DNA from: Tessaracoccus defluvii
Lineage (GTDB): Bacteria > Actinomycetota > Actinomycetes > Propionibacteriales > Propionibacteriaceae
DNA: 64,000 nucleotides
Direction: 5' to 3'
Assembly: GCF_014489575.1 (NCBI RefSeq)
Contig: NZ_CP060789.1
Location: 3,038,001-3,102,000, forward strand
A model generated the notes under the pieces. That model was not told the origin of the DNA and searched no databases. It saw only the letters and a program-made list of their open reading frames with translations. The position numbers and the translations under genes were made by a program. Below are positions 1 to 64,000 of this stretch, one piece after another (the stretch's first letter is position 1; the number at the start of each line of letters is the position of its first letter).

Positions 1-549
1 GACGCCGTTGCCGCCGGCCCAGCCGGTGAACACAACGACACCAGGCGCCGCTGCGCCGACCGGCGTACCACAGCTGACAGCGGTGTCGAGTCCCGTGTGG
101 AGCTTCCAGACCCGCAGCACCGGATGGAACCGCAACCCGAACGGCGAGGATCTGCGCCCCGAGACGGGGCGTGTCAGGAGCCTGCCGGGTGCGGCAGTCG
201 AGACCTTCGACAGCTGTTCGACGCGGATCGTCGACGGCGCCGTCGGCACGGGCACCACCTCGACGGAGCTGGCCTGGGCCACTTCGGGGATGACGGCGGT
301 GAAGGGGTCGAAGCCGGGGAGCGAGTCGGCGTCGAGGGAGTCGAGACCGGACGAGTTGAAGGGCAGTGCCGTCCTCACGGGGAGGTCGGGCAGAGCGCGG
401 GTGACGCTCAGCTCGTCGTGCGTCGTCACGACCGGCGCGGGCACCGCCTGGAGTGTTTCCTCATCTTCGGGTGTAGCGAGCGAGGCCACCGCCACCATGC
501 CGCACGCGACCGCGGCGGCAAGAACAGCCGTCAGTCCGCGCACCACCAT
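1..549 (-). CDS. M23-family (LytM-like) peptidase, 3' end outside window
   Basis: The frame is open from an ATG at 549 to the window edge (183 codons), so the C-terminus is missing. The first ~25 residues form a hydrophobic stretch (MVVRGLTAVLAAAVACG...) that fits a signal peptide or anchor. A Pro/Val/Thr-rich linker follows. From about residue 130 the protein reads PVSGRRSSPFGLRFHPV and then LHTGLDTA, the start of an M23 domain with the H-x-G-x-D metal-binding motif (His and Asp). M23 enzymes cut peptidoglycan cross-bridges outside the membrane. A GGGGGG run just upstream of 549 is the probable ribosome binding site. Longer ORFs on the other strand are shadows of this gene. Confidence 0.8.
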   Translation of the reverse strand, partial: MVVRGLTAVLAAAVACGMVAVASLATPEDEETLQAVPAPVVTTHDELSVTRALPDLPVRTALPFNSSGLDSLDADSLPGFDPFTAVIPEVAQASSVEVVPVPTAPSTIRVEQLSKVSTAAPGRLLTRPVSGRRSSPFGLRFHPVLRVWKLHTGLDTAVSCGTPVGAAAPGVVVFTGWAGGNGV

Positions 550-653
550 GTTCGACCCCCCAGTCGACCGGGAACCTACCTATGCAAACACGGTTGGCCG
601 CCCAATGGAAGGGCTTGGGCGAATTGCGCGCCCTCACACGGTGGATCCTCGGC

Positions 654-1289
654 TCAGGAGGCCCTGAACCTGATCGTCAGGTCGGCGGAGACGTCGACAT
701 CCTCTGGGTCAAGGCGGATCGAGGGCACCGAACCGCCGATCTCCATGAACATGGCCGCCTTCCCCGCTCCGCGGTAGACCTGCCGCCCGTTGTCCTGAAC
801 GGAGGCGACTGTCACCGTGGTGAAGCCGCCGGCCTCGGCGATCCAGGTGGCCCTGGTGGTGGCGTCGGCGTGGGCGGCGCGCAACGCCTCCGGCTGCAAC
901 CGTCGCATCGTCTCCTCGCGGAGTTCCCAGGAGACGTGGTTCACGTTGACGCCCTCCGCGACCGACAGCCCACCCAGGACGTCGCCGAGGCGCGACAGAT
1001 CGTCGAACGTCACCGTGCCGCGGACCTCCGCCACGTGCTGCGTCTCCCCCTGCCGTCCGCGATCGTCGTGCAGCACGTTCGTCCACATGCGCAGGTTCGA
1101 CAGCCTGAGATCGCGGCCGGCTCCGTCGGCGATCGCTGCGGTCAGGGCGTCACGGACCTGGTCGACGATGGCCGCCGTCCTGGCGACGATGTCGGCGCGG
1201 TCGGTTCCGGTCAGGGAGACGGTGAGCGAGACGACGGCGCATTCGGCGGGAAGCTTGAGCTCGCTGGCGCCGGTGACAGTGATCTTCAT
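654..1289 (-). CDS. SIMPL-domain (DUF541) protein
   Basis: The protein has 211 residues and starts MKITVTGASELKLPAECAVV. The N-terminal beta-rich opening and the long central region match the SIMPL (DUF541) family, best known from signalling and outer-surface proteins; its role in actinobacteria is poorly defined. No signal peptide is visible, so a cytoplasmic location is likely unless the start is wrong. The gene lies about 50 bp downstream of the DUF721 gene on the same strand and could be the tail of the dnaN-recF transcription unit. The 104 bp between it and the M23 gene show nothing distinctive. Confidence 0.75.
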   Translation of the reverse strand: MKITVTGASELKLPAECAVVSLTVSLTGTDRADIVARTAAIVDQVRDALTAAIADGAGRDLRLSNLRMWTNVLHDDRGRQGETQHVAEVRGTVTFDDLSRLGDVLGGLSVAEGVNVNHVSWELREETMRRLQPEALRAAHADATTRATWIAEAGGFTTVTVASVQDNGRQVYRGAGKAAMFMEIGGSVPSIRLDPEDVDVSADLTIRFRAS

Positions 1290-1341
1290 GGCGTCATGCT
1301 AGGGCGACGGGGCCGGACCACGCGGCGGCCGGTGGGAATCG

Positions 1342-1869
1342 TCAGCCGTAGGTGTCGCGCGGGCCGCGGCCCTGCACGGACCGGGGGCCCTTCTTCCAGC
1401 TGGGCGCCTGCGGGCCGCGGAAGTCGACGCGCAACACGGTCGCCTCCCCGAGCGAGTCGTTCAGCCGGGCCACGAGCTGCGACGCCGCGTAGCGCATGGC
1501 CTGCGCCCACGCCGTCGTGTCGCACTCGACGACGAGCAGACCCTTCTCGTAGTGCACCGGTCGGGAGTGCTCGGCGTTCGCCTCCCCGACGAGGTCCGGC
1601 CAGCGCCGCAACACGGTCGACAGGTTGATGCGCTTCTTCCAGCCGCGGTCGCGGACGATCTGGTCGAGGACGTCGCCGACGAGCTGGGGATCGCGTTCGT
1701 CGGGATGGGCGCCGGAGCGCTGCTCGTCGAAGACCCGGGGAGTGCGTCGGACGGGCCGGACGGGCTTCGGCTCGGGCAACTGGACGCCGTACTCGGCGGC
1801 CTCGACGGCCGCGCGCGCGATCTCGGACGCCAGGTCAAGACCCGTCGGGTCGTGCTCGTCCGCGTCCAT
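1342..1869 (-). CDS. DUF721 / DciA-like protein
   Basis: The protein has 175 residues. An acidic N-terminus is followed by the DUF721 core (about residues 65-140), with the typical RWPDLVGEANAEHS and LLVVECDTTAWAQAM segments. DciA proteins with this domain assist loading of the replicative helicase in bacteria that lack DnaC. The gene follows recF by 28 bp on the same strand, the usual actinobacterial place for it. In many relatives gyrB comes next; here a SIMPL gene and an M23 peptidase follow instead. Confidence 0.85.
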   Translation of the reverse strand: MDADEHDPTGLDLASEIARAAVEAAEYGVQLPEPKPVRPVRRTPRVFDEQRSGAHPDERDPQLVGDVLDQIVRDRGWKKRINLSTVLRRWPDLVGEANAEHSRPVHYEKGLLVVECDTTAWAQAMRYAASQLVARLNDSLGEATVLRVDFRGPQAPSWKKGPRSVQGRGPRDTYG

Positions 1870-1897
1870 GCCGCGAGCCTACCCGCCCACGGTCAGG

Positions 1898-3043
1898 TCA
1901 CAGGGCGCTGACGGTGCCCGCGTCGACCCGGAACCGGCGCTCGGCCGGGAAGTCCGGCACGTCTACGCCCACCGCGGCCGTGATCAGCACCTGCTCGACG
2001 TCGGCGACGACCTCCGCCAGCCGCTCCCGGCGGGACGTGTCGAGCTCGGCGAACACGTCGTCGAGGACGAGCACCGGCTCGGTCCCGTCTGCCCGGACCA
2101 GCGCGTAACCGCCTAGCCTCAGCGCCAGTGCCAGCGACCAGCTCTCCCCGTGCGACGCGTACCCCTTTGCGGGAAGGTCGCCGATGAACAGGTCGATGTC
2201 GTCGCGCTGCGGCCCGACCAGCGTGACCCCACGCTGCAGCTCATCGCGGCGGCGCGCGGCCATCGCGTCGAGGAGCCGCACGGCCAGCTCGCCGCGCACA
2301 TCCGCGGCTTCGGTGACGCCGTCGAGATCGAGGCCGGTCCGGTACCGGGCGTCGACCTGGTTGTTGACCGGCGCGATCGTCTCGTAGGCCCGCTGGGCGT
2401 GCGGGAGGACGTCGGCCAGCGTGTCGAGCCGGGCGTGCAGGAGCTCAGCGCCGATCGTCGCGAGCTGCTCATTCCAGACCGCGAGCGTGACCTCCTCGTC
2501 GCCCCCGCTCGACATCCTGGAGCGGCCCGACATGGCCTTGAGCAGGGCGTTTCTCTGCTTCAGCACCCGGTCCAGGTCCTGTCTCACCCCGACCATCCGC
2601 GGCCAGCGCGTCGTCACGAGGGAATCGAGCCAGCCGCGACGATCCGACGGGTCTCCGCGCACGATGCTCAGATCCATCGGCGAAAACACGACGGTGCGCA
2701 GGGCTCCGACCAGGTCGCGGGGCCGCTGCAGCGGCGCCCGGTTGAGCCGGGCGACGTTCGAACGTCCGTTGGCGACCTCGAGCTCGAGCAGGATCAGCCG
2801 CGGATCCTCACGGCTCGCCTGCACCCTGGCCCGCAGGATCGCCGACTCGGCGCCGGCGCGGATCAGCGGAGCCGTGGCCGACACGCGGTGCGACGACATC
2901 GTCGACAGGTACTCGACCGCCTCGACGAGGTTCGTCTTGCCCTGCCCGTTGGAGCCGACGAAAACGGTGACGCCGGACGTCAGCTCGAGTGACGCGGCGT
3001 GGTAGTTCCGGAAGTCGGTCAGGGACAGCTCGGTGACGAACAC
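1898..3043 (-). CDS. recF: DNA replication and repair protein RecF
   Basis: The protein has 381 residues, normal for RecF, and starts at a GTG (MFVTELSLTDFRNYH). It has a Walker A loop GSNGQGKTN near residue 32. An SMC-type signature and the Walker B region (VLVLDDVFAELD) lie toward the C-terminus. RecF acts with RecO and RecR to load RecA at gapped DNA. Its start lies 10 bp after the gnd stop, so it is probably cotranscribed with dnaN and gnd. Confidence 0.97.
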   Translation of the reverse strand: MFVTELSLTDFRNYHAASLELTSGVTVFVGSNGQGKTNLVEAVEYLSTMSSHRVSATAPLIRAGAESAILRARVQASREDPRLILLELEVANGRSNVARLNRAPLQRPRDLVGALRTVVFSPMDLSIVRGDPSDRRGWLDSLVTTRWPRMVGVRQDLDRVLKQRNALLKAMSGRSRMSSGGDEEVTLAVWNEQLATIGAELLHARLDTLADVLPHAQRAYETIAPVNNQVDARYRTGLDLDGVTEAADVRGELAVRLLDAMAARRRDELQRGVTLVGPQRDDIDLFIGDLPAKGYASHGESWSLALALRLGGYALVRADGTEPVLVLDDVFAELDTSRRERLAEVVADVEQVLITAAVGVDVPDFPAERRFRVDAGTVSAL

Positions 3044-3053
3044 GTGGGCGTCG

Positions 3054-3935
3054 TCAGTCCTTCGCGGGGGTCACGGCGTGGCCGCCGAACTGGTTGCGCA
3101 TCGCGGCGACCATTTTCATGGCGGGGGAATCGTCCTGCCTGGAGACGAACCGCGCGAACAGGCTGGCGGCGATCGTCGGCACGGGGACGGCGAGATCGAC
3201 GGCGGCGTTGACGGTCCAGCGCCCCTCGCCGGAATCCTCCGCGTAGCCGTCGATGTCCTCGAGGTGGGGATCGGTCTCCAGCGCGCGGACCATCAGGTCG
3301 AGCAGCCAGGACCGGATGACGGTGCCCTCCCGCCACGACTCGAACACTTCCGGCACGTTCGTGACGACGTCGGAGGCCTCCAGCAGCTCCCAGCCTTCGG
3401 CGTAGGCCTGCATGAGCCCGTACTCGATGCCGTTGTGGACCATCTTGGTGAAGTGGCCGGCGCCGTGGGCGCCCGCGTGGACGAGGCCGAACTCGCCGGC
3501 GGGCTTGAGCGCCTGGAAGACAGGTTCCGCGATGGCATAGGCCTCCTGCGGGCCCCCGACCATGAGCGCGTAGCCGTTCTCCAGTCCCCAGACACCGCCG
3601 GAGGTGCCGACGTCCAGGAAGTGGATGCCGGCCTCACCGAGGTAGGCGGCGTGCCGGGCGTCGTGGGTCCACTTGGAGTTGCCGCCGTCGATGACCACGT
3701 CACCGGGCGCCAAGAGCGGCCGGAGCGTCTCGATCAGCGGGGTGACCGCGTGGATCGGGACCATGAGCCACACGACGCGCGGGCCGTCGCCGAGTCCGGC
3801 GACCAGCGCCGCTTCGTCGACGACGTCCGACAGGTCGGGATTGTGGTCGAGGCCGAGCACCTCGATCCCGTTGCGGCGCAACCGCTCGCGCATGTTGCCG
3901 CCCATCTTGCCGAGGCCGATGAGTCCGATTCGCAT
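3054..3935 (-). CDS. gnd: 6-phosphogluconate dehydrogenase, short form
   Basis: The protein has 293 residues starting MRIGLIGLGKMGGNM, a Rossmann fold with GxGxMG for NAD(P). It carries the substrate-binding signature around VIDGGNSKWTHDA and the catalytic Lys/Asn region GHFTKMVHNGIEYG. It oxidises 6-phosphogluconate to ribulose 5-phosphate. The short class (~300 aa) is usual here, and gnd between dnaN and recF is a classic actinobacterial arrangement. A TTG eight codons upstream is open, but the GGGAGGG ribosome binding site points to the ATG at 3935. Confidence 0.95.
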   Translation of the reverse strand: MRIGLIGLGKMGGNMRERLRRNGIEVLGLDHNPDLSDVVDEAALVAGLGDGPRVVWLMVPIHAVTPLIETLRPLLAPGDVVIDGGNSKWTHDARHAAYLGEAGIHFLDVGTSGGVWGLENGYALMVGGPQEAYAIAEPVFQALKPAGEFGLVHAGAHGAGHFTKMVHNGIEYGLMQAYAEGWELLEASDVVTNVPEVFESWREGTVIRSWLLDLMVRALETDPHLEDIDGYAEDSGEGRWTVNAAVDLAVPVPTIAASLFARFVSRQDDSPAMKMVAAMRNQFGGHAVTPAKD

Positions 3936-3961
3936 GATCCCTCCCAGGGCCGGGCGCAACG

Positions 3962-5122
3962 TCAGTTGGGCAGGCGCATCAGCATGATCACGTGCCGGTA
4001 GTCGACGAGCGGGTCGCCGTCGACGGTGGCGAGCCCCATGATCAGGCAGGGCTTGCCGGGCAGCGTGAACGAGAAGTGCGCGTACGGGGCGTCGAGCGCG
4101 GTGAGCGCGTCGAGCAGGTAGTGCGGGTTGAAGCCGGCGTCTGTGATCGACTGCTCGTCGCCCACGATGTCGACCTGGGCCTCGATCGCCTCGGAGGCCT
4201 GCGCCTGGTCGCCGGTGGCGGCCTCGAGGGCGATGTGGTCCTCGTTGATGCGCATCCGGAGCGGGGTGTTGCGCTCCGCGACGAGCGAGACTCGCTTGAC
4301 GGCGGCCAGCAGGTCGGCGGTGTTGACGCGGACGGAGACGGTCGCGTTGACGTCCATCAGGTGGCGGACCTTCGGGAACGCCTGGCTCAGCAGACGGGTG
4401 GTCGCCTCACGAGATCCCTTCGCCCCCTCACCGATGAAGCCGGCGACGCCTTCGCCCTCGGCCTCGGTGGTCGACAGCGAGATAGTGACGTCGTCACCCG
4501 AGGTCATGGACTTCGCTGTGTCAGCCAGCACCTTGCCGGGGACGAGCACGTTGCCCTCGACGCCCGGGGCAGAGGGGTTCCAGGTCAGTTCCTTGAGCGC
4601 CATCCGGTAGCGGTCGGTGGCCAGTAGCGACAGGGATTCGCCGTTGATCTCGATCTTGACGCCCGTGAACACCGTCAGAAGCTCGTCACGGCCGGCGGCG
4701 ACGAACACCTGACCGACGGCCTTTTCGAAGGTGCTGGCGTCGACGGTCCCGGTCTGGGTCGGCATGTCCGGCAGCGAGGGGTACTCGTCGACGGGAAGCG
4801 TCTGCAGGGTGAACCGGGCCTGGCCGCAGGTCAGTTCGACCTTCGAGTGGTCGGCGACCATGTCGACCGGCTTGTTCGGAAGCGACCGCGCGATGTCGGA
4901 GAGCAGCCGGCCGGAAACGAGGACCGTGCCCTCGTCGGACACGCTCGCCGGGAGCGTCACCTTCGCGGAAGTCGTGGTGTCGAAGCTGGAGAGGGTCAGG
5001 CCGTCGCCGTCCGCCTCCAGGAGCATGCCAGCCAGGATCGGTGCGGTGGGGCGGTTCGGGAGGCTACGCGCCACCCACGCCACTGCATCGGCCAGGGCAT
5101 CGCGCTCTACTCGGATCTTCAC
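3962..5122 (-). CDS. dnaN: DNA polymerase III beta subunit (sliding clamp)
   Basis: The protein has 386 residues, the full length of a bacterial beta clamp, and starts with GTG (MKIRVERDALADAVAWVARS). The three-domain clamp layout is recognisable, with PTAPILAGMLLEA near the N-terminus and the C-terminal VDYRHVIMLMRLPN tail. It tethers polymerase to DNA. It is the first gene after the origin region, in the order dnaN, gnd, recF, DciA. Confidence 0.97.
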   Translation of the reverse strand: MKIRVERDALADAVAWVARSLPNRPTAPILAGMLLEADGDGLTLSSFDTTTSAKVTLPASVSDEGTVLVSGRLLSDIARSLPNKPVDMVADHSKVELTCGQARFTLQTLPVDEYPSLPDMPTQTGTVDASTFEKAVGQVFVAAGRDELLTVFTGVKIEINGESLSLLATDRYRMALKELTWNPSAPGVEGNVLVPGKVLADTAKSMTSGDDVTISLSTTEAEGEGVAGFIGEGAKGSREATTRLLSQAFPKVRHLMDVNATVSVRVNTADLLAAVKRVSLVAERNTPLRMRINEDHIALEAATGDQAQASEAIEAQVDIVGDEQSITDAGFNPHYLLDALTALDAPYAHFSFTLPGKPCLIMGLATVDGDPLVDYRHVIMLMRLPN

Positions 5123-5756
5123 GAAGCTCTCCCTTGATTTTCGGCGGTCACAGGCTCGTCGCCTGCATCATAGCCGGGGCCGTGGCGACGCGCTCCCCCC
5201 GTGGTGATCGTCATAGGTCTGCTGCTCGTTCTGTGCCCGGTGGTGTGCCGGAGCGGCGACCTGTCCACACCTCTGACTTTGAAGAGCTTTGGATTCTTGT
5301 TATTTACGTAGTACTCATAGGGGCTGTGGATCCTGTGGGTAATCCTCATAATGCCTAGCCAAGTGGGTTTCGATCCTGTGGATCTCCTGTGCACGGGACG
5401 GAAACTACAATCTTGTGGTTTGTGGACGACGGAGGGGCGAAAAGTTGTCCACAGTTCCATCCCCAGCTTGTCAGGTCCGTTATGCCCGGCCGGTGCACAG
5501 GCCTCGGTCACCTCTCGCGCCACGTGAACCCGCCACGTCCTGTGCACGAATCTCCGTGGAGCCGCGGCTGTGTGCATATCGCCACAGTGGCGGCCTGAGC
5601 CAGCCGAATGCACGCCAGAGCCAGATTCATGCACGCGGCGACGGTGTTGGCGGCGAGACGGCCGGTGCGCTGCCTGCAGCCGACGAGTCCCACGGGCTCC
5701 CCGAGCGCGACGAGCCCCAGGACGTGGCGTGCAGGGCGCCGGGACTGCCTGAGACG
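5123..5756. other. oriC candidate: dnaN-dnaA intergenic region
   Basis: The 634-bp gap has no credible gene. It holds at least six DnaA-box-like 9-mers, including an exact TTGTCCACA at 5445-5453 and near matches at 5261-5269, 5325-5333, 5334-5342, 5377-5385 and 5421-5429. A local AT-rich stretch at about 5281-5320 lies beside the cluster and is a candidate unwinding element. The dnaA-dnaN gap is the usual actinobacterial origin. The part from about 5600 to 5756 shows nothing clear. Confidence 0.8.
5445..5453 (+). promoter_or_regulatory. DnaA box, exact TTGTCCACA
   Basis: The 9-mer matches the high-affinity actinobacterial DnaA box without mismatch. It sits in the dnaN-dnaA gap with several one- or two-mismatch boxes within 200 bp. 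Confidence 0.85.
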
Positions 5757-7112
5757 TCAGGACTGCTTGATCTGGTTCGTCAGCTCAGTGACCTGCGTGT
5801 ACAGCGACCGGTCGACGCCGATCTTCTCGCCGATCTTCCTGACGGCGTGCAGCACCGTCGAGTGGTCACGGCCACCGAACTGGGCGCCGATCTTCGGCAG
5901 CGACAGCTCCGTCAGCTCGCGGCACAGGTACATGGCGACCTGGCGGGCCGACGCGATGTTCGCGACCCGGCTCGGGCCGGTGAGGTCCTCGAGCGAGATC
6001 CCGAAATAGCGGGCGGACGCGGTCATGATCGTCTGCGCATCGACGGGGGCCGCGTCCTCGGGCATGAGGTCGTGCAGGACCTCCTCCGCGAGCGCGAGTG
6101 TCATCTCCTGCTGGTTCAGGCTTGCGAGAGCGGCGACGCGGGTCAGCGCCCCCTCCAACTCGCGGATGTTCGTCGGGATGCGGGAGGCGATCAGCTCCAG
6201 CACCTGCGTGCCGGCGGTGAGCCGCTGCGATGCGACCTTCTTCCGGAGGATCGCGATGCGCGTCTCGAGGTCCGGCGGCTGGATGTCGGTCATCAGTCCC
6301 CACTCGAAGCGCGACCGGAGCCGCGGCTCGAGCGCCTCCAGCAGCTTGGGGGGACGGTCGGAGGTCATCACGATCTGCTTCTGCGCGTTGTGCAGCGTGT
6401 TGAACGTGTGGAAGAACTCCTCCTGCGTCTGGATCTTCGACTCCAGGAACTGGATGTCGTCGACCAGCAGGACGTCGACGTCGCGGTACGAGCTGCGGAA
6501 CTCCGCGGTGCGGTTCGAGGAGATGGCGTTGATGAAGTCGTTCGTGAGCTCCTCGGTGGAGACGTACTTCACCCGGAGCTGCTCGTAGTAGCTGCTCACG
6601 TAGTGGCCGATCGCGTGCAGCAGGTGCGTCTTGCCGAGGCCGGACGGACCGTAGATCATCAGCGGGTTGTACGACTTGCCGGGGGTCTCGGCGACGGCGG
6701 CCGCGGCGGCATGCGCAAATCTGTTGGAAGAACCCGCGACGAAGGATTCGAATGTGTAGCGTGGGTTGAGGCGCAGCTCTTGGGGCTTCGAGCGAGGAAG
6801 CATCGGCTGCGGCGGCAGGTCCTCCGGCGGTGCGGGGGCCACGATGTCTTCGACGACGAGGTCGGGCATGATCATCACCGCGAGATGGGTGGGTTGTCCA
6901 CAGATGTCGCTGAGCTGTGTCTCCAGCCCCTGACGCAGCCTGGTCTCGATGCGCTCACGCGTCGTCTCGTCGATGACGCCGAGCATCAGCGTGCTTCCAT
7001 GCATGTCCACAGGTCGCGTTCGCCGTAGCCAGGCGCGGTTTTGGATGTCCGAGGTGGCGATCACCTGCTGCCACAGACCCTGGAGGTCCGGGATCGACGG
7101 TTCGCTCACCAC
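5757..7112 (-). CDS. dnaA: Chromosomal replication initiator DnaA
   Basis: The protein has 451 residues. Domain I is at about 1-85, followed by a short Pro-rich linker. The AAA+ domain carries Walker [10 protein letters not shown] near residue 155 and Walker [11 protein letters not shown]. The C-terminal DNA-binding domain carries the signature [15 protein letters not shown]. Two tandem GTG codons (7112 and 7109) can serve as start; AGGAAG lies just upstream. A DnaA box (6894-6902) lies inside the coding sequence, and further boxes lie upstream, consistent with autoregulation. Confidence 0.97.
6894..6902 (+). promoter_or_regulatory. DnaA box inside dnaA
   Basis: An exact TTGTCCACA lies within the domain I coding part of dnaA. 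It may simply reflect codon choice, or it may extend the box cluster upstream of the gene. Confidence 0.5.
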
Positions 7113-7455
7113 ACCCGCTTCCTGACGGCCACCTCGTGATCCGCCTCATTGCTCATCCACAAGACTGTCCACAACAGGGTATAACCATACGAGCGGGTAC
7201 ACATACCCGCCCCAGGTTGTGGATAACCGTGTTGGGCTCCGTCGAAACTAGTGCTCTTGTGGGAAGACCGCAAGAAGAAAACCGCGACACGCCGGGGAAC
7301 CTACTGGACTACATCGGTGTTATTTGCTTAGGTCCCCGCCGGGTTTGGATATCCGGGCCGTCCGCACGTATCGTTGACCAGTCGCCACTGAGGCGAACAC
7401 TTCCCCCTGCCCAGCCGGGCAGTTGTCAACATTCGAACTTTGAGGGAGTAATCCC
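7113..7455. promoter_or_regulatory. dnaA-rpmH divergent promoter region with DnaA boxes
   Basis: This 343-bp gap separates divergent dnaA and rpmH. It holds box-like sequences at 7153-7161 and 7165-7173 (one mismatch each) and an exact inverted box TGTGGATAA at 7218-7226. A perfect 7-bp inverted repeat, GCGGGTA-CACA-TACCCGC, spans 7193-7210. The remainder is the leader of rpmH. The layout suggests DnaA control of its own promoter or a second origin module. Confidence 0.7.
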
Positions 7456-7593
7456 ATGAGCAAGCGCACTTTCCAGCCGAGCAACCGTCGCCGCAGCCGT
7501 ACCCACGGCTTCCGCGCCCGGATGCGCACCCGCGCCGGTCGTTCCATCCTGAGCGCCCGTCGCCGCAAGGGTCGCGTCGAGCTGTCGGCCTGA
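7456..7593 (+). CDS. rpmH: Ribosomal protein bL34
   Basis: A 45-codon gene encodes [20 protein letters not shown] and ends in RVELSA. The short, strongly basic protein with the TFQPSNRRR start and HGFRARM motif is typical of bL34 of the large ribosomal subunit. GAGGGAG lies about 8 bp upstream of the ATG as ribosome binding site. It is followed after 14 bp by rnpA, the conserved rpmH-rnpA pair. Confidence 0.97.
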
Positions 7594-7607
7594 GCCTTCG
7601 GCACCCC

Positions 7608-7955
7608 GTGCTCCCCAGGCCTCATCGCCTTAAGCGGCCGAGCGAGTTCTCTGCCGCCGTTCGGCGAGGGTCACGGGCCGCGACCCCTTCGGTCGTGGTG
7701 CACGTCCGGCCGATCGACGAACAGGATCCACCCGCTACCCGGGTGGGTTTTGTCGTCTCCAAGAAGGTCGGCAACGCCGTCACACGCAACCGCGTGAAGC
7801 GGCGACTTCGTCATATCGTCAGGGGCTACATGCCGACTGTGGGAACCGACGTCGTCGTGCGGGCTCTGCCCGACGCCGCACGGTGCCCCGAGCGCCTCGA
7901 GGACGACCTGCGGGACGCCTGGCGTCGCGCACACCGGAAGGCCGGCTCATGCTGA
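7608..7955 (+). CDS. rnpA: Ribonuclease P protein component
   Basis: The protein has 115 residues and starts at a GTG (MLPRPHRLKRPSEFSAAVRR). The family motif GNAVTRNRVKRRLRHI is present. RnpA is the protein cofactor that helps the RNase P RNA mature tRNA 5' ends. Its stop overlaps the ATG of yidD (ATGCTGA), so the two are translationally coupled. Confidence 0.96.
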   Translation: MLPRPHRLKRPSEFSAAVRRGSRAATPSVVVHVRPIDEQDPPATRVGFVVSKKVGNAVTRNRVKRRLRHIVRGYMPTVGTDVVVRALPDAARCPERLEDDLRDAWRRAHRKAGSC

Positions 7956-8311
7956 AGCAGCCGCTGATCTGGTTCGTGAAGGGCTGGCGGCGGTTCATCT
8001 CCCCCATGTACGGGGATGTGTGCAAGTACCACCCCACGTGCTCCGCCTACGGGCTACGGGCGCTGGAGGTTCACGGTGCCGTCAAGGGGGTCGGCCTGAT
8101 CATCGGCCGCCTCGCGCGGTGCCACCCGTGGTCGATGGGCGGAGTCGACTACGTGCCGGGAGCCCGGAGGCGGAGGCCTGGAACTCGCAACGATCGCAGG
8201 ATGAGCGGGACGAACAGTCCCGGGGCAAGGTTGAGGTGGCTTAAGTGCTCGACATTCTTCTCGAGACGGCTGGATTCTGGGACGGCATCTACGGGGTGCT
8301 CTCCGCCATGA
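7949..8311 (+). CDS. yidD: Membrane protein insertion efficiency factor YidD
   Basis: The protein has 120 residues. The conserved core is MLKQPLIWFVKGWRRFISPM, the Cys pattern KYHPTCSAYG, and RCHPW...GGVDYVP. YidD aids insertion of membrane proteins with YidC. The start overlaps the rnpA stop. The tail after about residue 75 is poorly conserved in kind and the frame overlaps the yidC start by 67 bp, which is unusual; the functional protein may not need this extension. Confidence 0.93.
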   Translation: MLKQPLIWFVKGWRRFISPMYGDVCKYHPTCSAYGLRALEVHGAVKGVGLIIGRLARCHPWSMGGVDYVPGARRRRPGTRNDRRMSGTNSPGARLRWLKCSTFFSRRLDSGTASTGCSPP

Positions 8312-9369
8312 TGCAGCCGCTGTACTGGGCCGTCTCCGGAATCCTCGTGTTCTTCCACTGGGCGTTCACGCCCCTGCTGGGCCCTGACTCCGGCTGGACC
8401 TGGGCCCTGTCGATCATCATGCTGACGGTGGTCATCAGGACCCTGCTGATCCCGCTCTTCGTCAAGCAGATCAACTCCGCCCGCAGCATGCAGCTCCTGC
8501 AGCCGCGGATGGCCGAGCTCCAGAAGAAGTTCGGGCACGACCGCGAGCGGCTCGGCCAGGAGACGATGCGCCTCTACCAGGAGGAGGGCGTCAACCCCAT
8601 GGCCTCCTGCCTGCCGATGCTTCTCCAGATGCCGATCTTCATCTCCCTGTTCCGTGTGCTGGAGGGCGTCTCGTCCGGCAACGTGCGCGGCCAGTGGCTG
8701 AAGGACCGGCCCGAGCTCGTGGCCTCCCTGCAGGACGCGACCATCTTCAACGCCGGGCTCGCTGACCGCGTGTTCCCGATCGAGCAGTTCGGCGCCACGC
8801 AGGTCGTCGGCATCATCCTCGTGATCGCGATGGTCGGCGTCTTCTTCATCACCCAGCTCCAGCTGATGCGCAAGAACATGCCGCCGGAGTCGCAGACCGG
8901 CCAGGCCGCGCAGATGCAGAAGATGATGCTGTACTTCTTCCCGGTGGTGTATGCGGCGTCGTCCGTTGTCATCCCGATCGGTGTGCTCGTGTACTGGCTG
9001 ACCTCGAACACCTGGACCATGGCCCAGCAGGCCATCCTCATCCGCAACAACCCGGCTCCGAACACCCCGGCGTACATCGACTGGGAGGAGCGGATGCTGG
9101 CCAAGGGCAAGGACCCGCAGGCCATCATCAACGCCCGCGCCGAGAAGCGTCGCCGCACCAAGAAGAACCCAGCCGCCACGAGCCGCACCGTCGCCGGTGC
9201 GGAGACGGCGACCGTCACGGTCGAAGGCGAGGAGACGCCGGAGGTGAAGCCGACGGTGACGCGCCAGCAGGTGACGCGTCAGGTCGTCCGGACGACCGAG
9301 GACGGGAAGCGCGTCGTCGCGCGACAGCAGCCGAAGGCCCAGAGCCGCTCCGAGCGGCGCACCAAGTAG
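8245..9369 (+). CDS. yidC: Membrane protein insertase YidC
   Basis: The protein has 374 residues starting at GTG. Several membrane segments are visible: MMQPLYWAVSGILVFFHWAF, WALSIIMLTVVIRTLLIPLF, and others around residues 130-265. The 60KD_IMP domain is complete. The C-terminal ~90 residues are basic and hydrophilic (EKRRRTKKN, ending SERRTK), suited to ribosome contact as in other Gram-positive insertases. It inserts proteins into the cytoplasmic membrane alone or with Sec. It lies in the conserved rnpA-yidD-yidC-jag run. Confidence 0.96.
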   Translation: MLDILLETAGFWDGIYGVLSAMMQPLYWAVSGILVFFHWAFTPLLGPDSGWTWALSIIMLTVVIRTLLIPLFVKQINSARSMQLLQPRMAELQKKFGHDRERLGQETMRLYQEEGVNPMASCLPMLLQMPIFISLFRVLEGVSSGNVRGQWLKDRPELVASLQDATIFNAGLADRVFPIEQFGATQVVGIILVIAMVGVFFITQLQLMRKNMPPESQTGQAAQMQKMMLYFFPVVYAASSVVIPIGVLVYWLTSNTWTMAQQAILIRNNPAPNTPAYIDWEERMLAKGKDPQAIINARAEKRRRTKKNPAATSRTVAGAETATVTVEGEETPEVKPTVTRQQVTRQVVRTTEDGKRVVARQQPKAQSRSERRTK

Positions 9370-9409
9370 CTTGAACCCGGCCCTGTGGGCCCTATGAGAG
9401 GACAGTGGC

Positions 9410-9880
9410 ATGTCTAGCCATGAAACCGATGCGGAACTCCTGGCCGAGGGCGATCTGGTCGCCGACTATCTCGAGGAGCTCCTCGACATCGCAGATCTTG
9501 ATGGGGACATCGAGAACTCGATCAAGGACGGCCGGGCGTTCATCGCCATCGACACCGAGTCCGAGCGGCTCGTCGGGAAGGAAGGCGAGGTCCTCGACGC
9601 GCTGCAGGAGCTGTCGCGGCTCGTCGTCATGACCGAGACGGGGCACCGTTCCCGCCTGATGGTCGACGTCGCTGGCTACCGCGACCGGCGCCGTGCCGAG
9701 CTCCTGGTCATGGCCAAGGATGCGATCGCAGCCGTTCAGGAGAGCGGGGAGCCGGTCCGGCTGGCGCCGCTGAACGCCTACGAGCGGAAGATCGTCCACG
9801 ACGAGGTCGCCGCTGCTGGTCTGGTCTCCGAGTCGGAGGGTGAGCCGCCGGCGCGTCGCGTCGTCGTGCGTAAGCAGTGA
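9410..9880 (+). CDS. jag: Jag/KhpB-type RNA-binding protein (KH + R3H)
   Basis: The protein has 156 residues. A KH-like segment with LVGKEGEVLDALQELSRLVV is followed by the R3H region (GYRDRRRAELLVMAK, then NAYERKIVHDEVA). Jag/KhpB proteins bind RNA and are linked to cell-envelope growth; they sit next to yidC in most Gram-positives. GAGAGGAC precedes the ATG by about 7 bp. Its stop overlaps the GTG of rsmG. Confidence 0.93.
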   Translation: MSSHETDAELLAEGDLVADYLEELLDIADLDGDIENSIKDGRAFIAIDTESERLVGKEGEVLDALQELSRLVVMTETGHRSRLMVDVAGYRDRRRAELLVMAKDAIAAVQESGEPVRLAPLNAYERKIVHDEVAAAGLVSESEGEPPARRVVVRKQ

Positions 9881-10512
9881 CCGGCGACATCACCGGCGAG
9901 GACGTGGCGCGCGAAGGGCTCGCCGCGTCGCTCGACAGGCAAAGCTATGAAGCGCTAAGTCAATATGTCGATATATTGGCTGGTCGGGGTCTCGAGTGGG
10001 GTCTCCTGGGACCCCGCGAGGGCGACCGCCTGTGGCAGCGCCACATTGGCAACTCACTGGCGCTCGGTGATGTGCTCGGCCGGGGCATGGAGATCGCCGA
10101 CGTCGGCAGCGGGGCCGGCCTTCCCGGCCTCCCCCTGGCGATCGCGAGGCCTGACCTGAAGGTCACCCTCATCGAGCCGCTCCTGCGACGCTTCAACTTC
10201 TTGACCCTGGCTGTGGAGGAACTGGGCCTGGGCGACCGGGTCGAGGTGCTGCGGGCCCGCGCGGAGGAGACGAAGCGGACGTTTGACGTCGTCGTCTGTC
10301 GCGCGGTCGCGCCGCTGGATCGTCTGGTGAAGTGGACCTCTCCCCTGTTCCCGGACGGTGCGCTCGTTGCGCTCAAGGGATCGACGGCGGAGGAAGAGGT
10401 TCGGCAGGCCTCTAAGTTCCTGTCGAAGCAGAGGCTGACAACAGAGATTCTGGAGCTCTCCGGAGGCCCTGGAGTGGAGCCCACGCGGGCGATCCGCGTC
10501 ACGAGGTTCTGA
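9877..10512 (+). CDS. rsmG: 16S rRNA (guanine-N7) methyltransferase RsmG
   Basis: The protein has 211 residues and starts at a GTG that overlaps the jag stop (GTGA). The SAM-binding motif is IADVGSGAGLPGLPLAIARP, and the RsmG segment VVCRAVAPLDRLVKW follows. It methylates G527 of 16S rRNA (E. coli numbering) in the 530 loop. Gene position after jag and before parA is the usual one. Confidence 0.95.
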   Translation: MTGDITGEDVAREGLAASLDRQSYEALSQYVDILAGRGLEWGLLGPREGDRLWQRHIGNSLALGDVLGRGMEIADVGSGAGLPGLPLAIARPDLKVTLIEPLLRRFNFLTLAVEELGLGDRVEVLRARAEETKRTFDVVVCRAVAPLDRLVKWTSPLFPDGALVALKGSTAEEEVRQASKFLSKQRLTTEILELSGGPGVEPTRAIRVTRF

Positions 10513-11294
10513 CCCGAGCGCCGGTTGCGCCACGGTGCGGCTGGTGACCGAGAGACGTTCACCGCGGCGTCGCGGTCGCCGCTCCGGTAGCTCTTGATCG
10601 GGCCGGCTTCGGAGGCCGTGCACGGTCAATGGCCTGTGCGCTGGGGGTTCGCACGGGTGGCCGTGGCGGTGCCAAACGGCGTGCTCGATGGGTTCGGGTC
10701 GAGGGCTGAGGGGCCCGTTGTGGGCGCCCTAGGAGGACGAGGACGTCTACCCAGCGCGCCAAGCAGCCGGGGGCGCTCCACTGGGCCGGTGTGCCCTGCA
10801 GCGGGTGATCATCGACCCGATGGCGTCAGTGGTGGCAGCTGTGCCCGTCGCGGGTGGCGTCTGATGGGTGGAGACGAAGTACGGGCACGGCCAGCTGCCT
10901 TCCGGAGCGGAGCGTTGAGCGGTGGTGCAGCCTCTGCAGAGATGAATGATCCCGGTCCGGTCGCGTAGAGACCCAGGGAGACCGGCGTCGACGCTGTGTC
11001 GCAGGGCTGAACGTGCCACCGGGGAGGTCCTGGACCAGAGACGGAGGCTGAGCCGCGACGAGTTCCTCGGTCACACGCGTAGGTGGGAGACACGACCGTC
11101 GGCGAAGCCGGCGATGTCGGAGAGTTGGGATCACGCGAGTGTGTGAGAGAGACATGTGGATGGCGGCGGCAGGACACTACAGTCGGGGTGCGGCCGGGCC
11201 CTGTCTGCGCGGTGCCGGTAGTGAGATGCAGGTTCCTGGCAGGATTGGATGACGGTCCTGTGGGGTGGAAGAACGCGGTGGGCCGGCGCCGATG

Positions 11295-11310
11295 TGTTTC
11301 ACGTGGAACG
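11295..11310. promoter_or_regulatory. parS-like centromere site
   Basis: TGTTTCACGTGGAACG differs at two positions from the widely conserved 16-bp parS palindrome bound by ParB. It lies about 1 kb upstream of parA. Confidence 0.75.
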
Positions 11311-11490
11311 TGAGAGACAGATAGACCTAACAATAAAAAGCTTAGCCGTTATATCGACATACCGATAGGTGTCCGTAAGGAGCCAACGGGTCTCTCCGAT
11401 GCTGTGGAGCGGGTGCGACTGCCCTGAGCATCCTCGAGGGTGCTCGGCGGTGGAAATCGCTACGAGTGGCCGGAACGCTCGGCTCGGGAC

Positions 11491-11795
11491 TCGGTTCCTG
11501 AGGAGTGAGCGGCAGTGAGCGTCTCGAAGGACGACAGTTCAGGCCCTTCGACAGGCTCAGGGACCGGATTCCTCCAGTTCTTGAGGTACGAGAGGCAGTG
11601 AGCGTCTCGAAGGACGACAGTTCAGGCCCTTCGACAGGCTCAGGGACCAGATTCCTCCAGTTCTTGAGGTGCGAGCGGCAGTGAGCGTCTCGAAGGACGA
11701 CAAGCTTAGGCCCTTCGACAGGCTCAGGGAACAAGGTTGCTCCGCTCCCTGAGGAGCGAGCGCCAGCGAGCGTCCCGAAGGGCGGTGGAGACCAG
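11491..11795. repeat. Tandem repeat, 83-85 bp unit, about four copies
   Basis: The anchor GTCTCGAAGG occurs at 11521, 11604 and 11687, exactly 83 bp apart, and in altered form (GTCCCGAAGG) at 11772. Each unit carries GGCAGTGAGCG, the anchor, GGCCCTTCGACAGGCTCAGG and, in the first units, CCTCCAGTTCTTGAGG. The GAAGG...CCTTC halves can pair, so each unit could fold. The element looks like an amplified intergenic repeat rather than a coding sequence. Confidence 0.85.
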
Positions 11796-11870
11796 GTAGT
11801 CGTCAGATGTGAGCGTCCGCATTTCCTCCGTCCCCTCCAAAGGCGATGCCCGGAAACGGCAGAGACCGCC

Positions 11871-11886
11871 CGTTCCACGTGAAACG
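11871..11886. promoter_or_regulatory. parS-like centromere site
   Basis: CGTTCCACGTGAAACG keeps the CACGTGAAAC half of the parS palindrome and has three mismatches to the 16-bp consensus overall. Confidence 0.65.
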
Positions 11887-11974
11887 TCTGGGACTTCGAG
11901 AAGAGTGTTCCGGCTTCTGGGGCGCGTCGACCGACCGCCAAGAAGGTACAGTGAATCAGGCTCTGGCTCGCTCG

Positions 11975-12165
11975 GCTCCTGAGCAGCGAGCGGCAGCAAG
12001 CGTCTCGAAGGACGACAGGCTCAGGGATCGGTTCCTGAGGAGCGAGCGCGAGCGAGCGTCTCGAAGGACGACAAGCTTAGGCCCTTCGACAAGCTGAGGG
12101 ACCAGGTGATGCCGACGCTGGTTCCTGAGGAGCGAGCGGCTGCGAGCGTCTCGACGGACAACATC
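11975..12165. repeat. Second cluster of the CGTCTCGAAGGACGAC-type repeat
   Basis: Three further copies of the GAGCGAGCG...GTCTCGA core occur with anchors at about 12002, 12058 and 12148. The spacing is irregular, unlike the 83-bp array to the left. One copy retains the GGCCCTTCGACAAGCT arm. The cluster ends about 75 bp before parA. Confidence 0.75.
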
Positions 12166-12238
12166 GCCATTCCGCATCTCAGCTATGAACCTGTCGTGAC
12201 TCTTGGGTAGAGTCGGCACGGATCACAGGAGGTCGTTC

Positions 12239-13213
12239 ATGGCGTTGTTCTTTCGGAGACGAAAGCCGCACACCAGCCCGGAGGAGCCCTGGAAGGACCA
12301 CGCGTCCGTTTCACGTGAAACGGGGCCTCGTCGCGCCGCAGTAGGCGACCACGACCCCGACGTCGACGAATATGGCGACGAACTCGCCCCACCCGCCCAC
12401 GTCATCAAGCAGTTGCCGCGACCCACCGAGCCTCGCATCATCGTCGTCGCCAACCAGAAGGGCGGCGTCGGCAAGACCACCACCACGGTCAACCTCGCAA
12501 CCGCTCTCGCCCTCGGCGGGCTCAACGTTCTCGTCGTCGACAACGACCCCCAGGGCAACGCCTCCACCGCCCTTGGCATCGAGCATTCCCCGGGCACCAA
12601 GGGGACCTACGAGGTCCTCATGGACGGCGTCGGCATCATCGAGCACGCACAGCCTTCCCCGCACTCCCCGAATCTTCACGTTCTCCCGGCCGCCATCGAC
12701 CTTTCGTCAGCCGAACTCGAGCTCGTCAACGAGCGTGGACGCGAACATCGGATGCGTGACGCGATCAACCAGTACATCGAGGAATCCGGCGTTGACTACG
12801 TGTTCTTCGACTGTCCTCCATCGCTGGGCCTCCTCACGCTGAACGCGCTTGTCGCTTCCACCGAAATCCTCGTCCCCATCCAGACCGAGTACTACGCCCT
12901 CGAGGGACTCACACAGCTCCTCCGCACCATCGACCGCGTCAAGGGCAATCTCAACGACGACCTCGTGCTGAGCACCATCCTGCTCACCATGTACGACGGC
13001 CGCACCAATCTCTCCCGCGAGGTCGCGGACGAAGTGCGCAAACACTTCTCCGCCCAGACCCTCCCCGTGGAGATCCCACGCTCAGTCAAGATCGCTGAAG
13101 CCCCCAGCTTCGGCGAGACCGTGATGACCTACCAGGCACGCTCCGTGGGAGCCGTGGCCTACCAGGAGGCGGCCGAGGAGATCGCCCGCCGCGGAGCGCA
13201 GGAGGAGAGCTGA
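12239..13213 (+). CDS. parA: Chromosome partitioning ATPase ParA
   Basis: The protein has 324 residues starting MALFFRRRK. After a charged N-terminal tail of ~60 residues comes the deviant Walker A VVANQKGGVGKTTTTVN, then NDPQGNAST and FFDCPPSLG. ParA drives origin segregation with ParB. AGGAGG at 12227-12232 fixes the ATG at 12239; a longer frame opens at 12203 without a ribosome binding site. A parS site lies inside its 5' end. parB follows after one base. Confidence 0.95.
   Translation: MALFFRRRKPHTSPEEPWKDHASVSRETGPRRAAVGDHDPDVDEYGDELAPPAHVIKQLPRPTEPRIIVVANQKGGVGKTTTTVNLATALALGGLNVLVVDNDPQGNASTALGIEHSPGTKGTYEVLMDGVGIIEHAQPSPHSPNLHVLPAAIDLSSAELELVNERGREHRMRDAINQYIEESGVDYVFFDCPPSLGLLTLNALVASTEILVPIQTEYYALEGLTQLLRTIDRVKGNLNDDLVLSTILLTMYDGRTNLSREVADEVRKHFSAQTLPVEIPRSVKIAEAPSFGETVMTYQARSVGAVAYQEAAEEIARRGAQEES
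12307..12322. promoter_or_regulatory. parS site within parA
   Basis: CGTTTCACGTGAAACG is a perfect palindrome with the full 14-bp parS core; only the outermost base pair differs from consensus. It lies in the variable N-terminal part of parA, a common place for parS. Confidence 0.9.
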
Positions 13214-13214
13214 C

Positions 13215-14108
13215 ATGGCCGCAACTCGACAGACAGGACTCGGGCGGGGCCTCGGGGACCTCTTCGCGAAGACCGACGGTGAAAGCGAGGAGGCGCTGAA
13301 GGACGGATCCACCTTCGCGGAGATCCCGCTCACTCAGATCAGCCCCAACCCGCAGCAGCCACGCACCATCTTCGACGAGGAGGACCTCAGCGAGCTGGCC
13401 GCATCCGTCGGCGAGTTCGGCGTCCTCCAGCCCATCGTGGTCCGCAAGGCGGGCCGCTCCCGGTTCGAGATCGTGATGGGCGAGCGCCGCTGGCGGGCCT
13501 CGAAGCTCGCCGGTCGCGAGACCATCCCAGCGATCGTCCGGGGCACCGACGACACCGACCTGCTGCGTGACGCGCTGCTGGAGAACCTCCATCGCGCTGA
13601 CCTCAACGCCATCGAAGAGGCACACGCCTATGCCCAGCTCCTGGCCGATTTCGGCTGCACCAAGGAGGAGCTCTCCCAGCGCATTCACCGTAGTCGGCCG
13701 CAGATCTCCAACACGCTGCGGCTCCTGAACCTCCCCACCAGGGTCCAGTCGAAGGTCGCCGCGGGCGTCATCTCGGCCGGCCATGCGCGGGCACTTCTGG
13801 GCCTCACTGACCCTGAACTCCAGGAACACCTGGCCGAGAGGATCGTCGCAGAGGGCCTGTCCGTCCGTTCCACGGAGGAGATCGTCGCGATGGGGCGGGG
13901 GACCGGTGCGTCAGGTCGCACCCGCACCCCCCGTGGGCCGCGGCAGCTCAGTGAGCGGGAACACGACCTGGGCAGTCGACTGAGCGACCACTTCGACACC
14001 AGGGTGAAGGTCAATATCGGCCGCAACAAGGGCAAGATCACGATCGAGTTCGCAAGCGGCGACGACCTGGACCGCATCGTGGCGATCCTCGACGGTACGA
14101 CGATCTAG
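13215..14108 (+). CDS. parB: Chromosome partitioning protein ParB
   Basis: The protein has 297 residues starting with the GLGRGLGDLF box typical of chromosomal ParB. The ParB/Srx domain carries NPQQPRTIFDEEDLSELAASV and GERRWRASKLAG (the GERRxRA CTP-binding box), then an HTH with SQRIHRSRPQISNTLRLLNL that binds parS. The C-terminal dimerisation domain is present. It starts one base after parA and is surely cotranscribed. Confidence 0.96.
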   Translation: MAATRQTGLGRGLGDLFAKTDGESEEALKDGSTFAEIPLTQISPNPQQPRTIFDEEDLSELAASVGEFGVLQPIVVRKAGRSRFEIVMGERRWRASKLAGRETIPAIVRGTDDTDLLRDALLENLHRADLNAIEEAHAYAQLLADFGCTKEELSQRIHRSRPQISNTLRLLNLPTRVQSKVAAGVISAGHARALLGLTDPELQEHLAERIVAEGLSVRSTEEIVAMGRGTGASGRTRTPRGPRQLSEREHDLGSRLSDHFDTRVKVNIGRNKGKITIEFASGDDLDRIVAILDGTTI

Positions 14109-14168
14109 CGATAAGTACATTCGGAGATAAAGCAGTAAGTCGACAAAACGATGAATCGAGGAGACGAC

Positions 14169-14564
14169 GTGGAGCCAGAGTCTGTTGAAGGGCGCACCGC
14201 CGAGGAACAAACCATCATCGAGCCGGAGGACGTCAAGGGGATTCGGTCCGCTCTCGTCCGCTACCGGGTGATGGCGTACGTCGTCGGAGTCCTGCTCGTC
14301 GTCCTCGTCCTCGTCGGCATGCCCTTGAAGTACATCTGGGGTGATGGCCGCGTCGTCGTCTGGACGGGCATCCCCCACGGCTGGCTGTACATGGTCCTGC
14401 TCATCACTGCGTACGACCTCGGGCGCAGGGTCGGCTGGTCGCTCAAGTGGTTCATCGCCATCATGGCCGCGGGAACCATCCCGTTCCTCTCCTTCGTGGC
14501 CGAACACTTCGCCACGAAGGACGTCCGCCGCCGGCTGGCGGAGGTTCCCGAGTCTCAGGCCTGA
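14169..14564 (+). CDS. DUF3817 integral membrane protein
   Basis: From a GTG at 14169 the protein has 131 residues with about three membrane segments: YRVMAYVVGVLLVVLVLVG, WLYMVLLITAYDLG and WFIAIMAAGTIPFLSFVAE. The layout and the VGMPLKYIWGDG loop fit DUF3817, a family of unknown function. GAGGAG lies just before the GTG; an ATG at 14151 is in frame but lacks such a site. It converges with the SURF1 gene and the two overlap by 10 bp. Confidence 0.8.
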   Translation: MEPESVEGRTAEEQTIIEPEDVKGIRSALVRYRVMAYVVGVLLVVLVLVGMPLKYIWGDGRVVVWTGIPHGWLYMVLLITAYDLGRRVGWSLKWFIAIMAAGTIPFLSFVAEHFATKDVRRRLAEVPESQA

Positions 14565-15319
14565 GCGACGCTCTCGTCGCCCACAGGCGCCTCAGAGGCA
14601 TCGACGGCGTCGGCGGCCCTCGTCCTGCGCGCCTCGGCCCGCGCCGCGTCGACGGCGAAGCCGCGGGCCGAGTACACCCCGAACGCGATGGCCCCGACGG
14701 CGAACACCCACCACTGGAGCGCGTAGCCACGGTGCGTGGGAGAGCCTCCCACTTCCGGGAGGAGCAGCGAGGCCTCTCCGAGCCCCTGCTCTGCTGAGGC
14801 GGCGGCGTCCAGGGTGACGTAGCCGCCCACGAGGGGTGCGGGCCACTCCTGCGCCAGCTCCTGCAGCCGGACGGTGCCCAGGTCGGCCCCTGTGGCCGGC
14901 GCGTCGGTGGCTGTCAGGTCGGACGAGAGAAAGATCCCCATGACGTCCTGCTGGCCCGACGGCGGCGCCGCGGGCCCGGCATCCTCCTCCACGGTGCCGC
15001 GGACGACCGTCACGTACCGCCCGTCGTCCATGCGCAGCAACGTCGCCACCCGAAGCGGAGGCGCCTGGCCCACCAGAACCTGGTAGTTGGCGTCGTAGGT
15101 GCCACTGAGGGTCACGCGGCGGCCGTAGATGTCCGCGATCTGTCCATCGTCTGCGATCTGCTCCGCCAGTGACTCGGGCGGGAGTGCCGCCCGCTCCGCC
15201 GAGACGTCACGCGTCGACTCCTCATAGGAGCCCATCTGCCAGACGCCCAGACCGACCATGACCCCCGCGACCAGGCACCCGGCCCCGACGGCGAGCGTCT
15301 GTTTGGTGCGCAGCTTCAT
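14555..15319 (-). CDS. SURF1-family cytochrome oxidase assembly protein
   Basis: The protein has 254 residues. One membrane segment lies at the N-terminus (TLAVGAGCLVAGVMVGLGVWQM, carrying the SURF1 hallmark GxWQ) and a second near residue 215 (WWVFAVGAIAFGVYSARG), with an extracytoplasmic domain between containing VTLSGTYDANYQVLV. SURF1 proteins aid haem-copper oxidase assembly, so aerobic respiration is implied. The stop of this gene overlaps that of the convergent DUF3817 gene. Confidence 0.88.
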   Translation of the reverse strand: MKLRTKQTLAVGAGCLVAGVMVGLGVWQMGSYEESTRDVSAERAALPPESLAEQIADDGQIADIYGRRVTLSGTYDANYQVLVGQAPPLRVATLLRMDDGRYVTVVRGTVEEDAGPAAPPSGQQDVMGIFLSSDLTATDAPATGADLGTVRLQELAQEWPAPLVGGYVTLDAAASAEQGLGEASLLLPEVGGSPTHRGYALQWWVFAVGAIAFGVYSARGFAVDAARAEARRTRAADAVDASEAPVGDESVAQA

Positions 15320-15320
15320 G

Positions 15321-16250
15321 TCAGTTCCGCACCAGGTCGATGAGCCCCGCGAACACGTTGCCGAGGGTGCGATCCGCGGCCTCGATGGCGAGCGGGGCGA
15401 GGGACGTCTCCGTCATCCCCGGGGCGACGTTCGCCTCCAGGAACACCGGTTCCCCGTCGCGGACGATGATGTCGATGCGGGAGAGGTGTCGTAGCCCGAG
15501 CGCGCGATGGGCCGCGACGGCCAGTGCCCCGGCGGCGTCGAGCGACGCCTCCGACAGGTTGGGGGGAGTCACGAAGCGGGTGGCGCCGGCGGTGTAGCGC
15601 GACTCGTAGTCGTAGACACCCGACACGGGGATGATCTCGACGGCGGGGAGCGCGTACGGGCCCTCGCCCTCGTCCAGCACCGTGACGGCGATCTCCGTGC
15701 CCTCGATGTACGACTCGACTACGGCAGTGGGCCCGTAGGCATAGGCGGCGACGAGCGACGCGGGCAGGTCGGACGCGTCGGCGACCTTAGCGACGCCCAG
15801 CGCCGAGCCGCTCCGCGAGGGCTTGACCATCAGCGGGTAGCCCAGCTGGGCTCCGATGCCGTCCATCAGCGCCCCAGCGCCCAGCTCGCGGAAGATGTCG
15901 TGTGGCAGCGCGATCTGGTCGGGCGTCCTGATCCCGGCGGCGCGGACCACGGCGGTGGCGATCGACTTGTCGAACGTGAGCCGTGACGCGGCCCCGGACG
16001 GGCCGATGAACGGGATGCCCAGGACACCGAGCACCTCCCGCAGCGCGCCGTCCTCTCCCAGGCCGCCGTGCAGCATCGGTACGACGACGGGGTCGGGCGT
16101 CCCCTTCAGGAGCGCCACCAGGTCGGCGTTGACGTCGGTCTCCACGACCTCGCGGCCCACGTCGCGTAGCGCCTGGGCCACTCGTCTTCCGGATCGCAGC
16201 GAGACGTCGCGCTCGTGGCTCAGACCGCCTGCGATGACGATGACCGTCAT
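15321..16250 (-). CDS. D-alanine--D-alanine ligase family protein
   Basis: The protein has 309 residues from ATG 16250 (MTVIVIAGGLSHERDVSLRS). ATP-grasp features are clear: HGGLGEDGALREVL, PLMVKPSRSGSALGV, VESYIEGTEIAV and FLEANVAPGMTE. Ddl joins two D-alanines for peptidoglycan. The protein is shorter than many Ddl enzymes (about 350 aa), so a related D-Ala-D-X ligase cannot be excluded. GAGGAG lies 9 bp upstream; a TTG three codons earlier is possible. The stop abuts the SURF1 start. Confidence 0.85.
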   Translation of the reverse strand: MTVIVIAGGLSHERDVSLRSGRRVAQALRDVGREVVETDVNADLVALLKGTPDPVVVPMLHGGLGEDGALREVLGVLGIPFIGPSGAASRLTFDKSIATAVVRAAGIRTPDQIALPHDIFRELGAGALMDGIGAQLGYPLMVKPSRSGSALGVAKVADASDLPASLVAAYAYGPTAVVESYIEGTEIAVTVLDEGEGPYALPAVEIIPVSGVYDYESRYTAGATRFVTPPNLSEASLDAAGALAVAAHRALGLRHLSRIDIIVRDGEPVFLEANVAPGMTETSLAPLAIEAADRTLGNVFAGLIDLVRN

Positions 16251-16266
16251 TGTCCTCAACTCCTCG

Positions 16267-17576
16267 TCACGTGAGCTCCGGACCGGGACCGGCCGGGCGT
16301 CGGGTGCCGGGCAACGGATGGCCCGTGCGCACCCCGAAGGTGTTCATCACTTCGAGCTCGTGGCGGACGACGTCCGCGAACCGCTCGACGCCGACCCGGA
16401 TCCGATCCGGCGGCGGGAAACAGTAGGAGAGGCGCACGTTGCGGGCGCCCTGCCCATCGGCGTAGAACGCGCCACCGGGGACGTACGCGACGCGGGCGTC
16501 GACCGCTCTGGGCAGCATCGCCTGCGTGTCGAGCCCTTCAGGCAGCGTCACCCAGACGAAGAAGCCGCCCGCGGGGTGCGTCCAGCTGGTGCCCGACGGC
16601 ATCTCGGAGGCCAGCGCGTCGAGCAGCGTGTCGCGACGCTCGCGGTACATGTCCTTGAAGACGGTGATCTGGTGCTGCCAGTCGTGGTGGGTGAGGTAGT
16701 TCGCGATGGCGAACTGGCTGAACACCGGGGGCACAGGGTGGCCGACTCCTGAGCAAGCACCAGCTTCTCGCGCACCGCGTGCGGGGCCAGCACCCAGCCG
16801 ACACGGAAGCCGGGGGCGAACGTCTTGGAGAAGGAGCCGAGGTAGATGACGTTCTCATCGAAGGATCGGATGGCGGGCACCGGCTCCGCGTCGAGCGCCA
16901 GGAGCCCGTACGGGTTGTCCTCGACGACGATGACGCCGGCGTCCGCGCAGGTCGCGGCCACCTCCACCCGGCGCTCCAGCGGCTGCGTCACGCCCGCCGG
17001 GTTGGAGAAGTTCGGGATCGTATACAGGAACTTGACGCGCTTCCCGTCGGCCTTCAGCCGGGCGATCGTCTCGCGGAGCGCCTGCGGGTCGATGCCGTTC
17101 TCGTCGCTGACCACGTGCACCACCTCGACCTCGTAGCTGAGGAAGGTTCCCAGCGCCCCCACGTACGACGGTGACTCGGCCAGCACCACGTCGCCCGGAT
17201 CGCAGAAGATGCGCGTGACGAGATCGAGCCCCTGCTGGGAGCCGGCGGTGATGGCGATGTCGTCGGGGTGGGCCGAGATCCCCTCGAGGGCCATGACCTC
17301 GACGATCCGTTCCCGGATGACGGGCTCGCCCTGGCCGGAGCCGTACTGCATGACCTGCATGCCGTGCTGGGCGACCATCTCAGCGAACGAGTCGCCGATC
17401 GCCGGCAGCGGGAGGTCCTTGATGTTGGGCATGCCCCCGGCCAGCGACACGATCTCCGGCCTGTTGGCCACTGCGAACAACGCCCGTACTGCCGAGACGC
17501 GCATGCCGTTGGTGCGCTGCGAGTAGCTGTCGACGAACTGGTCGAGCCGGGTGTCGTGGCGGTGTTGGTCGGTCAC
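16267..17576 (-). pseudogene. PLP-dependent class I/II aminotransferase, frameshifted
   Basis: Two overlapping frames together encode one ~436-residue fold-type I aminotransferase. The N-terminal part (from GTG 17576) holds SLAGGMPNIKDLPLP, TAGSQQGLDLV, VEDNPYGLLALD and the PLP lysine region YLGSFSKTFAPGFRVGW. The C-terminal part is in another frame and holds PPVFSQFAIANYL to LSYCFPPPDRI. The switch falls at a run of five G at 16727-16731; one extra G restores the frame. This is either a sequencing indel or a recent inactivation. The closest known types are 2-aminoadipate/aromatic transaminases of the LysN group. Confidence 0.85.
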
Positions 17577-17623
17577 GGGAGTCTGCCTAGTAGTTGGTGG
17601 TTCCGCCACCCTAGCTGGTGGCA

Positions 17624-18223
17624 CTAGGGGGTGACGGCGCTCTCAAACTCGTCCAGCATGGCGAGCAGGGACGGCTGCGTCAGGGTGCCCTGGATGGAGA
17701 TGAGGATGAGGACGGTGTCCTTGACGACACGGCCGCAGCCGGGCAGGGACGAGTCGACCGACGTGCCGCAGAGGGTCTTGTCTCCCTCCTCCGTCGGTTC
17801 CTGGGCCTCGGCGGCGATGCCGGCGTCGTCGAGGCGTCCGGTCAGGTCGGACTCGGGCCACGTCATGATGAACAGGACCTCGTTGGCGCCGTCCTTGTAG
17901 GCCGCGTGCACGATCCGCTGCGCCGTCGGGTCAGGAACCTGGCTGGATTCGGTCTCGCCGCGGACGAAGGCGCCGACCTGGATCGGCGGATCGAGGATGA
18001 GCTTGGGCGTGGGAGTGGGTGATGCCGAACCGCGCGGCGCGAAGCCGCCGCCGAAGAGGACACCGAGGAGCATCGCGGCGATCAGCAGCACGCCGAGCGC
18101 GGCGATCCCGCCGACCTTGACGGCCGGAGGGAGGGGCGGCTGCCCGGAGGCCTGGTGCAGGCCCCCGCTCGCCTTCCACTGGCCCCGCTGCGGGGGAGTG
18201 GACACGCTGCTGGGATCCATCAT
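17624..18223 (-). CDS. Membrane-anchored protein of unknown function
   Basis: The protein has 199 residues from ATG 18223, which overlaps the trxA stop (TGATG). A Pro/Gly/Gln-rich cytoplasmic start is followed by one membrane segment (VGGIAALGVLLIAAMLLGVLF, about residues 37-57) and an outer domain of ~140 residues with a Cys pair (KTLCGTSVDSSLPGCG) that could form a disulfide. I do not recognise the family. The trxB-trxA context and the two cysteines make a redox-exposed surface protein plausible but unproven. Confidence 0.7.
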   Translation of the reverse strand: MMDPSSVSTPPQRGQWKASGGLHQASGQPPLPPAVKVGGIAALGVLLIAAMLLGVLFGGGFAPRGSASPTPTPKLILDPPIQVGAFVRGETESSQVPDPTAQRIVHAAYKDGANEVLFIMTWPESDLTGRLDDAGIAAEAQEPTEEGDKTLCGTSVDSSLPGCGRVVKDTVLILISIQGTLTQPSLLAMLDEFESAVTP

Positions 18224-18540
18224 CAGACCAGTTCGTCGATCGCCTTCTTCAGCGCATTCTTCGTCTTGCCGCCGGACAGCGACTTGGTCACCCGACCGCC
18301 CTGGAAGAACTGCAACGTCGGCAGCGAGAGAACGCCCTGTTCGGCCGCGAGGCCGGGGTTCGCGTTGGTGTCGACCTTCACGAACTTCACGTTCGGGTAC
18401 TCCCGGCTGAGTTCGTCGATGATCGGCGCAATCTGCTTGCACGGCGAGCACCAGTCGGCCCAGTAGTCGACGACGACCAGTCGGTCGGCCATCAGCACCT
18501 CATCGACGAAGGTCTTGTCGGTCACGTCGGTCACTGCCAC
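18223..18540 (-). CDS. trxA: Thioredoxin
   Basis: The protein has 105 residues from GTG 18540, normal thioredoxin size. The fold is clear: VVVDYWADWCSPCKQIAPII, VKVDTNANPGLAAEQGVLSLPTLQFF (with the cis-Pro). The active site is CSPC rather than the common CGPC, which may shift its redox potential. It reduces protein disulfides using electrons from TrxB encoded just upstream. AGGAG lies 9 bp before the start. Confidence 0.95.
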   Translation of the reverse strand: MAVTDVTDKTFVDEVLMADRLVVVDYWADWCSPCKQIAPIIDELSREYPNVKFVKVDTNANPGLAAEQGVLSLPTLQFFQGGRVTKSLSGGKTKNALKKAIDELV

Positions 18541-18578
18541 GATGTCGTTCTCCTGTTTCGGCGGTCTGGCGGCCAAGT

Positions 18579-19550
18579 TTACTGCGCGGCGTCCGCTGCG
18601 CCCACGAGCTCGCCGCGGTCCGCGACGGCCTGGAGGTAGCGTTCGGCGTCGAGGGCGGCGGAGCAGCCGGAGCCGGCGGCCGTGATGGCCTGACGGTAGG
18701 TGTGGTCCACGAGGTCGCCGCACGCGAACACGCCCGGCAGGTTGGTGGCGGTCGAACGGCCGTCGACAAGGACGTATCCCTCGTCGTCGAGCCCGATCTG
18801 CCCCTTCACGAGCTCGGAGCGCGGGTCGTGGCCGATGGCGATGAACAGCCCGTTCACGTCGACGTCCCTGGTCTCACCGGACAGGGTGTCGCGGAGCGTG
18901 ACGGAGGAGACGGTCGGGTCGCCGTTGATGGCGACGACCTCGGAGTTCCAGGCGAAGGAGATCTTCGGATCGCGCTCGGCCCGCTCGATCATGATCTTCG
19001 AGGCGCGGAACTCGTCGCGACGGTGGATGATGACGACGCTGCTGCCGAAGCGGCTCAGGAAGGTGGCCTCCTCCATCGCGGAGTCGCCGCCGCCGACGAC
19101 GGCGATCGGCTTGTCGCGGAAGAAGGCGCCGTCGCAGGTGGCACACCAGGAGACGCCGCGGCCGGAGAGACGGTCCTCGTCGGCCAGCCCGAGGCGGCGG
19201 TAGCCGGAACCCATGGCGAGGATGACGGACTTGGCGCGGTACTCGACGTCGTCGGAGTCCTTGACGATCTTCACGTCGCCGGTGAGGTCGACGGCGGTGA
19301 CGTCGTCGGTGATGAGCGTCGCGCCGAACCGCTCGGCCTGGGCCCGCATCTTCGACATCAGGTCGGGGCCGTCAACGCCCTCGGGGAAGCCGGGGAAGTT
19401 CTCGACCTCGGTGGTGTTCATCAGGGCGCCGCCGGAGTCGAGCGCGCCCTCGAAGATCACCGGCTTCAGGTTCGCCCTGGCGGCGTAGATGGCGGCGGTG
19501 TAGCCGGCCGGGCCGGAGCCGATGATGATGACTTCGTGGATCGTGGACAT
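18579..19550 (-). CDS. trxB: Thioredoxin reductase
   Basis: The protein has 323 residues. The FAD motif [15 protein letters not shown] is at the N-terminus, the redox centre CATC ([10 protein letters not shown]) near residue 140, the NADPH motif [14 protein letters not shown] follows, and the C-terminal [21 protein letters not shown] closes the FAD domain. It passes electrons from NADPH to thioredoxin. AGAGGA lies 4 bp before ATG 19550. trxA follows after 38 bp. Confidence 0.96.
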
Positions 19551-19661
19551 TGCTTCCTCTCGCGTGGCCGGACCCATCCTAGGCGCTCGATCCAGGAGCA
19601 GCGGCTTCCCCGACGGCGAACGGGTCTTGATTCCGGCGGGCGGGCGGCGTGCAATGGCCCC

Positions 19662-20192
19662 ATGGATCGGCAGCCAGGACGTGCCCCCGTCAGCGACATC
19701 GTCGTGGACGACTCCGCCTGCGAGTCCGACGACCTCGCCTTCTGCGGCGGCGTCCAGGTGACGGTGCCCGGCGCGTCCGCGTGGGGCGATCTCGTGGACC
19801 GCGCCGTCGACGAGGGGTGGGTCGGGATCGAAGCGCTGGGCGGCGTCCGTGGAACCGTCGCCGACGCCGTCCGGGACAACGCCCGCGCGCATGGTCAGGC
19901 CGTGGCCGACACCCTCGCGTCGGTCCGCACGTGGGACCGGCAGTCAGACGCGCAGCGGACCTTCGCCGTCGCCGACTGTCGCGTGGACGGCGACGCCCCG
20001 CTGCGCACGCGGCTGCCCGACGGCAGGGAGCGCTTCGACATCCTGGACGCCACATTCCTCTTCCGCCAGGGCGACCTGACGGCCCCCATCCACGACGAGG
20101 GGCTGGCCGAACGACTCGGCATCGGGCCCGGCGGCCGGGCGACGTTGGTCGCCCTCCGCGACGCGGCTCAGTTCTTCCAGGAGGACCGGTAG
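19662..20192 (+). CDS. Degenerate MurB-like protein lacking the N-terminal FAD region
   Basis: The 176-residue frame contains [52 protein letters not shown] and FAVADC, in the order of the second half of UDP-N-acetylmuramate dehydrogenase (MurB). In MurB these read GVEALSGIPG, GAYGQEV and F-GYR-S-FK; here several key residues are changed, the GYR motif is absent and the FAD-binding N-terminal third is missing. It is therefore unlikely to be an active MurB. It could be a decayed duplicate or a protein with a new use. Its 3' end overlaps the convergent hydrolase gene. Confidence 0.65.
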
Positions 20193-21112
20193 GCGAACGC
20201 CGCGTCGACGGCCTCCATCGGAACCTCCTCGAGCGTGGCCCAGCGCCACTTCGGGGAGTTGTCCTTGTCGTCCAGCAACGCACGCACGCCCTCGACGAAG
20301 TCGCCGTTGGGGATGACGGTCTCGGCAAGGCGCAGGTCCTGGTCCAGGACCTCGCCCAGATTCAGCCGCTGCGCCCGGATGAGGGCCCGCAGCGTCACGT
20401 GGACGGCGAACGGGGAACGGGCGCGGAGCTCGGCGCCCGCGGCGCGGGCACGCTCGTCGGGATGCGACTCGAGCGCGCGGACGATCTCGACCGCGTCGTC
20501 GGAGGCGTAACACTCCTCTATCCACGTCTGCGAGGGGTCGAACAGCGGGGCCTCGAGGACGCCGTCGCCGGACTCATCAGCCAGGTTCAGGAGCAGCGCG
20601 TCGCCGCCGTTGAAGCGGGCAGACGTCAGCGCGATGTGGCGGCCGACGGCGCCGGCGCGCGAGAGCTGATGCATGATGCCGACGTCGGGGATGATGCCGA
20701 TCTTCGTCTCCGGCATGGCCATGACGGTGTCCGAGTAGACGATGCGTCGGTCGGCGTGTGCGCCGAGGCCGAGGCCGCCGCCCATCGTGATCCCCCGCAT
20801 GTGGGTCGTGATCGGCTTGGGGTAGTTCGCGATCATCATGTCGAGCGCGTACTCGGTCTCCAGGAAGTGGAGCCAGGGGCCGCCGGAGCGGACGACGGAC
20901 GCCAGGGTGCGCACATCGGCACCGGCGCAGAAGCCGCGATCGCCGGCGGCGACGATCTCCACCGCCGTCACGTCGTCGTCCTTCACCCACGCGGACAGGC
21001 TGGTGTACATCGCCAGCATCATCGGCTCGTCGAGGGCGTTGATCACCTGCGGCCTGTTGAGGGTGATGCGGGCGATGCCGTCGGTCACGTCAGTCAGGAT
21101 GAGTTCGGACAT
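20168..21112 (-). CDS. 3-hydroxyisobutyryl-CoA hydrolase-like (crotonase superfamily)
   Basis: The protein has 314 residues. The crotonase fold shows ITLNRPQVINALDEPM, the oxyanion-hole segment GDRGFCAGADVRTL, MGGGLGLGAHADRRIV and the catalytic PETKIGIIPDVG. These together match the ECH_2 / HIBYL-CoA hydrolase group more than simple enoyl-CoA hydratases. The role would be in valine or propionate-related acyl-CoA breakdown. It stands alone between a MurB-like gene and a sugar regulator. Confidence 0.85.
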   Translation of the reverse strand: MSELILTDVTDGIARITLNRPQVINALDEPMMLAMYTSLSAWVKDDDVTAVEIVAAGDRGFCAGADVRTLASVVRSGGPWLHFLETEYALDMMIANYPKPITTHMRGITMGGGLGLGAHADRRIVYSDTVMAMPETKIGIIPDVGIMHQLSRAGAVGRHIALTSARFNGGDALLLNLADESGDGVLEAPLFDPSQTWIEECYASDDAVEIVRALESHPDERARAAGAELRARSPFAVHVTLRALIRAQRLNLGEVLDQDLRLAETVIPNGDFVEGVRALLDDKDNSPKWRWATLEEVPMEAVDAAFAYRSSWKN

Positions 21113-21170
21113 GCGCGCAACAATAGTGTGTGCCGTCCCCTCCCCCTAGAAGCGGGGCGGGCTGGTGAGA

Positions 21171-22148
21171 TCAATTGAGTCGGAGCCCGGGTTTCATGAG
21201 TGTCAGCACCGCCCGCGCGGTCTCCTGGTCGATGACAAGGTCGGTTGCTACGCCGGCCCTCAGCGCGCCGAGGATCGGCACAGCCTTCGACAGCCCGGTG
21301 ACGGCGCAGATCCGCTTCGGGATCCGCTGCAGCTCCGCCGGAGTCATGCCCGTCGCCCGACGGTTGATCTCGAGGTCGCGGTACGAGCCGTCGGCGCGCA
21401 GCATCACGGTGTTGACGTCGCCGACGACCCCCTGGTCCCGCAACCCCTGCAGGTCGGACTCGTTCAGATAGTTGGATGCGTAGACGTGTGACTGGAGCTC
21501 AGAGTGGAGGCCGCCGACGCCGAACAGCGCGATGCGGCAGTTCGCGCGGACGGCGAGGATGTGGCGGGTGCTCTGCTCGCGCCACATGGCGTCGCGGGTG
21601 TCGGGGTCGTCGAAGAAGGCGGGCAGCGCCAGTTGTTGTTCCTGTCCGCGGAAGGCGACGGCGAACCTGTGCAGGATGCTGCCGACGTAGGGCAGTCCCG
21701 TCGTCTGGTGGTTGGCGCCGCCGTTGAGCCCGATGACCGTGACCCCGCTGAGATCGCGGGGGCGGACGTGGGTGGCGATGGCCGACGTGGTGGTCCCCCA
21801 CGCCACGCCGAGGGTGTCGCCGTCCTGGATCAGGTCGGCGAGGAGGTCGGCGGCCATGCGGGCCACCTGGTCGAGGCGGAAGATGCTGCTCGCCCCCGGC
21901 CGCACCTGGACGATGTGGGCCTGCACGCCGAAGTACTTGTCGAACAGCTCGGCCATGCGTCCGAGCGGCCGCTCTGGGTCGACGATGGTGACCCGGACGA
22001 GGCCCCGGTCCCGTGCCTCCTTGAGCAGGCGCGAGATCGTCGAGCGTGACACGCCGAGCTGGTGCGCGATGGCATCCATCGTCTCGGACTGCACGTAGTA
22101 CATGCGTGCGACGGTCAGCAGCGTCTCACTGGTCTTGTCGGTCATCAT
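21171..22148 (-). CDS. SorC/DeoR-type sugar-binding transcriptional regulator
   Basis: The protein has 325 residues. An N-terminal HTH (DAIAHQLGVSRSTISRLLKEARDRGLV) is joined to a SorC-type sugar-phosphate-binding domain with GVAWGTTTSAIATHV and GGLHSELQS. Such regulators sense phosphorylated sugars. Its target is not certain; the hexuronate and glycerol genes lie some kb away. Tandem ATGs occur at 22148 and 22145, and the GGGGGG ribosome binding site is better placed for the second. Confidence 0.85.
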   Translation of the reverse strand: MMTDKTSETLLTVARMYYVQSETMDAIAHQLGVSRSTISRLLKEARDRGLVRVTIVDPERPLGRMAELFDKYFGVQAHIVQVRPGASSIFRLDQVARMAADLLADLIQDGDTLGVAWGTTTSAIATHVRPRDLSGVTVIGLNGGANHQTTGLPYVGSILHRFAVAFRGQEQQLALPAFFDDPDTRDAMWREQSTRHILAVRANCRIALFGVGGLHSELQSHVYASNYLNESDLQGLRDQGVVGDVNTVMLRADGSYRDLEINRRATGMTPAELQRIPKRICAVTGLSKAVPILGALRAGVATDLVIDQETARAVLTLMKPGLRLN

Positions 22149-22199
22149 CCCCCCAGATTCTCGCCGATCCTACGGGGCCGCGGGCCCCGGCGATGCTTC

Positions 22200-22697
22200 T
22201 CACGCGTCGGCTGCACCGCAACCGGACGAGGGGGAGGGGCGGCGGCTGTCGACGATGCGACGCAACTGCTGCTCGAACGTGTCCCAGCCGTCCCCCAGCC
22301 GCTCGTGCCACTCGTCGTCCACCTCGGCCGCGATCCGGCGGACGAGCGCCTGGGCGCGTCGACCCTGGTCGGTGAGGGTCACCTTCTTGGCGCGTGCGTC
22401 GGCGGGGTCGGGGCCGGTGGTGATGTAGCCGGTGCGCTCCAGCTGGGCGATCTGTAGCGACAGTGCCTGCTTGCTGACACCGCTCGCCAGCGCCAGTTGA
22501 CTGGCGCGGCAGTCGGTGGCGCTGACCCAGCGCAGGACGTTGCGGCTCAGCGCAGCCGTGAGATCGGCGAACTCGCTCGTCACCAGCTGCTCGTTGAACC
22601 GCGCCTCCAGCGTGTCGTGGGCCTGGCCGAGCAGGGCGAGCAGGGAGAGAGGGGGCGCTGGGTGTTCCGTGGATGCCTGCTCTGCCATGAGGGCCAT
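22200..22697 (-). CDS. MarR-family transcriptional regulator
   Basis: The protein has 165 residues with a winged helix: QLALASGVSKQALSLQIAQLERTGYITTGPDPADARAKKVTLTDQG, which contains the MarR wing (DxRAK). It is divergent from an FMN reductase gene, and two perfect palindromes lie between or at their starts, so it most likely represses both. The start may be 22697 or 22688 (MAEQ). Confidence 0.88.
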   Translation of the reverse strand: MALMAEQASTEHPAPPLSLLALLGQAHDTLEARFNEQLVTSEFADLTAALSRNVLRWVSATDCRASQLALASGVSKQALSLQIAQLERTGYITTGPDPADARAKKVTLTDQGRRAQALVRRIAAEVDDEWHERLGDGWDTFEQQLRRIVDSRRPSPSSGCGAADA

Positions 22698-22707
22698 GCT
22701 ACCTATT

Positions 22708-22723
22708 GGTCAATAAGTTGACC
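22708..22723. promoter_or_regulatory. Palindromic operator, probable MarR site 1
   Basis: GGTCAA-TAAG-TTGACC is a perfect inverted repeat with 6-bp arms. It starts 11 bp upstream of the marR start and includes TTGACC, a plausible -35 element for the FMN reductase gene. Confidence 0.75.
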
Positions 22724-22747
22724 ATCCCCGTTTGGCGTGTCACGATT

Positions 22748-22761
22748 GTCAACGTGTTGAC
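22748..22761. promoter_or_regulatory. Palindromic operator, probable MarR site 2
   Basis: GTCAA-CGTG-TTGAC is a perfect inverted repeat with the same arms as site 1, centred 39 bp further on. It overlaps the likely GTG start of the FMN reductase gene. Confidence 0.72.
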
Positions 22762-23302
22762 TGAATCTCGTCCCGTTGTCGGAGTCCTCGTCGGAAGCAC
22801 CCGTGAGGGTTCCTTCACCCGACGCCTGGTGGACCTGGTCGCCGCGGCCGCCTGCCCGGAGCTCGTCGTGATCGACGGACTCGAGCGTCTGCCGTACTTC
22901 AGCGAGGAGCTGGAGGTGGACGTGCCCGAGGTGGTCGTCGCGTTCCGCGAGGCCGTCGCCGCCGTCGACGCGCTGCTGATCGCCTCCCCCGAGTACAACG
23001 ACGGCATGCCCGGGATGCTGAAGAACGCGATCGACTGGCTGTCGCGGCCACGGCCGGGCGCGGTGCTCACCGCCAAGCCCGTCGCCGCTCTCGGCGCGAG
23101 CCCGAGCCCGGGCGGTGCCAGGGGCGCCGTCCGCGATCTGAAGGCCGTGCTGAGCAGCGCCGGGGCCCAGGTGATCGGCGAGGGCATCTTCGTCCCGTCG
23201 GTGCACGAGGTGCTCGCCGAGGGTGTGCCGCACGAACTCTCGGTGCGGCTGCAGGCGCAGGTCGACGCGCTCGTCGCCGACGGTGAGGCGGCGGCCGCCT
23301 GA
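22754..23302 (+). CDS. NADPH-dependent FMN reductase family protein
   Basis: The protein has 182 residues from GTG 22754. The flavodoxin-like fold shows VVGVLVGSTREGSFTRRL (phosphate loop), then the FMN-contact motif SPEYNDGMPGMLKNAIDWLSRP and GASPSPGGARGA. Enzymes of this family reduce FMN, quinones, azo compounds or metals. The frame opens at TTG 22706, but that would place an operator inside the gene. No ribosome binding site precedes 22754, so a leaderless transcript is likely. Confidence 0.87.
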   Translation: MLTESRPVVGVLVGSTREGSFTRRLVDLVAAAACPELVVIDGLERLPYFSEELEVDVPEVVVAFREAVAAVDALLIASPEYNDGMPGMLKNAIDWLSRPRPGAVLTAKPVAALGASPSPGGARGAVRDLKAVLSSAGAQVIGEGIFVPSVHEVLAEGVPHELSVRLQAQVDALVADGEAAAA

Positions 23303-24093
23303 TCAGGCGGCCGAGCCTGCCCACAGGGTGAGGCCGGAGGGAGCAGCGCGGGCAGTGCGTCGACGACGATGCCCCGCAGCTCCTCGATCCGGGACGGTGT
23401 CATCCGTTCCGCCAGAGACGTGATCGACAGGGCCGCCACCGGTGCCGCCCCCTGCATGATCGCGAACCCGATGCACGCAACCCCCGGCTCGTTCTCCTCG
23501 AACTCCTCCGAGAAGCCGCGACGGTGGGCGGCCGCGACCGCGGCCGTGAGCCGATCCCGCGTGACCTCGCGCCCGGCTGGCAGGAACCGCAGGTACTGCG
23601 CCACCTGCTCCGGCGTGGACTCCCGCGCGGCGAGCAGCGCCCGGCCGAGCGCGCTCGATGCCGCCGGAACCCGCTGCCCGACCGCCGACCACACGCGGAT
23701 CGCGCGCGCCGCCGACTCCACCTTGTCCAGATAGACGATCTCGTTGCCGTCCCAGGCGCCCAGATGGACGAGTTCCTGGGCGCGCAGCGACACCTCGACC
23801 AGCGCGGGCCGCAGCGACGCCGTCAGATTCTGGTGCGAATAGAAGAGGTCGACCAGTGCAGGCAGGGTCGGCCCGAGCCGGTAGCTCCCGGAGGGCGACT
23901 GACTCGCGAAGCCGCGTAGCCGCAGCGTGCTCAGTGCGCGGTACGCCGTCGCCTTGCTGATCCCGGTGGCGCTGCTGAGCTCGGTGAGCTGCGCGCCCTC
24001 GGGGCCGTACCGGGCGAGTTCCTCCAGCAGCATCAGTGCGCGGTCGATGGCCTCGATCCTCGGGGACTCGTCCGCCGTGCCTGTCGCGCTCAT
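23303..24093 (-). CDS. IclR-family regulator with anomalous 3' end
   Basis: From ATG 24093 the protein has an IclR winged helix (AIDRALMLLEELARYG, ATGISKATAYRALSTL) and the effector domain (LVHLGAWDGNEIVYLDKVES, RGFSEEFEENEPGVACIGFAI). IclR proteins are about 250-270 aa, which puts the end near 23303, but this frame has no stop there and stays open to 22699, antisense to the whole FMN reductase gene. A one-base change near 23330-23345 would bring in a stop at 23303. I therefore annotate the usual length and treat the run-on as a probable frameshift. It likely controls the divergent eda operon. Confidence 0.75.
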
Positions 24094-24165
24094 GCCGCCC
24101 AGTCTCCCATTCCGCGTCCCTGTTGCCGGACCCCCATTGTGTCCCCCCGTCAGCGTATGGCATCA

Positions 24166-24176
24166 TTTCAATGAAA
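24166..24176. promoter_or_regulatory. TTTCA-A-TGAAA palindrome, candidate IclR/KdgR-type operator
   Basis: A perfect 11-bp palindrome lies in an AT-rich patch between the divergent iclR-type gene and eda, 39 bp before the eda start. IclR-family KdgR operators contain similar TGAAA/TTTCA halves, so this is the best operator candidate for the hexuronate operon. Confidence 0.6.
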
Positions 24177-24214
24177 GAAACAGTACAGTTCAGCTAGTGA
24201 AACGGAAGGCTGGC

Positions 24215-24841
24215 ATGGATACTCTTGAGCGGCTCACCTCGGCCCGCATCATCCCCGTCGTCGTTGTCGACGACGTCGCGCACGCGGTTCCCCTCGCCAG
24301 GGCGCTGGTCGCAGGCGGAATTCCGGTGGCCGAGGTCACGTTCCGCACGGCCGCCGCGCCCGACGTCATCCGTGCGATGGCGCAGGAGGTCCCCGAGATC
24401 CTCGTCGGTGCGGGCACCGTCCTGAACGCCGGCCAGGTCGACCAGGCCGCCGACGCCGGCGCCCAGTTCATCGTCTCCCCCGGCTTCCTCCCGTCCGTCG
24501 TCGAGCGGGCCAAGGAACGCGGGCTCATCGTCGTCCCCGGTGCCGTCACGCCGTCCGAGATCATGGCCGCCCTCGAGGCAGGCCTCTCCATCGTGAAGTT
24601 CTTCCCGGCCAACGTCTACGGCGGCGTCGACGCGATCGCCGCCCTCGGCGCACCGTTCGGTGGCGTGAAGTTCGTCCCCACCGGCGGCGTGTCCAGCGCC
24701 AACCTCGGCGAGTACCTGGCCCTGCCCAACGTCATCGCCGTCGGCGGCACCTGGATGGTCAAGCCCGCCCTGATCCGCGCCGGCGACTTCGTCGCCGTCG
24801 AGAACCTCTCCCGCGAGGCCGTCGCCTCCATCGCCAACTGA
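24215..24841 (+). CDS. eda: KDPG aldolase (2-dehydro-3-deoxyphosphogluconate aldolase)
   Basis: The protein has 208 residues from ATG 24215, with GGAAGG 5 bp upstream. The class I aldolase fold shows PVAEVTFRTAAAPDVI (with the catalytic Glu), VGAGTVLNAGQVDQA, FIVSPGF, and the Schiff-base lysine in LSIVKFFPANVYGG, then FVPTGGVSSANLGEYL. It cleaves KDPG to pyruvate and glyceraldehyde 3-phosphate. It is first in an operon with the kinase and uxaA. Confidence 0.95.
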   Translation: MDTLERLTSARIIPVVVVDDVAHAVPLARALVAGGIPVAEVTFRTAAAPDVIRAMAQEVPEILVGAGTVLNAGQVDQAADAGAQFIVSPGFLPSVVERAKERGLIVVPGAVTPSEIMAALEAGLSIVKFFPANVYGGVDAIAALGAPFGGVKFVPTGGVSSANLGEYLALPNVIAVGGTWMVKPALIRAGDFVAVENLSREAVASIAN

Positions 24842-24868
24842 CAACCCATCCGACGAAGGAGTCCTTCC

Positions 24869-25975
24869 ATGAGCAATCTCGTTGATCTCCGTCCCGCCGA
24901 GGAGTGCCGTTACGACGTCGTCTCGCTCGGCGAGATCATGCTGCGTCTCGATCCTGGCGAGATGCGCATCCGCACCGCCCGCTCGTTCGCGGCCTGGGAG
25001 GGGGGCGGCGAGTACAACGTGGCCCGCGGCCTGTCGCGCGTCTTCGGGCTGCGCGCCGCCACGATCACCGCGCTCGTCGACGACGAGGTCGGGCACCTGG
25101 TCGAGTCGCTCATCGCAGCCGGCGGCGTCGACACGTCGCTGATCCGCTGGGTGGCCAGCGACGGCATCGGCCGCTCCGTCCGCAACGGCCTGAACTTCAC
25201 CGAGCGCGGCTACGGCCTCCGCAAGGCCAAGGGCGTCTCCGACCGAGGCAACACCGCGATCTCGCAGCTGCGCCCCGAGGACATCGACTTCGACCACATC
25301 TTCGGCACGCTCGGCGTGCGCTGGCTGCACACCGGCGGCATCTACGCGGCGCTGTCGGAGCAGGCCGCCGAGACCGCGCTGGCCGCCGTCAAGGCTGCCA
25401 AGAAGTACGGCACCGTCATCTCCTACGACCTCAACTACCGGCCCAGCCTCTGGAAGACCAACGGTGGCCAGACCAAGGCGCAGGAGGTCAACCGCGAACT
25501 GGCCCGCTACGTCGACGTCATGCTGGGCAACGAGGAGGACTTCTCCGCCGGGCTCGGATTCGAGATCGAGGGGCTCGACGAGAACTTCTCCGAGCTGCCC
25601 ATCGACGCGTTCCGCACGATGATCAACGAGGTCGCCAAGGAGTTCACCAACTTCAAGGTGATCGCCACCACGCTGCGCGCCGTCAAGACTGCGTCGCTGA
25701 ACGACTGGTCGGCGCTCGCCTGGTCGCCGAAGGACGGCGTGCTGCAGGCGGCCGATCGCAAGGATGTAGAGATCCTCGACCGCGTCGGTGGGGGCGACTC
25801 GTTCGCCTCCGGCATGGCCTACGGCCTCATCACCGGCCAGCCCCTGCAGACCTGTGTCGAGTACGGCGCCGCGCACGGTGCGCTCGCCATGACCACGCCC
25901 GGCGACACGTCGATGGTCACCTGCAAGGATGTCGTCGACCTGGCCGGCGGCGGCAGCGCCCGGGTCGATCGCTGA
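24869..25975 (+). CDS. kdgK: PfkB-family sugar kinase, probable 2-dehydro-3-deoxygluconokinase
   Basis: The protein has 368 residues. PfkB features include VSLGEIMLRLDP at the N-terminus, GGGEYNVARGLSRVFG for substrate contact, and the C-terminal VGGGDSFASGMAYGL with the catalytic Asp. Its place between eda and an altronate dehydratase gene makes KDG the obvious substrate. It is slightly longer than many KdgK proteins because of a ~20-residue N-terminal extension and an insert near residues 225-240. AAGGAG precedes the ATG. Confidence 0.9.
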   Translation: MSNLVDLRPAEECRYDVVSLGEIMLRLDPGEMRIRTARSFAAWEGGGEYNVARGLSRVFGLRAATITALVDDEVGHLVESLIAAGGVDTSLIRWVASDGIGRSVRNGLNFTERGYGLRKAKGVSDRGNTAISQLRPEDIDFDHIFGTLGVRWLHTGGIYAALSEQAAETALAAVKAAKKYGTVISYDLNYRPSLWKTNGGQTKAQEVNRELARYVDVMLGNEEDFSAGLGFEIEGLDENFSELPIDAFRTMINEVAKEFTNFKVIATTLRAVKTASLNDWSALAWSPKDGVLQAADRKDVEILDRVGGGDSFASGMAYGLITGQPLQTCVEYGAAHGALAMTTPGDTSMVTCKDVVDLAGGGSARVDR

Positions 25976-25989
25976 CCGAGGAGACCCCT

Positions 25990-27474
25990 GTGAACGAGGA
26001 CCGTGACTGGTACCACGTGCTGAGCGAGGGCGACGACGTCGCCGTCGTCACCCTGGAGGGCCGGGAGATCCCGGTCGGCCACAAGGTCGCGCTGCGCGAC
26101 ATCGCCGTGGGGGCGCCGGTGCGCAAGTACCGGCACGTCATCGGCTACGCCACGGCGGACATCGCCGCAGGCGAGTACGTCCACACGCACAACCTCGTCT
26201 TCGGCGAGCATGAGGCGCCGGCGGAGGCGGATCACACGGTCGCCCCCGCCGCGCCGCCCGCCGTCGAGCGCACCACCTTCCGCGGGTACCGCCGCAGCGA
26301 CGGGCGCGTCGCCACCCGCAACGTCATCGCCATCGTGTCGACGGTGAACTGCTCGGCCACCGTCTGCCAGCAGATCGTCGCCGCCGTCGAGCGGGCGGGG
26401 ATCCTGGACGGGTTCGCGAACGTCGACGCCGTCGTCCCCGTGACCCATGGGACCGGCTGCGGCATCGCGGAGGGGCCGAACCTCGAACGACTACGGCGGA
26501 CGCTTGCCGGCTACGCCGGACACGTCAACGTGGGCGGCCTCATCACGGTGGCGCTCGGCTGCGAGGTCAACCAGATGACCGAGTTCATGGAGATGGTTCC
26601 CCGCCGCGACGACCTGCCCGTCGTCGAACTCACCATGCAGACCCTCGGCGGCACGAAGGCGACCGTCGCCGCCGGCGTCGAGGCTGTGCGGGAGCTGGCC
26701 GCGGCCATCGACGCGGTCGAGCGCGTCGAGGTCGGCCTCGAACACCTCGTACTCGGGCTCAACTGCGGCGGCTCCGACGGCTGGTCGGGCATCACCGCGA
26801 ACCCGGTCCTCGGCATCGCCTCCGACGTGATCGTCTCCCACGGCGGCCGCTCGGTGCTCGCCGAGACCCCCGAGATCTACGGCGCCGAAGACCTGCTGCT
26901 CGAGCGCGCCACCGCGCCCGACGTGGCCGATCACCTGCGGCAGATCATTGCCCGCTGGGAGGACGACGTCGCCCGGACCGGCGACTCGCTCGACAACAAC
27001 CCCTCACCAGGCAACAAGGCCGGCGGCATCACGACCATCCTGGAGAAGTCGCTCGGCGCGGTCGCCAAGGGCGGGCATGCGCCGATGGCGGCCGTCTACG
27101 ACTACGCCGAGCCGATCGACACGCCAGGCTTCGGCTTCATGGACACCCCGGGCTACGACCCGGTCTCAGTGACCGGGCTGATCGCGGGCGGCGCCAACGT
27201 CGTCTGCTTCACGACCGGACGGGGCTCGGCGCTCGGCTACGGCATCGTGCCGGTACTGAAGGTGTCGACGAACACGGCCCTGTTCGAGCGGATGCCCGAC
27301 GACATGGACCTGAACGCGGGCGACGTCGTCACCGAGGGTGTGTCGCTGCAGGCGAAGGGCCTGGAGATCTACGGACGGCTGCTGGACGTCGCGTCCGGCG
27401 AGCGCACGAAGAGCGAGGACCTGGGGTACGGATCGCAGGAGTTCGTGCCGTGGCTCCAGGGGCCGGTCTTCTGA
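25990..27474 (+). CDS. uxaA: Altronate dehydratase, UxaA family
   Basis: The protein has 494 residues from GTG 25990, full length for UxaA. The N-terminal SAF-like domain (about 1-85) contains GHKVALRDIAVGAPVRKYRH. The catalytic part has VTHGTGCGIAEG, ALGCEVNQM, LNCGGSDGWSGITANP and PGNKAGGITTILEKSLG, with the conserved Cys residues. It converts D-altronate to KDG, supplying the kinase and aldolase encoded upstream. The genes for the isomerase and reductase steps are not in this window. Confidence 0.93.
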   Translation: MNEDRDWYHVLSEGDDVAVVTLEGREIPVGHKVALRDIAVGAPVRKYRHVIGYATADIAAGEYVHTHNLVFGEHEAPAEADHTVAPAAPPAVERTTFRGYRRSDGRVATRNVIAIVSTVNCSATVCQQIVAAVERAGILDGFANVDAVVPVTHGTGCGIAEGPNLERLRRTLAGYAGHVNVGGLITVALGCEVNQMTEFMEMVPRRDDLPVVELTMQTLGGTKATVAAGVEAVRELAAAIDAVERVEVGLEHLVLGLNCGGSDGWSGITANPVLGIASDVIVSHGGRSVLAETPEIYGAEDLLLERATAPDVADHLRQIIARWEDDVARTGDSLDNNPSPGNKAGGITTILEKSLGAVAKGGHAPMAAVYDYAEPIDTPGFGFMDTPGYDPVSVTGLIAGGANVVCFTTGRGSALGYGIVPVLKVSTNTALFERMPDDMDLNAGDVVTEGVSLQAKGLEIYGRLLDVASGERTKSEDLGYGSQEFVPWLQGPVF

Positions 27475-27490
27475 GGGCCGGTGACAGGGA

Positions 27491-28126
27491 TTAGTACCCC
27501 CGCGACGAGTCCGCCAGTTCCTTGTCCTCGCTCAGCGACGACACGAACTCGTCCGTCGACATCGGCTTCGAGAACATCGGGTAGTCGTACTGGATCGCGT
27601 TGGCGTGCTCCTCAGGCGAGGTCGCGCCGACGGCGTCCGTGATCGTCAGCACCTCGAAGCCCTTCTCGTACGCGCTGCGCATCGTCGACTCGACGCAGCA
27701 GTTCGTCAGGAAACCCGCCAGCGCCACCGTCTCGATGCCCTTGGAGCGCAGCACGAAGTCCAGGTTGGTCGACCCGAACGCGTCCAGCCCGCGCTTGCCC
27801 TCGATGATGATGTCGCCCTCGACGGGTGTCAGCTGCTCGCAGATCTCGGCGCCCCAGCTGCCGCGGACGAAGCTGGTGGAGTCGACGACGCCCTTGAGGA
27901 TGCCGTACGGGTGGCGGGTGATCTCGTCGTAGCCGGGGGCGAACGTGATCGGGACGTGGAGGACGACGCCTCCGGCCTCGCGGATGGCAGCGGCCGCCTC
28001 GACGGCGTTGTTGAGGGTGTCGGTGGACTCCATCACGGTCTTGACGGCGTCGTGGAGGGTGCCGCCGGGGGTGGTGAAGTCGTTCTGGAATTCGATCAGG
28101 ACGAGCGCAGTGGTTGCCGGGTTCAT
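27491..28126 (-). CDS. Isochorismatase-family cysteine hydrolase
   Basis: The protein has 211 residues from ATG 28126, preceded by AAGGAG. The catalytic triad positions are visible: Asp in LVLIEFQNDFTTPG, Lys in IIEGKRGLDAFGSTN, and Cys in LAGFLTNCCVESTMRSAYEKG. Family members hydrolyse isochorismate, nicotinamide or N-carbamoyl compounds; the sequence alone does not say which. It converges with uxaA and is divergent from glpD. Confidence 0.9.
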   Translation of the reverse strand: MNPATTALVLIEFQNDFTTPGGTLHDAVKTVMESTDTLNNAVEAAAAIREAGGVVLHVPITFAPGYDEITRHPYGILKGVVDSTSFVRGSWGAEICEQLTPVEGDIIIEGKRGLDAFGSTNLDFVLRSKGIETVALAGFLTNCCVESTMRSAYEKGFEVLTITDAVGATSPEEHANAIQYDYPMFSKPMSTDEFVSSLSEDKELADSSRGY

Positions 28127-28300
28127 GATGCTCCTTTGCACGTGGATCCGACTGTCAATGTAGCGACGGGGGACCGTGCCCGGAGCCGTTTCGCTGCAAC
28201 ACTCAACAGGCTCCCCATGACCCCCATGCACGAACGTGCAAGACGGTTGCGCGAAACGTGCAGAGAGACAAGGGTGGTACCACGAGCAAAGGAGCCTCAC
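28127..28300. promoter_or_regulatory. Divergent promoter region of isochorismatase gene and glpD
   Basis: The 174-bp gap contains GCACG-AA-CGTGC (about 28228-28239) and a related GCGCGAAACGTGC about 20 bp further on, possible regulator half-sites for glpD. AAGGAG lies 8 bp before the glpD ATG. Confidence 0.4.
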
Positions 28301-30010
28301 ATGACCGTCCTCACCCCCGAACAGCGCGCAAACTCACTGGCCACAATGGCCACCGAGACGTTTGACGTGCTCGTGATCGGTGGCGGCGTCACCGGCGCGG
28401 GGATTGCGCTGGACGCAGCCGCACGTGGCCTGTCGACCGCGGTGATCGAAGGACAGGACTGGGCCTCCGGCACGTCGTCTCGATCTTCGCGACTCGTGCA
28501 CGGTGGCCTGCGATACCTGTACAACCTCGACTTCAAGCTGGTCGCCGAGGCGCTCACCGAGCGCGGCCGCCTGCTGTCGTCCATCGCGCCTCACCTTGTC
28601 GAGGCGCAGCCCTTCCTGTGGCCGTTGAAGATGCCGGTCATCGAGCGGGCGTACTCCGCCGTCGGCGTCGGCCTCTACGACATCCTGGCGAGGATCGGAT
28701 CCGGCGGTAAGAAGACCGTCCCGATCCAGAAGCACCTGTCGAAGGCCGGGGCGCTGGCCCGGTTCCCCGAGATCAAGCCCGACGCCCTCATCGGTGCCAT
28801 CGAGTTCTACGACGCCCGCGTCGACGATGCGCGTCTCGTCATCACGTTGATCCGCACCGCGCAGAAGTACGGGGCTGAGGCCGCGAGCCGGGTGCGCGTG
28901 ACGGAGGTCCTCAAGGACGACCGCGGCCACGCCTCCGGCGTGAAGGCCGTCGACCTCGAGACCGGTGAGTCGCTGACCATCAAGGCCAAGCGGATCATCA
29001 ACGCCACCGGCGTGTGGACCGAGGAGACGCAGGACATGGCCGGCGGCACCGGCGGCCTCAAGGTGCTGGCGAGCAAGGGCATCCACATCGTCATTCCGCG
29101 TGAGCGGCTCAAGGCGCAGACGGGCCTGTTCCTCCGCACTGAGAAGTCCGTGCTGTTCATCATCCCGTGGCAGCACTACTGGGTCATCGGCACCACCGAT
29201 ACCGCGTGGCACGAGCAGCTCGAGCACCCGGTCCCGACGTCGGCTGACATCGACTATGTCCTCGCCCACGCCAACGAGGTGCTGGGTGACAAGTTGACCC
29301 GCGACGACATCATCGGCACCTATGCCGGCCTGCGGCCGCTGCTGCAGCCGAAGGTGCTTGACGAGTCGAAGTCGACGAAGGTCTCCCGCGAGCACACCGT
29401 CTCCGAGGTCATCCCCGGCATGGTCGCGATCGCAGGCGGCAAGCTGACGACGTACCGCGTGATGGCGGAGGACGCCGTCGACTTCGCACTCGGCGACGCG
29501 GCCAAGAGCCGCCCGTCGGTCACGGCCCACCTGCCGCTGCTGGGTGCCGAGGGATTCGAAGGGGTCCGCAACCAGGCCGAGCGTCTCGGAGCCAAGTACG
29601 GCTTCGATGCTGATCGAATGACGCATCTGCTGTCGCGCTACGGGTCGGAGGTCGGAGACCTGCTGGCCACGATCGACGAGGACCCGAGCCTCGGCAAGCC
29701 GCTCGCCGCCGCACCGCAGTTCCTGCGGGCCGAGGTGCACCGGGCCGCCGCCGTCGAGGGCGCCCTCCACCTGGAGGACATCTTCATCGCCCGGGTCCGC
29801 CTCAACTCGGAGGCCCGCGACCGCGGCGGCGCCGCCGTCGACGAGGTGGCTGAGATCGCCGCCGCAGCCCTCGGCTGGGACGCGGCGAAGGTTGAAGAGG
29901 AGAAGGCAAACTACCGGGCGCGCATCGCAGCTGAGCTCGCGGCCGAGGATCAGTCGACGGACGCCGCCGCGTCGGCCGCACGTATGGAGGCTCACGACAT
30001 CGTCGGCTGA
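28301..30010 (+). CDS. glpD: Glycerol-3-phosphate dehydrogenase
   Basis: The protein has 569 residues from ATG 28301. The FAD-binding start is DVLVIGGGVTGAGIALDAAARG, followed by GTSSRSSRLVHGGLRYL, the substrate region GTYAGLRPLL and GGKLTTYRVMAEDAVD. It oxidises glycerol 3-phosphate to DHAP at the membrane, passing electrons to quinone. No transporter or kinase gene is next to it here. A strong hairpin follows the stop. Confidence 0.95.
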   Translation: MTVLTPEQRANSLATMATETFDVLVIGGGVTGAGIALDAAARGLSTAVIEGQDWASGTSSRSSRLVHGGLRYLYNLDFKLVAEALTERGRLLSSIAPHLVEAQPFLWPLKMPVIERAYSAVGVGLYDILARIGSGGKKTVPIQKHLSKAGALARFPEIKPDALIGAIEFYDARVDDARLVITLIRTAQKYGAEAASRVRVTEVLKDDRGHASGVKAVDLETGESLTIKAKRIINATGVWTEETQDMAGGTGGLKVLASKGIHIVIPRERLKAQTGLFLRTEKSVLFIIPWQHYWVIGTTDTAWHEQLEHPVPTSADIDYVLAHANEVLGDKLTRDDIIGTYAGLRPLLQPKVLDESKSTKVSREHTVSEVIPGMVAIAGGKLTTYRVMAEDAVDFALGDAAKSRPSVTAHLPLLGAEGFEGVRNQAERLGAKYGFDADRMTHLLSRYGSEVGDLLATIDEDPSLGKPLAAAPQFLRAEVHRAAAVEGALHLEDIFIARVRLNSEARDRGGAAVDEVAEIAAAALGWDAAKVEEEKANYRARIAAELAAEDQSTDAAASAARMEAHDIVG

Positions 30011-30020
30011 TCCAGGAGAA

Positions 30021-30056
30021 GCGGCCGCCGTCCTCTTCGGAGGGCGGCGGTCGTTT
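30021..30056 (+). terminator. Hairpin terminator after glpD
   Basis: GCCGCCGTCCTC, loop TTCG, and GAGGGCGGCGGT form a near-perfect 12-bp stem followed by CGTTT, 11 bp after the glpD stop. Confidence 0.8.
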
Positions 30057-30469
30057 CCCGTCCGCAGGTAAACGTTTCAAAGAACGGGCCGGTTTCTCGG
30101 CGCGTCGCCTTGCCCGCACCCCTCGGGCGAGGTAAGGCCTTGTGAACGCGACGATCAGTATGCCGCCAGTTGGGTGAGAAGAATCAACTTTCGGCCCGTC
30201 TAGTTCGCGCAAGGCGGTCCGATGTGGCTAAGCTTCTAACGAAGGAACTCATGACGAGCGCCTTTACTCGGGCCCGACGGGGCCCACCGAAAGACCGCCG
30301 ATCCGATCGGCGTTAGGCGAGTTCTCCCCTCGCCTGGGCTCCGGGCCCGCCGCTCCACATCCCCCCAAAGTGGACGGCGGCCGGAGCCCACTTCGCGTTC
30401 CCGGGCACGACAGCGGCGTGGCCCCGATGTGAGCGGGAGGGCCCGGGTGCCCTATACTCCTACCGTCTC
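30057..30469. other. Intergenic region before tRNA-Ala
   Basis: No credible gene is present. A small perfect stem GGCGAG-TTCTCCC-CTCGCC occurs at about 30316-30334. The remainder presumably holds the tRNA promoter. I see nothing else. Confidence 0.6.
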
Positions 30470-30542
30470 GGGGCATTAACTCAATTGGTAGAGTGCCACC
30501 TTTGCAAGGTGGAAGTTAGGGGTTCGAGTCCCCTATGCTCCA
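30470..30542 (+). tRNA. tRNA-Ala (anticodon UGC)
   Basis: The 73-nt sequence folds as a cloverleaf. The acceptor arms are GGGGCAT and ATGCTCC with discriminator A. The anticodon stem CCACC/GGTGG encloses the loop TTTGCAA, giving anticodon TGC, and the T-arm carries GGTTCGAGTCC. No CCA is encoded. An integrated element begins at once on its 3' side, so its 3' end is the likely attachment site. Confidence 0.95.
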
Positions 30543-30902
30543 CCCAAAGTGTCTTGCGGGAACACGCGACATCGGTAGATGTTGGGTGTTCCCGTTTGGT
30601 CTTCTTGCCGTCCGTGGCGGTGTTCGCCACGTTGACGATGGTGGCGAACGGTTCGGCGAGGTGTGGGCGTAGTTGCTCGTCGTCGGTGATCTCCAGCCGT
30701 GTGTAGAACGCTTGGTTCGCGAGTCTGCGGCTCCCATCGTCGGAGTGCGCGTAGGCGTGGTGCGCGTCGGTGAGGAGTCGCAGGGAGTCGTGGAGGAACG
30801 CCCGCGCCCCGGCGTGGTGCTCGTCGTGCTCGCTGAGGCGGCGCTCGATGTCGGCGAGGCCTGAGCGGATGCGGTCTTGGTGTCGCTTCAGCGTGGGCAG
30901 GT
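30481..30902 (-). pseudogene. Large serine recombinase, C-terminal fragment
   Basis: The minus-strand frame encodes LPTLKRHQDRIRSGLADIERRL, GARAFLHDSLRLLTDAHHAY, RRLANQAFYTRLEITDDEQL and continues through WVEHRGLEP to a stop at 30481-30483 inside the tRNA gene. This is the coiled-coil and C-terminal part of a phage-type large serine recombinase. It has no start of its own. The N-terminal part lies beyond the IS21 element at 33505-34784. Joining the two and removing one copy of the 7-bp duplication gives 565 codons including the stop, with no break. Confidence 0.9.
30896..30902. repeat. Target site duplication GGCAGGT, left copy
   Basis: The 7-mer GGCAGGT abuts the left IS end and recurs at 33505-33511 directly after the right end. 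Confidence 0.9.
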
Positions 30903-31029
30903 TGAGTATTTGACCGTGTGAGCGCCGTTGGTTCTCGCGTTAGGGCGCCACTGGATATTGCCTCTGGGCGCCGGGGTGTGGTGCCGGTGAGCGCCACCGG
31001 TGGTCCGGGTGGCGCTCACCGGCTGTGGG

Positions 31030-31773
31030 TTAGGTGGTGGCGGTGTGTTCGCGCATGTTGGTGCCGCCGGTTTCGATCCAGATGGTGTTGTGGACGATGC
31101 GGTCCATGATCGCGTCGGCGTGGACGCCGGAGCCGAGGCGCTGGTGCCAGTCCTTCTTCGCGTACTGGGTGCAGAACACGGTGGAGACGGCGTCGTAGCG
31201 GCGTTCGAGGAGTTCCAGGAGCATGCTGCGGGTGCTGTCGTCGGGTGGGTCGAGGAGCCATTCGTCGATCACGAGCAGCGTGAACGCGGCGTACTTGCGC
31301 AGGAACTTCTCCTTCCCGGCGGGCCGATCCTTAGCTGAGGCCCAGGCTTCCTCGAGGTCGGGCATGCGTATGTAGTGCGCCCGGTATCGGTGCTGGCAGG
31401 CCTGTTTCGCCAGCGCGGAGCCGAGATACGACTTCCCGGATCCGGTGAAGCCTTGGAACACGACGTTCTGCTGCCTGGTGATGAAGGCGCAGGTGCCGAG
31501 TTGGGCGATCACCCCGCGGTCCAGGCCACGTTGTTCGACCAGGTCGAGGCGGCGGAAGTCGGCGTTCGGGTAACGCAGCCCGGCCCGGCGGATCAGGCCT
31601 TCGACCTTGCCGTGGGTGAAGGTGGCGTGGGCGTCGTCGACGGCGAGTTTGATGCGTTCTTCGAACACCATCCCGAGGGTGAGGGTGTCGTCCTGGGTTT
31701 CCAGGGCGTCGACCAGGCAGGTGGCGCCGATCTCGCGGAGCTTGCGTTTGGTCTCGGTATCGATCCGGGTCAT
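31030..31773 (-). CDS. istB: IS21-family helper ATPase IstB
   Basis: The protein has 247 residues, normal for IstB. Walker A is FQGFTGSGKSYLGSALA near residue 115 and the Walker B region is FTLLVIDEWLLDPPDD. IstB is an AAA+ ATPase that selects the target for IstA. Its ATG overlaps the istA stop (ATGA), so translation is coupled. Confidence 0.95.
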   Translation of the reverse strand: MTRIDTETKRKLREIGATCLVDALETQDDTLTLGMVFEERIKLAVDDAHATFTHGKVEGLIRRAGLRYPNADFRRLDLVEQRGLDRGVIAQLGTCAFITRQQNVVFQGFTGSGKSYLGSALAKQACQHRYRAHYIRMPDLEEAWASAKDRPAGKEKFLRKYAAFTLLVIDEWLLDPPDDSTRSMLLELLERRYDAVSTVFCTQYAKKDWHQRLGSGVHADAIMDRIVHNTIWIETGGTNMREHTATT

Positions 31774-33335
31774 CGTGCGCCTCCGTAGTAGTCGGCGCCA
31801 CGCACGTACCCGACCGGCCCACCGTCGCCGTTCTCTGGTCGAGTCTGGGGTCTCTGCCTGCCGGTGTGGTCCTGGTTGGTTTCCAGGATCGGTCTCAGAT
31901 GGGCGTAGCGGGGTGAGCGGACCCGGGAGGCCAGCGCGGTCTGGCAGGCGGCTTCGAGGCGTTCGGTCGAGTAGCGGCGGGTCAGGCGCAGGACCGCGAG
32001 CGCGGCATCGAGGCCCTGCTCATCGACGGGGACGGACTCGAAGATCCGGTTGACCACTGTGAGCGTGTTCTCCCCGACGCGGCCGGCCCACTGGCGGACC
32101 CTGGCCGCGTCCCATTGCCGGTAGCGGGGCCCGTCAGGCAGGTCGGCGTCGTGGGTGCGGTACTGGTTGAACACTCCTGGGGGTGCGAGCAGGTGGCTGG
32201 TCAGCCGCGTGTGACCGGTGAACACCTCGAGCGTCGTGTCGGTGACCCGCAGATCGACACTGCGACCGATGCGGGTGTAGGGGACGGAGTAGAAGTTCTT
32301 CTCCCACACCACATGCCCATTCTTCTGGACTCGACGCCCGTAGACCCAGCGGCTGATCTCGAACCCGACCGCGGGCAGCGGCCGCAGCAGCGGTTTCTCC
32401 TCCGCTTCGAACACGCTCAGGCGTGATCCCGCCCTCTTCTGGAAGGGTTCACGGTTGTAGGCCTCCACCCGCTGGTAGACCGCCGCGCGCAGCTCGGCCA
32501 GGGTCGCGAAGCGGCGGTCCCGGAGCCCGGCGATCACCCACGTCGCGACATGCGCGACCGTGTTCTCGACGCTGGCCTTGTCCTTCGGCTTCCGGACCCT
32601 GCCGGGCAGCACCGCCGCCGAGTAGTGCGCCGCCAACTCCCGATAGGCATCGTTGAGGACCACCTCACCCTCGGCCGGGTGCTTGATCACCCCGGTCTTC
32701 AGGTTGTCCGGAACGATCCGCGGGACCGAGCCGCCGAACCAGTCGAACATCGCCACATGCGCCCGCAGCCACGTGTCCTGCCGCATATCCAGCGCAGGCT
32801 CGACGAACGCGTACCGGGAGAACGGCAACGTGGCCACGAACAAGTAGACCCGCCGCTGCTGCCCGGTCACCGGATCAGTCAACTGCATCGTCGGCCCGGA
32901 CCAGTCGACCTCGATGCTCTGCCCGGCCTTGTGACCGATCCGCGACGCCGCCCCGCTGACCAGGACATGCTGCTGATAGTTCTTGCAGAACCGGTCATAG
33001 CCCATCGCCGTCGACCCCTCCGCCCGGCACCTGTCGACGTACTCGCCATGGAGCAGCTTCAACGTCACCCCAACCCGGGCGAGCTCCCGATGCACCGACG
33101 CCCAGTCCGGCTGCGCATGCACGCTCTCATGCTCCCCACGACCCGGGAACAGTCGGGCATACACCGCGGCCTCGTCCAGGTCGGCCACATCATCCCAGCC
33201 CACACCCTCCCGGTCTGCGGCCTCGATCACCGCCGTCACGCTATGACGCGACATCCCCTGCGCGGCGATCTGCCGGCCCGAGAACCCCTCCTCACGCAGC
33301 CGAAGCACCAGCTTCGCTTTGATCTTGCGTACCAT
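31770..33335 (-). CDS. istA: IS21-family transposase IstA
   Basis: The protein has 521 residues from ATG 33335, with AAGGAG about 9 bp upstream. An N-terminal HTH (LREEGFSGRQIAAQGMSRHSV) is followed by a DDE integrase core: QSIEVDWSGPTM, IVPDNLKTGV and KDKASVENTVAHV supply the D-D-E residues. It cuts and joins the IS ends. The frame opens further upstream but without a ribosome binding site. Confidence 0.95.
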   Translation of the reverse strand: MVRKIKAKLVLRLREEGFSGRQIAAQGMSRHSVTAVIEAADREGVGWDDVADLDEAAVYARLFPGRGEHESVHAQPDWASVHRELARVGVTLKLLHGEYVDRCRAEGSTAMGYDRFCKNYQQHVLVSGAASRIGHKAGQSIEVDWSGPTMQLTDPVTGQQRRVYLFVATLPFSRYAFVEPALDMRQDTWLRAHVAMFDWFGGSVPRIVPDNLKTGVIKHPAEGEVVLNDAYRELAAHYSAAVLPGRVRKPKDKASVENTVAHVATWVIAGLRDRRFATLAELRAAVYQRVEAYNREPFQKRAGSRLSVFEAEEKPLLRPLPAVGFEISRWVYGRRVQKNGHVVWEKNFYSVPYTRIGRSVDLRVTDTTLEVFTGHTRLTSHLLAPPGVFNQYRTHDADLPDGPRYRQWDAARVRQWAGRVGENTLTVVNRIFESVPVDEQGLDAALAVLRLTRRYSTERLEAACQTALASRVRSPRYAHLRPILETNQDHTGRQRPQTRPENGDGGPVGYVRGADYYGGAR

Positions 33336-33504
33336 CCCAATCACTCCTTCTGCCGCGTGATAGGCCACACGGCAGAAGGAGCCTACGAACCCCCACACCC
33401 GGCCCTCACCGACACGATCAGGTGGCGCTCAACCCCACGAACCCCCGTCCAAGCAGATGGCGCTCAACCGCAATACCGCTGGCGCTCAGAAGACCGAATA
33501 CTCA

Positions 33505-34784
33505 GGCAGGTCGATGGCGTCGGCGAAGTGTGCGGCGAGGAGCTTGTCGCTCTCTGCTTCGAGCCTGGCGCGGTGGGTGGTGAGGTCGGTGAACTCCTGA
33601 TCTCGCCCCGCGCTTTGCTCGTCGAATGCGGCATCAACTTCGGCGGCGAGGTGCAGGTAGTCGGCTTCGCTGATGGTGATGTCCCTGTATGAGTCTTCGA
33701 CCAGGCGTTCGGCGACTTGGACGGGCACGGCGCGGCGGGTGCAGTTCGTCTTCTTCGCTGCGCGGCCGGAGCAGATGAAGTATGAGTAGGTGGTGCCGCG
33801 CGGGTTCGTCGCGAAGTCCAGCAGCATCCGCGACCCGCACGACCCGCAGTGCAGCAGCCCTTTCAGGTGGTGCGCGTGCGTGACGTGCCGCGTCATCTTG
33901 GCGTTGCGCGCCTTGAGCAGCGATTGCACCTGATCGAATAGTGCGGGCTCGATCAGCGGATCGTGTGCTCCGGGATGCAGTGCTCCCTTGTACCGGATCA
34001 CCCCGGCATAGTACGGGTTCGTCAGCAGCTTGTAGAGCGTGTTCTTCCCCAGCGGCTTCGACGGGCGCTTCGGCGATGGCACGGTTGTCAGGCCGCGTGC
34101 GGTGAGGTCACGCAGTAGACCGGTGACCGACGTCTCGCCCTTGGCGTAGGCCTCGAACGCCCACCGAATCAGCGGGGCTCGCTCGGGATCGACCTCGACC
34201 GTGCGAATCTCCCGGCCCGCCTCGTCGGTACGGCGCACATTGAGATACCCGACCGGCGCGCGCATCGGCGTGCCGCCCTGTGCGAGCTTCTGCGTCAACC
34301 CTTTGGTGACTTCGGTGGCGAGGTTGCGGCTGTAGAACTCCGCTATGGACGACATGATGCCGTGCACGAGCATCCCCGACGGCGTTTGGTCGATGGACTC
34401 GGTCGCCGACACGAGCGTCACCCCTGCCGCAAGGAGGGCTTCGTGAATCTTCACGTCGTCTGCGCGGTTACGTGCGAGCCGGTCGAGCTTGTGGACGATG
34501 CAGAAAGTCACCCTCGTTGCGGTGATAAACGCGAGCATGTCCTTGAGTCCGTCACGATCCGCCGACCGCGCGGACTCCCCGGCGTCGACGAACTCGCGCA
34601 CGACCTTCGCGCCCAGTTCGGCGGCCTTCCTCGCGTTGGCCTCGCGCTGCGCAAGGATGGAGAAGCCTTCGTCGGTGCCGCCACGTTCGGCCTGCTCCCG
34701 CGTCGAGACGCGCAGGTAGGACACCGCGAGCAGTACCGGGGCCTCCGCCTCGACGGCGGTGGCTGCGGTGATGGTGGTGCTCAT
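33505..34784 (-). pseudogene. Large serine recombinase, N-terminal part (island integrase, split by IS21)
   Basis: From ATG 34784 (after GAAGGAGG) the frame encodes a resolvase-type catalytic domain with LLAVSYLRVSTREQ (catalytic Ser), GESARSADRDGLKDML and FCIVHKLDRLARNRADD. A recombinase domain follows (GYLNVRR, TLYKLLTNPYYAGVI) and then a zinc ribbon (GLLHCGSCGSRM to NCTRR). It is cut at HFADAIDLP by the IS and a stop arises in the IS at 33486. Before insertion it was a complete 564-residue integrase. Its position against the tRNA gene makes it the enzyme that integrated the island. Confidence 0.92.
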
Positions 34785-34828
34785 GGTGGCCTCCTTCGCC
34801 TCGAAAGGGTGGTCAACGGGTTGAAGAG

Positions 34829-35113
34829 CTACTTGGCGACGGTGGGGGAAAATGTCCACGACCGTGATGCCCTGCGGAGCGGCTGTTTTCGTGGGCTGAC
34901 GGTCCCGGGAATTTTCCCGGAACCGTCCAGGCGACCCGATGATGCAGGTCCGATGCCGTCGGGCAGGACCAGACCGTAAGGGTCGGGGTCGCCGTTGATC
35001 CAGGCGTGGTGCCGTGCCTCTGCGATCCCGAGCACCCACGTGACGAGCCTGGCTTGGTCAGGCTCGTCACGCCGGGTCACACGCAGCCGCAGGTTCCTCG
35101 CATCAGAGTTCAT
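34829..35113 (-). CDS. Small hypothetical protein upstream of the recombinase
   Basis: A 94-codon frame begins MNSDARNLRLRVTRRDEPDQ and includes LVTWVLGIAEARHHAWINGDPDPYGLVLP, which has real protein character. The C-terminal third is basic and low-complexity. It ends 44 bp before the recombinase start on the same strand. I do not recognise it; it could be a small accessory protein or chance coding. Confidence 0.4.
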   Translation of the reverse strand: MNSDARNLRLRVTRRDEPDQARLVTWVLGIAEARHHAWINGDPDPYGLVLPDGIGPASSGRLDGSGKIPGTVSPRKQPLRRASRSWTFSPTVAK

Positions 35114-35374
35114 GTCAGGTAGGTGCGCAGCACTTCCCAAAACGCGAGCACCCTGACGAATTACTGCCCGCTGAACCGCCCTGCCATGAGGGGACACGCC
35201 TCTTGCAAGTCGAGGACAAAGGTCCCGAATCAACTCAGAGTTGACCTGCGCGACAGTGCAGGGGTGTGAGTGCTCTTCCAGTCGGCGCCCATGCCTGGGC
35301 GGTGACGTGGAGCCACCCCAGTGTGGTAACTTCAGATTGTCATTGTCTAATCAGAGTTTACCGATCGGGGTGGA
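35114..35374. promoter_or_regulatory. Divergent region between two recombinase systems
   Basis: This 261-bp stretch separates leftward recombinase genes from the rightward tyrosine recombinase trio. It includes an AT-rich part (about 35325-35362, TTCAGATTGTCATTGTCTAA) that is a probable promoter and may also be the left end of the trio element. The imperfect palindrome CAACTCAGAGTTG lies at about 35229-35241. Confidence 0.4.
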
Positions 35375-36487
35375 GTGTCGAGCGAGGTTCCCGGGTCCGC
35401 GCGTCTGGTTCTGGCGTCGGGGGTGGTCCATCTCGATGAGCAGGCGGCGGTGTTCGGGGCGATGTTGTCGGGATGGGAACGGCAGCAACGGTCTCGGTTG
35501 CTGGCGGACGCGACGATCGAGCCTCGGGTGGCGTTACTGCGCCGGTTCACCGAGTTCGCCGGATCGTTCCCGTGGCAGTGGAGTGCCGGGGACGTGGAGG
35601 ATTTCACGTTGTCGCTGATGAGTGGCGCGGCGAGGCTGGCACCGTCAACGATCCGCGGCTATCACCTGACGTTGCGGATGTTCTGCGACTACCTGCTCGA
35701 CGGCCGCTATGGGTGGGTGAGCGAGTGTGAGCAGCGGTTCGGGGTGATCCCTTCGCAGGTCTGCCACGACTTCAACACCGTTGCGCATCTCAACGACTAC
35801 GAGGGGCGGCCGGGGCGACGACCGTTCACCTACGACGAGTTGCAGCACCTGTTCGACTTCCTCGACACCCGGGTTGAGCGGGTGCAACGGTCGGGCCGCA
35901 AGGGTGCGTGGGCTGCGTTGCGGGACGCTCAGATGGTCAAGACCTGCTACGCCTACGGGTTGCGGCGTCGGGAGTTGTGCTTACTCGACATCGCGGACCT
36001 GCGTCCGAACCCGCACATGCGTCAGTGGGGAACCTTCGGGGCGGTGCATGTCCGCTACGGCAAGGCGGTCCGCGGCAGTACGCCTCGGCGTCGAACGGTG
36101 CTCACGGTCCCGGAGTTCGACTGGGTGGTCGATGGTCTGCGGCAATGGGTCGAGCAGGCCCGGCCGCTGCTGCGGCCTGATGACCGGGATGCTCTGTGGT
36201 TGACGGAGCGGCGGCAGCGGGTCTCGGTGAAGTCGATGGATAACCGCTTCGCCTGGCTGCGTGAACAGGCCGACCTGGACGCTGACCTGACCCTGCATTG
36301 CCTGCGGCACTCGTATGTGACGCACCTGATCGAGTTCGGTTACCCGGAGCGGTTCGTCACCGAGCAGGTTGGTCACTCCTACGCCTCGACCACGGCGATC
36401 TACACGAACGTGTCCAACGACTTCAAGACCAAGACCTTGAAAGCGGCTCTGGCCCGCGTCTACGACAACACCCAGGAGGAACGATGA
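35375..36487 (+). CDS. Tyrosine recombinase / integrase, first gene of a trio
   Basis: The protein has 370 residues. An N-terminal SAM-like core-binding domain (to about 130) is followed by a catalytic domain with Arg in YAYGLRRRELCLLD, His/Arg in LHCLRHSYVTHLIEFG, His in EQVGHSYASTTAIYTNVS and the Tyr nucleophile in the same segment. All catalytic residues seem present. It starts at a GTG. Its stop overlaps the next gene (ATGA), so the three genes act as one unit, a layout seen in transposon-like tyrosine recombinase modules. Confidence 0.9.
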   Translation: MSSEVPGSARLVLASGVVHLDEQAAVFGAMLSGWERQQRSRLLADATIEPRVALLRRFTEFAGSFPWQWSAGDVEDFTLSLMSGAARLAPSTIRGYHLTLRMFCDYLLDGRYGWVSECEQRFGVIPSQVCHDFNTVAHLNDYEGRPGRRPFTYDELQHLFDFLDTRVERVQRSGRKGAWAALRDAQMVKTCYAYGLRRRELCLLDIADLRPNPHMRQWGTFGAVHVRYGKAVRGSTPRRRTVLTVPEFDWVVDGLRQWVEQARPLLRPDDRDALWLTERRQRVSVKSMDNRFAWLREQADLDADLTLHCLRHSYVTHLIEFGYPERFVTEQVGHSYASTTAIYTNVSNDFKTKTLKAALARVYDNTQEER

Positions 36488-36819
36488 CGAAGAAGCTGTC
36501 GATGCTGTGGCATCTGCGTCAACTGATGGCGGCGAAGGGCATGTTCCAGACCACTGATCTGGTCGAGCCGCTGCACGAGCGCGGGATCGAGTTGTCGCGG
36601 CAGATGGTGCACCGGATCGTCACGAAGCCACCGCAGCGGATCAACACCGACCTACTGGCTGCGCTCTGCGACATCCTGGACTGCACCCCATCCGATCTCC
36701 TGGAACTGCACGTCGAGGAGCACCGCCAGCCACAAGCGGTCAATGACGGCGGGCCAGGGATCGGCGATCTGCGCCCGATCCGCGCGAAGATCAGGCGCCC
36801 CGACGGCGTTTCGGAGTGA
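36484..36819 (+). CDS. XRE/Cro-type HTH protein, second gene of the trio
   Basis: The protein has 111 residues. The HTH is LSRQMVHRIVTKPPQRINTDLLAALCDILDCTPSDLLEL, a Cro/C1 type with the usual CDILDCTPSDLL end. It overlaps the integrase stop by 4 bp and its own stop overlaps the next start (GTGA). In such trios it is presumably the regulator or a directionality factor. Confidence 0.87.
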   Translation: MTKKLSMLWHLRQLMAAKGMFQTTDLVEPLHERGIELSRQMVHRIVTKPPQRINTDLLAALCDILDCTPSDLLELHVEEHRQPQAVNDGGPGIGDLRPIRAKIRRPDGVSE

Positions 36820-38288
36820 CCCGGGCATCCGCGAGCCGCGAGTGCGTGCGCTGCGGCATCTGGGCGACGACGGTGATGCTGCCGACGGGGCCGATCTGCT
36901 ACCTCTGCCGTCGTGACATCGCCTACCACCCAGCTGTCTGCCCGGAGTGCTTCGAGCTGCGTCCGGTCGCCTACCCATCGGTGAGCAGCGACAACGTGCT
37001 GGTCTGCGCCGGATGCGCGGGCGCGGAATCGATCTTCGCCTGCACCGGATGCGGGCGTGAGGACCATCCCTACGCTCGTGATCGTTGCGCCCGCTGCGTC
37101 CTGGCCGAGCGCCTCACCAGCCTGCTCACCGACCCGACCACCGGCGCCGTCCATGAGCGGCTGCAGCCCCTCTTCGACGAGTTGGTCGCCGCCCGCCGTC
37201 CGCAAAGCGTGATCACCTGGCTACAGAAACCGCCCGCGACCGGCGTCAGACTGCTCGACCTCTTGGCCCGCGGTGAGTTGCCCATCAGCCACGACACATT
37301 CCGCGGCCTGCCCGCTGACCGCTCCCACAACTACCTGCGCGACCTCCTCGCCTCGACTGGGGTGCTGCCGCCGTATCACCCGCCGATCGAGCAGATCGAA
37401 CGCTGGCTCGACACCACACTCGAACCCCTGCACGGCGAGGACAAAGGGCTCGTCGGCCGCTACGCCCGCTGGCACCTCCTGCGACGCCTACGCGGCGCCG
37501 CCGACCGCGGGGAGCTGACCAAATCAGCGATCTACAGCGCCCGCGGGAACATCAACGGCGCGGTCCGGCTCGGCCAGTGGGTCGCCCGACACGACACCAC
37601 AATCGCCAGCCTGTCCCAGTCGCAGCTGGAGTCCTACCTCGCCGACTATCCCGGCGCACGCAACAGCCAGCAGAGCTTCGTCGCCTGGCTCGGTCGCGCG
37701 CGAGTGAACACCGCCATCACGATCCCGTGGCGGGGAACCACCATGCCCGAAGTCACGGTCTCCGACGCCGACCGTTGGGACCAGATCAAGACCCTGCTCC
37801 ACGACGACACGATCGCCCTCCACGCCCGCATCGGTGGCCTGTTCACGCTCCTATTCGCTCAACCCCTCGAAACAGTCGTCGCGATGCGCACCGACCAGAT
37901 CACCCTCACCGACGACGACACAGTGCTCGTCACCTTCGATACCGTCGCCATCGAAATGCCGCCCGGACTGGACGACCTCCTCCGCCGCCACCTCGACCGC
38001 CCCGGCAGCCCGTCCATCGCCAGCACCGACCACGGATGGCTGTTCCCCGGCAGACACCCCGGACGCCACCTCGTCAGAGAAACCTTCCGCGGACACCTCG
38101 CCCGCCTCGGCATCCAACCCGGACGCGCCCGCCACGCCGCCATGTTCGCCCTCGCCGGACAGGTTCCCGCGCCCGTCCTCGCCGAACTCATCGGCATCGC
38201 CGACAAGACCGCCACCAAATGGGCCGCCCTCGCCACCCGCGACTGGTCCGAGTACGTCACCCAACGAGACACCTACAAGAACGGCTGA
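36816..38288 (+). CDS. Zinc-ribbon protein with degenerate tyrosine-recombinase-like C-terminus
   Basis: The protein has 490 residues. The first ~100 carry several Cys pairs (CVRCGIW, CYLCRRD, CPECFE, CAGCAG, CTGCGRE, CARC), enough for three or more zinc ribbons. The middle is helical. The C-terminal third has an integrase-like architecture (LFTLLFAQPLETVVAMRTDQI; GRARHAAMFALAGQ; LIGIADKTATKWAALATRDW), but a clear catalytic Tyr and the H-x-x-R box are missing. It may guide the active recombinase encoded two genes upstream. Confidence 0.8.
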   Translation: MTRASASRECVRCGIWATTVMLPTGPICYLCRRDIAYHPAVCPECFELRPVAYPSVSSDNVLVCAGCAGAESIFACTGCGREDHPYARDRCARCVLAERLTSLLTDPTTGAVHERLQPLFDELVAARRPQSVITWLQKPPATGVRLLDLLARGELPISHDTFRGLPADRSHNYLRDLLASTGVLPPYHPPIEQIERWLDTTLEPLHGEDKGLVGRYARWHLLRRLRGAADRGELTKSAIYSARGNINGAVRLGQWVARHDTTIASLSQSQLESYLADYPGARNSQQSFVAWLGRARVNTAITIPWRGTTMPEVTVSDADRWDQIKTLLHDDTIALHARIGGLFTLLFAQPLETVVAMRTDQITLTDDDTVLVTFDTVAIEMPPGLDDLLRRHLDRPGSPSIASTDHGWLFPGRHPGRHLVRETFRGHLARLGIQPGRARHAAMFALAGQVPAPVLAELIGIADKTATKWAALATRDWSEYVTQRDTYKNG

Positions 38289-38291
38289 ACC

Positions 38292-38747
38292 ATGTCCATC
38301 GAAGACCGACTCACAGACGCAGACCTCCTCTGGAAGCACGGACGACGCGAAGGAGCGCTCCTCAGCGTCCTCGTCGCCGTCGCCGCCACCGCTCGCAAGG
38401 CGTTCCCTGAGATCACCGGTGACCGGGCAAGCTTCGAAGCCTTCATGAAGACCACGCACGGCTGGACGATCGGCGTCGAATACCGAGGCAAGCCAGTCGA
38501 TCTCGACCACCTGTTCTACAAGTGGCTGCGCTGCGAACTCATCCACACCGGCACACTCCCGGTCGACCTCCGCATCGAAGACCAACTCGGCGACCCGAAC
38601 GCCAACTCCGTCCGGGCCGGCGGAGCACCCGACTACACCGTGCTACTCGGCCCAGGCTGGTACCACTTCCTCGTCAACGCCGTCCGCAACGCGCCCGCCA
38701 ACGCCGACATCACCTGGAGCACCGCAGCGCCGAGCTCTCCCCAGTAG
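38292..38747 (+). CDS. Hypothetical protein with HEPN-like R-x4-H motif
   Basis: The protein has 151 residues and starts 3 bp after the trio's last stop, so it is read with it. The helical first half (LLWKHGRREGALLSVLVAVAATARKAF) and the segment FYKWLRCELIHTG resemble HEPN domains, whose RNase site is R-x4-6-H (here R-CELI-H). HEPN proteins are common toxins and defence effectors. No antitoxin-like partner is adjacent, so the functional reading is tentative. Confidence 0.65.
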   Translation: MSIEDRLTDADLLWKHGRREGALLSVLVAVAATARKAFPEITGDRASFEAFMKTTHGWTIGVEYRGKPVDLDHLFYKWLRCELIHTGTLPVDLRIEDQLGDPNANSVRAGGAPDYTVLLGPGWYHFLVNAVRNAPANADITWSTAAPSSPQ

Positions 38748-38788
38748 CCCGGAACTCGCCCAACTCGAATACGAGCCCTGCACCGGTA

Positions 38789-38810
38789 CGTACTACTCCG
38801 TATGGAATTG
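38789..38810. repeat. 22-bp sequence inverted relative to 39479-39500
   Basis: This 22-mer, ending GTATGGAATTG, matches the complement of 39479-39500 at 20 of 22 positions. The pair brackets the tetR gene. The core is itself an imperfect palindrome (CGTAC-N6-GTATG). Confidence 0.75.
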
Positions 38811-38823
38811 TCTTGGTGCCAGA

Positions 38824-39441
38824 CTACGCCTCTTCGCGCTCCGGGAACAGGTAGAACGCGATCTTCGGCAACCGGACCAGGCCGCGCCCGAGCGCCGCCG
38901 TGAACAGCTCCTCAGCGAGGTGCTCGAACTCGGGAGCGAGGAACCTTGCGGCCGCGTCAGCCACCTCGGGGTCTTCGTGAGGGTCGTCGGCGCGGAGCAT
39001 CACCACGATCGCCGCGCGGATGTCGTCGCACCAGTCCTGTGTCGCCTGCGCAAGTGGTTTGATCGCCCCCGCGACCCCGTCAGCCATGAGCCGGATCAAC
39101 GCCTGACCCTCGCGACGGTCGAACAGACGGTCGAGTGCGGCGACGATGTGCTCACGCACCGCCTCGACCTCGGCACCGACGGGCGCGGGTGTGCCGTCGA
39201 GGAACGCGAGGGTGCTTGCGCGCATGTGGCTGATCGCATCCAGCGCCAGACCTTCCTTCCCCTTGCCGGGGAAGTGGTGGTACATGCTGCCCTGCCCGAT
39301 ACCGGAGCGCTGCTGGATCATCACCGGGCTCGTCGCCTCGAACCCACGCTCCGACAGCAACTTGCATGTCGCGGCCACGAGCCTCTGCTTCGAGTCATAC
39401 GCCGGACGCCCAGGACCCCGCCGCTCCACCACCCTCACCAC
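38824..39441 (-). CDS. TetR/AcrR-family transcriptional regulator
   Basis: The protein has 205 residues. The N-terminal HTH reads LSERGFEATSPVMIQQRSGIGQGSMYHHFPGKGKEGL, standard for TetR; the C-terminal ligand domain is helical. A perfect CCATAC-N6-GTATGG palindrome lies about 45 bp upstream and is the likely operator. No drug pump or enzyme gene lies next to it, so its normal target may have been lost or lies in the downstream operon. Confidence 0.88.
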   Translation of the reverse strand: MVRVVERRGPGRPAYDSKQRLVAATCKLLSERGFEATSPVMIQQRSGIGQGSMYHHFPGKGKEGLALDAISHMRASTLAFLDGTPAPVGAEVEAVREHIVAALDRLFDRREGQALIRLMADGVAGAIKPLAQATQDWCDDIRAAIVVMLRADDPHEDPEVADAAARFLAPEFEHLAEELFTAALGRGLVRLPKIAFYLFPEREEA

Positions 39442-39478
39442 ACTCCTTGCCGCCGAGCGGCGCCTCTGGCTGCGCCGT

Positions 39479-39501
39479 CAATTCCATACAGAGTAGTATG
39501 G
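39479..39501. promoter_or_regulatory. Palindromic operator upstream of tetR
   Basis: CCATAC-AGAGTA-GTATGG (39484-39501) is a perfect inverted repeat between tetR and the rightward operon that starts at 39702. The 22-bp segment 39479-39500 is repeated in inverted orientation at 38789-38810. Confidence 0.75.
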
Positions 39502-39701
39502 ACCTTGATCTGCAAGACGCGTGATCGTTCGAGGGGCGGGGAATGGGTAGTGATCATCTGCGATGCCGCGTGCCTGTGCGAGGACACTCAGTCGTCCTCT
39601 TCTCTCTCGGTCTCTGGGAAAGCTGGCGTCGTGACCGATAGACTGATGCAGGTCACAATGTCACTACTGGCCGGGCTCCGCTTCGGCGGCGGAGGATTTC
39701 G

Positions 39702-40091
39702 GTGGGGATCGGTCTCGCAGACCTTGCAGGGTTGCTCAACATGGGGCCGCCCATGTATGCGTGGTTCCAGCAGACCGAGGCCGTCGTTGGATTCGCCCCG
39801 CAAAAGCCGAACGCGATGCGCCCGATCATCCTGCGTCACTGGGCCCCGTCTGGCCCCCTGGCATACGTATTCGCGCGCACGTCAAGTCTTGAGCGCGTTG
39901 AGGTACGCAACCCTGCGCATGATCACCGTGAGGAGTGGCCAAAGTGCTGGCTGCACGACGACGGCAACATCGTCGCCTCACGCCCGCTCCCTGTCCTCAA
40001 GGATGCGCTCGACCCAACCCATCGGCTGTGCAGTGAGGACGACCAGGCAACCATCGACGCAGTGAGGGCAGCGCGGTGGCAGACGAAGTAG
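39702..40091 (+). CDS. Unknown protein, first gene of the coupled four-gene unit
   Basis: The protein has 129 residues and starts at GTG 39702 after GGAGG. It contains MRPIILRHWAPSGPLAYVFARTS, EEWPKCWLHDDGNIVASRPLPV and HRLCSEDDQATIDAVRAARW. I do not recognise it. The short beta-rich centre and the closing acidic segment are reminiscent of PemK/MazF-like toxins, but no diagnostic residues support that. It overlaps the sigma-like gene by 16 bp. Confidence 0.7.
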   Translation: MGIGLADLAGLLNMGPPMYAWFQQTEAVVGFAPQKPNAMRPIILRHWAPSGPLAYVFARTSSLERVEVRNPAHDHREEWPKCWLHDDGNIVASRPLPVLKDALDPTHRLCSEDDQATIDAVRAARWQTK

Positions 40092-41089
40092 TAACCGGCG
40101 GCCCGCTTGCAGACATCGACGAGGAGTTCGACCTCGGTGAGGTGGGGGTCGGCGATCTGCAAGCACTCATCGACGAGTATGCCCGGCAGGGCCTCGGTCG
40201 TCTCTGGCTCGACGAGGTCGGGAAGGCGGCTCGGCACCTCGCGCGCCGCTACAGCCCGTGGGCATACGCACGTGCATCGACGTGGGATGACGATGCGATC
40301 AACGATCTGGTCCAGGATGTCGTCGAGCGCATGATCACCAAGGGCCAGGCCGAGTACATCTGCGACACGGCGAACGACTTCGGTCACGCGCGAGCACTGA
40401 TCTATCGCCAAGTGCGGATGACTCTGATCGACCGACGACAGCGCACTGCGGTTGACAACCTGTACGCCCGGGCTGTCGATCGGCTTGGCGAGTCGCCGTT
40501 CGAGCAGGTGAGGACGAAGCCCCGATCCTGGCGACTCACCGGATCAACTGAAGAGGCGACGCCCCCCACCACCCGACTTACTTCCTCGCTTGCGGCGCTC
40601 CCGCGTCTGCCGGGCAACGGAACCGAGCGAGCCAGTGCGATCTGGACGACGGCGACCCTGGGTGATGCGCTCGCCCTCGTGTGCAAGGTGGTCGGCGAGG
40701 TCGAGGAGTCCGATCTCAAGAGAATTTTCGACGAAGCTTTGACAGCCTTCGCAACAGCGGAGGTTGTCTCTGATGACGCCGGTGCTCGAGACCGCTCCGC
40801 CGAACTCGACCCGGGCGAGCTGACTTTGGCGAACGATCTGGCGGAGCGGATCGTCGCGGCGCTCACCAAGGAGGAAGCAACCATGCTGGCTGGTAAGTGG
40901 ATCGGCGACTCGGACGGTGACATCGCGCGCCGCGTCGGAGTCAGCCGTCCTACTGCTGCCAAGTACAAGGACTCCGCGTTCGAGAAGGTTCGTGCTGAAC
41001 TCTCAGACCAGACCGAAGCGCTCATCGACGAAGCATTCGGGCGGCTTCAGTCGCTCGTCATCTGTAAGGCAGAAGGAGGTGCCGCATGA
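40076..41089 (+). CDS. RNA polymerase sigma-factor-like protein
   Basis: The protein has 337 residues. The first half has a sigma region 2-like stretch: WDDDAINDLVQDVVERMI, then ARALIYRQVRMTLIDRRQRT. The C-terminus has a region 4-like HTH: IVAALTKEEATMLAGKWIGDSD followed by GDIARRVGVSRPTAAKYKDS. The ~150 residues between are longer than in ordinary ECF sigma factors. It overlaps both neighbours (16 bp and ATGA), so it is made together with an unknown protein and an AAA ATPase. It might redirect transcription or have been recruited as a DNA-binding sensor. Confidence 0.75.
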   Translation: MADEVVTGGPLADIDEEFDLGEVGVGDLQALIDEYARQGLGRLWLDEVGKAARHLARRYSPWAYARASTWDDDAINDLVQDVVERMITKGQAEYICDTANDFGHARALIYRQVRMTLIDRRQRTAVDNLYARAVDRLGESPFEQVRTKPRSWRLTGSTEEATPPTTRLTSSLAALPRLPGNGTERASAIWTTATLGDALALVCKVVGEVEESDLKRIFDEALTAFATAEVVSDDAGARDRSAELDPGELTLANDLAERIVAALTKEEATMLAGKWIGDSDGDIARRVGVSRPTAAKYKDSAFEKVRAELSDQTEALIDEAFGRLQSLVICKAEGGAA

Positions 41090-41985
41090 CCGAGATTGGA
41101 GTTGGCGGTATCTACCGTACGGTCGCGATGGACCGGAACACACCCTCCGCGCTCGTCCTCGTGACTGATGTTGACTCGTCTACGCAATCCGTCACGGTCA
41201 CACTCCTCAGCCCAGATATAGAGTTCGGAAGCAACACCGACCTTGTCCTGACAGGCAACGAGATCGGCCGCGCCTACGACCTGCTCGCTGAATCGGACAT
41301 TTTCGGCTACGCCTGGTTCGTCCAGCTGGATCGACGCGTCGGACGCGTGGACACGGACGTACTCCAAGCACTCAATGCTCTCCGCGACGAGGAAGCGGTT
41401 GACCGACCACTCGCGGGCCCACCTGTAGTCGAGCGGACGGACCCGCGGTGGAGCTTCAAGGTTCACGAACTGAAGCGGCTCCAGACTCTCACAGCGGACT
41501 GCACGCGCGACCTCATCGATGGCGATCGAGTCCCGGAAGTCGATGCGAACGCGCTGCGGGTGCCGGCGACCGAGGCGGAGAAGGAAGCCTTCGAGGAGTT
41601 TGTCGTCGGGGCTGTTGAGGAAGCCAAGCGGGGAGCAGCTCGGATTCCTGGATGGCTTGTCGAGATCGCTATCGACGAGGGGCTCCGAGATGCGTACCGC
41701 GCTGCCGGGCTGTTCAACGCGCTTCGCCTTCTGATGAAGTACGCGGACACGGCTTGCGTTCCCAACGCGGTGCCAACCGGGACGACGCTCGGCGCGTATG
41801 CGGAGCTTCAGGTCGAATACGCCGCGTCGGCTGGCTACTCAAACATTTGGCTCCTCGGCCGCTCGACTGACATTCGCGGCCCGATAGAGGCGCGCCCGGC
41901 GCGCACGCGCACCGGTCGCCTCATCCAGGTCACCCACGTCTCCGCCATCGCGCACGTCACCCAGTACCGAGAGGTCTACGCATGA
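41086..41985 (+). CDS. Unknown protein, third gene of the coupled unit
   Basis: The protein has 299 residues. The N-terminal ~100 are beta-rich (IGVGGIYRTVAMD, ALVLVTDVDSSTQSVTVTLLS), compatible with a small barrel. The rest is helical, ending in HVSAIAHVTQYREVYA. It contains FGYAWFVQLDRRVGRV and IPGWLVEIAIDEGLRDAYRAAG. I cannot assign a family. Four-base overlaps with the sigma-like gene before it and the ATPase gene after it indicate fixed stoichiometry in one complex or pathway. Confidence 0.75.
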   Translation: MTEIGVGGIYRTVAMDRNTPSALVLVTDVDSSTQSVTVTLLSPDIEFGSNTDLVLTGNEIGRAYDLLAESDIFGYAWFVQLDRRVGRVDTDVLQALNALRDEEAVDRPLAGPPVVERTDPRWSFKVHELKRLQTLTADCTRDLIDGDRVPEVDANALRVPATEAEKEAFEEFVVGAVEEAKRGAARIPGWLVEIAIDEGLRDAYRAAGLFNALRLLMKYADTACVPNAVPTGTTLGAYAELQVEYAASAGYSNIWLLGRSTDIRGPIEARPARTRTGRLIQVTHVSAIAHVTQYREVYA

Positions 41986-43826
41986 GCAATCCCATCTTCG
42001 AGCGCCGGGTACCGTTCGCGACGCGACGTGGAATCAGCCTTCGGCGGTGGCGGCTCCAGAACTTCAAGTCCGTGCGGGACGCCGAGGTTGAACTCCGACC
42101 ACTCACCGTGGTTGTCGGTGCGAACAGCGCCGGCAAGAGCACGCTTCTCCAGAGCATTCGGGCAGCAAGCCAGGCAACGAGCACGGCGGGATATCTCTAT
42201 CCCCTCAACGGACGCGGGGTTCGGCTCGGTACGGTTACCGAAGTCAGATACCGTGGTCCGAGCAGCGACGACGAACCGCTCATAATCGGAGCGGACTTCG
42301 AGATTCGGGCACCTCGCGGGATGTATCGCGATGGCAGGGCTGTTGGCTCTGCGCAAACGGCTCCGGTGCTTGCGACCCTGTCATGGGAGGTCAAGCTTGG
42401 TGAGTCGTCGCAGCAGAAGGGCATCGCGAAAATCGAACGCCTCAACGTCGACTTGAAGCCTGCGGATCACGACGCACTCCCGCGGCAAGCGCCTCGTCTT
42501 GACCGGGCATGGGTGCTCGCCATAGCTGACGACGACGCCGAGGATCTGGTGCCGCTGGACGAAGACGACGATGCGCGCTCAATCCCGCACTACTTCTCTG
42601 GCCAGTTCGCTGGGGCAAATGGCAACCTGCTTGAGGTCGCGGACATCCTCGTCGAAGGCGGGTTTCCGCTGGATGCCTCGGTGATGCGTTCCCGTGCTGA
42701 AGTCCTCTTCGAGACCTGGCGCGACATGCTGCTGCGCCGCTCGATCCACGAGCGTGACGAAGTTGAGCATGACCTGCTCACGGTGGTGAACGCGATTGAC
42801 GAGGTGAGCCGGGTACTTCTGGAGGTGCACGCCGCCGTCGCGGAATCCAAGAGCGAATACGCCGATGCTGTTCGATTCGAGTTAAGTTCGAAGTCACCCG
42901 AGACGCGCACAAGGTTCGACCTCAACATCGCATCGTCGGAGAGCTTCGGCGATGAAGTAGTCAAGGAACTGACGAAGGGTGGTGTGCAGGGCGAGGTCCC
43001 GTTCCCTCATCGTCTGGACGATCTCGGCAGGGCGTCGAATCTCGCGTCCTCGTACCTCAGAAGCGGAATTCGGTACCTCGGTCCGCTCCGTGAGGAACCG
43101 CGTGCTGCCTACCCCGACTCGCCCGAAGGCGACGACAGTTATGTCGGCGCCAAGGGCGAGTTCACCGCATCTGTGCTGCAACGCCACGGTGACCGAAAGG
43201 TCAGCGTTCCGACCCCAGACGATGAGGGAGCGATCAAGACCCCCCGCCGCCCGATTCAGCTCATGACGGCCGTGAGCCGCTGGGCGAAGTATCTCGACAT
43301 CGGCGAGAGCTTCTCAGTCTCCGACCAGGGGCGCTTCGGCATCCAGATGCAGGTGAGGCAAGCGGATGTCGAGGGAGACCTAGACCTCACCAGCGTCGGC
43401 ACTGGCGTCAGCCAGTTGCTGCCCGTGATCGTGATGTGCGTTCAGGCCCCGGCAGGCTCGCTTCTGCTCATCGAGCAGCCCGAACTTCACTTGAACCCGA
43501 AGGTGCAGCAGCGACTGGCCGACTTCCTGTTGGCGATGGCGCAGAGCGGTCGGCACCTGATCGTCGAGACGCACAGCGAGTACCTCATCTCGCGGCTCCG
43601 GAGGCGAGTCGCGGAGGATGAGAAGGACAGCCTCCAGGACACGATCGGCATCTACTTTGCTAAGCGCGTGAACGGGGCGACCACCTACGATCTGGTGCAG
43701 CAGAACGAGTTCGGTGGCATCGAGGAGTGGCCGGAGAACTTCTTCGACCAAGCCACCGAGGAGGAGCACGCGATCCTCTCCGCGGCGGTCAAGAAGCGCC
43801 GTGCGAAGGCCGCAAGGGTCGAGTAG
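41982..43826 (+). CDS. AAA-family ATPase, DUF3696-type (OLD/RecF-like)
   Basis: The protein has 614 residues. The N-terminus has LRRWRLQNFKSVRDAEVELR and Walker A VVGANSAGKSTLLQSI near residue 45. After a long coiled insert come GTGVSQLLPVIVMCV (signature), LLLIEQPELHLNPKVQQRLADFL (Walker B) and LIVETHSEYLISRLRRRV. The last ~80 residues (IGIYFAKRVNGATTYDLVQQNEFGGI) match the DUF3696 tail. No TOPRIM nuclease domain is visible, unlike OLD or GajA. Such ATPases often serve in phage defence. It overlaps the preceding gene by 4 bp and lies 89 bp before hsdM. Confidence 0.88.
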   Translation: MSNPIFERRVPFATRRGISLRRWRLQNFKSVRDAEVELRPLTVVVGANSAGKSTLLQSIRAASQATSTAGYLYPLNGRGVRLGTVTEVRYRGPSSDDEPLIIGADFEIRAPRGMYRDGRAVGSAQTAPVLATLSWEVKLGESSQQKGIAKIERLNVDLKPADHDALPRQAPRLDRAWVLAIADDDAEDLVPLDEDDDARSIPHYFSGQFAGANGNLLEVADILVEGGFPLDASVMRSRAEVLFETWRDMLLRRSIHERDEVEHDLLTVVNAIDEVSRVLLEVHAAVAESKSEYADAVRFELSSKSPETRTRFDLNIASSESFGDEVVKELTKGGVQGEVPFPHRLDDLGRASNLASSYLRSGIRYLGPLREEPRAAYPDSPEGDDSYVGAKGEFTASVLQRHGDRKVSVPTPDDEGAIKTPRRPIQLMTAVSRWAKYLDIGESFSVSDQGRFGIQMQVRQADVEGDLDLTSVGTGVSQLLPVIVMCVQAPAGSLLLIEQPELHLNPKVQQRLADFLLAMAQSGRHLIVETHSEYLISRLRRRVAEDEKDSLQDTIGIYFAKRVNGATTYDLVQQNEFGGIEEWPENFFDQATEEEHAILSAAVKKRRAKAARVE

Positions 43827-43915
43827 CTACCCCCTTTACATCGACCCAGCCAAGCCGGATTGGTCTTGACGTCGGGCCGAGAGGCAATGACAACCAGCAA
43901 GAAGGGAGGCGCCGT

Positions 43916-45484
43916 ATGGCACGAATTGCACGCAAGATCGAGACGAAGACTCTGGAGCAGAAGCTCTGGGATGCCGCCGACGCCCTGCGCGGAAACCAGG
44001 AGCCAAGCGAGTACAAGCACGTCGTGCTCGGCTTGGTTTTCCTCAAGTACATCTCCGACCGGTTCGAGGGCCGCCGCAAGGAGATTGAAGCGGAACTCCT
44101 CGCCGACGGCCTGAAGCCCGAGCAGATCGAGCGCCTCGTTGAGGACCGAGACGAGTACACCAGCAACTCCGTCTTTTGGGTGCCCGCCGCAGCGCGGTGG
44201 AGCGTCATCCAGAAGAGCGCGAAGCAGCCTGAGGTCGGCGAGTCGATCGACAACGCGATGGACCTCATCGAGCGGGAGAACCCGAAGCTGCGCGGAGTAC
44301 TGCCCCGCAACTACGGCCGCGAGGACCTCGACAAAGGTCGACTCGGTCAACTCGTCGACATCATCGGCTCGATCGGCTTCACCCAGAGCGATGACCACGG
44401 TTCCGACGACGTGCTCGGCCGCGTGTACGAGTACTTCCTCGGTCAGTTCGCGGGCAAGGAGACCGGCAAGGACGCTGGCGCGTTCTACACCCCGCGCTCC
44501 GTCGTCAAGACGCTCGTCGAGATGCTGGAGCCCTACCACGGTCGCGTCTTCGATCCGGCGTGCGGATCGGGCGGCATGTTTGTACAGTCCGCCGAATTCG
44601 TGAATGCCCACGGCGGCAAGCGCAACGACATCTCCGTCTACGGCCAGGAGTTCACTGCGACCACCTGGAAGCTCGCGAAGATGAACCTTGCTCTGCGCGG
44701 CATCGACGCCGACCTCGGCGACAGGTCAGCGGACTCCTTCACCCAGGACCTCCATCCGGACCTACGCGCCGACTACGTCATCGCGAACCCACCGTTCAAC
44801 GTCTCCGATTGGTGGAACGCGAAGCTCGCCGACGATCCCCGATGGAAGTACGGCACGCCTCCCGAGGGCAATGCGAACTTCGCTTGGGTGCAGCACTTCA
44901 TTTTTCACCTCAGCCCTCGTGGCACTGCAGGCTTCGTGCTGGCGAATGGCTCGCTCAGCTCCAGAACTAATGGCGAAGGTGAAATACGCCGCAAGCTTGT
45001 CGAGGCTGATCTCGTCGACTGCATCGTCGCGATGCCCGACAAGCTGTTCTTCAACACCGGCATTCCGGTCAGCCTCTGGTTTGTCAGCCGCGATCGTGGC
45101 GGCAACGCCCAGCACCGGGCACGCAAGGGTGAGGTGCTGTTCATCGACGCACGCAAGCTCGGCAGCATGGTCAACCGCCGACTCCGCGAGCTATCCGACG
45201 ACGACATCCGGCGGATCACCGGTGCGTACCACTCCTGGCGGAACCACGACGGTGGCTATGGAGACGTCGCCGGCTTCACAAAGGCATCATCGTTCGAGGA
45301 GATCCAAGAGCACAGTTTTGTCCTTACTCCGGGTCGCTACGTCGGCACGGAAGAGGCCGAAATTGATGACGAACCAATCGACGAGAGGATCGAGCGTCTG
45401 ACAACTGAGCTGATCGCGGAGTTCGACCGTGGACGCCAACTTGAAGGCCTTATCCGGCAACGACTGGAGGCGCTAGCGCCGTGA
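43916..45484 (+). CDS. hsdM: Type I restriction-modification DNA methyltransferase HsdM
   Basis: The protein has 522 residues from ATG 43916, preceded by GGGAGG. An N-terminal HsdM helical domain (TLEQKLWDAADALRGN) is followed by the N6-adenine methylase: GAFYTPRSVVKTLVEML, FDPACGSGGMFVQSAEF (SAM site) and the catalytic YVIANPPFNVSDWW. It methylates the target adenine and is needed for restriction. It is followed by hsdS with a 4-bp overlap. Confidence 0.96.
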   Translation: MARIARKIETKTLEQKLWDAADALRGNQEPSEYKHVVLGLVFLKYISDRFEGRRKEIEAELLADGLKPEQIERLVEDRDEYTSNSVFWVPAAARWSVIQKSAKQPEVGESIDNAMDLIERENPKLRGVLPRNYGREDLDKGRLGQLVDIIGSIGFTQSDDHGSDDVLGRVYEYFLGQFAGKETGKDAGAFYTPRSVVKTLVEMLEPYHGRVFDPACGSGGMFVQSAEFVNAHGGKRNDISVYGQEFTATTWKLAKMNLALRGIDADLGDRSADSFTQDLHPDLRADYVIANPPFNVSDWWNAKLADDPRWKYGTPPEGNANFAWVQHFIFHLSPRGTAGFVLANGSLSSRTNGEGEIRRKLVEADLVDCIVAMPDKLFFNTGIPVSLWFVSRDRGGNAQHRARKGEVLFIDARKLGSMVNRRLRELSDDDIRRITGAYHSWRNHDGGYGDVAGFTKASSFEEIQEHSFVLTPGRYVGTEEAEIDDEPIDERIERLTTELIAEFDRGRQLEGLIRQRLEALAP

Positions 45485-46698
45485 CGCAGACTTCGGCGCC
45501 GATGCGTACCCTTGTTCGTCATGCGGTTGGCGGTGGCTGGGGCCACGCCGAACCCGGGGACGACACTGCGCAGGTAGCGATCATCCGCGGAGCGGACTTC
45601 CCCGCAGTGGCTGTTGGTGACACATCGAGGGTTCCTCGAAGGTGGGAAGCTTCAAAGAAGCTCCCCTCCCGGACCCTGTGTCCGGGCGACATCATTCTGG
45701 AGATCTCCGGCGGCTCGTCTGACAGGCCCACCGGCCGCACCGTCTTCGTAAGTGAGCGCCTGCTGAACAGCTTCGAGTGCCCGGTCATCCCCGCAAGCTT
45801 CTGCAGGCTCGTTCGGGTTGACTCGACCCAGGCTGACCCCTACTACGTCTACTGGTGGTTGCAGGGAATGTATGCCGATGGTCGAACCTGGGGGTACCAG
45901 AATCGATCAACGGGTATCGCGAACTTCCAGTTTGAGTACTTTCTCGACGCGGAGACGGTCACTCTGCCGCCCATCGAGGAGCAGCGTGCGATCGCAGCCA
46001 CTCTTGGTACGCTCGATGACAAGATCGAGGCGAATCACCGCCAGCGTAGACTCCTGCGAAGCCTGGGGGCGGCGCTATTTACCAAGGCGCTTATTTGCGG
46101 TGGAGTTCAACGCCCGCTCAAGGCCGTAACTACGAGCATTGCTCGTGGGATCGCACCCAAGTATGCCGACGATGACGCTAACGCCCCACTCGTCCTGAAC
46201 CAGAAGTGTATCCGCGGCGGATGGGTGTCTCTAGTGCCAGCGCGACGAACGCAAGGCAGGACTGTGGCCCCTGCGAAGATCGCATCGGGTGGTGACATCC
46301 TAGTGAACTCGACTGGAGTCGGCACGCTCGGGCGAGTTGCCCGATGGCACGAAGGCTCAATTCTTGTTGACAGCCACGTCTCAGTGATCAAGCCTGACCC
46401 CGCAGAAGTTGGCCCCGTAACGCTCGGATACGCACTGCTCGCGCTCCAGCCCGAACTCGAGGCCTTGGGCGAGGGCAGCACCGGACAGACTGAACTCAAC
46501 CCGACTCGGCTCGGAGAATTCGGAGTTCTCCTTCCGCGCGACACAAAGTTGAATGGCCTTGAGGATGTGCTGGTTGCCCTAGAACGCCGTGCCAGTCTTG
46601 TTGCTGACGAGAATGATCGATTGGCAGCAGTGCGCAACACGCTGCTTCCAGCACTTGTACTGGGTCGGGTTCGCGTACCCGTTGAGGAGGCGGTGTGA
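45481..46698 (+). CDS. hsdS: Type I restriction-modification specificity subunit HsdS
   Basis: The protein has 405 residues starting at GTG in the overlap GTGA. Two target-recognition domains are each followed by a helical spacer: LPPIEEQRAIAATLGTLDDKIEANHRQRRLLRSLG in the middle and VALERRASLVADENDRLAAVRNTLLPALVLGRV at the end. These conserved spacers orient the two half-sites of a bipartite target. The half-sites themselves cannot be read from sequence. Confidence 0.94.
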   Translation: MTQTSAPMRTLVRHAVGGGWGHAEPGDDTAQVAIIRGADFPAVAVGDTSRVPRRWEASKKLPSRTLCPGDIILEISGGSSDRPTGRTVFVSERLLNSFECPVIPASFCRLVRVDSTQADPYYVYWWLQGMYADGRTWGYQNRSTGIANFQFEYFLDAETVTLPPIEEQRAIAATLGTLDDKIEANHRQRRLLRSLGAALFTKALICGGVQRPLKAVTTSIARGIAPKYADDDANAPLVLNQKCIRGGWVSLVPARRTQGRTVAPAKIASGGDILVNSTGVGTLGRVARWHEGSILVDSHVSVIKPDPAEVGPVTLGYALLALQPELEALGEGSTGQTELNPTRLGEFGVLLPRDTKLNGLEDVLVALERRASLVADENDRLAAVRNTLLPALVLGRVRVPVEEAV

Positions 46699-47408
46699 GC
46701 ACTATCGACAGCTTCTGGGCGATCCAGGAACTCGAAGCCTTCGTTCACGCCTCGGGTACGGATGGGATGTATCAACGGGAGCCCGACGAGGTCGTCGCCG
46801 AGCGTGCGCACGTCGTCGAGCAGATTCTCGACAGGTCACTCCCGGGGTGGCGGGATCGGGCTGACCAGCGGTCACAGAAGCTCCGTAAGTACGAGCCATG
46901 GGGCCATCTACGCGATGCTGCGAGCCGGGGTATTGCAGCGCTCAAGCGGCAGGACGAACTGCGGGAGAAGCTGGGCGATGATGCGCCGTTGATCTCGGCG
47001 GCTCGGCTGCACCCGTGGGTCTGGGGCGGCGCTCGCTCTCTATGGCAGTCGGGCCACTATAGGTCGGCTGTCGAGGATGCCGCGAAGAAGGTCAATGCAG
47101 AAACGCAGAACAAGGTCGGTCGACGCAATGTGAGCGAGACGAAGCTCTTTCAGGAGTCGTTTAGCGACAAGGCAGCCGAGCCTGGCAAGGCTCGGCTGCG
47201 TCGGATGAAGGACGACGGCAGCGACACATACAAGTCGGTACAACGTGGTGCGATGGCGCTGGCTGAGGGCATCTACTCCGGCATCCGCAACCCGTTCAAT
47301 CACGAAGACCCGAAGGAGATCGACGAGCAGACCGCGCTGGAGCATCTCGCGGCGCTCAGCGTGCTCGCCCGTTGGGTCGATGATGCGCAGGTCGAGAAGG
47401 AAGCATGA
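46695..47408 (+). CDS. TIGR02391-family protein (HEPN-like) inside the RM operon
   Basis: The protein has 237 residues. The C-terminal half matches TIGR02391: LHPWVWGGARSLWQSGHYRSAVEDAAKKVN, VSETKLFQESFSDKA and GIYSGIRNPFNHED. The R-NPFN-H stretch is an R-x4-H HEPN site. It overlaps hsdS and hsdR by 4 bp each, so it is fixed in the operon. It may be an abortive-infection RNase that fires when restriction fails. Confidence 0.85.
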   Translation: MSTIDSFWAIQELEAFVHASGTDGMYQREPDEVVAERAHVVEQILDRSLPGWRDRADQRSQKLRKYEPWGHLRDAASRGIAALKRQDELREKLGDDAPLISAARLHPWVWGGARSLWQSGHYRSAVEDAAKKVNAETQNKVGRRNVSETKLFQESFSDKAAEPGKARLRRMKDDGSDTYKSVQRGAMALAEGIYSGIRNPFNHEDPKEIDEQTALEHLAALSVLARWVDDAQVEKEA

Positions 47409-50400
47409 GCAAACTCAATGAGTCCGTCGTCGAGCAGGCCGCACTGGAGTGGCTTGCCGACCTCGGCTACCAGGCCCTCCACGGACCGGACATCTCGCCC
47501 GGCGGTGACGGCGCGCAACTACGTGATTCGTTCACCGACGTGGTACTGATCGATCGACTGCTCCCTATCGTGCGCGCGCTCAATGCCGGTGTCGACAGCA
47601 CGGTCATCGACCAGGCGATCAAGCGCCTGCTGCGCCCGGAGTCACAGAACCCGGTCGATGAAAACTACCGTATTCACCAGTTCCTCATCGGGGGTGTTCC
47701 CGTCGAGCACCGCGGTACGGACGGCCAGGTTCGCACGATCCGGGTGAAGCTCATCGACTTCGAAACCCCGGTAATGAACGACTGGCTCGCGGTCAGCCAG
47801 TTCACCGTGACGAAGGACGGCAAGAACCGCCGCCCCGACGTGGTCGTGTTCGTCAATGGGATGCCGCTGGCGCTGTTCGAACTGAAGAATCCTGCCGACG
47901 AGAACGCCGACATGAAGGGGGCCTGGAACCAGGTCCAGACCTACCGCCACGACATCGCGCCGATCTTCGACTTCAACGCCGTCACCGTGATCTCCGACGG
48001 TGTGCCTAGCGCCGCCATGAGTTCGTTCACCGGTGCTTTCGAACACTATGCCCCGTGGAAGACGATCGACGGCCGGGATGTCATCACCGACCGTCCCTCC
48101 CTTGAGGTGCTCATCCGGGGTGTGTTCGATCCAGGTCGATTCCTCGACATCCTTCGCAACTTCGTCGTCTTCAGCGACGAGACCGTCACCGACAAGACCA
48201 CGGGCCAGCCGATGCGCTCGCTCGTTAAGCGCGTCGCGAAGTACCACCAATATTGGGCGGTGAACACTGCTGTTGAGTCGACCGTGAAGGCAGCGAGCCC
48301 CGAGGGCGACAAGCGCGGCGGCGTCGTGTGGCACACCCAGGGCTCGGGCAAGAGCTTCGAGATGGTGTTCTACGCGGCGAAGATCATGCGCGACCCGCGC
48401 ATGGAGAACCCGACGCTGGTCTTCATCACCGACCGGAACGACCTCGACGATCAGCTCTTCGGCGAGACCTTCGCGCCCGCGACTATCCTCCCCGAGCGGC
48501 CGGTCCAGGCGGAGAATCGCGCCCACCTGCGCGAGCTACTGAAGGTCGCATCCGGCGGCATCATCTTCACCACGTTGCAGAAGTTCGCCCCCGAGGAGCA
48601 GGGCGACACGAACCCGGTCCTGACTGACCGGCGGAACGTGATCGTTGTGGCCGATGAGGCTCACCGCTCCCAGTACGGCTTCAGCGAAACCCTCGACTCC
48701 GAAGGGCGGCTCAAGGCCGGCCTCGCGAAGCACATGCGCGACGCACTCCCCGGCGCGACCTGCCTCGGCTTCACCGGCACCCCGATCGAGACGACCGACA
48801 AGTCGACGCGCGCCGTGTTCGGCGACTACATCGACATCTACGACCTCACCCGGGCCGTCGAGGATGGGGCCACCGTCAAGATCTTCTACGAGCCCAAGCT
48901 CGTGAAGGTCGGGCTCAGCGAGAAGATCGAGGCGGAACTTGATGACCTCGCCGACGAGATCACCGAACAGGTCGAAGAGACTGCGGCCTCGGCCGCGAAG
49001 TCGCGCTGGGCGCGACTCGAAGCGATCGTCGGGGCGGAGGAGCGCCTCGAATTGGTCGCCAGCGAGATCGTCGAGCACTGGGAGAAGCGCCGCGAGTCGA
49101 TGATCGGCAAGGGCATGATCGTTGCCATGAGCCGTCGCATCGCCGTCGAGCTCTACGAAAAGATCGTTGCCCTGCGGCCAGACTGGCACAGTGACGATCA
49201 CAAGACCGGCAAGATCAAGGTGATCATGACGGGGTCTGCGGCCGACCCGCAGGAGTATCAGCCGCACCTGTACGACAAGGCCACCCGCAAGGAGATCCAG
49301 CTCCGCGCCAAGAACCCCGAGGACGAACTGGAACTCGTCATCGTGCGCGACATGTGGCTCACCGGCTTCGACGCTCCGGCCATGCACACGATGTACGTCG
49401 ACAAGACGATGCAGGGTGCGGGCCTCATGCAGGCGATCGCCCGAGTCAACCGCACCTTTCGTGACAAGCCGGGCGGGCTCATCGTCGACCTCATCGGCGT
49501 GTACGCCAGCCTCCAGGAGGCACTCAAGGTCTACTCCCCGTCCGACCGCGATCAGGCGGGCGTGCCGATCGACGAGATGGTCGCCGTCATGCTGGAAAAG
49601 CACGACATCGTCACGTCCCTCCTGCACGGCGTCACCTTCGACTCCTCTCCCGACCTCGCAGCTGCCGACCGCCTGGCGCAGTACGCCAAGGTGCTCGACT
49701 TTGTCATGGCCGACCCCGATCGTACGAAACGCTACAACGACCAGGTGCTCGCGCTGGCCAAGACCTTCGCGCTGTGCGGCGCGAGCGACGAGGCCGCCGC
49801 CATTCGCAACGACGTGAGACTCTTCGTCGACGTGCGGGCGGCCATTCTCAAGGTGCTCGACCCCGGTTCGGGACGCAGCGGCTCAGGGGCGGTTGACGTC
49901 GACACCGCAATCGGGCAGCTCGTCAACGAGGCAGTCTCAGGCGATCAGGTGATCGACATCTACAAGCTCGCTGGCGTCGAGACGCCAGAGCTGTCGATCC
50001 TGTCCGACGAGTTCCTTGACGGACTCGCCGACAAGGACAAGCCGAACCTCCAGATCGGCCTCCTGAGGCGCTTGCTCGACGACCGAATCCGCACGATCAA
50101 GCGCAGCAATGTCGTGCAGACCCGCAAGTTCTCCGAAATGCTCGACGAGGCGATCAACCGGTACAACAACCGGTCGCTCACGTCGGCCGAGATCATCGCC
50201 GAGCTGGTCACGCTCGCCAAGCAAATGCGCGCCGATATGCAGCGGCACGCCGCCCTCGGCCTCCGCGAGGACGAGATCGCCTTCTACGACGCCGTCGCGC
50301 AGAATGGGTCAGCCGTCACGGAACTCGGCGACGAGACGCTGAAGGTGATCGCGCGCGCGCTGATGCGTACGATCCGAGACAACTGGACGATCGACTGGGA

Positions 50401-50554
50401 CGTTAAGGAAAGCGTGCGCGCCAAGATGCGTTCGGCCGTCCGCCGCATACTCGTCCGCTACGACTACCCGCCCGACGCGGAACTTGAGGCGATTGAGCTG
50501 GTCATTGAGCAGGCTGAAATCTTCGCCGCCGACGAGGAGGAATTCCCTTACTGA
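47405..50554 (+). CDS. hsdR: Type I restriction endonuclease subunit HsdR
   Basis: The protein has 1,049 residues. The N-terminal nuclease has the PD-(D/E)xK pattern RRPDVVVFVNGMPLALFELK. The translocase motor has Walker A VVWHTQGSGKSFEMVFYAAK, the DEAH box VVADEAHRSQYGF, FTGTPIETTDKS and the later VRDMWLTGFDAPAMHTMYVDK and QAIARVNRTF. It translocates DNA and cuts unmodified phage DNA with HsdM and HsdS. All parts are intact. Confidence 0.96.
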   Translation: MSKLNESVVEQAALEWLADLGYQALHGPDISPGGDGAQLRDSFTDVVLIDRLLPIVRALNAGVDSTVIDQAIKRLLRPESQNPVDENYRIHQFLIGGVPVEHRGTDGQVRTIRVKLIDFETPVMNDWLAVSQFTVTKDGKNRRPDVVVFVNGMPLALFELKNPADENADMKGAWNQVQTYRHDIAPIFDFNAVTVISDGVPSAAMSSFTGAFEHYAPWKTIDGRDVITDRPSLEVLIRGVFDPGRFLDILRNFVVFSDETVTDKTTGQPMRSLVKRVAKYHQYWAVNTAVESTVKAASPEGDKRGGVVWHTQGSGKSFEMVFYAAKIMRDPRMENPTLVFITDRNDLDDQLFGETFAPATILPERPVQAENRAHLRELLKVASGGIIFTTLQKFAPEEQGDTNPVLTDRRNVIVVADEAHRSQYGFSETLDSEGRLKAGLAKHMRDALPGATCLGFTGTPIETTDKSTRAVFGDYIDIYDLTRAVEDGATVKIFYEPKLVKVGLSEKIEAELDDLADEITEQVEETAASAAKSRWARLEAIVGAEERLELVASEIVEHWEKRRESMIGKGMIVAMSRRIAVELYEKIVALRPDWHSDDHKTGKIKVIMTGSAADPQEYQPHLYDKATRKEIQLRAKNPEDELELVIVRDMWLTGFDAPAMHTMYVDKTMQGAGLMQAIARVNRTFRDKPGGLIVDLIGVYASLQEALKVYSPSDRDQAGVPIDEMVAVMLEKHDIVTSLLHGVTFDSSPDLAAADRLAQYAKVLDFVMADPDRTKRYNDQVLALAKTFALCGASDEAAAIRNDVRLFVDVRAAILKVLDPGSGRSGSGAVDVDTAIGQLVNEAVSGDQVIDIYKLAGVETPELSILSDEFLDGLADKDKPNLQIGLLRRLLDDRIRTIKRSNVVQTRKFSEMLDEAINRYNNRSLTSAEIIAELVTLAKQMRADMQRHAALGLREDEIAFYDAVAQNGSAVTELGDETLKVIARALMRTIRDNWTIDWDVKESVRAKMRSAVRRILVRYDYPPDAELEAIELVIEQAEIFAADEEEFPY

Positions 50555-50614
50555 GGCTTTACATCCTCCTGGTCAGGGCAGATTGATCTATGTGACACAG
50601 GAAGGAGGTAGTCA

Positions 50615-52030
50615 ATGGACGAGATTAAGTGCCCGCACTGCGGGACGGTGTTCACCATCGATGAGGCGCAGTACGCCAACATCGCTGCGCAGGTACGCAC
50701 AAAGGAGTTCGATCATGAACTCCACTCTCGGCTCGCGGAGGCCGAGAAGGCCAAGCAGACAGAGATCGCGCTGGCTGAGGCAAGGGTCGCCCAGCAGGCA
50801 CAGCAGGCTGCCGCTCAGAAGGACGCCGAGATCCAGCGGCTGAAGAACGAGATCGAGGGCGCGGAGAACGCCCAGTCCCTCGCAATCGCAGAGGCCGCTA
50901 AGGAGACACAACAGGCGCTCGGCGAGAAGGAAGCGCAGATCGAACGGCTCAAGGCTGAGATCGAAAGCGCAGGTACCGCGCAGCAGCTCGCGGTCACGAA
51001 GGCTTCCGAGGCGGCGCATCGGACGGCGGCCGAGAAGGACGCCGAGATTATGCGGCTACGCGCCGAGATCGAGAAGGCGGGCACCAGTCAGGAGCTCGCG
51101 GTCACGAAGGCGGTCTCCGTACTGCAGCAGACGCTCACCGAGGCCGAGAGCAAGCTCGCGCTCCAGGTGGCCGAGCAGCAGGTGAAGGAGTCGTCACTCA
51201 AGGAGTCGCACTCGAAGGAGATCGCGCTCCTCCAGGAGCAGGTCGAGCAGTACCGCGACTTCAAGGCCAAGCAGTCGGTGAAGCTCCTCGGCGAGTCACT
51301 CGAACAACACTGCGCGACCGAGTTCAACCGCGTCCGCGCGATGGCCTTCCCGAACGCCAGGTTTGGCAAGGACAACGACGCGTCCAGCGGAACCAAGGGC
51401 GACTACATCTTCCGTGACTTCAGCGCCGATGGCGTCGAGTACATCTCGATCATGTTCGACATGAAGAATGAGGCCGACACCACAGCCACCAAGAAGAAGA
51501 ACGTCGACTTCCTAGCGAAGCTCGACAAGGACCGCCGTGAGAAGGGCTGCGAGTACGCCGTGCTCGTGTCCATGCTCGAAGAGGACTCCGAGCTGTACAC
51601 CGGCATTACGGACGTCTCCCACGAGTACCCGAAGATGTTCGTCGTCCGGCCGCAGTTCTTCCTCGCCATCATCGCGCTGCTCCGCGGAGCCGCGCAGGAG
51701 ACCATCCAGGTGAAGGCCGAGCTGGAACAGATCAAGAAGCAGAACGTCGACATCACGAACTTCGAGGCCGACCTCGAAGACTTCAAGTCGGCGTTCGGCC
51801 GCAACTACGACCTCGCGAAGCGCAAGTTCGACACCGCCATCGAAGACATCGACAAGGCCATCGAGCGCCTCCAGAGGGTCAAGGAGGGACTCCTCGGCTC
51901 CGGGAACAACCTCCGCCTCGCCAACGATAAGGCCACGGTCCTCACCGTCAAGAAGCTCACACTTGGAAACGAGACGATGGCGCAGAAGTTCGCCGAACTT
52001 GATCCGTCGCAGGAGCCTGAGGCAGCTTAG
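50615..52030 (+). CDS. DUF2130 domain protein with long coiled coil
   Basis: The protein has 471 residues. It begins with a zinc-knuckle-like [13 protein letters not shown], then a coiled coil of ~200 residues with repeated motifs ([42 protein letters not shown]). The DUF2130 core follows: [26 protein letters not shown] and [23 protein letters not shown]2130 has a nuclease-like fold and is frequent in defence islands. GGAAGGAGG precedes the ATG. It begins 60 bp after hsdR. Confidence 0.9.
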
Positions 52031-52038
52031 TAATCATC

Positions 52039-52081
52039 TTCGGGTGCCCCTCTCTCCGCCCTCGGTCGAGGGGCACCCGAA
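52039..52081. terminator. Strong hairpin between DUF2130 and TIR genes
   Basis: TTCGGGTGCCCCTC (52039-52052) and GAGGGGCACCCGAA (52068-52081) form a perfect 14-bp stem with a 15-nt loop. It begins 8 bp after the DUF2130 stop and probably ends the restriction transcript; no T-run follows, as is common in GC-rich genomes. Confidence 0.8.
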
Positions 52082-52109
52082 TGTCAGTACCTCCAGGGAG
52101 AATTGCCGC

Positions 52110-52898
52110 ATGCAGCACGTCAAGTACGATCTGGGCCAAGTCAAACGCGGGTCGACCGTCGTCGTGACACTCGATAAGCAGGCCAATGTCCAACTCATGG
52201 ACAGCAGCAACTATTCGAACTACACGCGCGGACGCCAGTACCGCTACGTCGGGGGCCTCATGCGAAAGTCTCCCGCCAGCATCCCAGTGCCCCGCGACGG
52301 TCATTGGTACGTGGCCATCGATCTCGGCGGCGGCTCTGGCCGAGTCCGCAGTGGCGTGAATGTTCAGCCCCCGCCTCGCGGGAACCTTCCGACATATCGA
52401 GAGCCGGGTACCCAACCGCTCCGTGACGTGCTTGATGTACGCGTGCCACAACGCCCAGCCGACCCGGATGTGCTCGACGGCCGCACCTGGGATGTGTTCA
52501 TCTCGCATGCGAGCGAGGACAAGCCGGCCGTCGCCATCCCGCTTGCTGAGGCGCTTCAGGCACGCGGCGTGACCGCGTGGCTCGACAAAGCCGAGCTGCG
52601 GATCGGTGAGAGTCTTCGACGGCGCATCGATCAGGGCCTAGCGGCGAGCCGCTTCGCCGTTGTGGTACTCAGCCCCTCATATTTTGCGAAAGGCTGGCCC
52701 CAATACGAGCTTGACGGCATTGTCTCACTGAGCATCGCGGGTAAGCAGAACTTGCTGCCCATCTGGCACGAGGTCAGCTACTCCGACGTGATGGCCGAGA
52801 GCCCAAGCTTGGCTGACAAACTCGCGCGTTCGACCACCGACACAGGCATCGAGGCGATTGCAGATGAGATCGCTGAACTGGTTCTCGCTTCTCGATAG
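52110..52898 (+). CDS. DUF1883-TIR domain protein
   Basis: The protein has 262 residues from ATG 52110. The first ~110 residues (QHVKYDLGQVKRGSTVVVTLDKQANVQLMD, YVAIDLGGGSGRVRSGV) match DUF1883. A linker follows, then a TIR domain: WDVFISHASEDKPAVAIPLAEALQARGVTAWLDKAELRIGESL, with VVVLSPSYFAKGWPQYELDGIV carrying the candidate catalytic Glu of NAD-cleaving TIRs. It is probably a phage-defence effector. It is read apart from the restriction genes because of the hairpin before it. Confidence 0.88.
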   Translation: MQHVKYDLGQVKRGSTVVVTLDKQANVQLMDSSNYSNYTRGRQYRYVGGLMRKSPASIPVPRDGHWYVAIDLGGGSGRVRSGVNVQPPPRGNLPTYREPGTQPLRDVLDVRVPQRPADPDVLDGRTWDVFISHASEDKPAVAIPLAEALQARGVTAWLDKAELRIGESLRRRIDQGLAASRFAVVVLSPSYFAKGWPQYELDGIVSLSIAGKQNLLPIWHEVSYSDVMAESPSLADKLARSTTDTGIEAIADEIAELVLASR

Positions 52899-52921
52899 GG
52901 GCTCTGCACCTCTGGGTTGCG

Positions 52922-53197
52922 TCAGCGCGTCTTCGCCCAGACCGTGCCACGGTGGACGCCGAACTGCTTCGCCAGCGCGTTGACGCTGAGGCCGTTGGCG
53001 CGGGCTGTTCGCATAGCGTCCACTTCCTCGTCAGTGAGCCGTGTTCGAGTGCGTCTCCTTGGCTCTGCGGCGGCCTCGACCAGAGGGTCACCGGGCTCGC
53101 CAGCAGGCTCGGCCACGTCGTCGGACCCGTGATTCCAGGCGGAGATCAGCCGCTCGACCCGCTGCCGCCTGTTCCCGTAGTGGTCGACGGAGTCCAC
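52922..53197 (-). CDS. Small resolvase-type HTH protein
   Basis: The protein has 91 residues starting at GTG 53197. The C-terminal half, RLTDEEVDAMRTARANGLSVNALAKQFGVHRGTVWAKTR, is the HTH of serine resolvases and invertases without a catalytic domain. It is probably a DNA-binding regulator. A perfect 34-bp palindrome starts 6 bp upstream of its start and is the likely operator. Confidence 0.75.
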   Translation of the reverse strand: MDSVDHYGNRRQRVERLISAWNHGSDDVAEPAGEPGDPLVEAAAEPRRRTRTRLTDEEVDAMRTARANGLSVNALAKQFGVHRGTVWAKTR

Positions 53198-53202
53198 AGC
53201 TG

Positions 53203-53236
53203 AACTCCCTAGTCAAACGCCTTTGACTAGGGAGTT
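53203..53236. promoter_or_regulatory. 34-bp perfect inverted repeat between divergent genes
   Basis: AACTCCCTAGTCAAA (53203-53217), spacer CGCC, TTTGACTAGGGAGTT (53222-53236). It lies between the leftward HTH gene and the rightward integrase fragment. Being upstream of both, it is more likely an operator or recombination site than a terminator. Confidence 0.75.
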
Positions 53237-53343
53237 TGTATGTTTCATCTCGGACCCGAGTGTCCTCAGAGGGACAGAACAGCGCTTTTCCATCGCACGC
53301 TCATCGAACGCGCCAGCGCCAGTCTGGTGGGGTTCCTACTCGC

Positions 53344-53637
53344 ATGAGACGGTTTGGATACATCCGACGCCTGCCGAGCAAGCGTTCTCAGGCGAGCTTC
53401 ACACATCCGAACGATCCGGGCAGGAGGGTGGTCGCTCCGACGACCTTCACTCACAAGAGCGATGCGGACCACTGGCTGGGAGTCCAGGAGCGCGCCATTG
53501 AGCGAGGAGAGTGGCTTGCGCCCGAGGAACTCGAGGCCCGACGGCCGAAGGTGCGCACGCTTCAGGATGCCTATGACCGGTTCCTGAGTCAGCGTCCGAG
53601 GCCGCTGGCTCTCTCCACCCTAAGTAGAGCCCCATAG
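53344..53637 (+). pseudogene. Phage-type tyrosine integrase, N-terminal fragment
   Basis: The frame starts MRRFGYIRRLPSKRSQASFTHP and continues with PTTFTHKSDADHWLGVQERAIERGEWLAPEE and LQDAYDRFLSQRP. This is the arm-binding and start of the core-binding domain of an actinobacterial phage or ICE integrase. The frame breaks off at RPLALSTL where the IS256 sequence begins; no catalytic domain remains nearby. It is the remnant of a second integrative element. Confidence 0.85.
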
Positions 53638-55016
53638 AGTGGTGTAGCCCCTTGGTGGCCATGCCGGATGACGATGGCGCGGTCACCGCGGGATCCTTCG
53701 AGTTCACCTACCAAAGCTCTCTCGAAATGGAATCAACCACGATGACCGCTCCCCATATTGTCGACCCCGCCCGCGTGTTGGGCAACCTGCTGACCGAAGC
53801 ATCCCCAGACATGATGCGCCAGCTGCTGCAGACCATGATCAACGCCCTCCTCTGCGCTGATGCCGACGCCGTCTGCGGCGCCGAATGGGGACAAGCCACC
53901 GCCGCTCGGCTCGCGCAGCGCAACGGCTACCGCCACCGACCCCTCGACACCCGCGTCGGCACCATCGATGTGGCCGTCCCCAAACTTCGCTCCGGCACCT
54001 ACTTCCCGGAGTGGCTCCTCGAACGCCGCAAACGAGCCGAAGCCGCGCTGATCACGGTGATCGCTGACTGCTACCTCGCCGGCGTCTCCACCCGCCGGAT
54101 GGACAAACTCGTCAAAACGTTGGGCATCGATGGCCTGTCGAAATCCCAGGTGTCCCGAATGGCCGCAGACCTCGATGAACACGTCGCGCAGTTCCGCCAC
54201 CGACCCCTCGACGAGGCCGGCCCGTTCACGTTCGTCGCTGCCGACGCGTTGACGATGAAGGTCCGCGAAGGCGGCCGGGTGATCAACGCCGTCGTCCTCA
54301 TCGCGACCGGCGTCAACGGCGACGGACACCGCGAAGTCCTCGGCCTGCAGGTCGCCACCTCTGAGACCCGATCCGCGTGGAACACGTTCTTCGCTGACCT
54401 GGTCGCCCGCGGCCTGGCCGGCGTCCGACTGGTCACCTCCGACGCCCACGCCGGCCTAGTGGAAGCGATCGCGGCGAACCTGCCCGGCGCGGCCTGGCAG
54501 CGCTGCCGCACCCACTACGCAGCCAACCTCATGGCCGTCACACCCAAGACCATGTGGCCGGCGGTCAAAGCGATGCTCCACTCCGTCTATGACCAACCCG
54601 ACGCCACATCCGTCGAAGCCCAGTTCGAACGGCTCCTCGACTACACCGCAGACAAGCTGCCCGACGTCGCCGAGCACCTCGAACAAGCCCGGGCCGACGT
54701 GCTCGCGTTCACCGGATTCCCGAAGGACGTATGGACCCAGATCTGGTCGAACAACCCTGCCGAACGGCTGAACCGAGAAATCCGCCGCCGCACCGACTCC
54801 GTCGGGATCTTCCCCAACCGGGAAGCCATCATCCGCCTCGTCGGCGCCGTCCTGGCCGAGCAAACCGACGAATGGGCCGAAGGCCGCCGCTACCTCGGCC
54901 TCGACATCCTCCACCGTTGCCGCCTCACCACCATCACCAACACCGAACAGGAGACCACCGAACCCCTCGCCCTGCCCGCCTAAACGAAGGAACCGCTACA
55001 CCACTCCACTGGACTT
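53622..55016 (+). mobile_element. IS256-family insertion sequence
   Basis: The element holds one mutator-type transposase gene. Inner parts of its ends share GAGTGGTGTAGC as inverted copies (about 53636-53647 and 54994-55005), and similarity continues with mismatches outward to about 53622 and 55016. I find no target duplication. The left flank is a cut integrase and the right flank a cut glycoside hydrolase, so the two sides were not neighbours originally. The exact outer bases are uncertain by a few positions. Confidence 0.8.
53742..54983 (+). CDS. IS256-family (mutator) transposase
   Basis: The protein has 413 residues from ATG 53742, a normal length. It contains [33 protein letters not shown], the DDE positions in [10 protein letters not shown] and [14 protein letters not shown], the family signature [13 protein letters not shown], and the catalytic Glu region [23 protein letters not shown]. 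It is intact. Upstream ATGs at 53727 and earlier are in frame and possible. Confidence 0.94.
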
Positions 55017-57266
55017 GACCCCCGGTTCATCGGCTTCAACCTGCCGACGCGCTCCAACACGCCCGATCATGCGAGCGCCGAGCGTCTCGCGGAACGATTC
55101 GCCACCCTCGGGGTCAACGTCATCCGACTGCATGCCGCCGATGCGCCGCAGGGAGCGGAGCCGGGCAGCTGGAGCAGCACGCTCGACAGCCCGCTACTGG
55201 ACTACGGCAGCGGGACCACCCGTCGCTTCCACCCCGACGGGCTCGACCGCTTCGACTACTTCGTCGCCCAGCTGAAGCAGCGGGGCATTTACCTCCACGT
55301 TGACCTGATCGTGGCCCGGGCGTTCCGGCCCGGTGACGGACTCGACTACCCCGGGGACCTGCCCGGCTCCCTCAAGTGCTTCACCATGATCAACGAGCGT
55401 CTCATCGCACTCCAGGAGGAGTACGCCCGGGAACTGCTCTGCCACGTGAACCCGTACACCGGCCTCGCGCTCATCGATGATCCCGCGGTCATGACGGTCC
55501 AGATCAACAACGAGGACTCCGTGATCAAGGGCACCGCCGAGCTGGCCGACGATCCTGCTGTCCGGCCGTACCGCGACGAGCTGCGGCGCCGGTTCAACGA
55601 CTTTCTTCTCGAGCGGTACGGCTCCCGGGAGGGTCTCCGGGAGGCCTGGACTTTCGAGGGCGTCTGCGCCCTCGGCGTCGACGAGGACCCCGTCGCCGGC
55701 ACCGTGAGCGTCGTGGAGGGGGGATTCTTCCAGCCAGTCAACGAGCCCATGGGCCCGTGGGACGGCGAGGTCAGCCCCGCGCGGTACGCCGACTGGATGG
55801 CGTTCGGCATCGAGGCCAACCGGTCGTTCTACCGCCGCATGAAGGACTTCCTTGTCGGTATCGGTGTCCGGGTTCCGATCGCGACGAGCAACCTGGTCGC
55901 CGGAGCCGCCGATGTCTTCGGCCACAGCGATGCCGACATCATGGAGAACAACGCCTATTTCAATCACCCGCTGTTGCCGTACGTCGACAACACCTACGTC
56001 GTCGGTGGCCTGGCCGATTACGTGGCCACCAACCCGCTGACGATGCAGAAGGACGCTGGCCCACTGCGCACCACTCTGCTGAGCCTCGGCTCGACGGCGG
56101 TCATCGCCGGGAAGCCCTTCGCCCTGAGCGAGTGGAACGAGTACGGCGCGGCACCGTTCCACGCCACCGCGGCAGTCCACACCACCGCCTACGCCTGTCT
56201 GAACAACTGGGACGCGCTGATCCTCTACTGCCACCACACCTCCGAGGACGCAGACGACCAGCCCGACGACGAGATCCTCAACCTGTTCGACGCCTACAAC
56301 GACGTCGCCCTCATCAGCCAGTGGGGCTTCATGGCCGCCCTCTTCCTGAAGGGCCTCGTCGCGCCCGCGCCCCAGCGCGCTGACCTGGTCTACACGGCCG
56401 CCGACCTCCTCACCCTGCCCACTCGCCACGCGATGCCTCACACCTTCCTGCCCTACGTGCTTGAGATGCGCTCCGTGTTCCTGACGGAGGGCGACTCCTA
56501 CGACAGGGACGCCGACGTCGCCGTCACCGCCGGGTTCATGGCGGGTGCGGACCTCGGAACAGCGCCCCACCGCGTGCGCTACGCCTGGTCCCCCTACGCG
56601 GATCCGCACCGTCGTGAGTTGGCGGCGGTCGCTCCGGAATCCGGGGGGCGGACGCTCGACTTCGCGGACATCTCGGAGGTGGCGGGCGGCGGGGACTATC
56701 GCGGCTTCGCGGCGGCGGTCACCAAGGCGCTGACGACGTGGAATGTGATCCCAGCGGGTACGGGGTTCGTGGAGGAACGCCTCGTCTCCTCGACCGGCGA
56801 GCTGGACTTCGATCCCGACAACGCCCGGTTCAGCATCGACACTCCGTCGTGCGCCTACTTCAGCGGTGCGCCCACGCCGGAGGTCCGGCTCGGGCAGCGC
56901 ATACGCGTAGAGTCGGCCAACGAACGCATGTCGCTGGCCCTGCTCCCCCTGGACGCGGCCCGCATCAACGACGCCACAGAACTGCTGTTGACGGCGGTCG
57001 GCAAGACCGGCATGGATGAGACGACCTACACACCCGTGGACGTGTACCCCGGTTTCGAGTTCACCGCCGTCAAGCTCGCCGGCAAGGTTGCCGCCGACAC
57101 CCTGGCGGGGGTGATCCACGTCTCGGCGCACAGCGCCGAGCTGGTCGCCCTCGACCCGCACGGCGATCTGGTGTGCACTATCCCGGGTGTGCCGACGGCG
57201 TCCGGGACGCGGTTCGATCTGGCCGGCGACATCCCAGCCGTGAACTATCACCTGACCCTGGGCTGA
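55017..57266 (+). pseudogene. Clan GH-A glycoside hydrolase (GH5-like), N-terminus lost
   Basis: The frame enters from the IS end and runs 750 codons with PRFIGFNLPTRSNTPDHA, LGVNVIRLHAADAP, RGIYLHVDLIVARAF, then VMTVQINNEDSV (acid/base Glu) and FALSEWNEYG (nucleophile Glu). This is a TIM-barrel hydrolase of the GH5/GH42-like clan, with beta-rich C-terminal domains. The first strand and any start codon are missing. Internal starts exist (e.g. GTG 55311) but would lack the first barrel strands. The gene is likely inactive. Confidence 0.85.
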
Positions 57267-57340
57267 GCGCCCGAGCCGCGTTCGGCGAATACCGGCCGTC
57301 GACACGTGACAGCACGGTACTCATCATCGATTCCGCGACG

Positions 57341-57356
57341 CTCCCAATGTTGGGAG
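57341..57356. promoter_or_regulatory. CTCCCAA-TG-TTGGGAG operator
   Basis: A perfect 16-bp palindrome with the size and centre typical of LacI-family operators lies 20 bp before the symporter start. The LacI-type gene at 59601 is the obvious candidate regulator; the TetR gene is another. Confidence 0.75.
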
Positions 57357-57375
57357 TGAGAGAAGGGCACCAACG

Positions 57376-58869
57376 ATGGCGCGCAGTAGGAAGCAGTACC
57401 CACTGGACTTCAGGACGCGATTCGGCGTCGCCACCATGGGCATCTCGCACAGCATCGGCACGGCGATGGTCACCAGCGCCCTGATGCTCTTTCTGACCGA
57501 TTATGCGGGCCTGTACACCGGTGTGGCGGGAGCCGCCGCCGCGGCGGCGGCCACCATGCTCGTGGTGGGCCGCGTCTGGGACGCCGTGAACGACCCGCTC
57601 CTCGGCTACCTCATGGACCGGACGCCGCGCACACGCTGGGGCCGCTTCAAGCCCTACATTGCGGTGGCCATCCCCACCTCGGCGCTGATGCTCATTGCGC
57701 TGTTCCACCTGCCCCTCGCCATGGACGATGCCCTCAAACTCGTCCTGGTGTACGTGCTGTACCTGCTCTTCGATACGGCCTTCACCCTCATGCCGTTCAA
57801 CCCGTTGATGCAGACGATGTCGCCGGATCCCCGCGTACGGTCGAAGCTGCTGGGTCCGCCCCGGATCATCGGGTTGGTGGCTGCCGCGTTCATGGTGGGC
57901 CTCATCCCCGCCGCCTACGCTCTGGGCCCCGCTCCGGGGGAGACCAACTTCGGCCTGGCCGTCACCCTGTTCCTCGTGCCGGCCGCGGCGATCTCCCTCA
58001 TCGGGATCCTGATGGTCAAGGAGGGGGACGCGAACGTGGGCGAGGAGACCGTCCGGCTCAGCGACCTCGCCGTGATGATCCGCACGAACAAGCCCTTCTG
58101 GATCTCCCAGCTGGCGGCGATCTTCCAGGGGTTCACTTGGACGATGCTCTTCGCGGGCGCGAACTACTACATCAAGTACGCGCTCGGAGTCGAGGCGTTC
58201 CCCACGACCTCCGCCATCCTGGGTCTGGTCATGATCGTCGGCAACATCCTGGGCGTGCCGGCCTCTCAGCTGCTCTTTCGTTGGTTCACGCCCGCGCAGG
58301 CGTTCATCTGGGTGTGCGTGTTCACGGCCCTCCCGTTCGCGTTGCTCTTCTTCATCAACCTCGGCGGACCGATCACGGACCAGTGGATCCTCTTCCCCCT
58401 GCTCTTCCTGGTGACGCTCGCTCTCGGCATGGCGTTCATACCCGGCACCGTCGTCGGCATGCAGACCGCGGACTACAACAAGTTCCGGATGGCCAAGAGC
58501 ATGCAGGGCACGCTCGGGGCGCTGGCCGGGTTCATCCAGAAGATGCAGGCCGCCCTGTCGGCCGCCGCCATGGGTGCGATCCTCGTCTCCGTCGGCTACG
58601 ACGCGGAGGCGTTCGAGACCGCAGAGGTCATCCCCGCAGAGCTTTTCAGCGGCCTGGGGCTGGTCCTGTTCGGCGTCCCCGCCATCATGGCGCTGATCGG
58701 CGCCGGGATCATGTACTTCTACCCGCTGCGCCAGAAGGACGACCAGGCGGCCATGTACGCGGAGATCGAGGAGATGAAGAAGGCCCTCGGCGCCGCCGGG
58801 ACACCCGGGATGGCGGGAGTCGCACCGCTCCTCTCCGGCGCCGCCGACGGCGAGGAGGAGGTCAAGTGA
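57376..58869 (+). CDS. GPH-family sugar:cation symporter (MFS_2)
   Basis: The protein has 497 residues and about 12 membrane segments. It shows the glycoside-pentoside-hexuronide features: VVGRVWDAVNDPLLGYLMDRTPRTRWGRFKPY after helix 2, then helices to the C-terminal YFYPLRQKDD. It imports glycosides with H+ or Na+, most likely the products of the adjacent hydrolases. The palindrome at 57341-57356 lies just upstream. Confidence 0.92.
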   Translation: MARSRKQYPLDFRTRFGVATMGISHSIGTAMVTSALMLFLTDYAGLYTGVAGAAAAAAATMLVVGRVWDAVNDPLLGYLMDRTPRTRWGRFKPYIAVAIPTSALMLIALFHLPLAMDDALKLVLVYVLYLLFDTAFTLMPFNPLMQTMSPDPRVRSKLLGPPRIIGLVAAAFMVGLIPAAYALGPAPGETNFGLAVTLFLVPAAAISLIGILMVKEGDANVGEETVRLSDLAVMIRTNKPFWISQLAAIFQGFTWTMLFAGANYYIKYALGVEAFPTTSAILGLVMIVGNILGVPASQLLFRWFTPAQAFIWVCVFTALPFALLFFINLGGPITDQWILFPLLFLVTLALGMAFIPGTVVGMQTADYNKFRMAKSMQGTLGALAGFIQKMQAALSAAAMGAILVSVGYDAEAFETAEVIPAELFSGLGLVLFGVPAIMALIGAGIMYFYPLRQKDDQAAMYAEIEEMKKALGAAGTPGMAGVAPLLSGAADGEEEVK

Positions 58870-58922
58870 CCACGCGCGGCCGAATCTCCGGACCAGTCGG
58901 CTGGAGGGGCGGCCGTCCCGGC

Positions 58923-59564
58923 TCAGGTCGGATTCGCGCCACTGTCGCTGCCGGCCGTCACGGCGGGAGGCTGCGACGGGGCCCGCGCGGCTGAGACCAG
59001 GCCCCAGAACGCGTCCACGGCGGCGACCACGTCCAGATCGTCGCGGTACCGCCGCTGCAACAGGAGCCCGTCCATCACTGCGGTGCCGAGGGTGGCGATC
59101 ATCTCGTCGCTGATGCCCGCGTCGCTGCCGGGCGTAGCGTCCCGCTGCGGGCGCGTCGTCACCTGGGCCTGGCGGTAGTGCTCCACGAAGTGGGCGTGGG
59201 CGGGATGATCCGGGGTGATGGCCTCCGCGGAGAGCGCGATGTAGAGCGAGGTCAGGCCAGGATGCTCCTCGGCATGCCGCGCCACCTCCCGAGAGCGGCT
59301 ACGCACGTCCGAGGCGGGGGCCGACGACAGGTGCTCGGCCACGGACGCATCGCGCAACTCGAGGACCTCAACGAGGAGTTCTTCCTTGGCGGAGAAGTGG
59401 TGCAGGACTCCGGCCTGGGACAGCCCGACCCGCTTGGCCAGCTCACGCACCGAGGCGTGGCGGTATCCGTCGGCGGCGAAGAGATCGGCGGCCATGGCCA
59501 CGATCTCGCGACGACGCTCCCGTCCCTTCTGGAGCCGGTTGGGGTCCTTACTCGTCTCGGGCAT
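58923..59564 (-). CDS. TetR-family transcriptional regulator
   Basis: The protein has 213 residues. The HTH reads AADLFAADGYRHASVRELAKRVGLSQAGVLHHFSAKEELLVEVL, classical TetR. The C-terminal domain ends in a Ser/Ala/Pro-rich tail. It is divergent from the LacI-type gene with only 36 bp between starts, so the two share a promoter region. It likely controls part of the sugar locus. Confidence 0.88.
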   Translation of the reverse strand: MPETSKDPNRLQKGRERRREIVAMAADLFAADGYRHASVRELAKRVGLSQAGVLHHFSAKEELLVEVLELRDASVAEHLSSAPASDVRSRSREVARHAEEHPGLTSLYIALSAEAITPDHPAHAHFVEHYRQAQVTTRPQRDATPGSDAGISDEMIATLGTAVMDGLLLQRRYRDDLDVVAAVDAFWGLVSAARAPSQPPAVTAGSDSGANPT

Positions 59565-59600
59565 TGCCCCACGGTATCGTCTGGCGTGGCGGAGGTGAGG

Positions 59601-60632
59601 ATGACCGAAGGCGAGAAGTCCGCCGCGACACTGACCGACGTCGCGAAGGCGGCCGGGGTTTCACCGGCGACCGTTTCGCGGGTGCTGAGCCAGCGAGGCG
59701 ACTTCCGGCCGGACACGCGCGCCCGGGTGCTGGCTGCGGCGAAAGCCCTCGGGTACGACCGCTCCTGGACGCCGCGAGGACGCCGGTCACCTGAAGCCAC
59801 CACCATCGACCTAGTCATGGGGCAGGTGTCGCACTGGTGGAGCGACCGCGTCGTTCGGGGCGCCTGGCATGGCGCCGCGAAGATGGGGCTGGACCTCACG
59901 CTGACGACGGAGCGTCTCGATGATGACGACGACGATTGGCCAAGCCGCGTCCTGCGGCGTGGGACGGTGGGCATCGTCATCGGGCTCGCGCATCCGTCGC
60001 CGCCCCAGCTGGCCAATCTTCGGGCGGCACGTGTCCCCGTCGTGCTCCTCGACCCTATGACGGCCTCGAATGACAATGTGTGCAGCGTCGGCACGACCGA
60101 TCGGGAGGGGGGTTATGCCGCCGGCCAGCACCTGGTGGACCTCGGCGTCACGGACTTCATCAGCGTGCAGGCCAGGCCCGCCTACCGCTTCGTCCGGCAA
60201 CGTGAGGCGGGGTTCCGCGCCGCCGTCGAGGCCGGCGGGCCGGGTTTCCAGCTCCGAACCGTGCAGACGCGGTGGGACGGAGACGGGCCGATCCCTGAGC
60301 TGACGGCCCTGATGGTGGACCGAACGGGCCGCCTCGGCATCTTCGCCTCCAACGACAACATCGCGCTGCGATGCTACGAGTCGGCCTACCACGCCAAGCG
60401 CAGGGTGGGCGTCGACGTCCTCGTCGTCGGCTTCGACGACGAGGCCCGCGCGGCGCGCGCCGCCCCGTCGCTCACCACGCTGCACCAGCCGGTGGAGCAG
60501 ATGACGGCGAAGGCTGTGGAACTGATCTTCACAGGCTCGGCCGAGCAGCTGTGGCTCGCTCCTGAGCGCCACGAGCTGCCCGCCCACCTCGTCGTCCGCG
60601 AGTCCACGGCCGGGCCGGATGGCTCCGGCTAG
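59601..60632 (+). CDS. LacI-family transcriptional regulator
   Basis: The protein has 343 residues from ATG 59601, preceded by GGAGGTGAGG. The HTH is ATLTDVAKAAGVSPATVSRVLSQRG with the hinge region after it. The periplasmic-binding-like domain includes LVVGFDDEARAARAAPSLTTLHQPVEQM. It should repress glycoside genes nearby; the palindrome before the symporter is a plausible operator. Confidence 0.93.
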   Translation: MTEGEKSAATLTDVAKAAGVSPATVSRVLSQRGDFRPDTRARVLAAAKALGYDRSWTPRGRRSPEATTIDLVMGQVSHWWSDRVVRGAWHGAAKMGLDLTLTTERLDDDDDDWPSRVLRRGTVGIVIGLAHPSPPQLANLRAARVPVVLLDPMTASNDNVCSVGTTDREGGYAAGQHLVDLGVTDFISVQARPAYRFVRQREAGFRAAVEAGGPGFQLRTVQTRWDGDGPIPELTALMVDRTGRLGIFASNDNIALRCYESAYHAKRRVGVDVLVVGFDDEARAARAAPSLTTLHQPVEQMTAKAVELIFTGSAEQLWLAPERHELPAHLVVRESTAGPDGSG

Positions 60633-60682
60633 GAGGTGACCGGGTGGCCTCGTCGTCGCGCGGAGCGGAGGTGTGGGGTTCG

Positions 60683-62454
60683 TCAACCGAGGCTGCCGGC
60701 GTGCAGTGCGGCGTAGCGGCCTCCACGCCCGACCAGCTCCTCATGGTCTCCGGCCTCGACGATCCGGCCGGACTCCAGGACCAGGATGCGGTCAGCCTGA
60801 CGGACGGTGGAGAGTCGGTGCGCGACCACCAGCGTCGTCCGCCCACGCATCAGCCGCGCGAGCGCATCCCGCACCGACGCCTCCGACTCAGCATCCAGTG
60901 CGCTCGTGGCCTCGTCGAGCAGCAGGATGCGCGGGTCGCGGATGAGCGCGCGGGCGATCGCCAGCCGTTGACGCTGACCTCCCGATAGTCGCGCGCCGTG
61001 CTGGCCCACACGCGTGTCCCACCCCTCGGGCAGCTCCCGAACGAAGTCGAGGGCGTTGGCAGCCTCCAGCGCCGCAGTCACCTCGCGGTCACGAGCCGCG
61101 GGAAGTCCGTAGGCGACGTTCTCTCGGACGGTGCCCTCGAACAGGACCGACTCCTGCGGAACAACCGAGATGTGTTGACGAACCGTTCGCAGATCGAGAG
61201 AGCCCATGTCGACGCCGTCGAGAAGGATCCGGCCCGACGTTGGCCGGACGAAGCCGAGAACCAGGTTCAGCAGCGTGGACTTGCCCGATCCGGACGACCC
61301 GACCAAGGCGATGGTCTCGCCTGCGGCGATGTCCAGATCGATGCCGTGGAGGGCGTCGCCGTCGGCGTCGGCGTAGCGGTAGGTGACACCCCGCAGCGTG
61401 AGCCGGCCACTGACGGAGGGGACGCTCTGCCTGCCTTCGTTGAGTTCCAGATCCGGCTCCTGCATCACCTCCGCGATCGACCGCACCGACTCCATGCCCG
61501 GGCGGTCACCGGGATGAGCATGAGCAGTTGGGTCAGCCCCTGAGTGAGGAGAGTGAAGTACGTCGACAGCAGGACGACCTCACCTGGCGTGATGGCGAGC
61601 ACACCCGTCAAGGAGAAGGCTGCAGCGAGGACGAGGCACGCCACTCCCAGCAGCTGCATCGTGATCCACGAGATCGTGGACACGTGGGCATTGAGCATGT
61701 CGAGTCGAAGGCCCGCTGTGCGCACCCCGTCTGCGCGACTGGCCACTCGAGTGACCGCGGTCTCCTCGAGCCCGTGAGCGCGCGTCAGGGGAATCATCAC
61801 TGCCATCTCGCCGACACGGCTGGCAAGGCCCTCCATCTCACGCCGGAACTCCGCGTTCGGCGCCACCGTCCGCCGCCGGAGGGCCGCGCGCAGGCCGATC
61901 GCGACCGGAACGGTGAGAGCGTAGACGGGAAGAAATGCTGGCACGGCAAGGGCGGTCATTCCAATGGCGCCGGCCAGAACGATCACCGACGACAGCGCCG
62001 GCGGCGTGACCTGCTGAAGCATGAGTTCGATATTCTCGACGTCCCGCACGACCTTCGTCTGGACGACGGAGGAGCTCACCCTGCCGTAGTACCCGATCGA
62101 GAGAGTCTGGAGGCGGGCCGCAAGGCTGTTGCGCAGCACTGCTCCCGTGTCTCGGACGACCGTCATGAAGCTGCGTGTGTAGAATAGCGTGTTCGGGTAG
62201 TTCTGCAGCAGCAGAGCCGCGGCTACGGCGAACCAGATGAGGACGCCCCGCAGGTCGCCGGAGTTCACCACGATGTCGATGATCGCCGCCGTGACAACAG
62301 GCAGATACCAGACCGGGATCTCTTTGAGGGCGAACGCGAGAACGGCGAGGGTGAGCCGCCCTGGTCGCCGCCGCAGCAGGCGGAGAAGTGAGCGCACAGG
62401 CCGCGCGCCGCTGATGTCCACGTGACCTCTGTCGTACGGTGGCCGGGCCCTCAT
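60683..62454 (-). pseudogene. ABC exporter (permease-ATPase), frameshifted
   Basis: Two frames together give one ~590-residue half-transporter. The first (from ATG 62454, stop 61465) holds the membrane domain: LKEIPVWYLPVVTAAIIDIVV, GVACLVLAAAFSLTGVLAI. The second (to 60683) holds the ATPase: VGSSGSGKSTLLNLVLGF, LSGGQRQRLAIARALIRDP, ILLLDEATSALD and VVAHRLSTV. The frame changes at about 61496-61502 (CCCGGG); one added G gives continuous TARGMESVRSIAEVM. A second polypeptide from ATG 61495 could be made, but a single-base indel is simpler. The ATG at 62454 overlaps the GH3 stop (ATGA). Confidence 0.87.
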
Positions 62455-64000
62455 GGTGCCGTGCGAACTCCCGTCCCTAAGCCGGTGCCGATGGGGTAGA
62501 GGCACGCGGCTGGCTGAAGGCCGGCGTCGGAATCCACGGCACGCACGGCGTCCATGGACACCGGGATGGCGACCGGCAGCCGCCCGATCGGCGGCACGGT
62601 CCCCGTCAGGGCATCGATGAGCGAGCCGTCCGAGACGCCGAACGTCACCGTCAACGCAGTGGCGATGTCGGAGAGCGGGGTCAGCACGGCGGCTCGGTCC
62701 AGCGCCACGTCGACGATGAGCGGAGCGGCCGCTGCGATCGTCCTCAGCCGATGGATCAGCCCGGGCCTGAACTCCAGGGACCCCTGGTGGAAGAAGGACT
62801 CCAGGAACAGGTCGTCGCGAGGATCGAAGGGGGCGCCGATCCGGACGATCGCGACATCGGCCTCCTCCGGGGTGGCCACCACCGGTCCGGGCAGGCCCGG
62901 CGTGGCGGGGTCGACGCCCTCCAGGTAGACGCGGGCACCCGGGGCCAGCGGCAGCGCCTGGCGCCCGCGGACCTCGTGGTTCTCGAGCACCACCACCGAT
63001 CGGGACTGGGCCACCCGTCCCGCCTCGCGGTGTGCGTCACAGCCCGGCACGGTGGCCGCGGCCTCCTCGCCGACGTAGGGGTTGTCGAACAGGCCGAGCC
63101 GGAACTTGACGAGGAGGATACGGCGCACCGACTCGTCGAGGCGCGACTCCGGCACCAGGCCTCCTGTCACCAAGCCCAGGAGCGTCTCCACGCACTCCTC
63201 ACCGCCCACCTGGTCGACGCCGGCGCTCAGCAGCTTGAGGAGGCGTTCGCTCGGTTGCAGCCCCTCCACCCCCCAAGCCCTCGCAGGAAGGACCTGGTCT
63301 CCCACGTGGTTGTCGTTGATGAGTTCCCAGTCCGTCAGAATCACACCGTCGAAGCCCATGGCCTGCCGCAGGAGGCCTTGCAGCAGCTGTCGATTGAAGC
63401 CGATCCCCACCTCCTCGACGGGGTGGCCGTCCAGCACCAGGCCCACGGGGATGCCGTAGCCGGGCATGATGCCGGCCGTGCCATGCGCGATGGCCGTCCG
63501 GAAGGGCTCAAGGTGCTCCTCGAAGCGACCCGCAGGGTAGACGAGCTGCTTGCCGTAGGGGAAGTGCGCTTCCTCGCCGTCCTTCTGGGGCCCGCCGCCG
63601 GGGAAGTGCTTCGTGGTGCAGGCGACGCTGCCGGCGCCGGGGACGGGGCCCTGGAGGCCCGTCAGATAGGCGGCGGTGTGTGCCGCCGAGCGGCCCGCCT
63701 CGGCGCCGAACGTCTGGAGCTGTCGGCACCAGCGGGGGTCCGTCGCGAGGTCCACCTGGGGATGCAGGGCCGCGCGGATCCCCACGGCCACATACTCCTG
63801 CCGGACGATGTCGGCGAACGCCTCCGTAGTCGCCGGATCGTCGATCGCGGCCAACCCGAGGCTGTCGGGCCATTGGGAGAAGGGGCCGCCGGAGAATCCC
63901 ACCCCCACGTTCTCCGCGAACGCGTGCCGGGGATCACTGGAAATGGTGATCGGGATGCCGTGAGGGGTCTGCTCCGCGAGCCGTTGGAGACGGTTGACCC
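62451..64000 (-). CDS. Glycoside hydrolase family 3 protein, 5' end outside window
   Basis: The frame is open to the window edge, beginning VNRLQRLAEQTPHGIPITISSDPRHAF. GH3 landmarks are ACTTKHFPGGGPQKDGEEAHF, the nucleophile in MGFDGVILTDWELIND, and AGVDQVGG, followed by the C-terminal alpha/beta domain that ends LYPIGTGLGTG. GH3 enzymes remove terminal sugars from glycosides. It is translationally coupled to the ABC transporter gene downstream. Confidence 0.92.
   Translation of the reverse strand, partial: VNRLQRLAEQTPHGIPITISSDPRHAFAENVGVGFSGGPFSQWPDSLGLAAIDDPATTEAFADIVRQEYVAVGIRAALHPQVDLATDPRWCRQLQTFGAEAGRSAAHTAAYLTGLQGPVPGAGSVACTTKHFPGGGPQKDGEEAHFPYGKQLVYPAGRFEEHLEPFRTAIAHGTAGIMPGYGIPVGLVLDGHPVEEVGIGFNRQLLQGLLRQAMGFDGVILTDWELINDNHVGDQVLPARAWGVEGLQPSERLLKLLSAGVDQVGGEECVETLLGLVTGGLVPESRLDESVRRILLVKFRLGLFDNPYVGEEAAATVPGCDAHREAGRVAQSRSVVVLENHEVRGRQALPLAPGARVYLEGVDPATPGLPGPVVATPEEADVAIVRIGAPFDPRDDLFLESFFHQGSLEFRPGLIHRLRTIAAAAPLIVDVALDRAAVLTPLSDIATALTVTFGVSDGSLIDALTGTVPPIGRLPVAIPVSMDAVRAVDSDAGLQPAACLYPIGTGLGTGVRTAP

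Follow-up and report, generated by a model that had tools for sequence, protein, structure and literature searches.

What do four overlapping genes, one encoding a sigma-like protein and another an OLD/ABC-type ATPase, do directly upstream of a type I restriction operon? The question is raised by a locus of Tessaracoccus defluvii, within a stretch of 64,000 nucleotides (contig NZ_CP060789.1) that is here called the window. The four genes, g1 to g4, and their parts are as follows.

39702..40091, + strand: g1, 129 aa, GTG start (open reading frame list)
40076..41089, + strand: g2, 337 aa, GTG start, sigma-like (open reading frame list)
40229..40447, + strand: sigma region 2-like segment of g2, residues 52 to 124 (hhalign, residue columns, weak PHROG match)
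40808..41011, + strand: helix-turn-helix (HTH) of g2, sigma region 4-like or LuxR-like, residues 245 to 312 (hhalign, PDB profiles, Pfam)
41086..41985, + strand: g3, 299 aa, ATG start, two-part protein (open reading frame list)
41095..41379, + strand: PemK/MazF-like N-terminal segment of g3, residues 4 to 98, without the RP motif (hhalign)
41982..43826, + strand: g4, 614 aa, ATG start, OLD/ABC-type AAA ATPase with C-terminal DUF3696 (open reading frame list and Pfam)
42117..42143, + strand: GANSAGKST of g4, which we take to be the Walker A motif (read from the translation)
43641..43760, + strand: DUF3696 segment of g4, residues 554 to 593 (Pfam PF12476, 8.3e-7, 29.6 bits against a cut-off of 22)

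The four genes are conserved with type I restriction-modification genes

A first-pass annotation of this DNA had proposed that the four genes overlap in series and form one unit whose homologues should co-occur. Consistent with that proposal, overlaps of 16, 4, and 4 bp (g1/g2, g2/g3, and g3/g4) were found at these coordinates and were identical in five further loci from a genome scan (L002 to L006), each of which carried g1 to g4 together and in the same order. As the overlaps were the same in the window and in all five loci, the pattern is not due to chance. The scan returned 94 stretches matching the search pattern, 5 of which were relatives and 89 of which were not, and the five loci represent about four lineages, as L005 and L006 are near-identical; L007 and L009 repeat L004 and L005. 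Homologues numbered 29 for g1, 65 for g2, and 68 for g3, and as a rough proxy for co-occurrence, 14 of the 29 contig-length labels of g1 relatives were also in both the g2 and the g3 lists. The 32 bp before g1 were conserved across loci; a stem-loop covering the ribosome-binding site of g1, an idea taken from that conservation, was rejected when the stem was seen by eye to be broken in L005 and L006.

Immediately downstream of g4 lie four more genes.

43916..45484, + strand: hsdM, type I methyltransferase (PADLOC MTase_I 2.2e-189; NCBIfam hsdM below cut-off)
45481..46698, + strand: hsdS, specificity subunit, hypervariable (position and variability; no NCBIfam match)
46695..47408, + strand: TIGR02391 protein, variable passenger (NCBIfam)
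47405..50554, + strand: hsdR, type I restriction subunit (TIGR00348 1.5e-170, above cut-off; PADLOC)

The three genes by which a type I system is recognized, hsdM, hsdS, and hsdR, were thus found in one operon in the window, and the first-pass annotation was right to place the unit directly upstream of it; it had not counted these genes as part of the conserved unit. The distance from the end of g4 to the start of hsdM was 89 to 93 bp in 5/5 loci, and the gap was partly conserved in 6/6 loci. Identity to the window across the five loci was 88 to 89% for hsdM, 89 to 92% for hsdR, and 83 to 86% for g4, and 71 to 76%, 68 to 70%, and 62 to 69% for g1, g2, and g3, respectively. hsdS of the same loci reached 27.6 to 29.4% over 252 to 351 aa, and the TIGR02391 protein was near full length in three of the five (two of these near-identical), gave a 73-aa match in L002, and had no match in L003. 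Five window genes upstream of g1 had no match at 1e-5 in L002 to L006, where the upstream DNA compared was 361 bp in L005 and 3144 bp in L006 and the comparison ran as far as hsdR. As hsdM followed in 5/5 loci and hsdR was 89 to 92% identical, we conclude from sequence comparison that the type I genes and the four-gene module are an eight-gene cassette that is co-inherited.

Close and less close relatives of hsdM were then distinguished by the module. Among 382 genomes of the order (top three hsdM and top two hsdR candidates scored per genome), the three hsdM proteins at 88 to 100% identity all had g4 upstream, two of them (G236 and G301) being from the genomes of L004 and L005, and the ten at 76 to 79% had no module gene in the 1500-bp upstream flank. 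One of those ten (G353, L147) lacked the first 123 residues of hsdM and adjoined what by eye was a transposase-like open reading frame. For hsdR, three proteins were at 90 to 100% and the other 11 at 51 to 73%.

g2 resembles both sigma factors and LuxR-type regulators

The sigma-like character attributed to g2 at first pass held at the level of profiles, where both segments exceeded 60/60 shuffles. In hhalign with 20 sigma proteins from the order (a set in which L119 and L120 are the same sequence), residues 25 to 150 scored 27.4 and residues 150 to 337 scored 45.5, compared with maxima of 18.8 and 19.5 in 60 column shuffles each and a maximum of 20.1 in cross-family controls, in which parts of the module were aligned with the wrong family or with each other. 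The region 2 similarity was moderate (hhalign probability 26% for the segment by itself and 47% as part of the whole alignment), and the region 4-like part reached 90% in a comparison with sigma proteins alone. Moreover, in the motif D77-x-x-Q80-D81, Q80 was present in 21/21 rows and D77 and D81 each in 20/21; these residues presumably fall where region 2.2 touches the clamp of the polymerase. A weak PHROG sigma match covered residues 54 to 123 (E 0.038), and 4 of the 65 homologues are named sigma24 family protein by JGI.

No Pfam sigma model passed its curated cut-off on g2, and the HTH was equally LuxR-like. Among 19 family members, GerE matched 17 (best 7e-6), Sigma70_r4 matched 5 (best 0.034), Sigma70_ECF matched 3 (best 0.072), and the Pfam region 2 models matched none. 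A PDB profile search with the HTH returned sigma chains at 0.0037 and 0.0067 and the LuxR-type VpsT at 0.01. The distant g2 of L051 (see below) matched Sigma70_r4 at 8.8e-5 (22.4 bits, cut-off 24.1), GerE at 0.016, and phage sigma families in PHROG at 1.2e-7 and 5.3e-6. In two further surveys, the only match, at E 1e-5 or weaker, was to the HTH stretch in 22/26 and 13/15 of the matching genomes, which we did not count as family. Like extracytoplasmic function (ECF) sigma factors, g2 has a region 2-like and then a region 4-like segment; unlike them, it separates the two by about 120 residues, falls below all Pfam sigma cut-offs, and has an HTH that is as close to LuxR-type domains. As the HTH favours GerE (17/19 versus 5/19) and GerE is a precomputed domain in 3 of the 65 relatives, g2 could be an ordinary regulator. 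Because GerE outscored the sigma models in the 19 members, we lowered our estimate that g2 binds RNA polymerase from even odds to slightly short of them.

If g2 were a sigma factor or an HTH regulator devoted to this locus, it might switch on the hsd (or BREX) genes under the control of the ATPase, g1, and g3, such that the module would time restriction and include no effector. The sigma-like and LuxR-like segments, the retained region 2 residues with their presumed contact role, the position of the unit directly upstream of hsdM or brxA, and the partly conserved g4-hsdM gap would all suit such a role. No promoter-like element common to the 32 bp before g1 and that gap was seen by eye, however, and the ten hsdM relatives at 76 to 79% have no module in the upstream flank. 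To our knowledge, it would also be unusual for an OLD/ABC ATPase to regulate a sigma factor, which counts against this role, and we consider the role unlikely.

Distant units and a BREX-linked case

Two distant units, L050 and L051, kept the order g1 to g4, and neither L050 (20 kb) nor L051 (7.9 kb) contained a match to the hsdM or hsdR of the window. The L050 contig ends after g4, which puts the neighbour on that side outside the sequence. The one BREX-linked case found was L051: its unit is followed directly downstream by BrxA (PADLOC 2.8e-31), by a BrxB that Pfam matched weakly (0.0078) and PADLOC did not match, and by BrxC (PADLOC 1.4e-59). This copy had been missed at first pass. In the window, no Brx model was among the matches listed for the eight proteins scanned (the best 25 in two of the lists).

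Among 17 genomes of the family and 27 of the class of the BREX-linked genome, only that genome itself matched; g2 had no match in plasmids and phages, nor had the g2 of L050 and L051 in plasmids; and 58 stretches of viral contigs matched the search pattern, none of them a relative. In the mycobacterial family, 0/301 species genomes matched at E 1e-15 in a run that included no known positive, such that the zero shows nothing, and g2 homologue clusters from named mycobacteria exist.

The unit could also defend by itself and merely be a frequent neighbour of restriction genes, as defence genes cluster in islands anyway and the two distant units had no match to the hsd genes of the window. In L002 to L006, however, hsdM and hsdR were no less conserved than the module and upstream genes were not in common, and thus a co-inherited cassette fits better than chance neighbourhood. 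We regard an independent unit as improbable.

g3 and g1

Residues 1 to 105 of g3 matched PemK over 93 columns with a probability of 54%, compared with 0.2 to 0.33% for wrong-family and reversed controls, and the N-terminal segment scored 28.9 in hhalign against a shuffle maximum of 16.3. This PemK/MazF-like N-terminus was absent from the first-pass annotation. Other set-ups, built without the too-short loci L076 and L088, gave 21% (whole alignment) and 1.7% (shallower alignment). The PemK Pfam model had no match among 23 g3 family members, and MazF chains were absent from the PDB profile search matches. The RP and TS motifs (conserved Arg and Thr/Ser), which are typical of PemK/MazF catalysis, were not kept in the g3 alignment, and D119-x-R121-W122-x2-K125-x2-E128 was invariant in 15/15 rows. 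In g1, W21, R59, H73, C82, and C110 were invariant in 14/14 rows; the protein had no PADLOC or PDB match and only weak Pfam matches (best 0.053), and a PemK-like assignment was rejected as its score was reached by 2/60 shuffles. Structure prediction, put forward earlier as a route to these two proteins, yielded AlphaFold models with pLDDT values of 43.0 (g1) and 55.7 (g3), too low for a fold search.

Related DUF3696 ATPases occurred in 11 plasmid records, and a partner gene directly followed the ATPase in 5/5 loci read, with HEC-03A matching the partner in two (L164 and L165). That g3 is a toxic RNase effector released by the g4 ATPase, with g2 only a DNA-binding autoregulator, would agree with these pairs, with the 4-bp g3/g4 overlap, and with the PemK match above its controls, but as the catalytic motifs are not kept, the PemK signal is weaker or absent elsewhere, and g3 precedes the ATPase rather than following it, this is more improbable still.

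A possible guard mechanism

AAA_15, AAA_21, and DUF3696 all exceeded their Pfam cut-offs in g4 and no nuclease domain did, in agreement with its earlier description as a DUF3696-type AAA ATPase without a nuclease. Nothing in g1 to g3 passed a Pfam cut-off, and no nuclease that could serve as effector was identified in the unit. We prefer to read the four genes as an add-on defence module that is joined to modification-based defence and acts as a guard through the sigma-like g2, and we assign this reading a probability of roughly 0.43; that the unit is an add-on defence module is, taken separately, very probable.

Comparison of the loci establishes the association with modification-based defences; the mechanism that we propose is as follows. 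g1 to g4 would form one complex in which the g4 ATPase holds the other proteins inactive and senses infection. The most likely trigger would be that a phage inhibitor blocks restriction or that a restriction complex stalls, by analogy with AriA of PARIS and Ocr; an anti-restriction trigger as such is doubtful. ATP-driven rearrangement might then free g2, which would bind RNA polymerase via region 2 and DNA via its HTH and stop or redirect transcription, and g1 and the PemK/MazF-like barrel of g3 could be partners or secondary effectors. Stated in full, with the OLD/ABC ATPase guarding both type I restriction-modification and BREX and, upon infection or when restriction is inhibited, freeing a sigma-like protein to commandeer the host RNA polymerase, such that transcription itself is the effector and no nuclease is needed, the proposal is distinctly unlikely.

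In the parts of a recent survey available to us, guard modules beside BREX use nuclease effectors (PMC12839542), and finding a conserved, overlapping unit with a sigma-like protein there instead hints that RNA polymerase may be the point of action. Alternatively, the locus could represent a restriction system switched by its own sigma-like factor. We know of neither a polymerase-targeting guard nor a restriction system with such a switch. The same four genes beside BREX hint at a portable part serving modification-based defences in general. Literature matches, which covered the field in part, included no description of such a unit among those listed and do not establish that it is undescribed; the unit gives the impression of an add-on defence module of a new kind.

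Comparison with known systems

Among g1 to g4, defence models matched g4 alone: NsnB (5.7e-67), HEC-03B (1.5e-53), PDC-M55A (4.6e-45), and AriA (1.1e-25), with no gene-for-gene match to Menshen, PARIS, or HEC-03. NsnB was also the best model for the distant g4 copies (4e-71 and 2.7e-63), and g1, g2, and g3 matched no PADLOC model at E 1. The suggested relationship to Menshen, which the accessible part of a review (PMC10952713) presents as the pairing of a DUF262 gene and a predicted OLD nuclease, therefore failed as a matter of membership. NsnA (DUF262) had no match in g1 to g3, two upstream genes, or hsdR and was not among the matches listed for g4 (best 25 of 136) and hsdM (best 25 of 35); the model did match elsewhere, on a Rhodococcus plasmid (L162). 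For NsnC or another OLD-type nuclease gene, g1 to g3 gave no PADLOC match and no Pfam match above cut-off. Where Menshen has NsnA and NsnC, the window thus has a sigma-like, a PemK-like, and an unassigned protein, and its unit is joined to type I restriction-modification.

The PADLOC candidates HEC-03 and PDC-M55 share with the unit the ATPase matched by their B and A models, respectively, but no HEC-03A partner was found in g1 to g3, whereas that model did match on L164 and L165. PARIS shares an ABC-type ATPase, AriA matching g4 more weakly than NsnB did, and senses Ocr and can ride with BREX systems according to the portions of PMC12839542 seen here. It differs in that g1 to g3, three other proteins, gave no match to AriB (TOPRIM) and in that the ATPase of the window is the last of four genes. 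We conclude that, as judged by gene content, the unit is not Menshen, PARIS, or HEC-03.

OLD-ABC backup effector modules are known from BREX, BR, and RM-like systems; Rakesh and Krishnan (2026; PMC12839542) describe those placed next to BREX and in the same portions note earlier reports of OLD-ABC with endonucleases in RM-like systems. In those modules the ATPase pairs with TOPRIM, HNH, PD-(D/E)XK, or PIN nucleases, and the portions seen describe no sigma-like partner. In both cases, as L051 illustrates for the present unit, an OLD-ABC ATPase module sits against BREX genes.

A four-gene module is co-inherited with one type I restriction-modification (R-M) lineage

The window corresponds to bases 3038001-3102000 of a 3.86 Mb single-contig genome and contains the following features.

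35375-38288, just 5′ of the cassette, recombinase trio in overlapping order: XerC-like tyrosine recombinase, small XRE-like ORF, second recombinase-like ORF (the last two named by eye)
39670-39701, 32 bp immediately 5′ of the g1 start
39702-43826, module of four ORFs head to tail, overlapping by 16, 4, and 4 bp: g1 (unassigned), g2 (sigma-like), g3 (PemK/MazF-like N terminus), g4 (OLD/ABC-type ATPase)
39702-50554, eight-gene cassette of about 10.9 kb: the module plus hsdM, hsdS, a TIGR02391 protein, and hsdR
43827-43915, gap between g4 and hsdM
50615-54983, after hsdR: coiled-coil protein (DUF2130-like), TIR-like protein, IS256-like transposase

Homologues of the first three genes were found in a protein collection at E ≤0.001 (29 for g1 and, with the best 8000 candidates scored, at least 65 for g2 and at least 68 for g3), and those named were actinobacteria, including Humibacter, Microbacterium, Agromyces, Cellulomonas, Nocardioides, Mycobacterium, and related genera. 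When the length of the longest contig served as a rough label for each genome, 17 of the 29 g1 labels were shared with the g2 list, 16 with the g3 list, and 14 with both. One genome-collection scan with the g2 alignment returned five loci (L002-L006). In each, g1 to g4 keep their order and overlap by precisely 16, 4, and 4 bp, as in the window, and hsdM starts 89 to 93 bp 3′ of g4. Next came a divergent hsdS, a near full-length TIGR02391 protein in three of the five, and hsdR. Matches in L005 and L006 were near-identical and were counted as approximately one lineage. Identity to the window was 88 to 89% for hsdM and 89 to 92% for hsdR; 83 to 86% for g4, 71 to 76% for g1, 68 to 70% for g2, and 62 to 69% for g3; and 27.6 to 29.4% over the matched part for hsdS. 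That g1 to g3 are less conserved than the R-M genes is compatible with their contacting phage factors, though it does not prove such contact. Five window genes 5′ of the cassette (two recombinase-like, a small ORF, a 151-aa ORF, and TetR) had no match at 1e-5 in L002-L006, of which L005 offers only 361 bp on that side. We conclude that the conserved object is the eight-gene cassette.

The 32 bp before g1 are strongly conserved across the window and L002-L006, with little conservation further upstream, and may be a mobile-cassette edge or a leader element. The g4-hsdM gap is near-constant in length and partly conserved in the six loci, and is perhaps the promoter or leader of hsdM. The genes after hsdR, named by eye, look like more of a defence island.

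As a control, hsdM was searched in 382 genomes of the order at E ≤1e-200, with the top three candidates scored per genome, and was matched in 13. Three genomes, including those of L004 and L005, carried hsdM at 88 to 100% identity, each with g4 directly upstream. Ten carried hsdM at 76 to 79% (truncated in genome G353) and lacked g1-g4 within the 1500-bp flank; none was among the g2 matches of a 391-genome search, whose list of searched genomes names G059 but not the other nine. Matches to hsdR, in 14 of the 382, fell into three at 90 to 100% and eleven at 51 to 73%. Because g4 was upstream only of 88 to 100% hsdM and hsdR was similarly split, we conclude that the module marks one type I lineage.

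A distant unit is associated with BREX

Full-length g2 was found in 4 of 391 genomes in one whole-genome search and in 2 of 396 in a second, own genome included in each, and together the searches yielded two further units, L050 (genome G165) and L051 (genome G517). L050 contains the four genes in order (matched-part identity of 46, 31, 37, and 39% for g1 to g4), and its contig stops 398 bp past g4. Divergent on the other side of that module, an E2-ThiF gene and a JAB gene form a ubiquitin-like conjugation set (L050:4907-7299). In L051, g2, g3, and g4 were found by tblastn and g1 by position and a 32% alignment only. Directly 3′ of g4 in L051 is BrxA (PADLOC, 2.8e-31; without a Pfam match). The next ORF resembles BrxB weakly in Pfam (0.0078, under the cut-off) and has no match in PADLOC, and the third is BrxC (PADLOC, 1.4e-59), truncated where the contig stops. 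Module genes of both units overlap or abut, depending on the chosen start codon. A 255-aa fragment for which no family was found ends about 20 bp before g1 in L051 (7162-7929) and may share an operon with the BREX-linked module. Searches of the mycobacterial family (301 genomes), the G517 family (17 genomes), and the class of G517 (27 genomes) yielded no further copy, nor did searches of plasmids, phages, and viral contigs. We conclude that g1-g4 are one co-inherited unit with a defence-class OLD/ABC ATPase and sigma-like segments, tied to one type I lineage and once to BREX.

g2 contains sigma-like segments

The g2 alignment (21 rows) was divided in two, residues 25-150 and residues 150-337, and each part was run in hhalign against 20 sigma proteins (including one identical pair) that had been collected through region 2 matches in genomes of the order. 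The parts, which follow each other as they would in a sigma factor, scored 27.4 and 45.5 (maxima of 60 shuffles each, 18.8 and 19.5), and 24.4 and 40.8 against a second sigma set. Reversed alignments and a PemK alignment scored 9 to 15, and the top unrelated pair, g1 against the sigma set, scored 20.1. A PDB profile search placed two sigma chains first (0.0037 and 0.0067), then the LuxR-type VpsT (0.01). The L051 g2 matched phage sigma families (PHROG, 1.2e-7 and 5.3e-6) and fell slightly below the cut-off for Sigma70_r4 (8.8e-5), and 4 of 65 g2 relatives carry the JGI name sigma24 family protein. Q80 is kept in all 21 rows and D77 and D81 in 20, a stretch with which sigma factors make contact with the polymerase clamp.

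The sigma reading is weakened because no Pfam sigma model reached cut-off on g2, because GerE (LuxR) matched 17 of 19 g2 members versus 5 of 19 for Sigma70_r4, and because the region 2-like part alone had an hhalign probability of 26%. GerE is also a precomputed domain in 3 of the 65 relatives. In view of the GerE and Sigma70_r4 member counts, we put the probability of RNA polymerase binding by g2 at 0.45, down from 0.5 and slightly short of even odds, and reduced the related odds a little as well. A serious rival is that g2 is a regulator that switches on the hsd genes.

g4 keeps its ATPase motifs, and the N terminus of g3 may resemble PemK/MazF

Pfam assigned AAA_15 and AAA_21 to g4, with DUF3696 at the C terminus, and PADLOC ranked NsnB (Menshen) first, followed by HEC-03B, PDC-M55A, and AriA (PARIS). 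Walker A (GANSAGKST), Walker B (IEQPELHL), and the switch (ETHSEYL) are intact, the latter two assigned by eye. A related ATPase occurred in 11 plasmid records, and in all five examined the partner gene directly follows the ATPase; two partners matched HEC-03A and three had no PADLOC match. Unlike in those five loci, g4 is last of four and the candidate partners g1-g3 precede it. In an Aeromonas and Rhodococcus plasmid pair (L164:5371-7999 and L165:5356-7918), a DUF3696 ATPase, a HEC-03A protein (PIN-like by eye), and an RNA ligase family protein are consecutive, possibly a cut-and-repair set.

In hhalign, residues 1-105 of g3 matched PemK/MazF toxins from the order across 93 columns (score, 28.9; shuffle maximum, 16.3) with a probability of 54%, versus 0.2 to 0.33% for wrong-family and reversed controls; the whole alignment gave 21% and a shallower one 1.7%. 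PemK/MazF was not found for g3 in Pfam or PDB searches. Because g3 lacks the RP and TS positions, its barrel may have no activity, or may serve for binding and not for cleavage. The other half of g3, with no known relative, contains a D-x-RW-x2-K-x2-E stretch invariant in 15 of 15 rows. In g1, W, R, H, and two C residues are invariant (14 of 14 rows), and family, structure, and hhalign comparisons gave only weak, chance-level matches. AlphaFold models (pLDDT, 55.7 for g3 and 43.0 for g1) were left out of the argument.

Proposed mechanism and comparison with known systems

Gene overlaps and co-inheritance suggest that g1-g4 would form one complex. By analogy with PARIS, g4 would act as the sensor. 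For g2, the proposed target is RNA polymerase. In PARIS the ATPase senses Ocr, and modules occur beside BREX, according to PMC12839542, which also notes earlier reports of RM-like systems in which OLD-ABC ATPases accompany nucleases. In the portions of the literature searched, which included PMC10952713, PMC10568477, PMC12839542, and PMC12704722 but not the 2025 Menshen paper (gkaf357), no module with an OLD ATPase or a link to R-M was described as containing a sigma-like protein. We conclude that g1-g4 are a real, conserved module tied to modification-based defence, and that it appears to belong to a known kind of ATPase-centred accessory modules but has an unusual component, the sigma-like protein.
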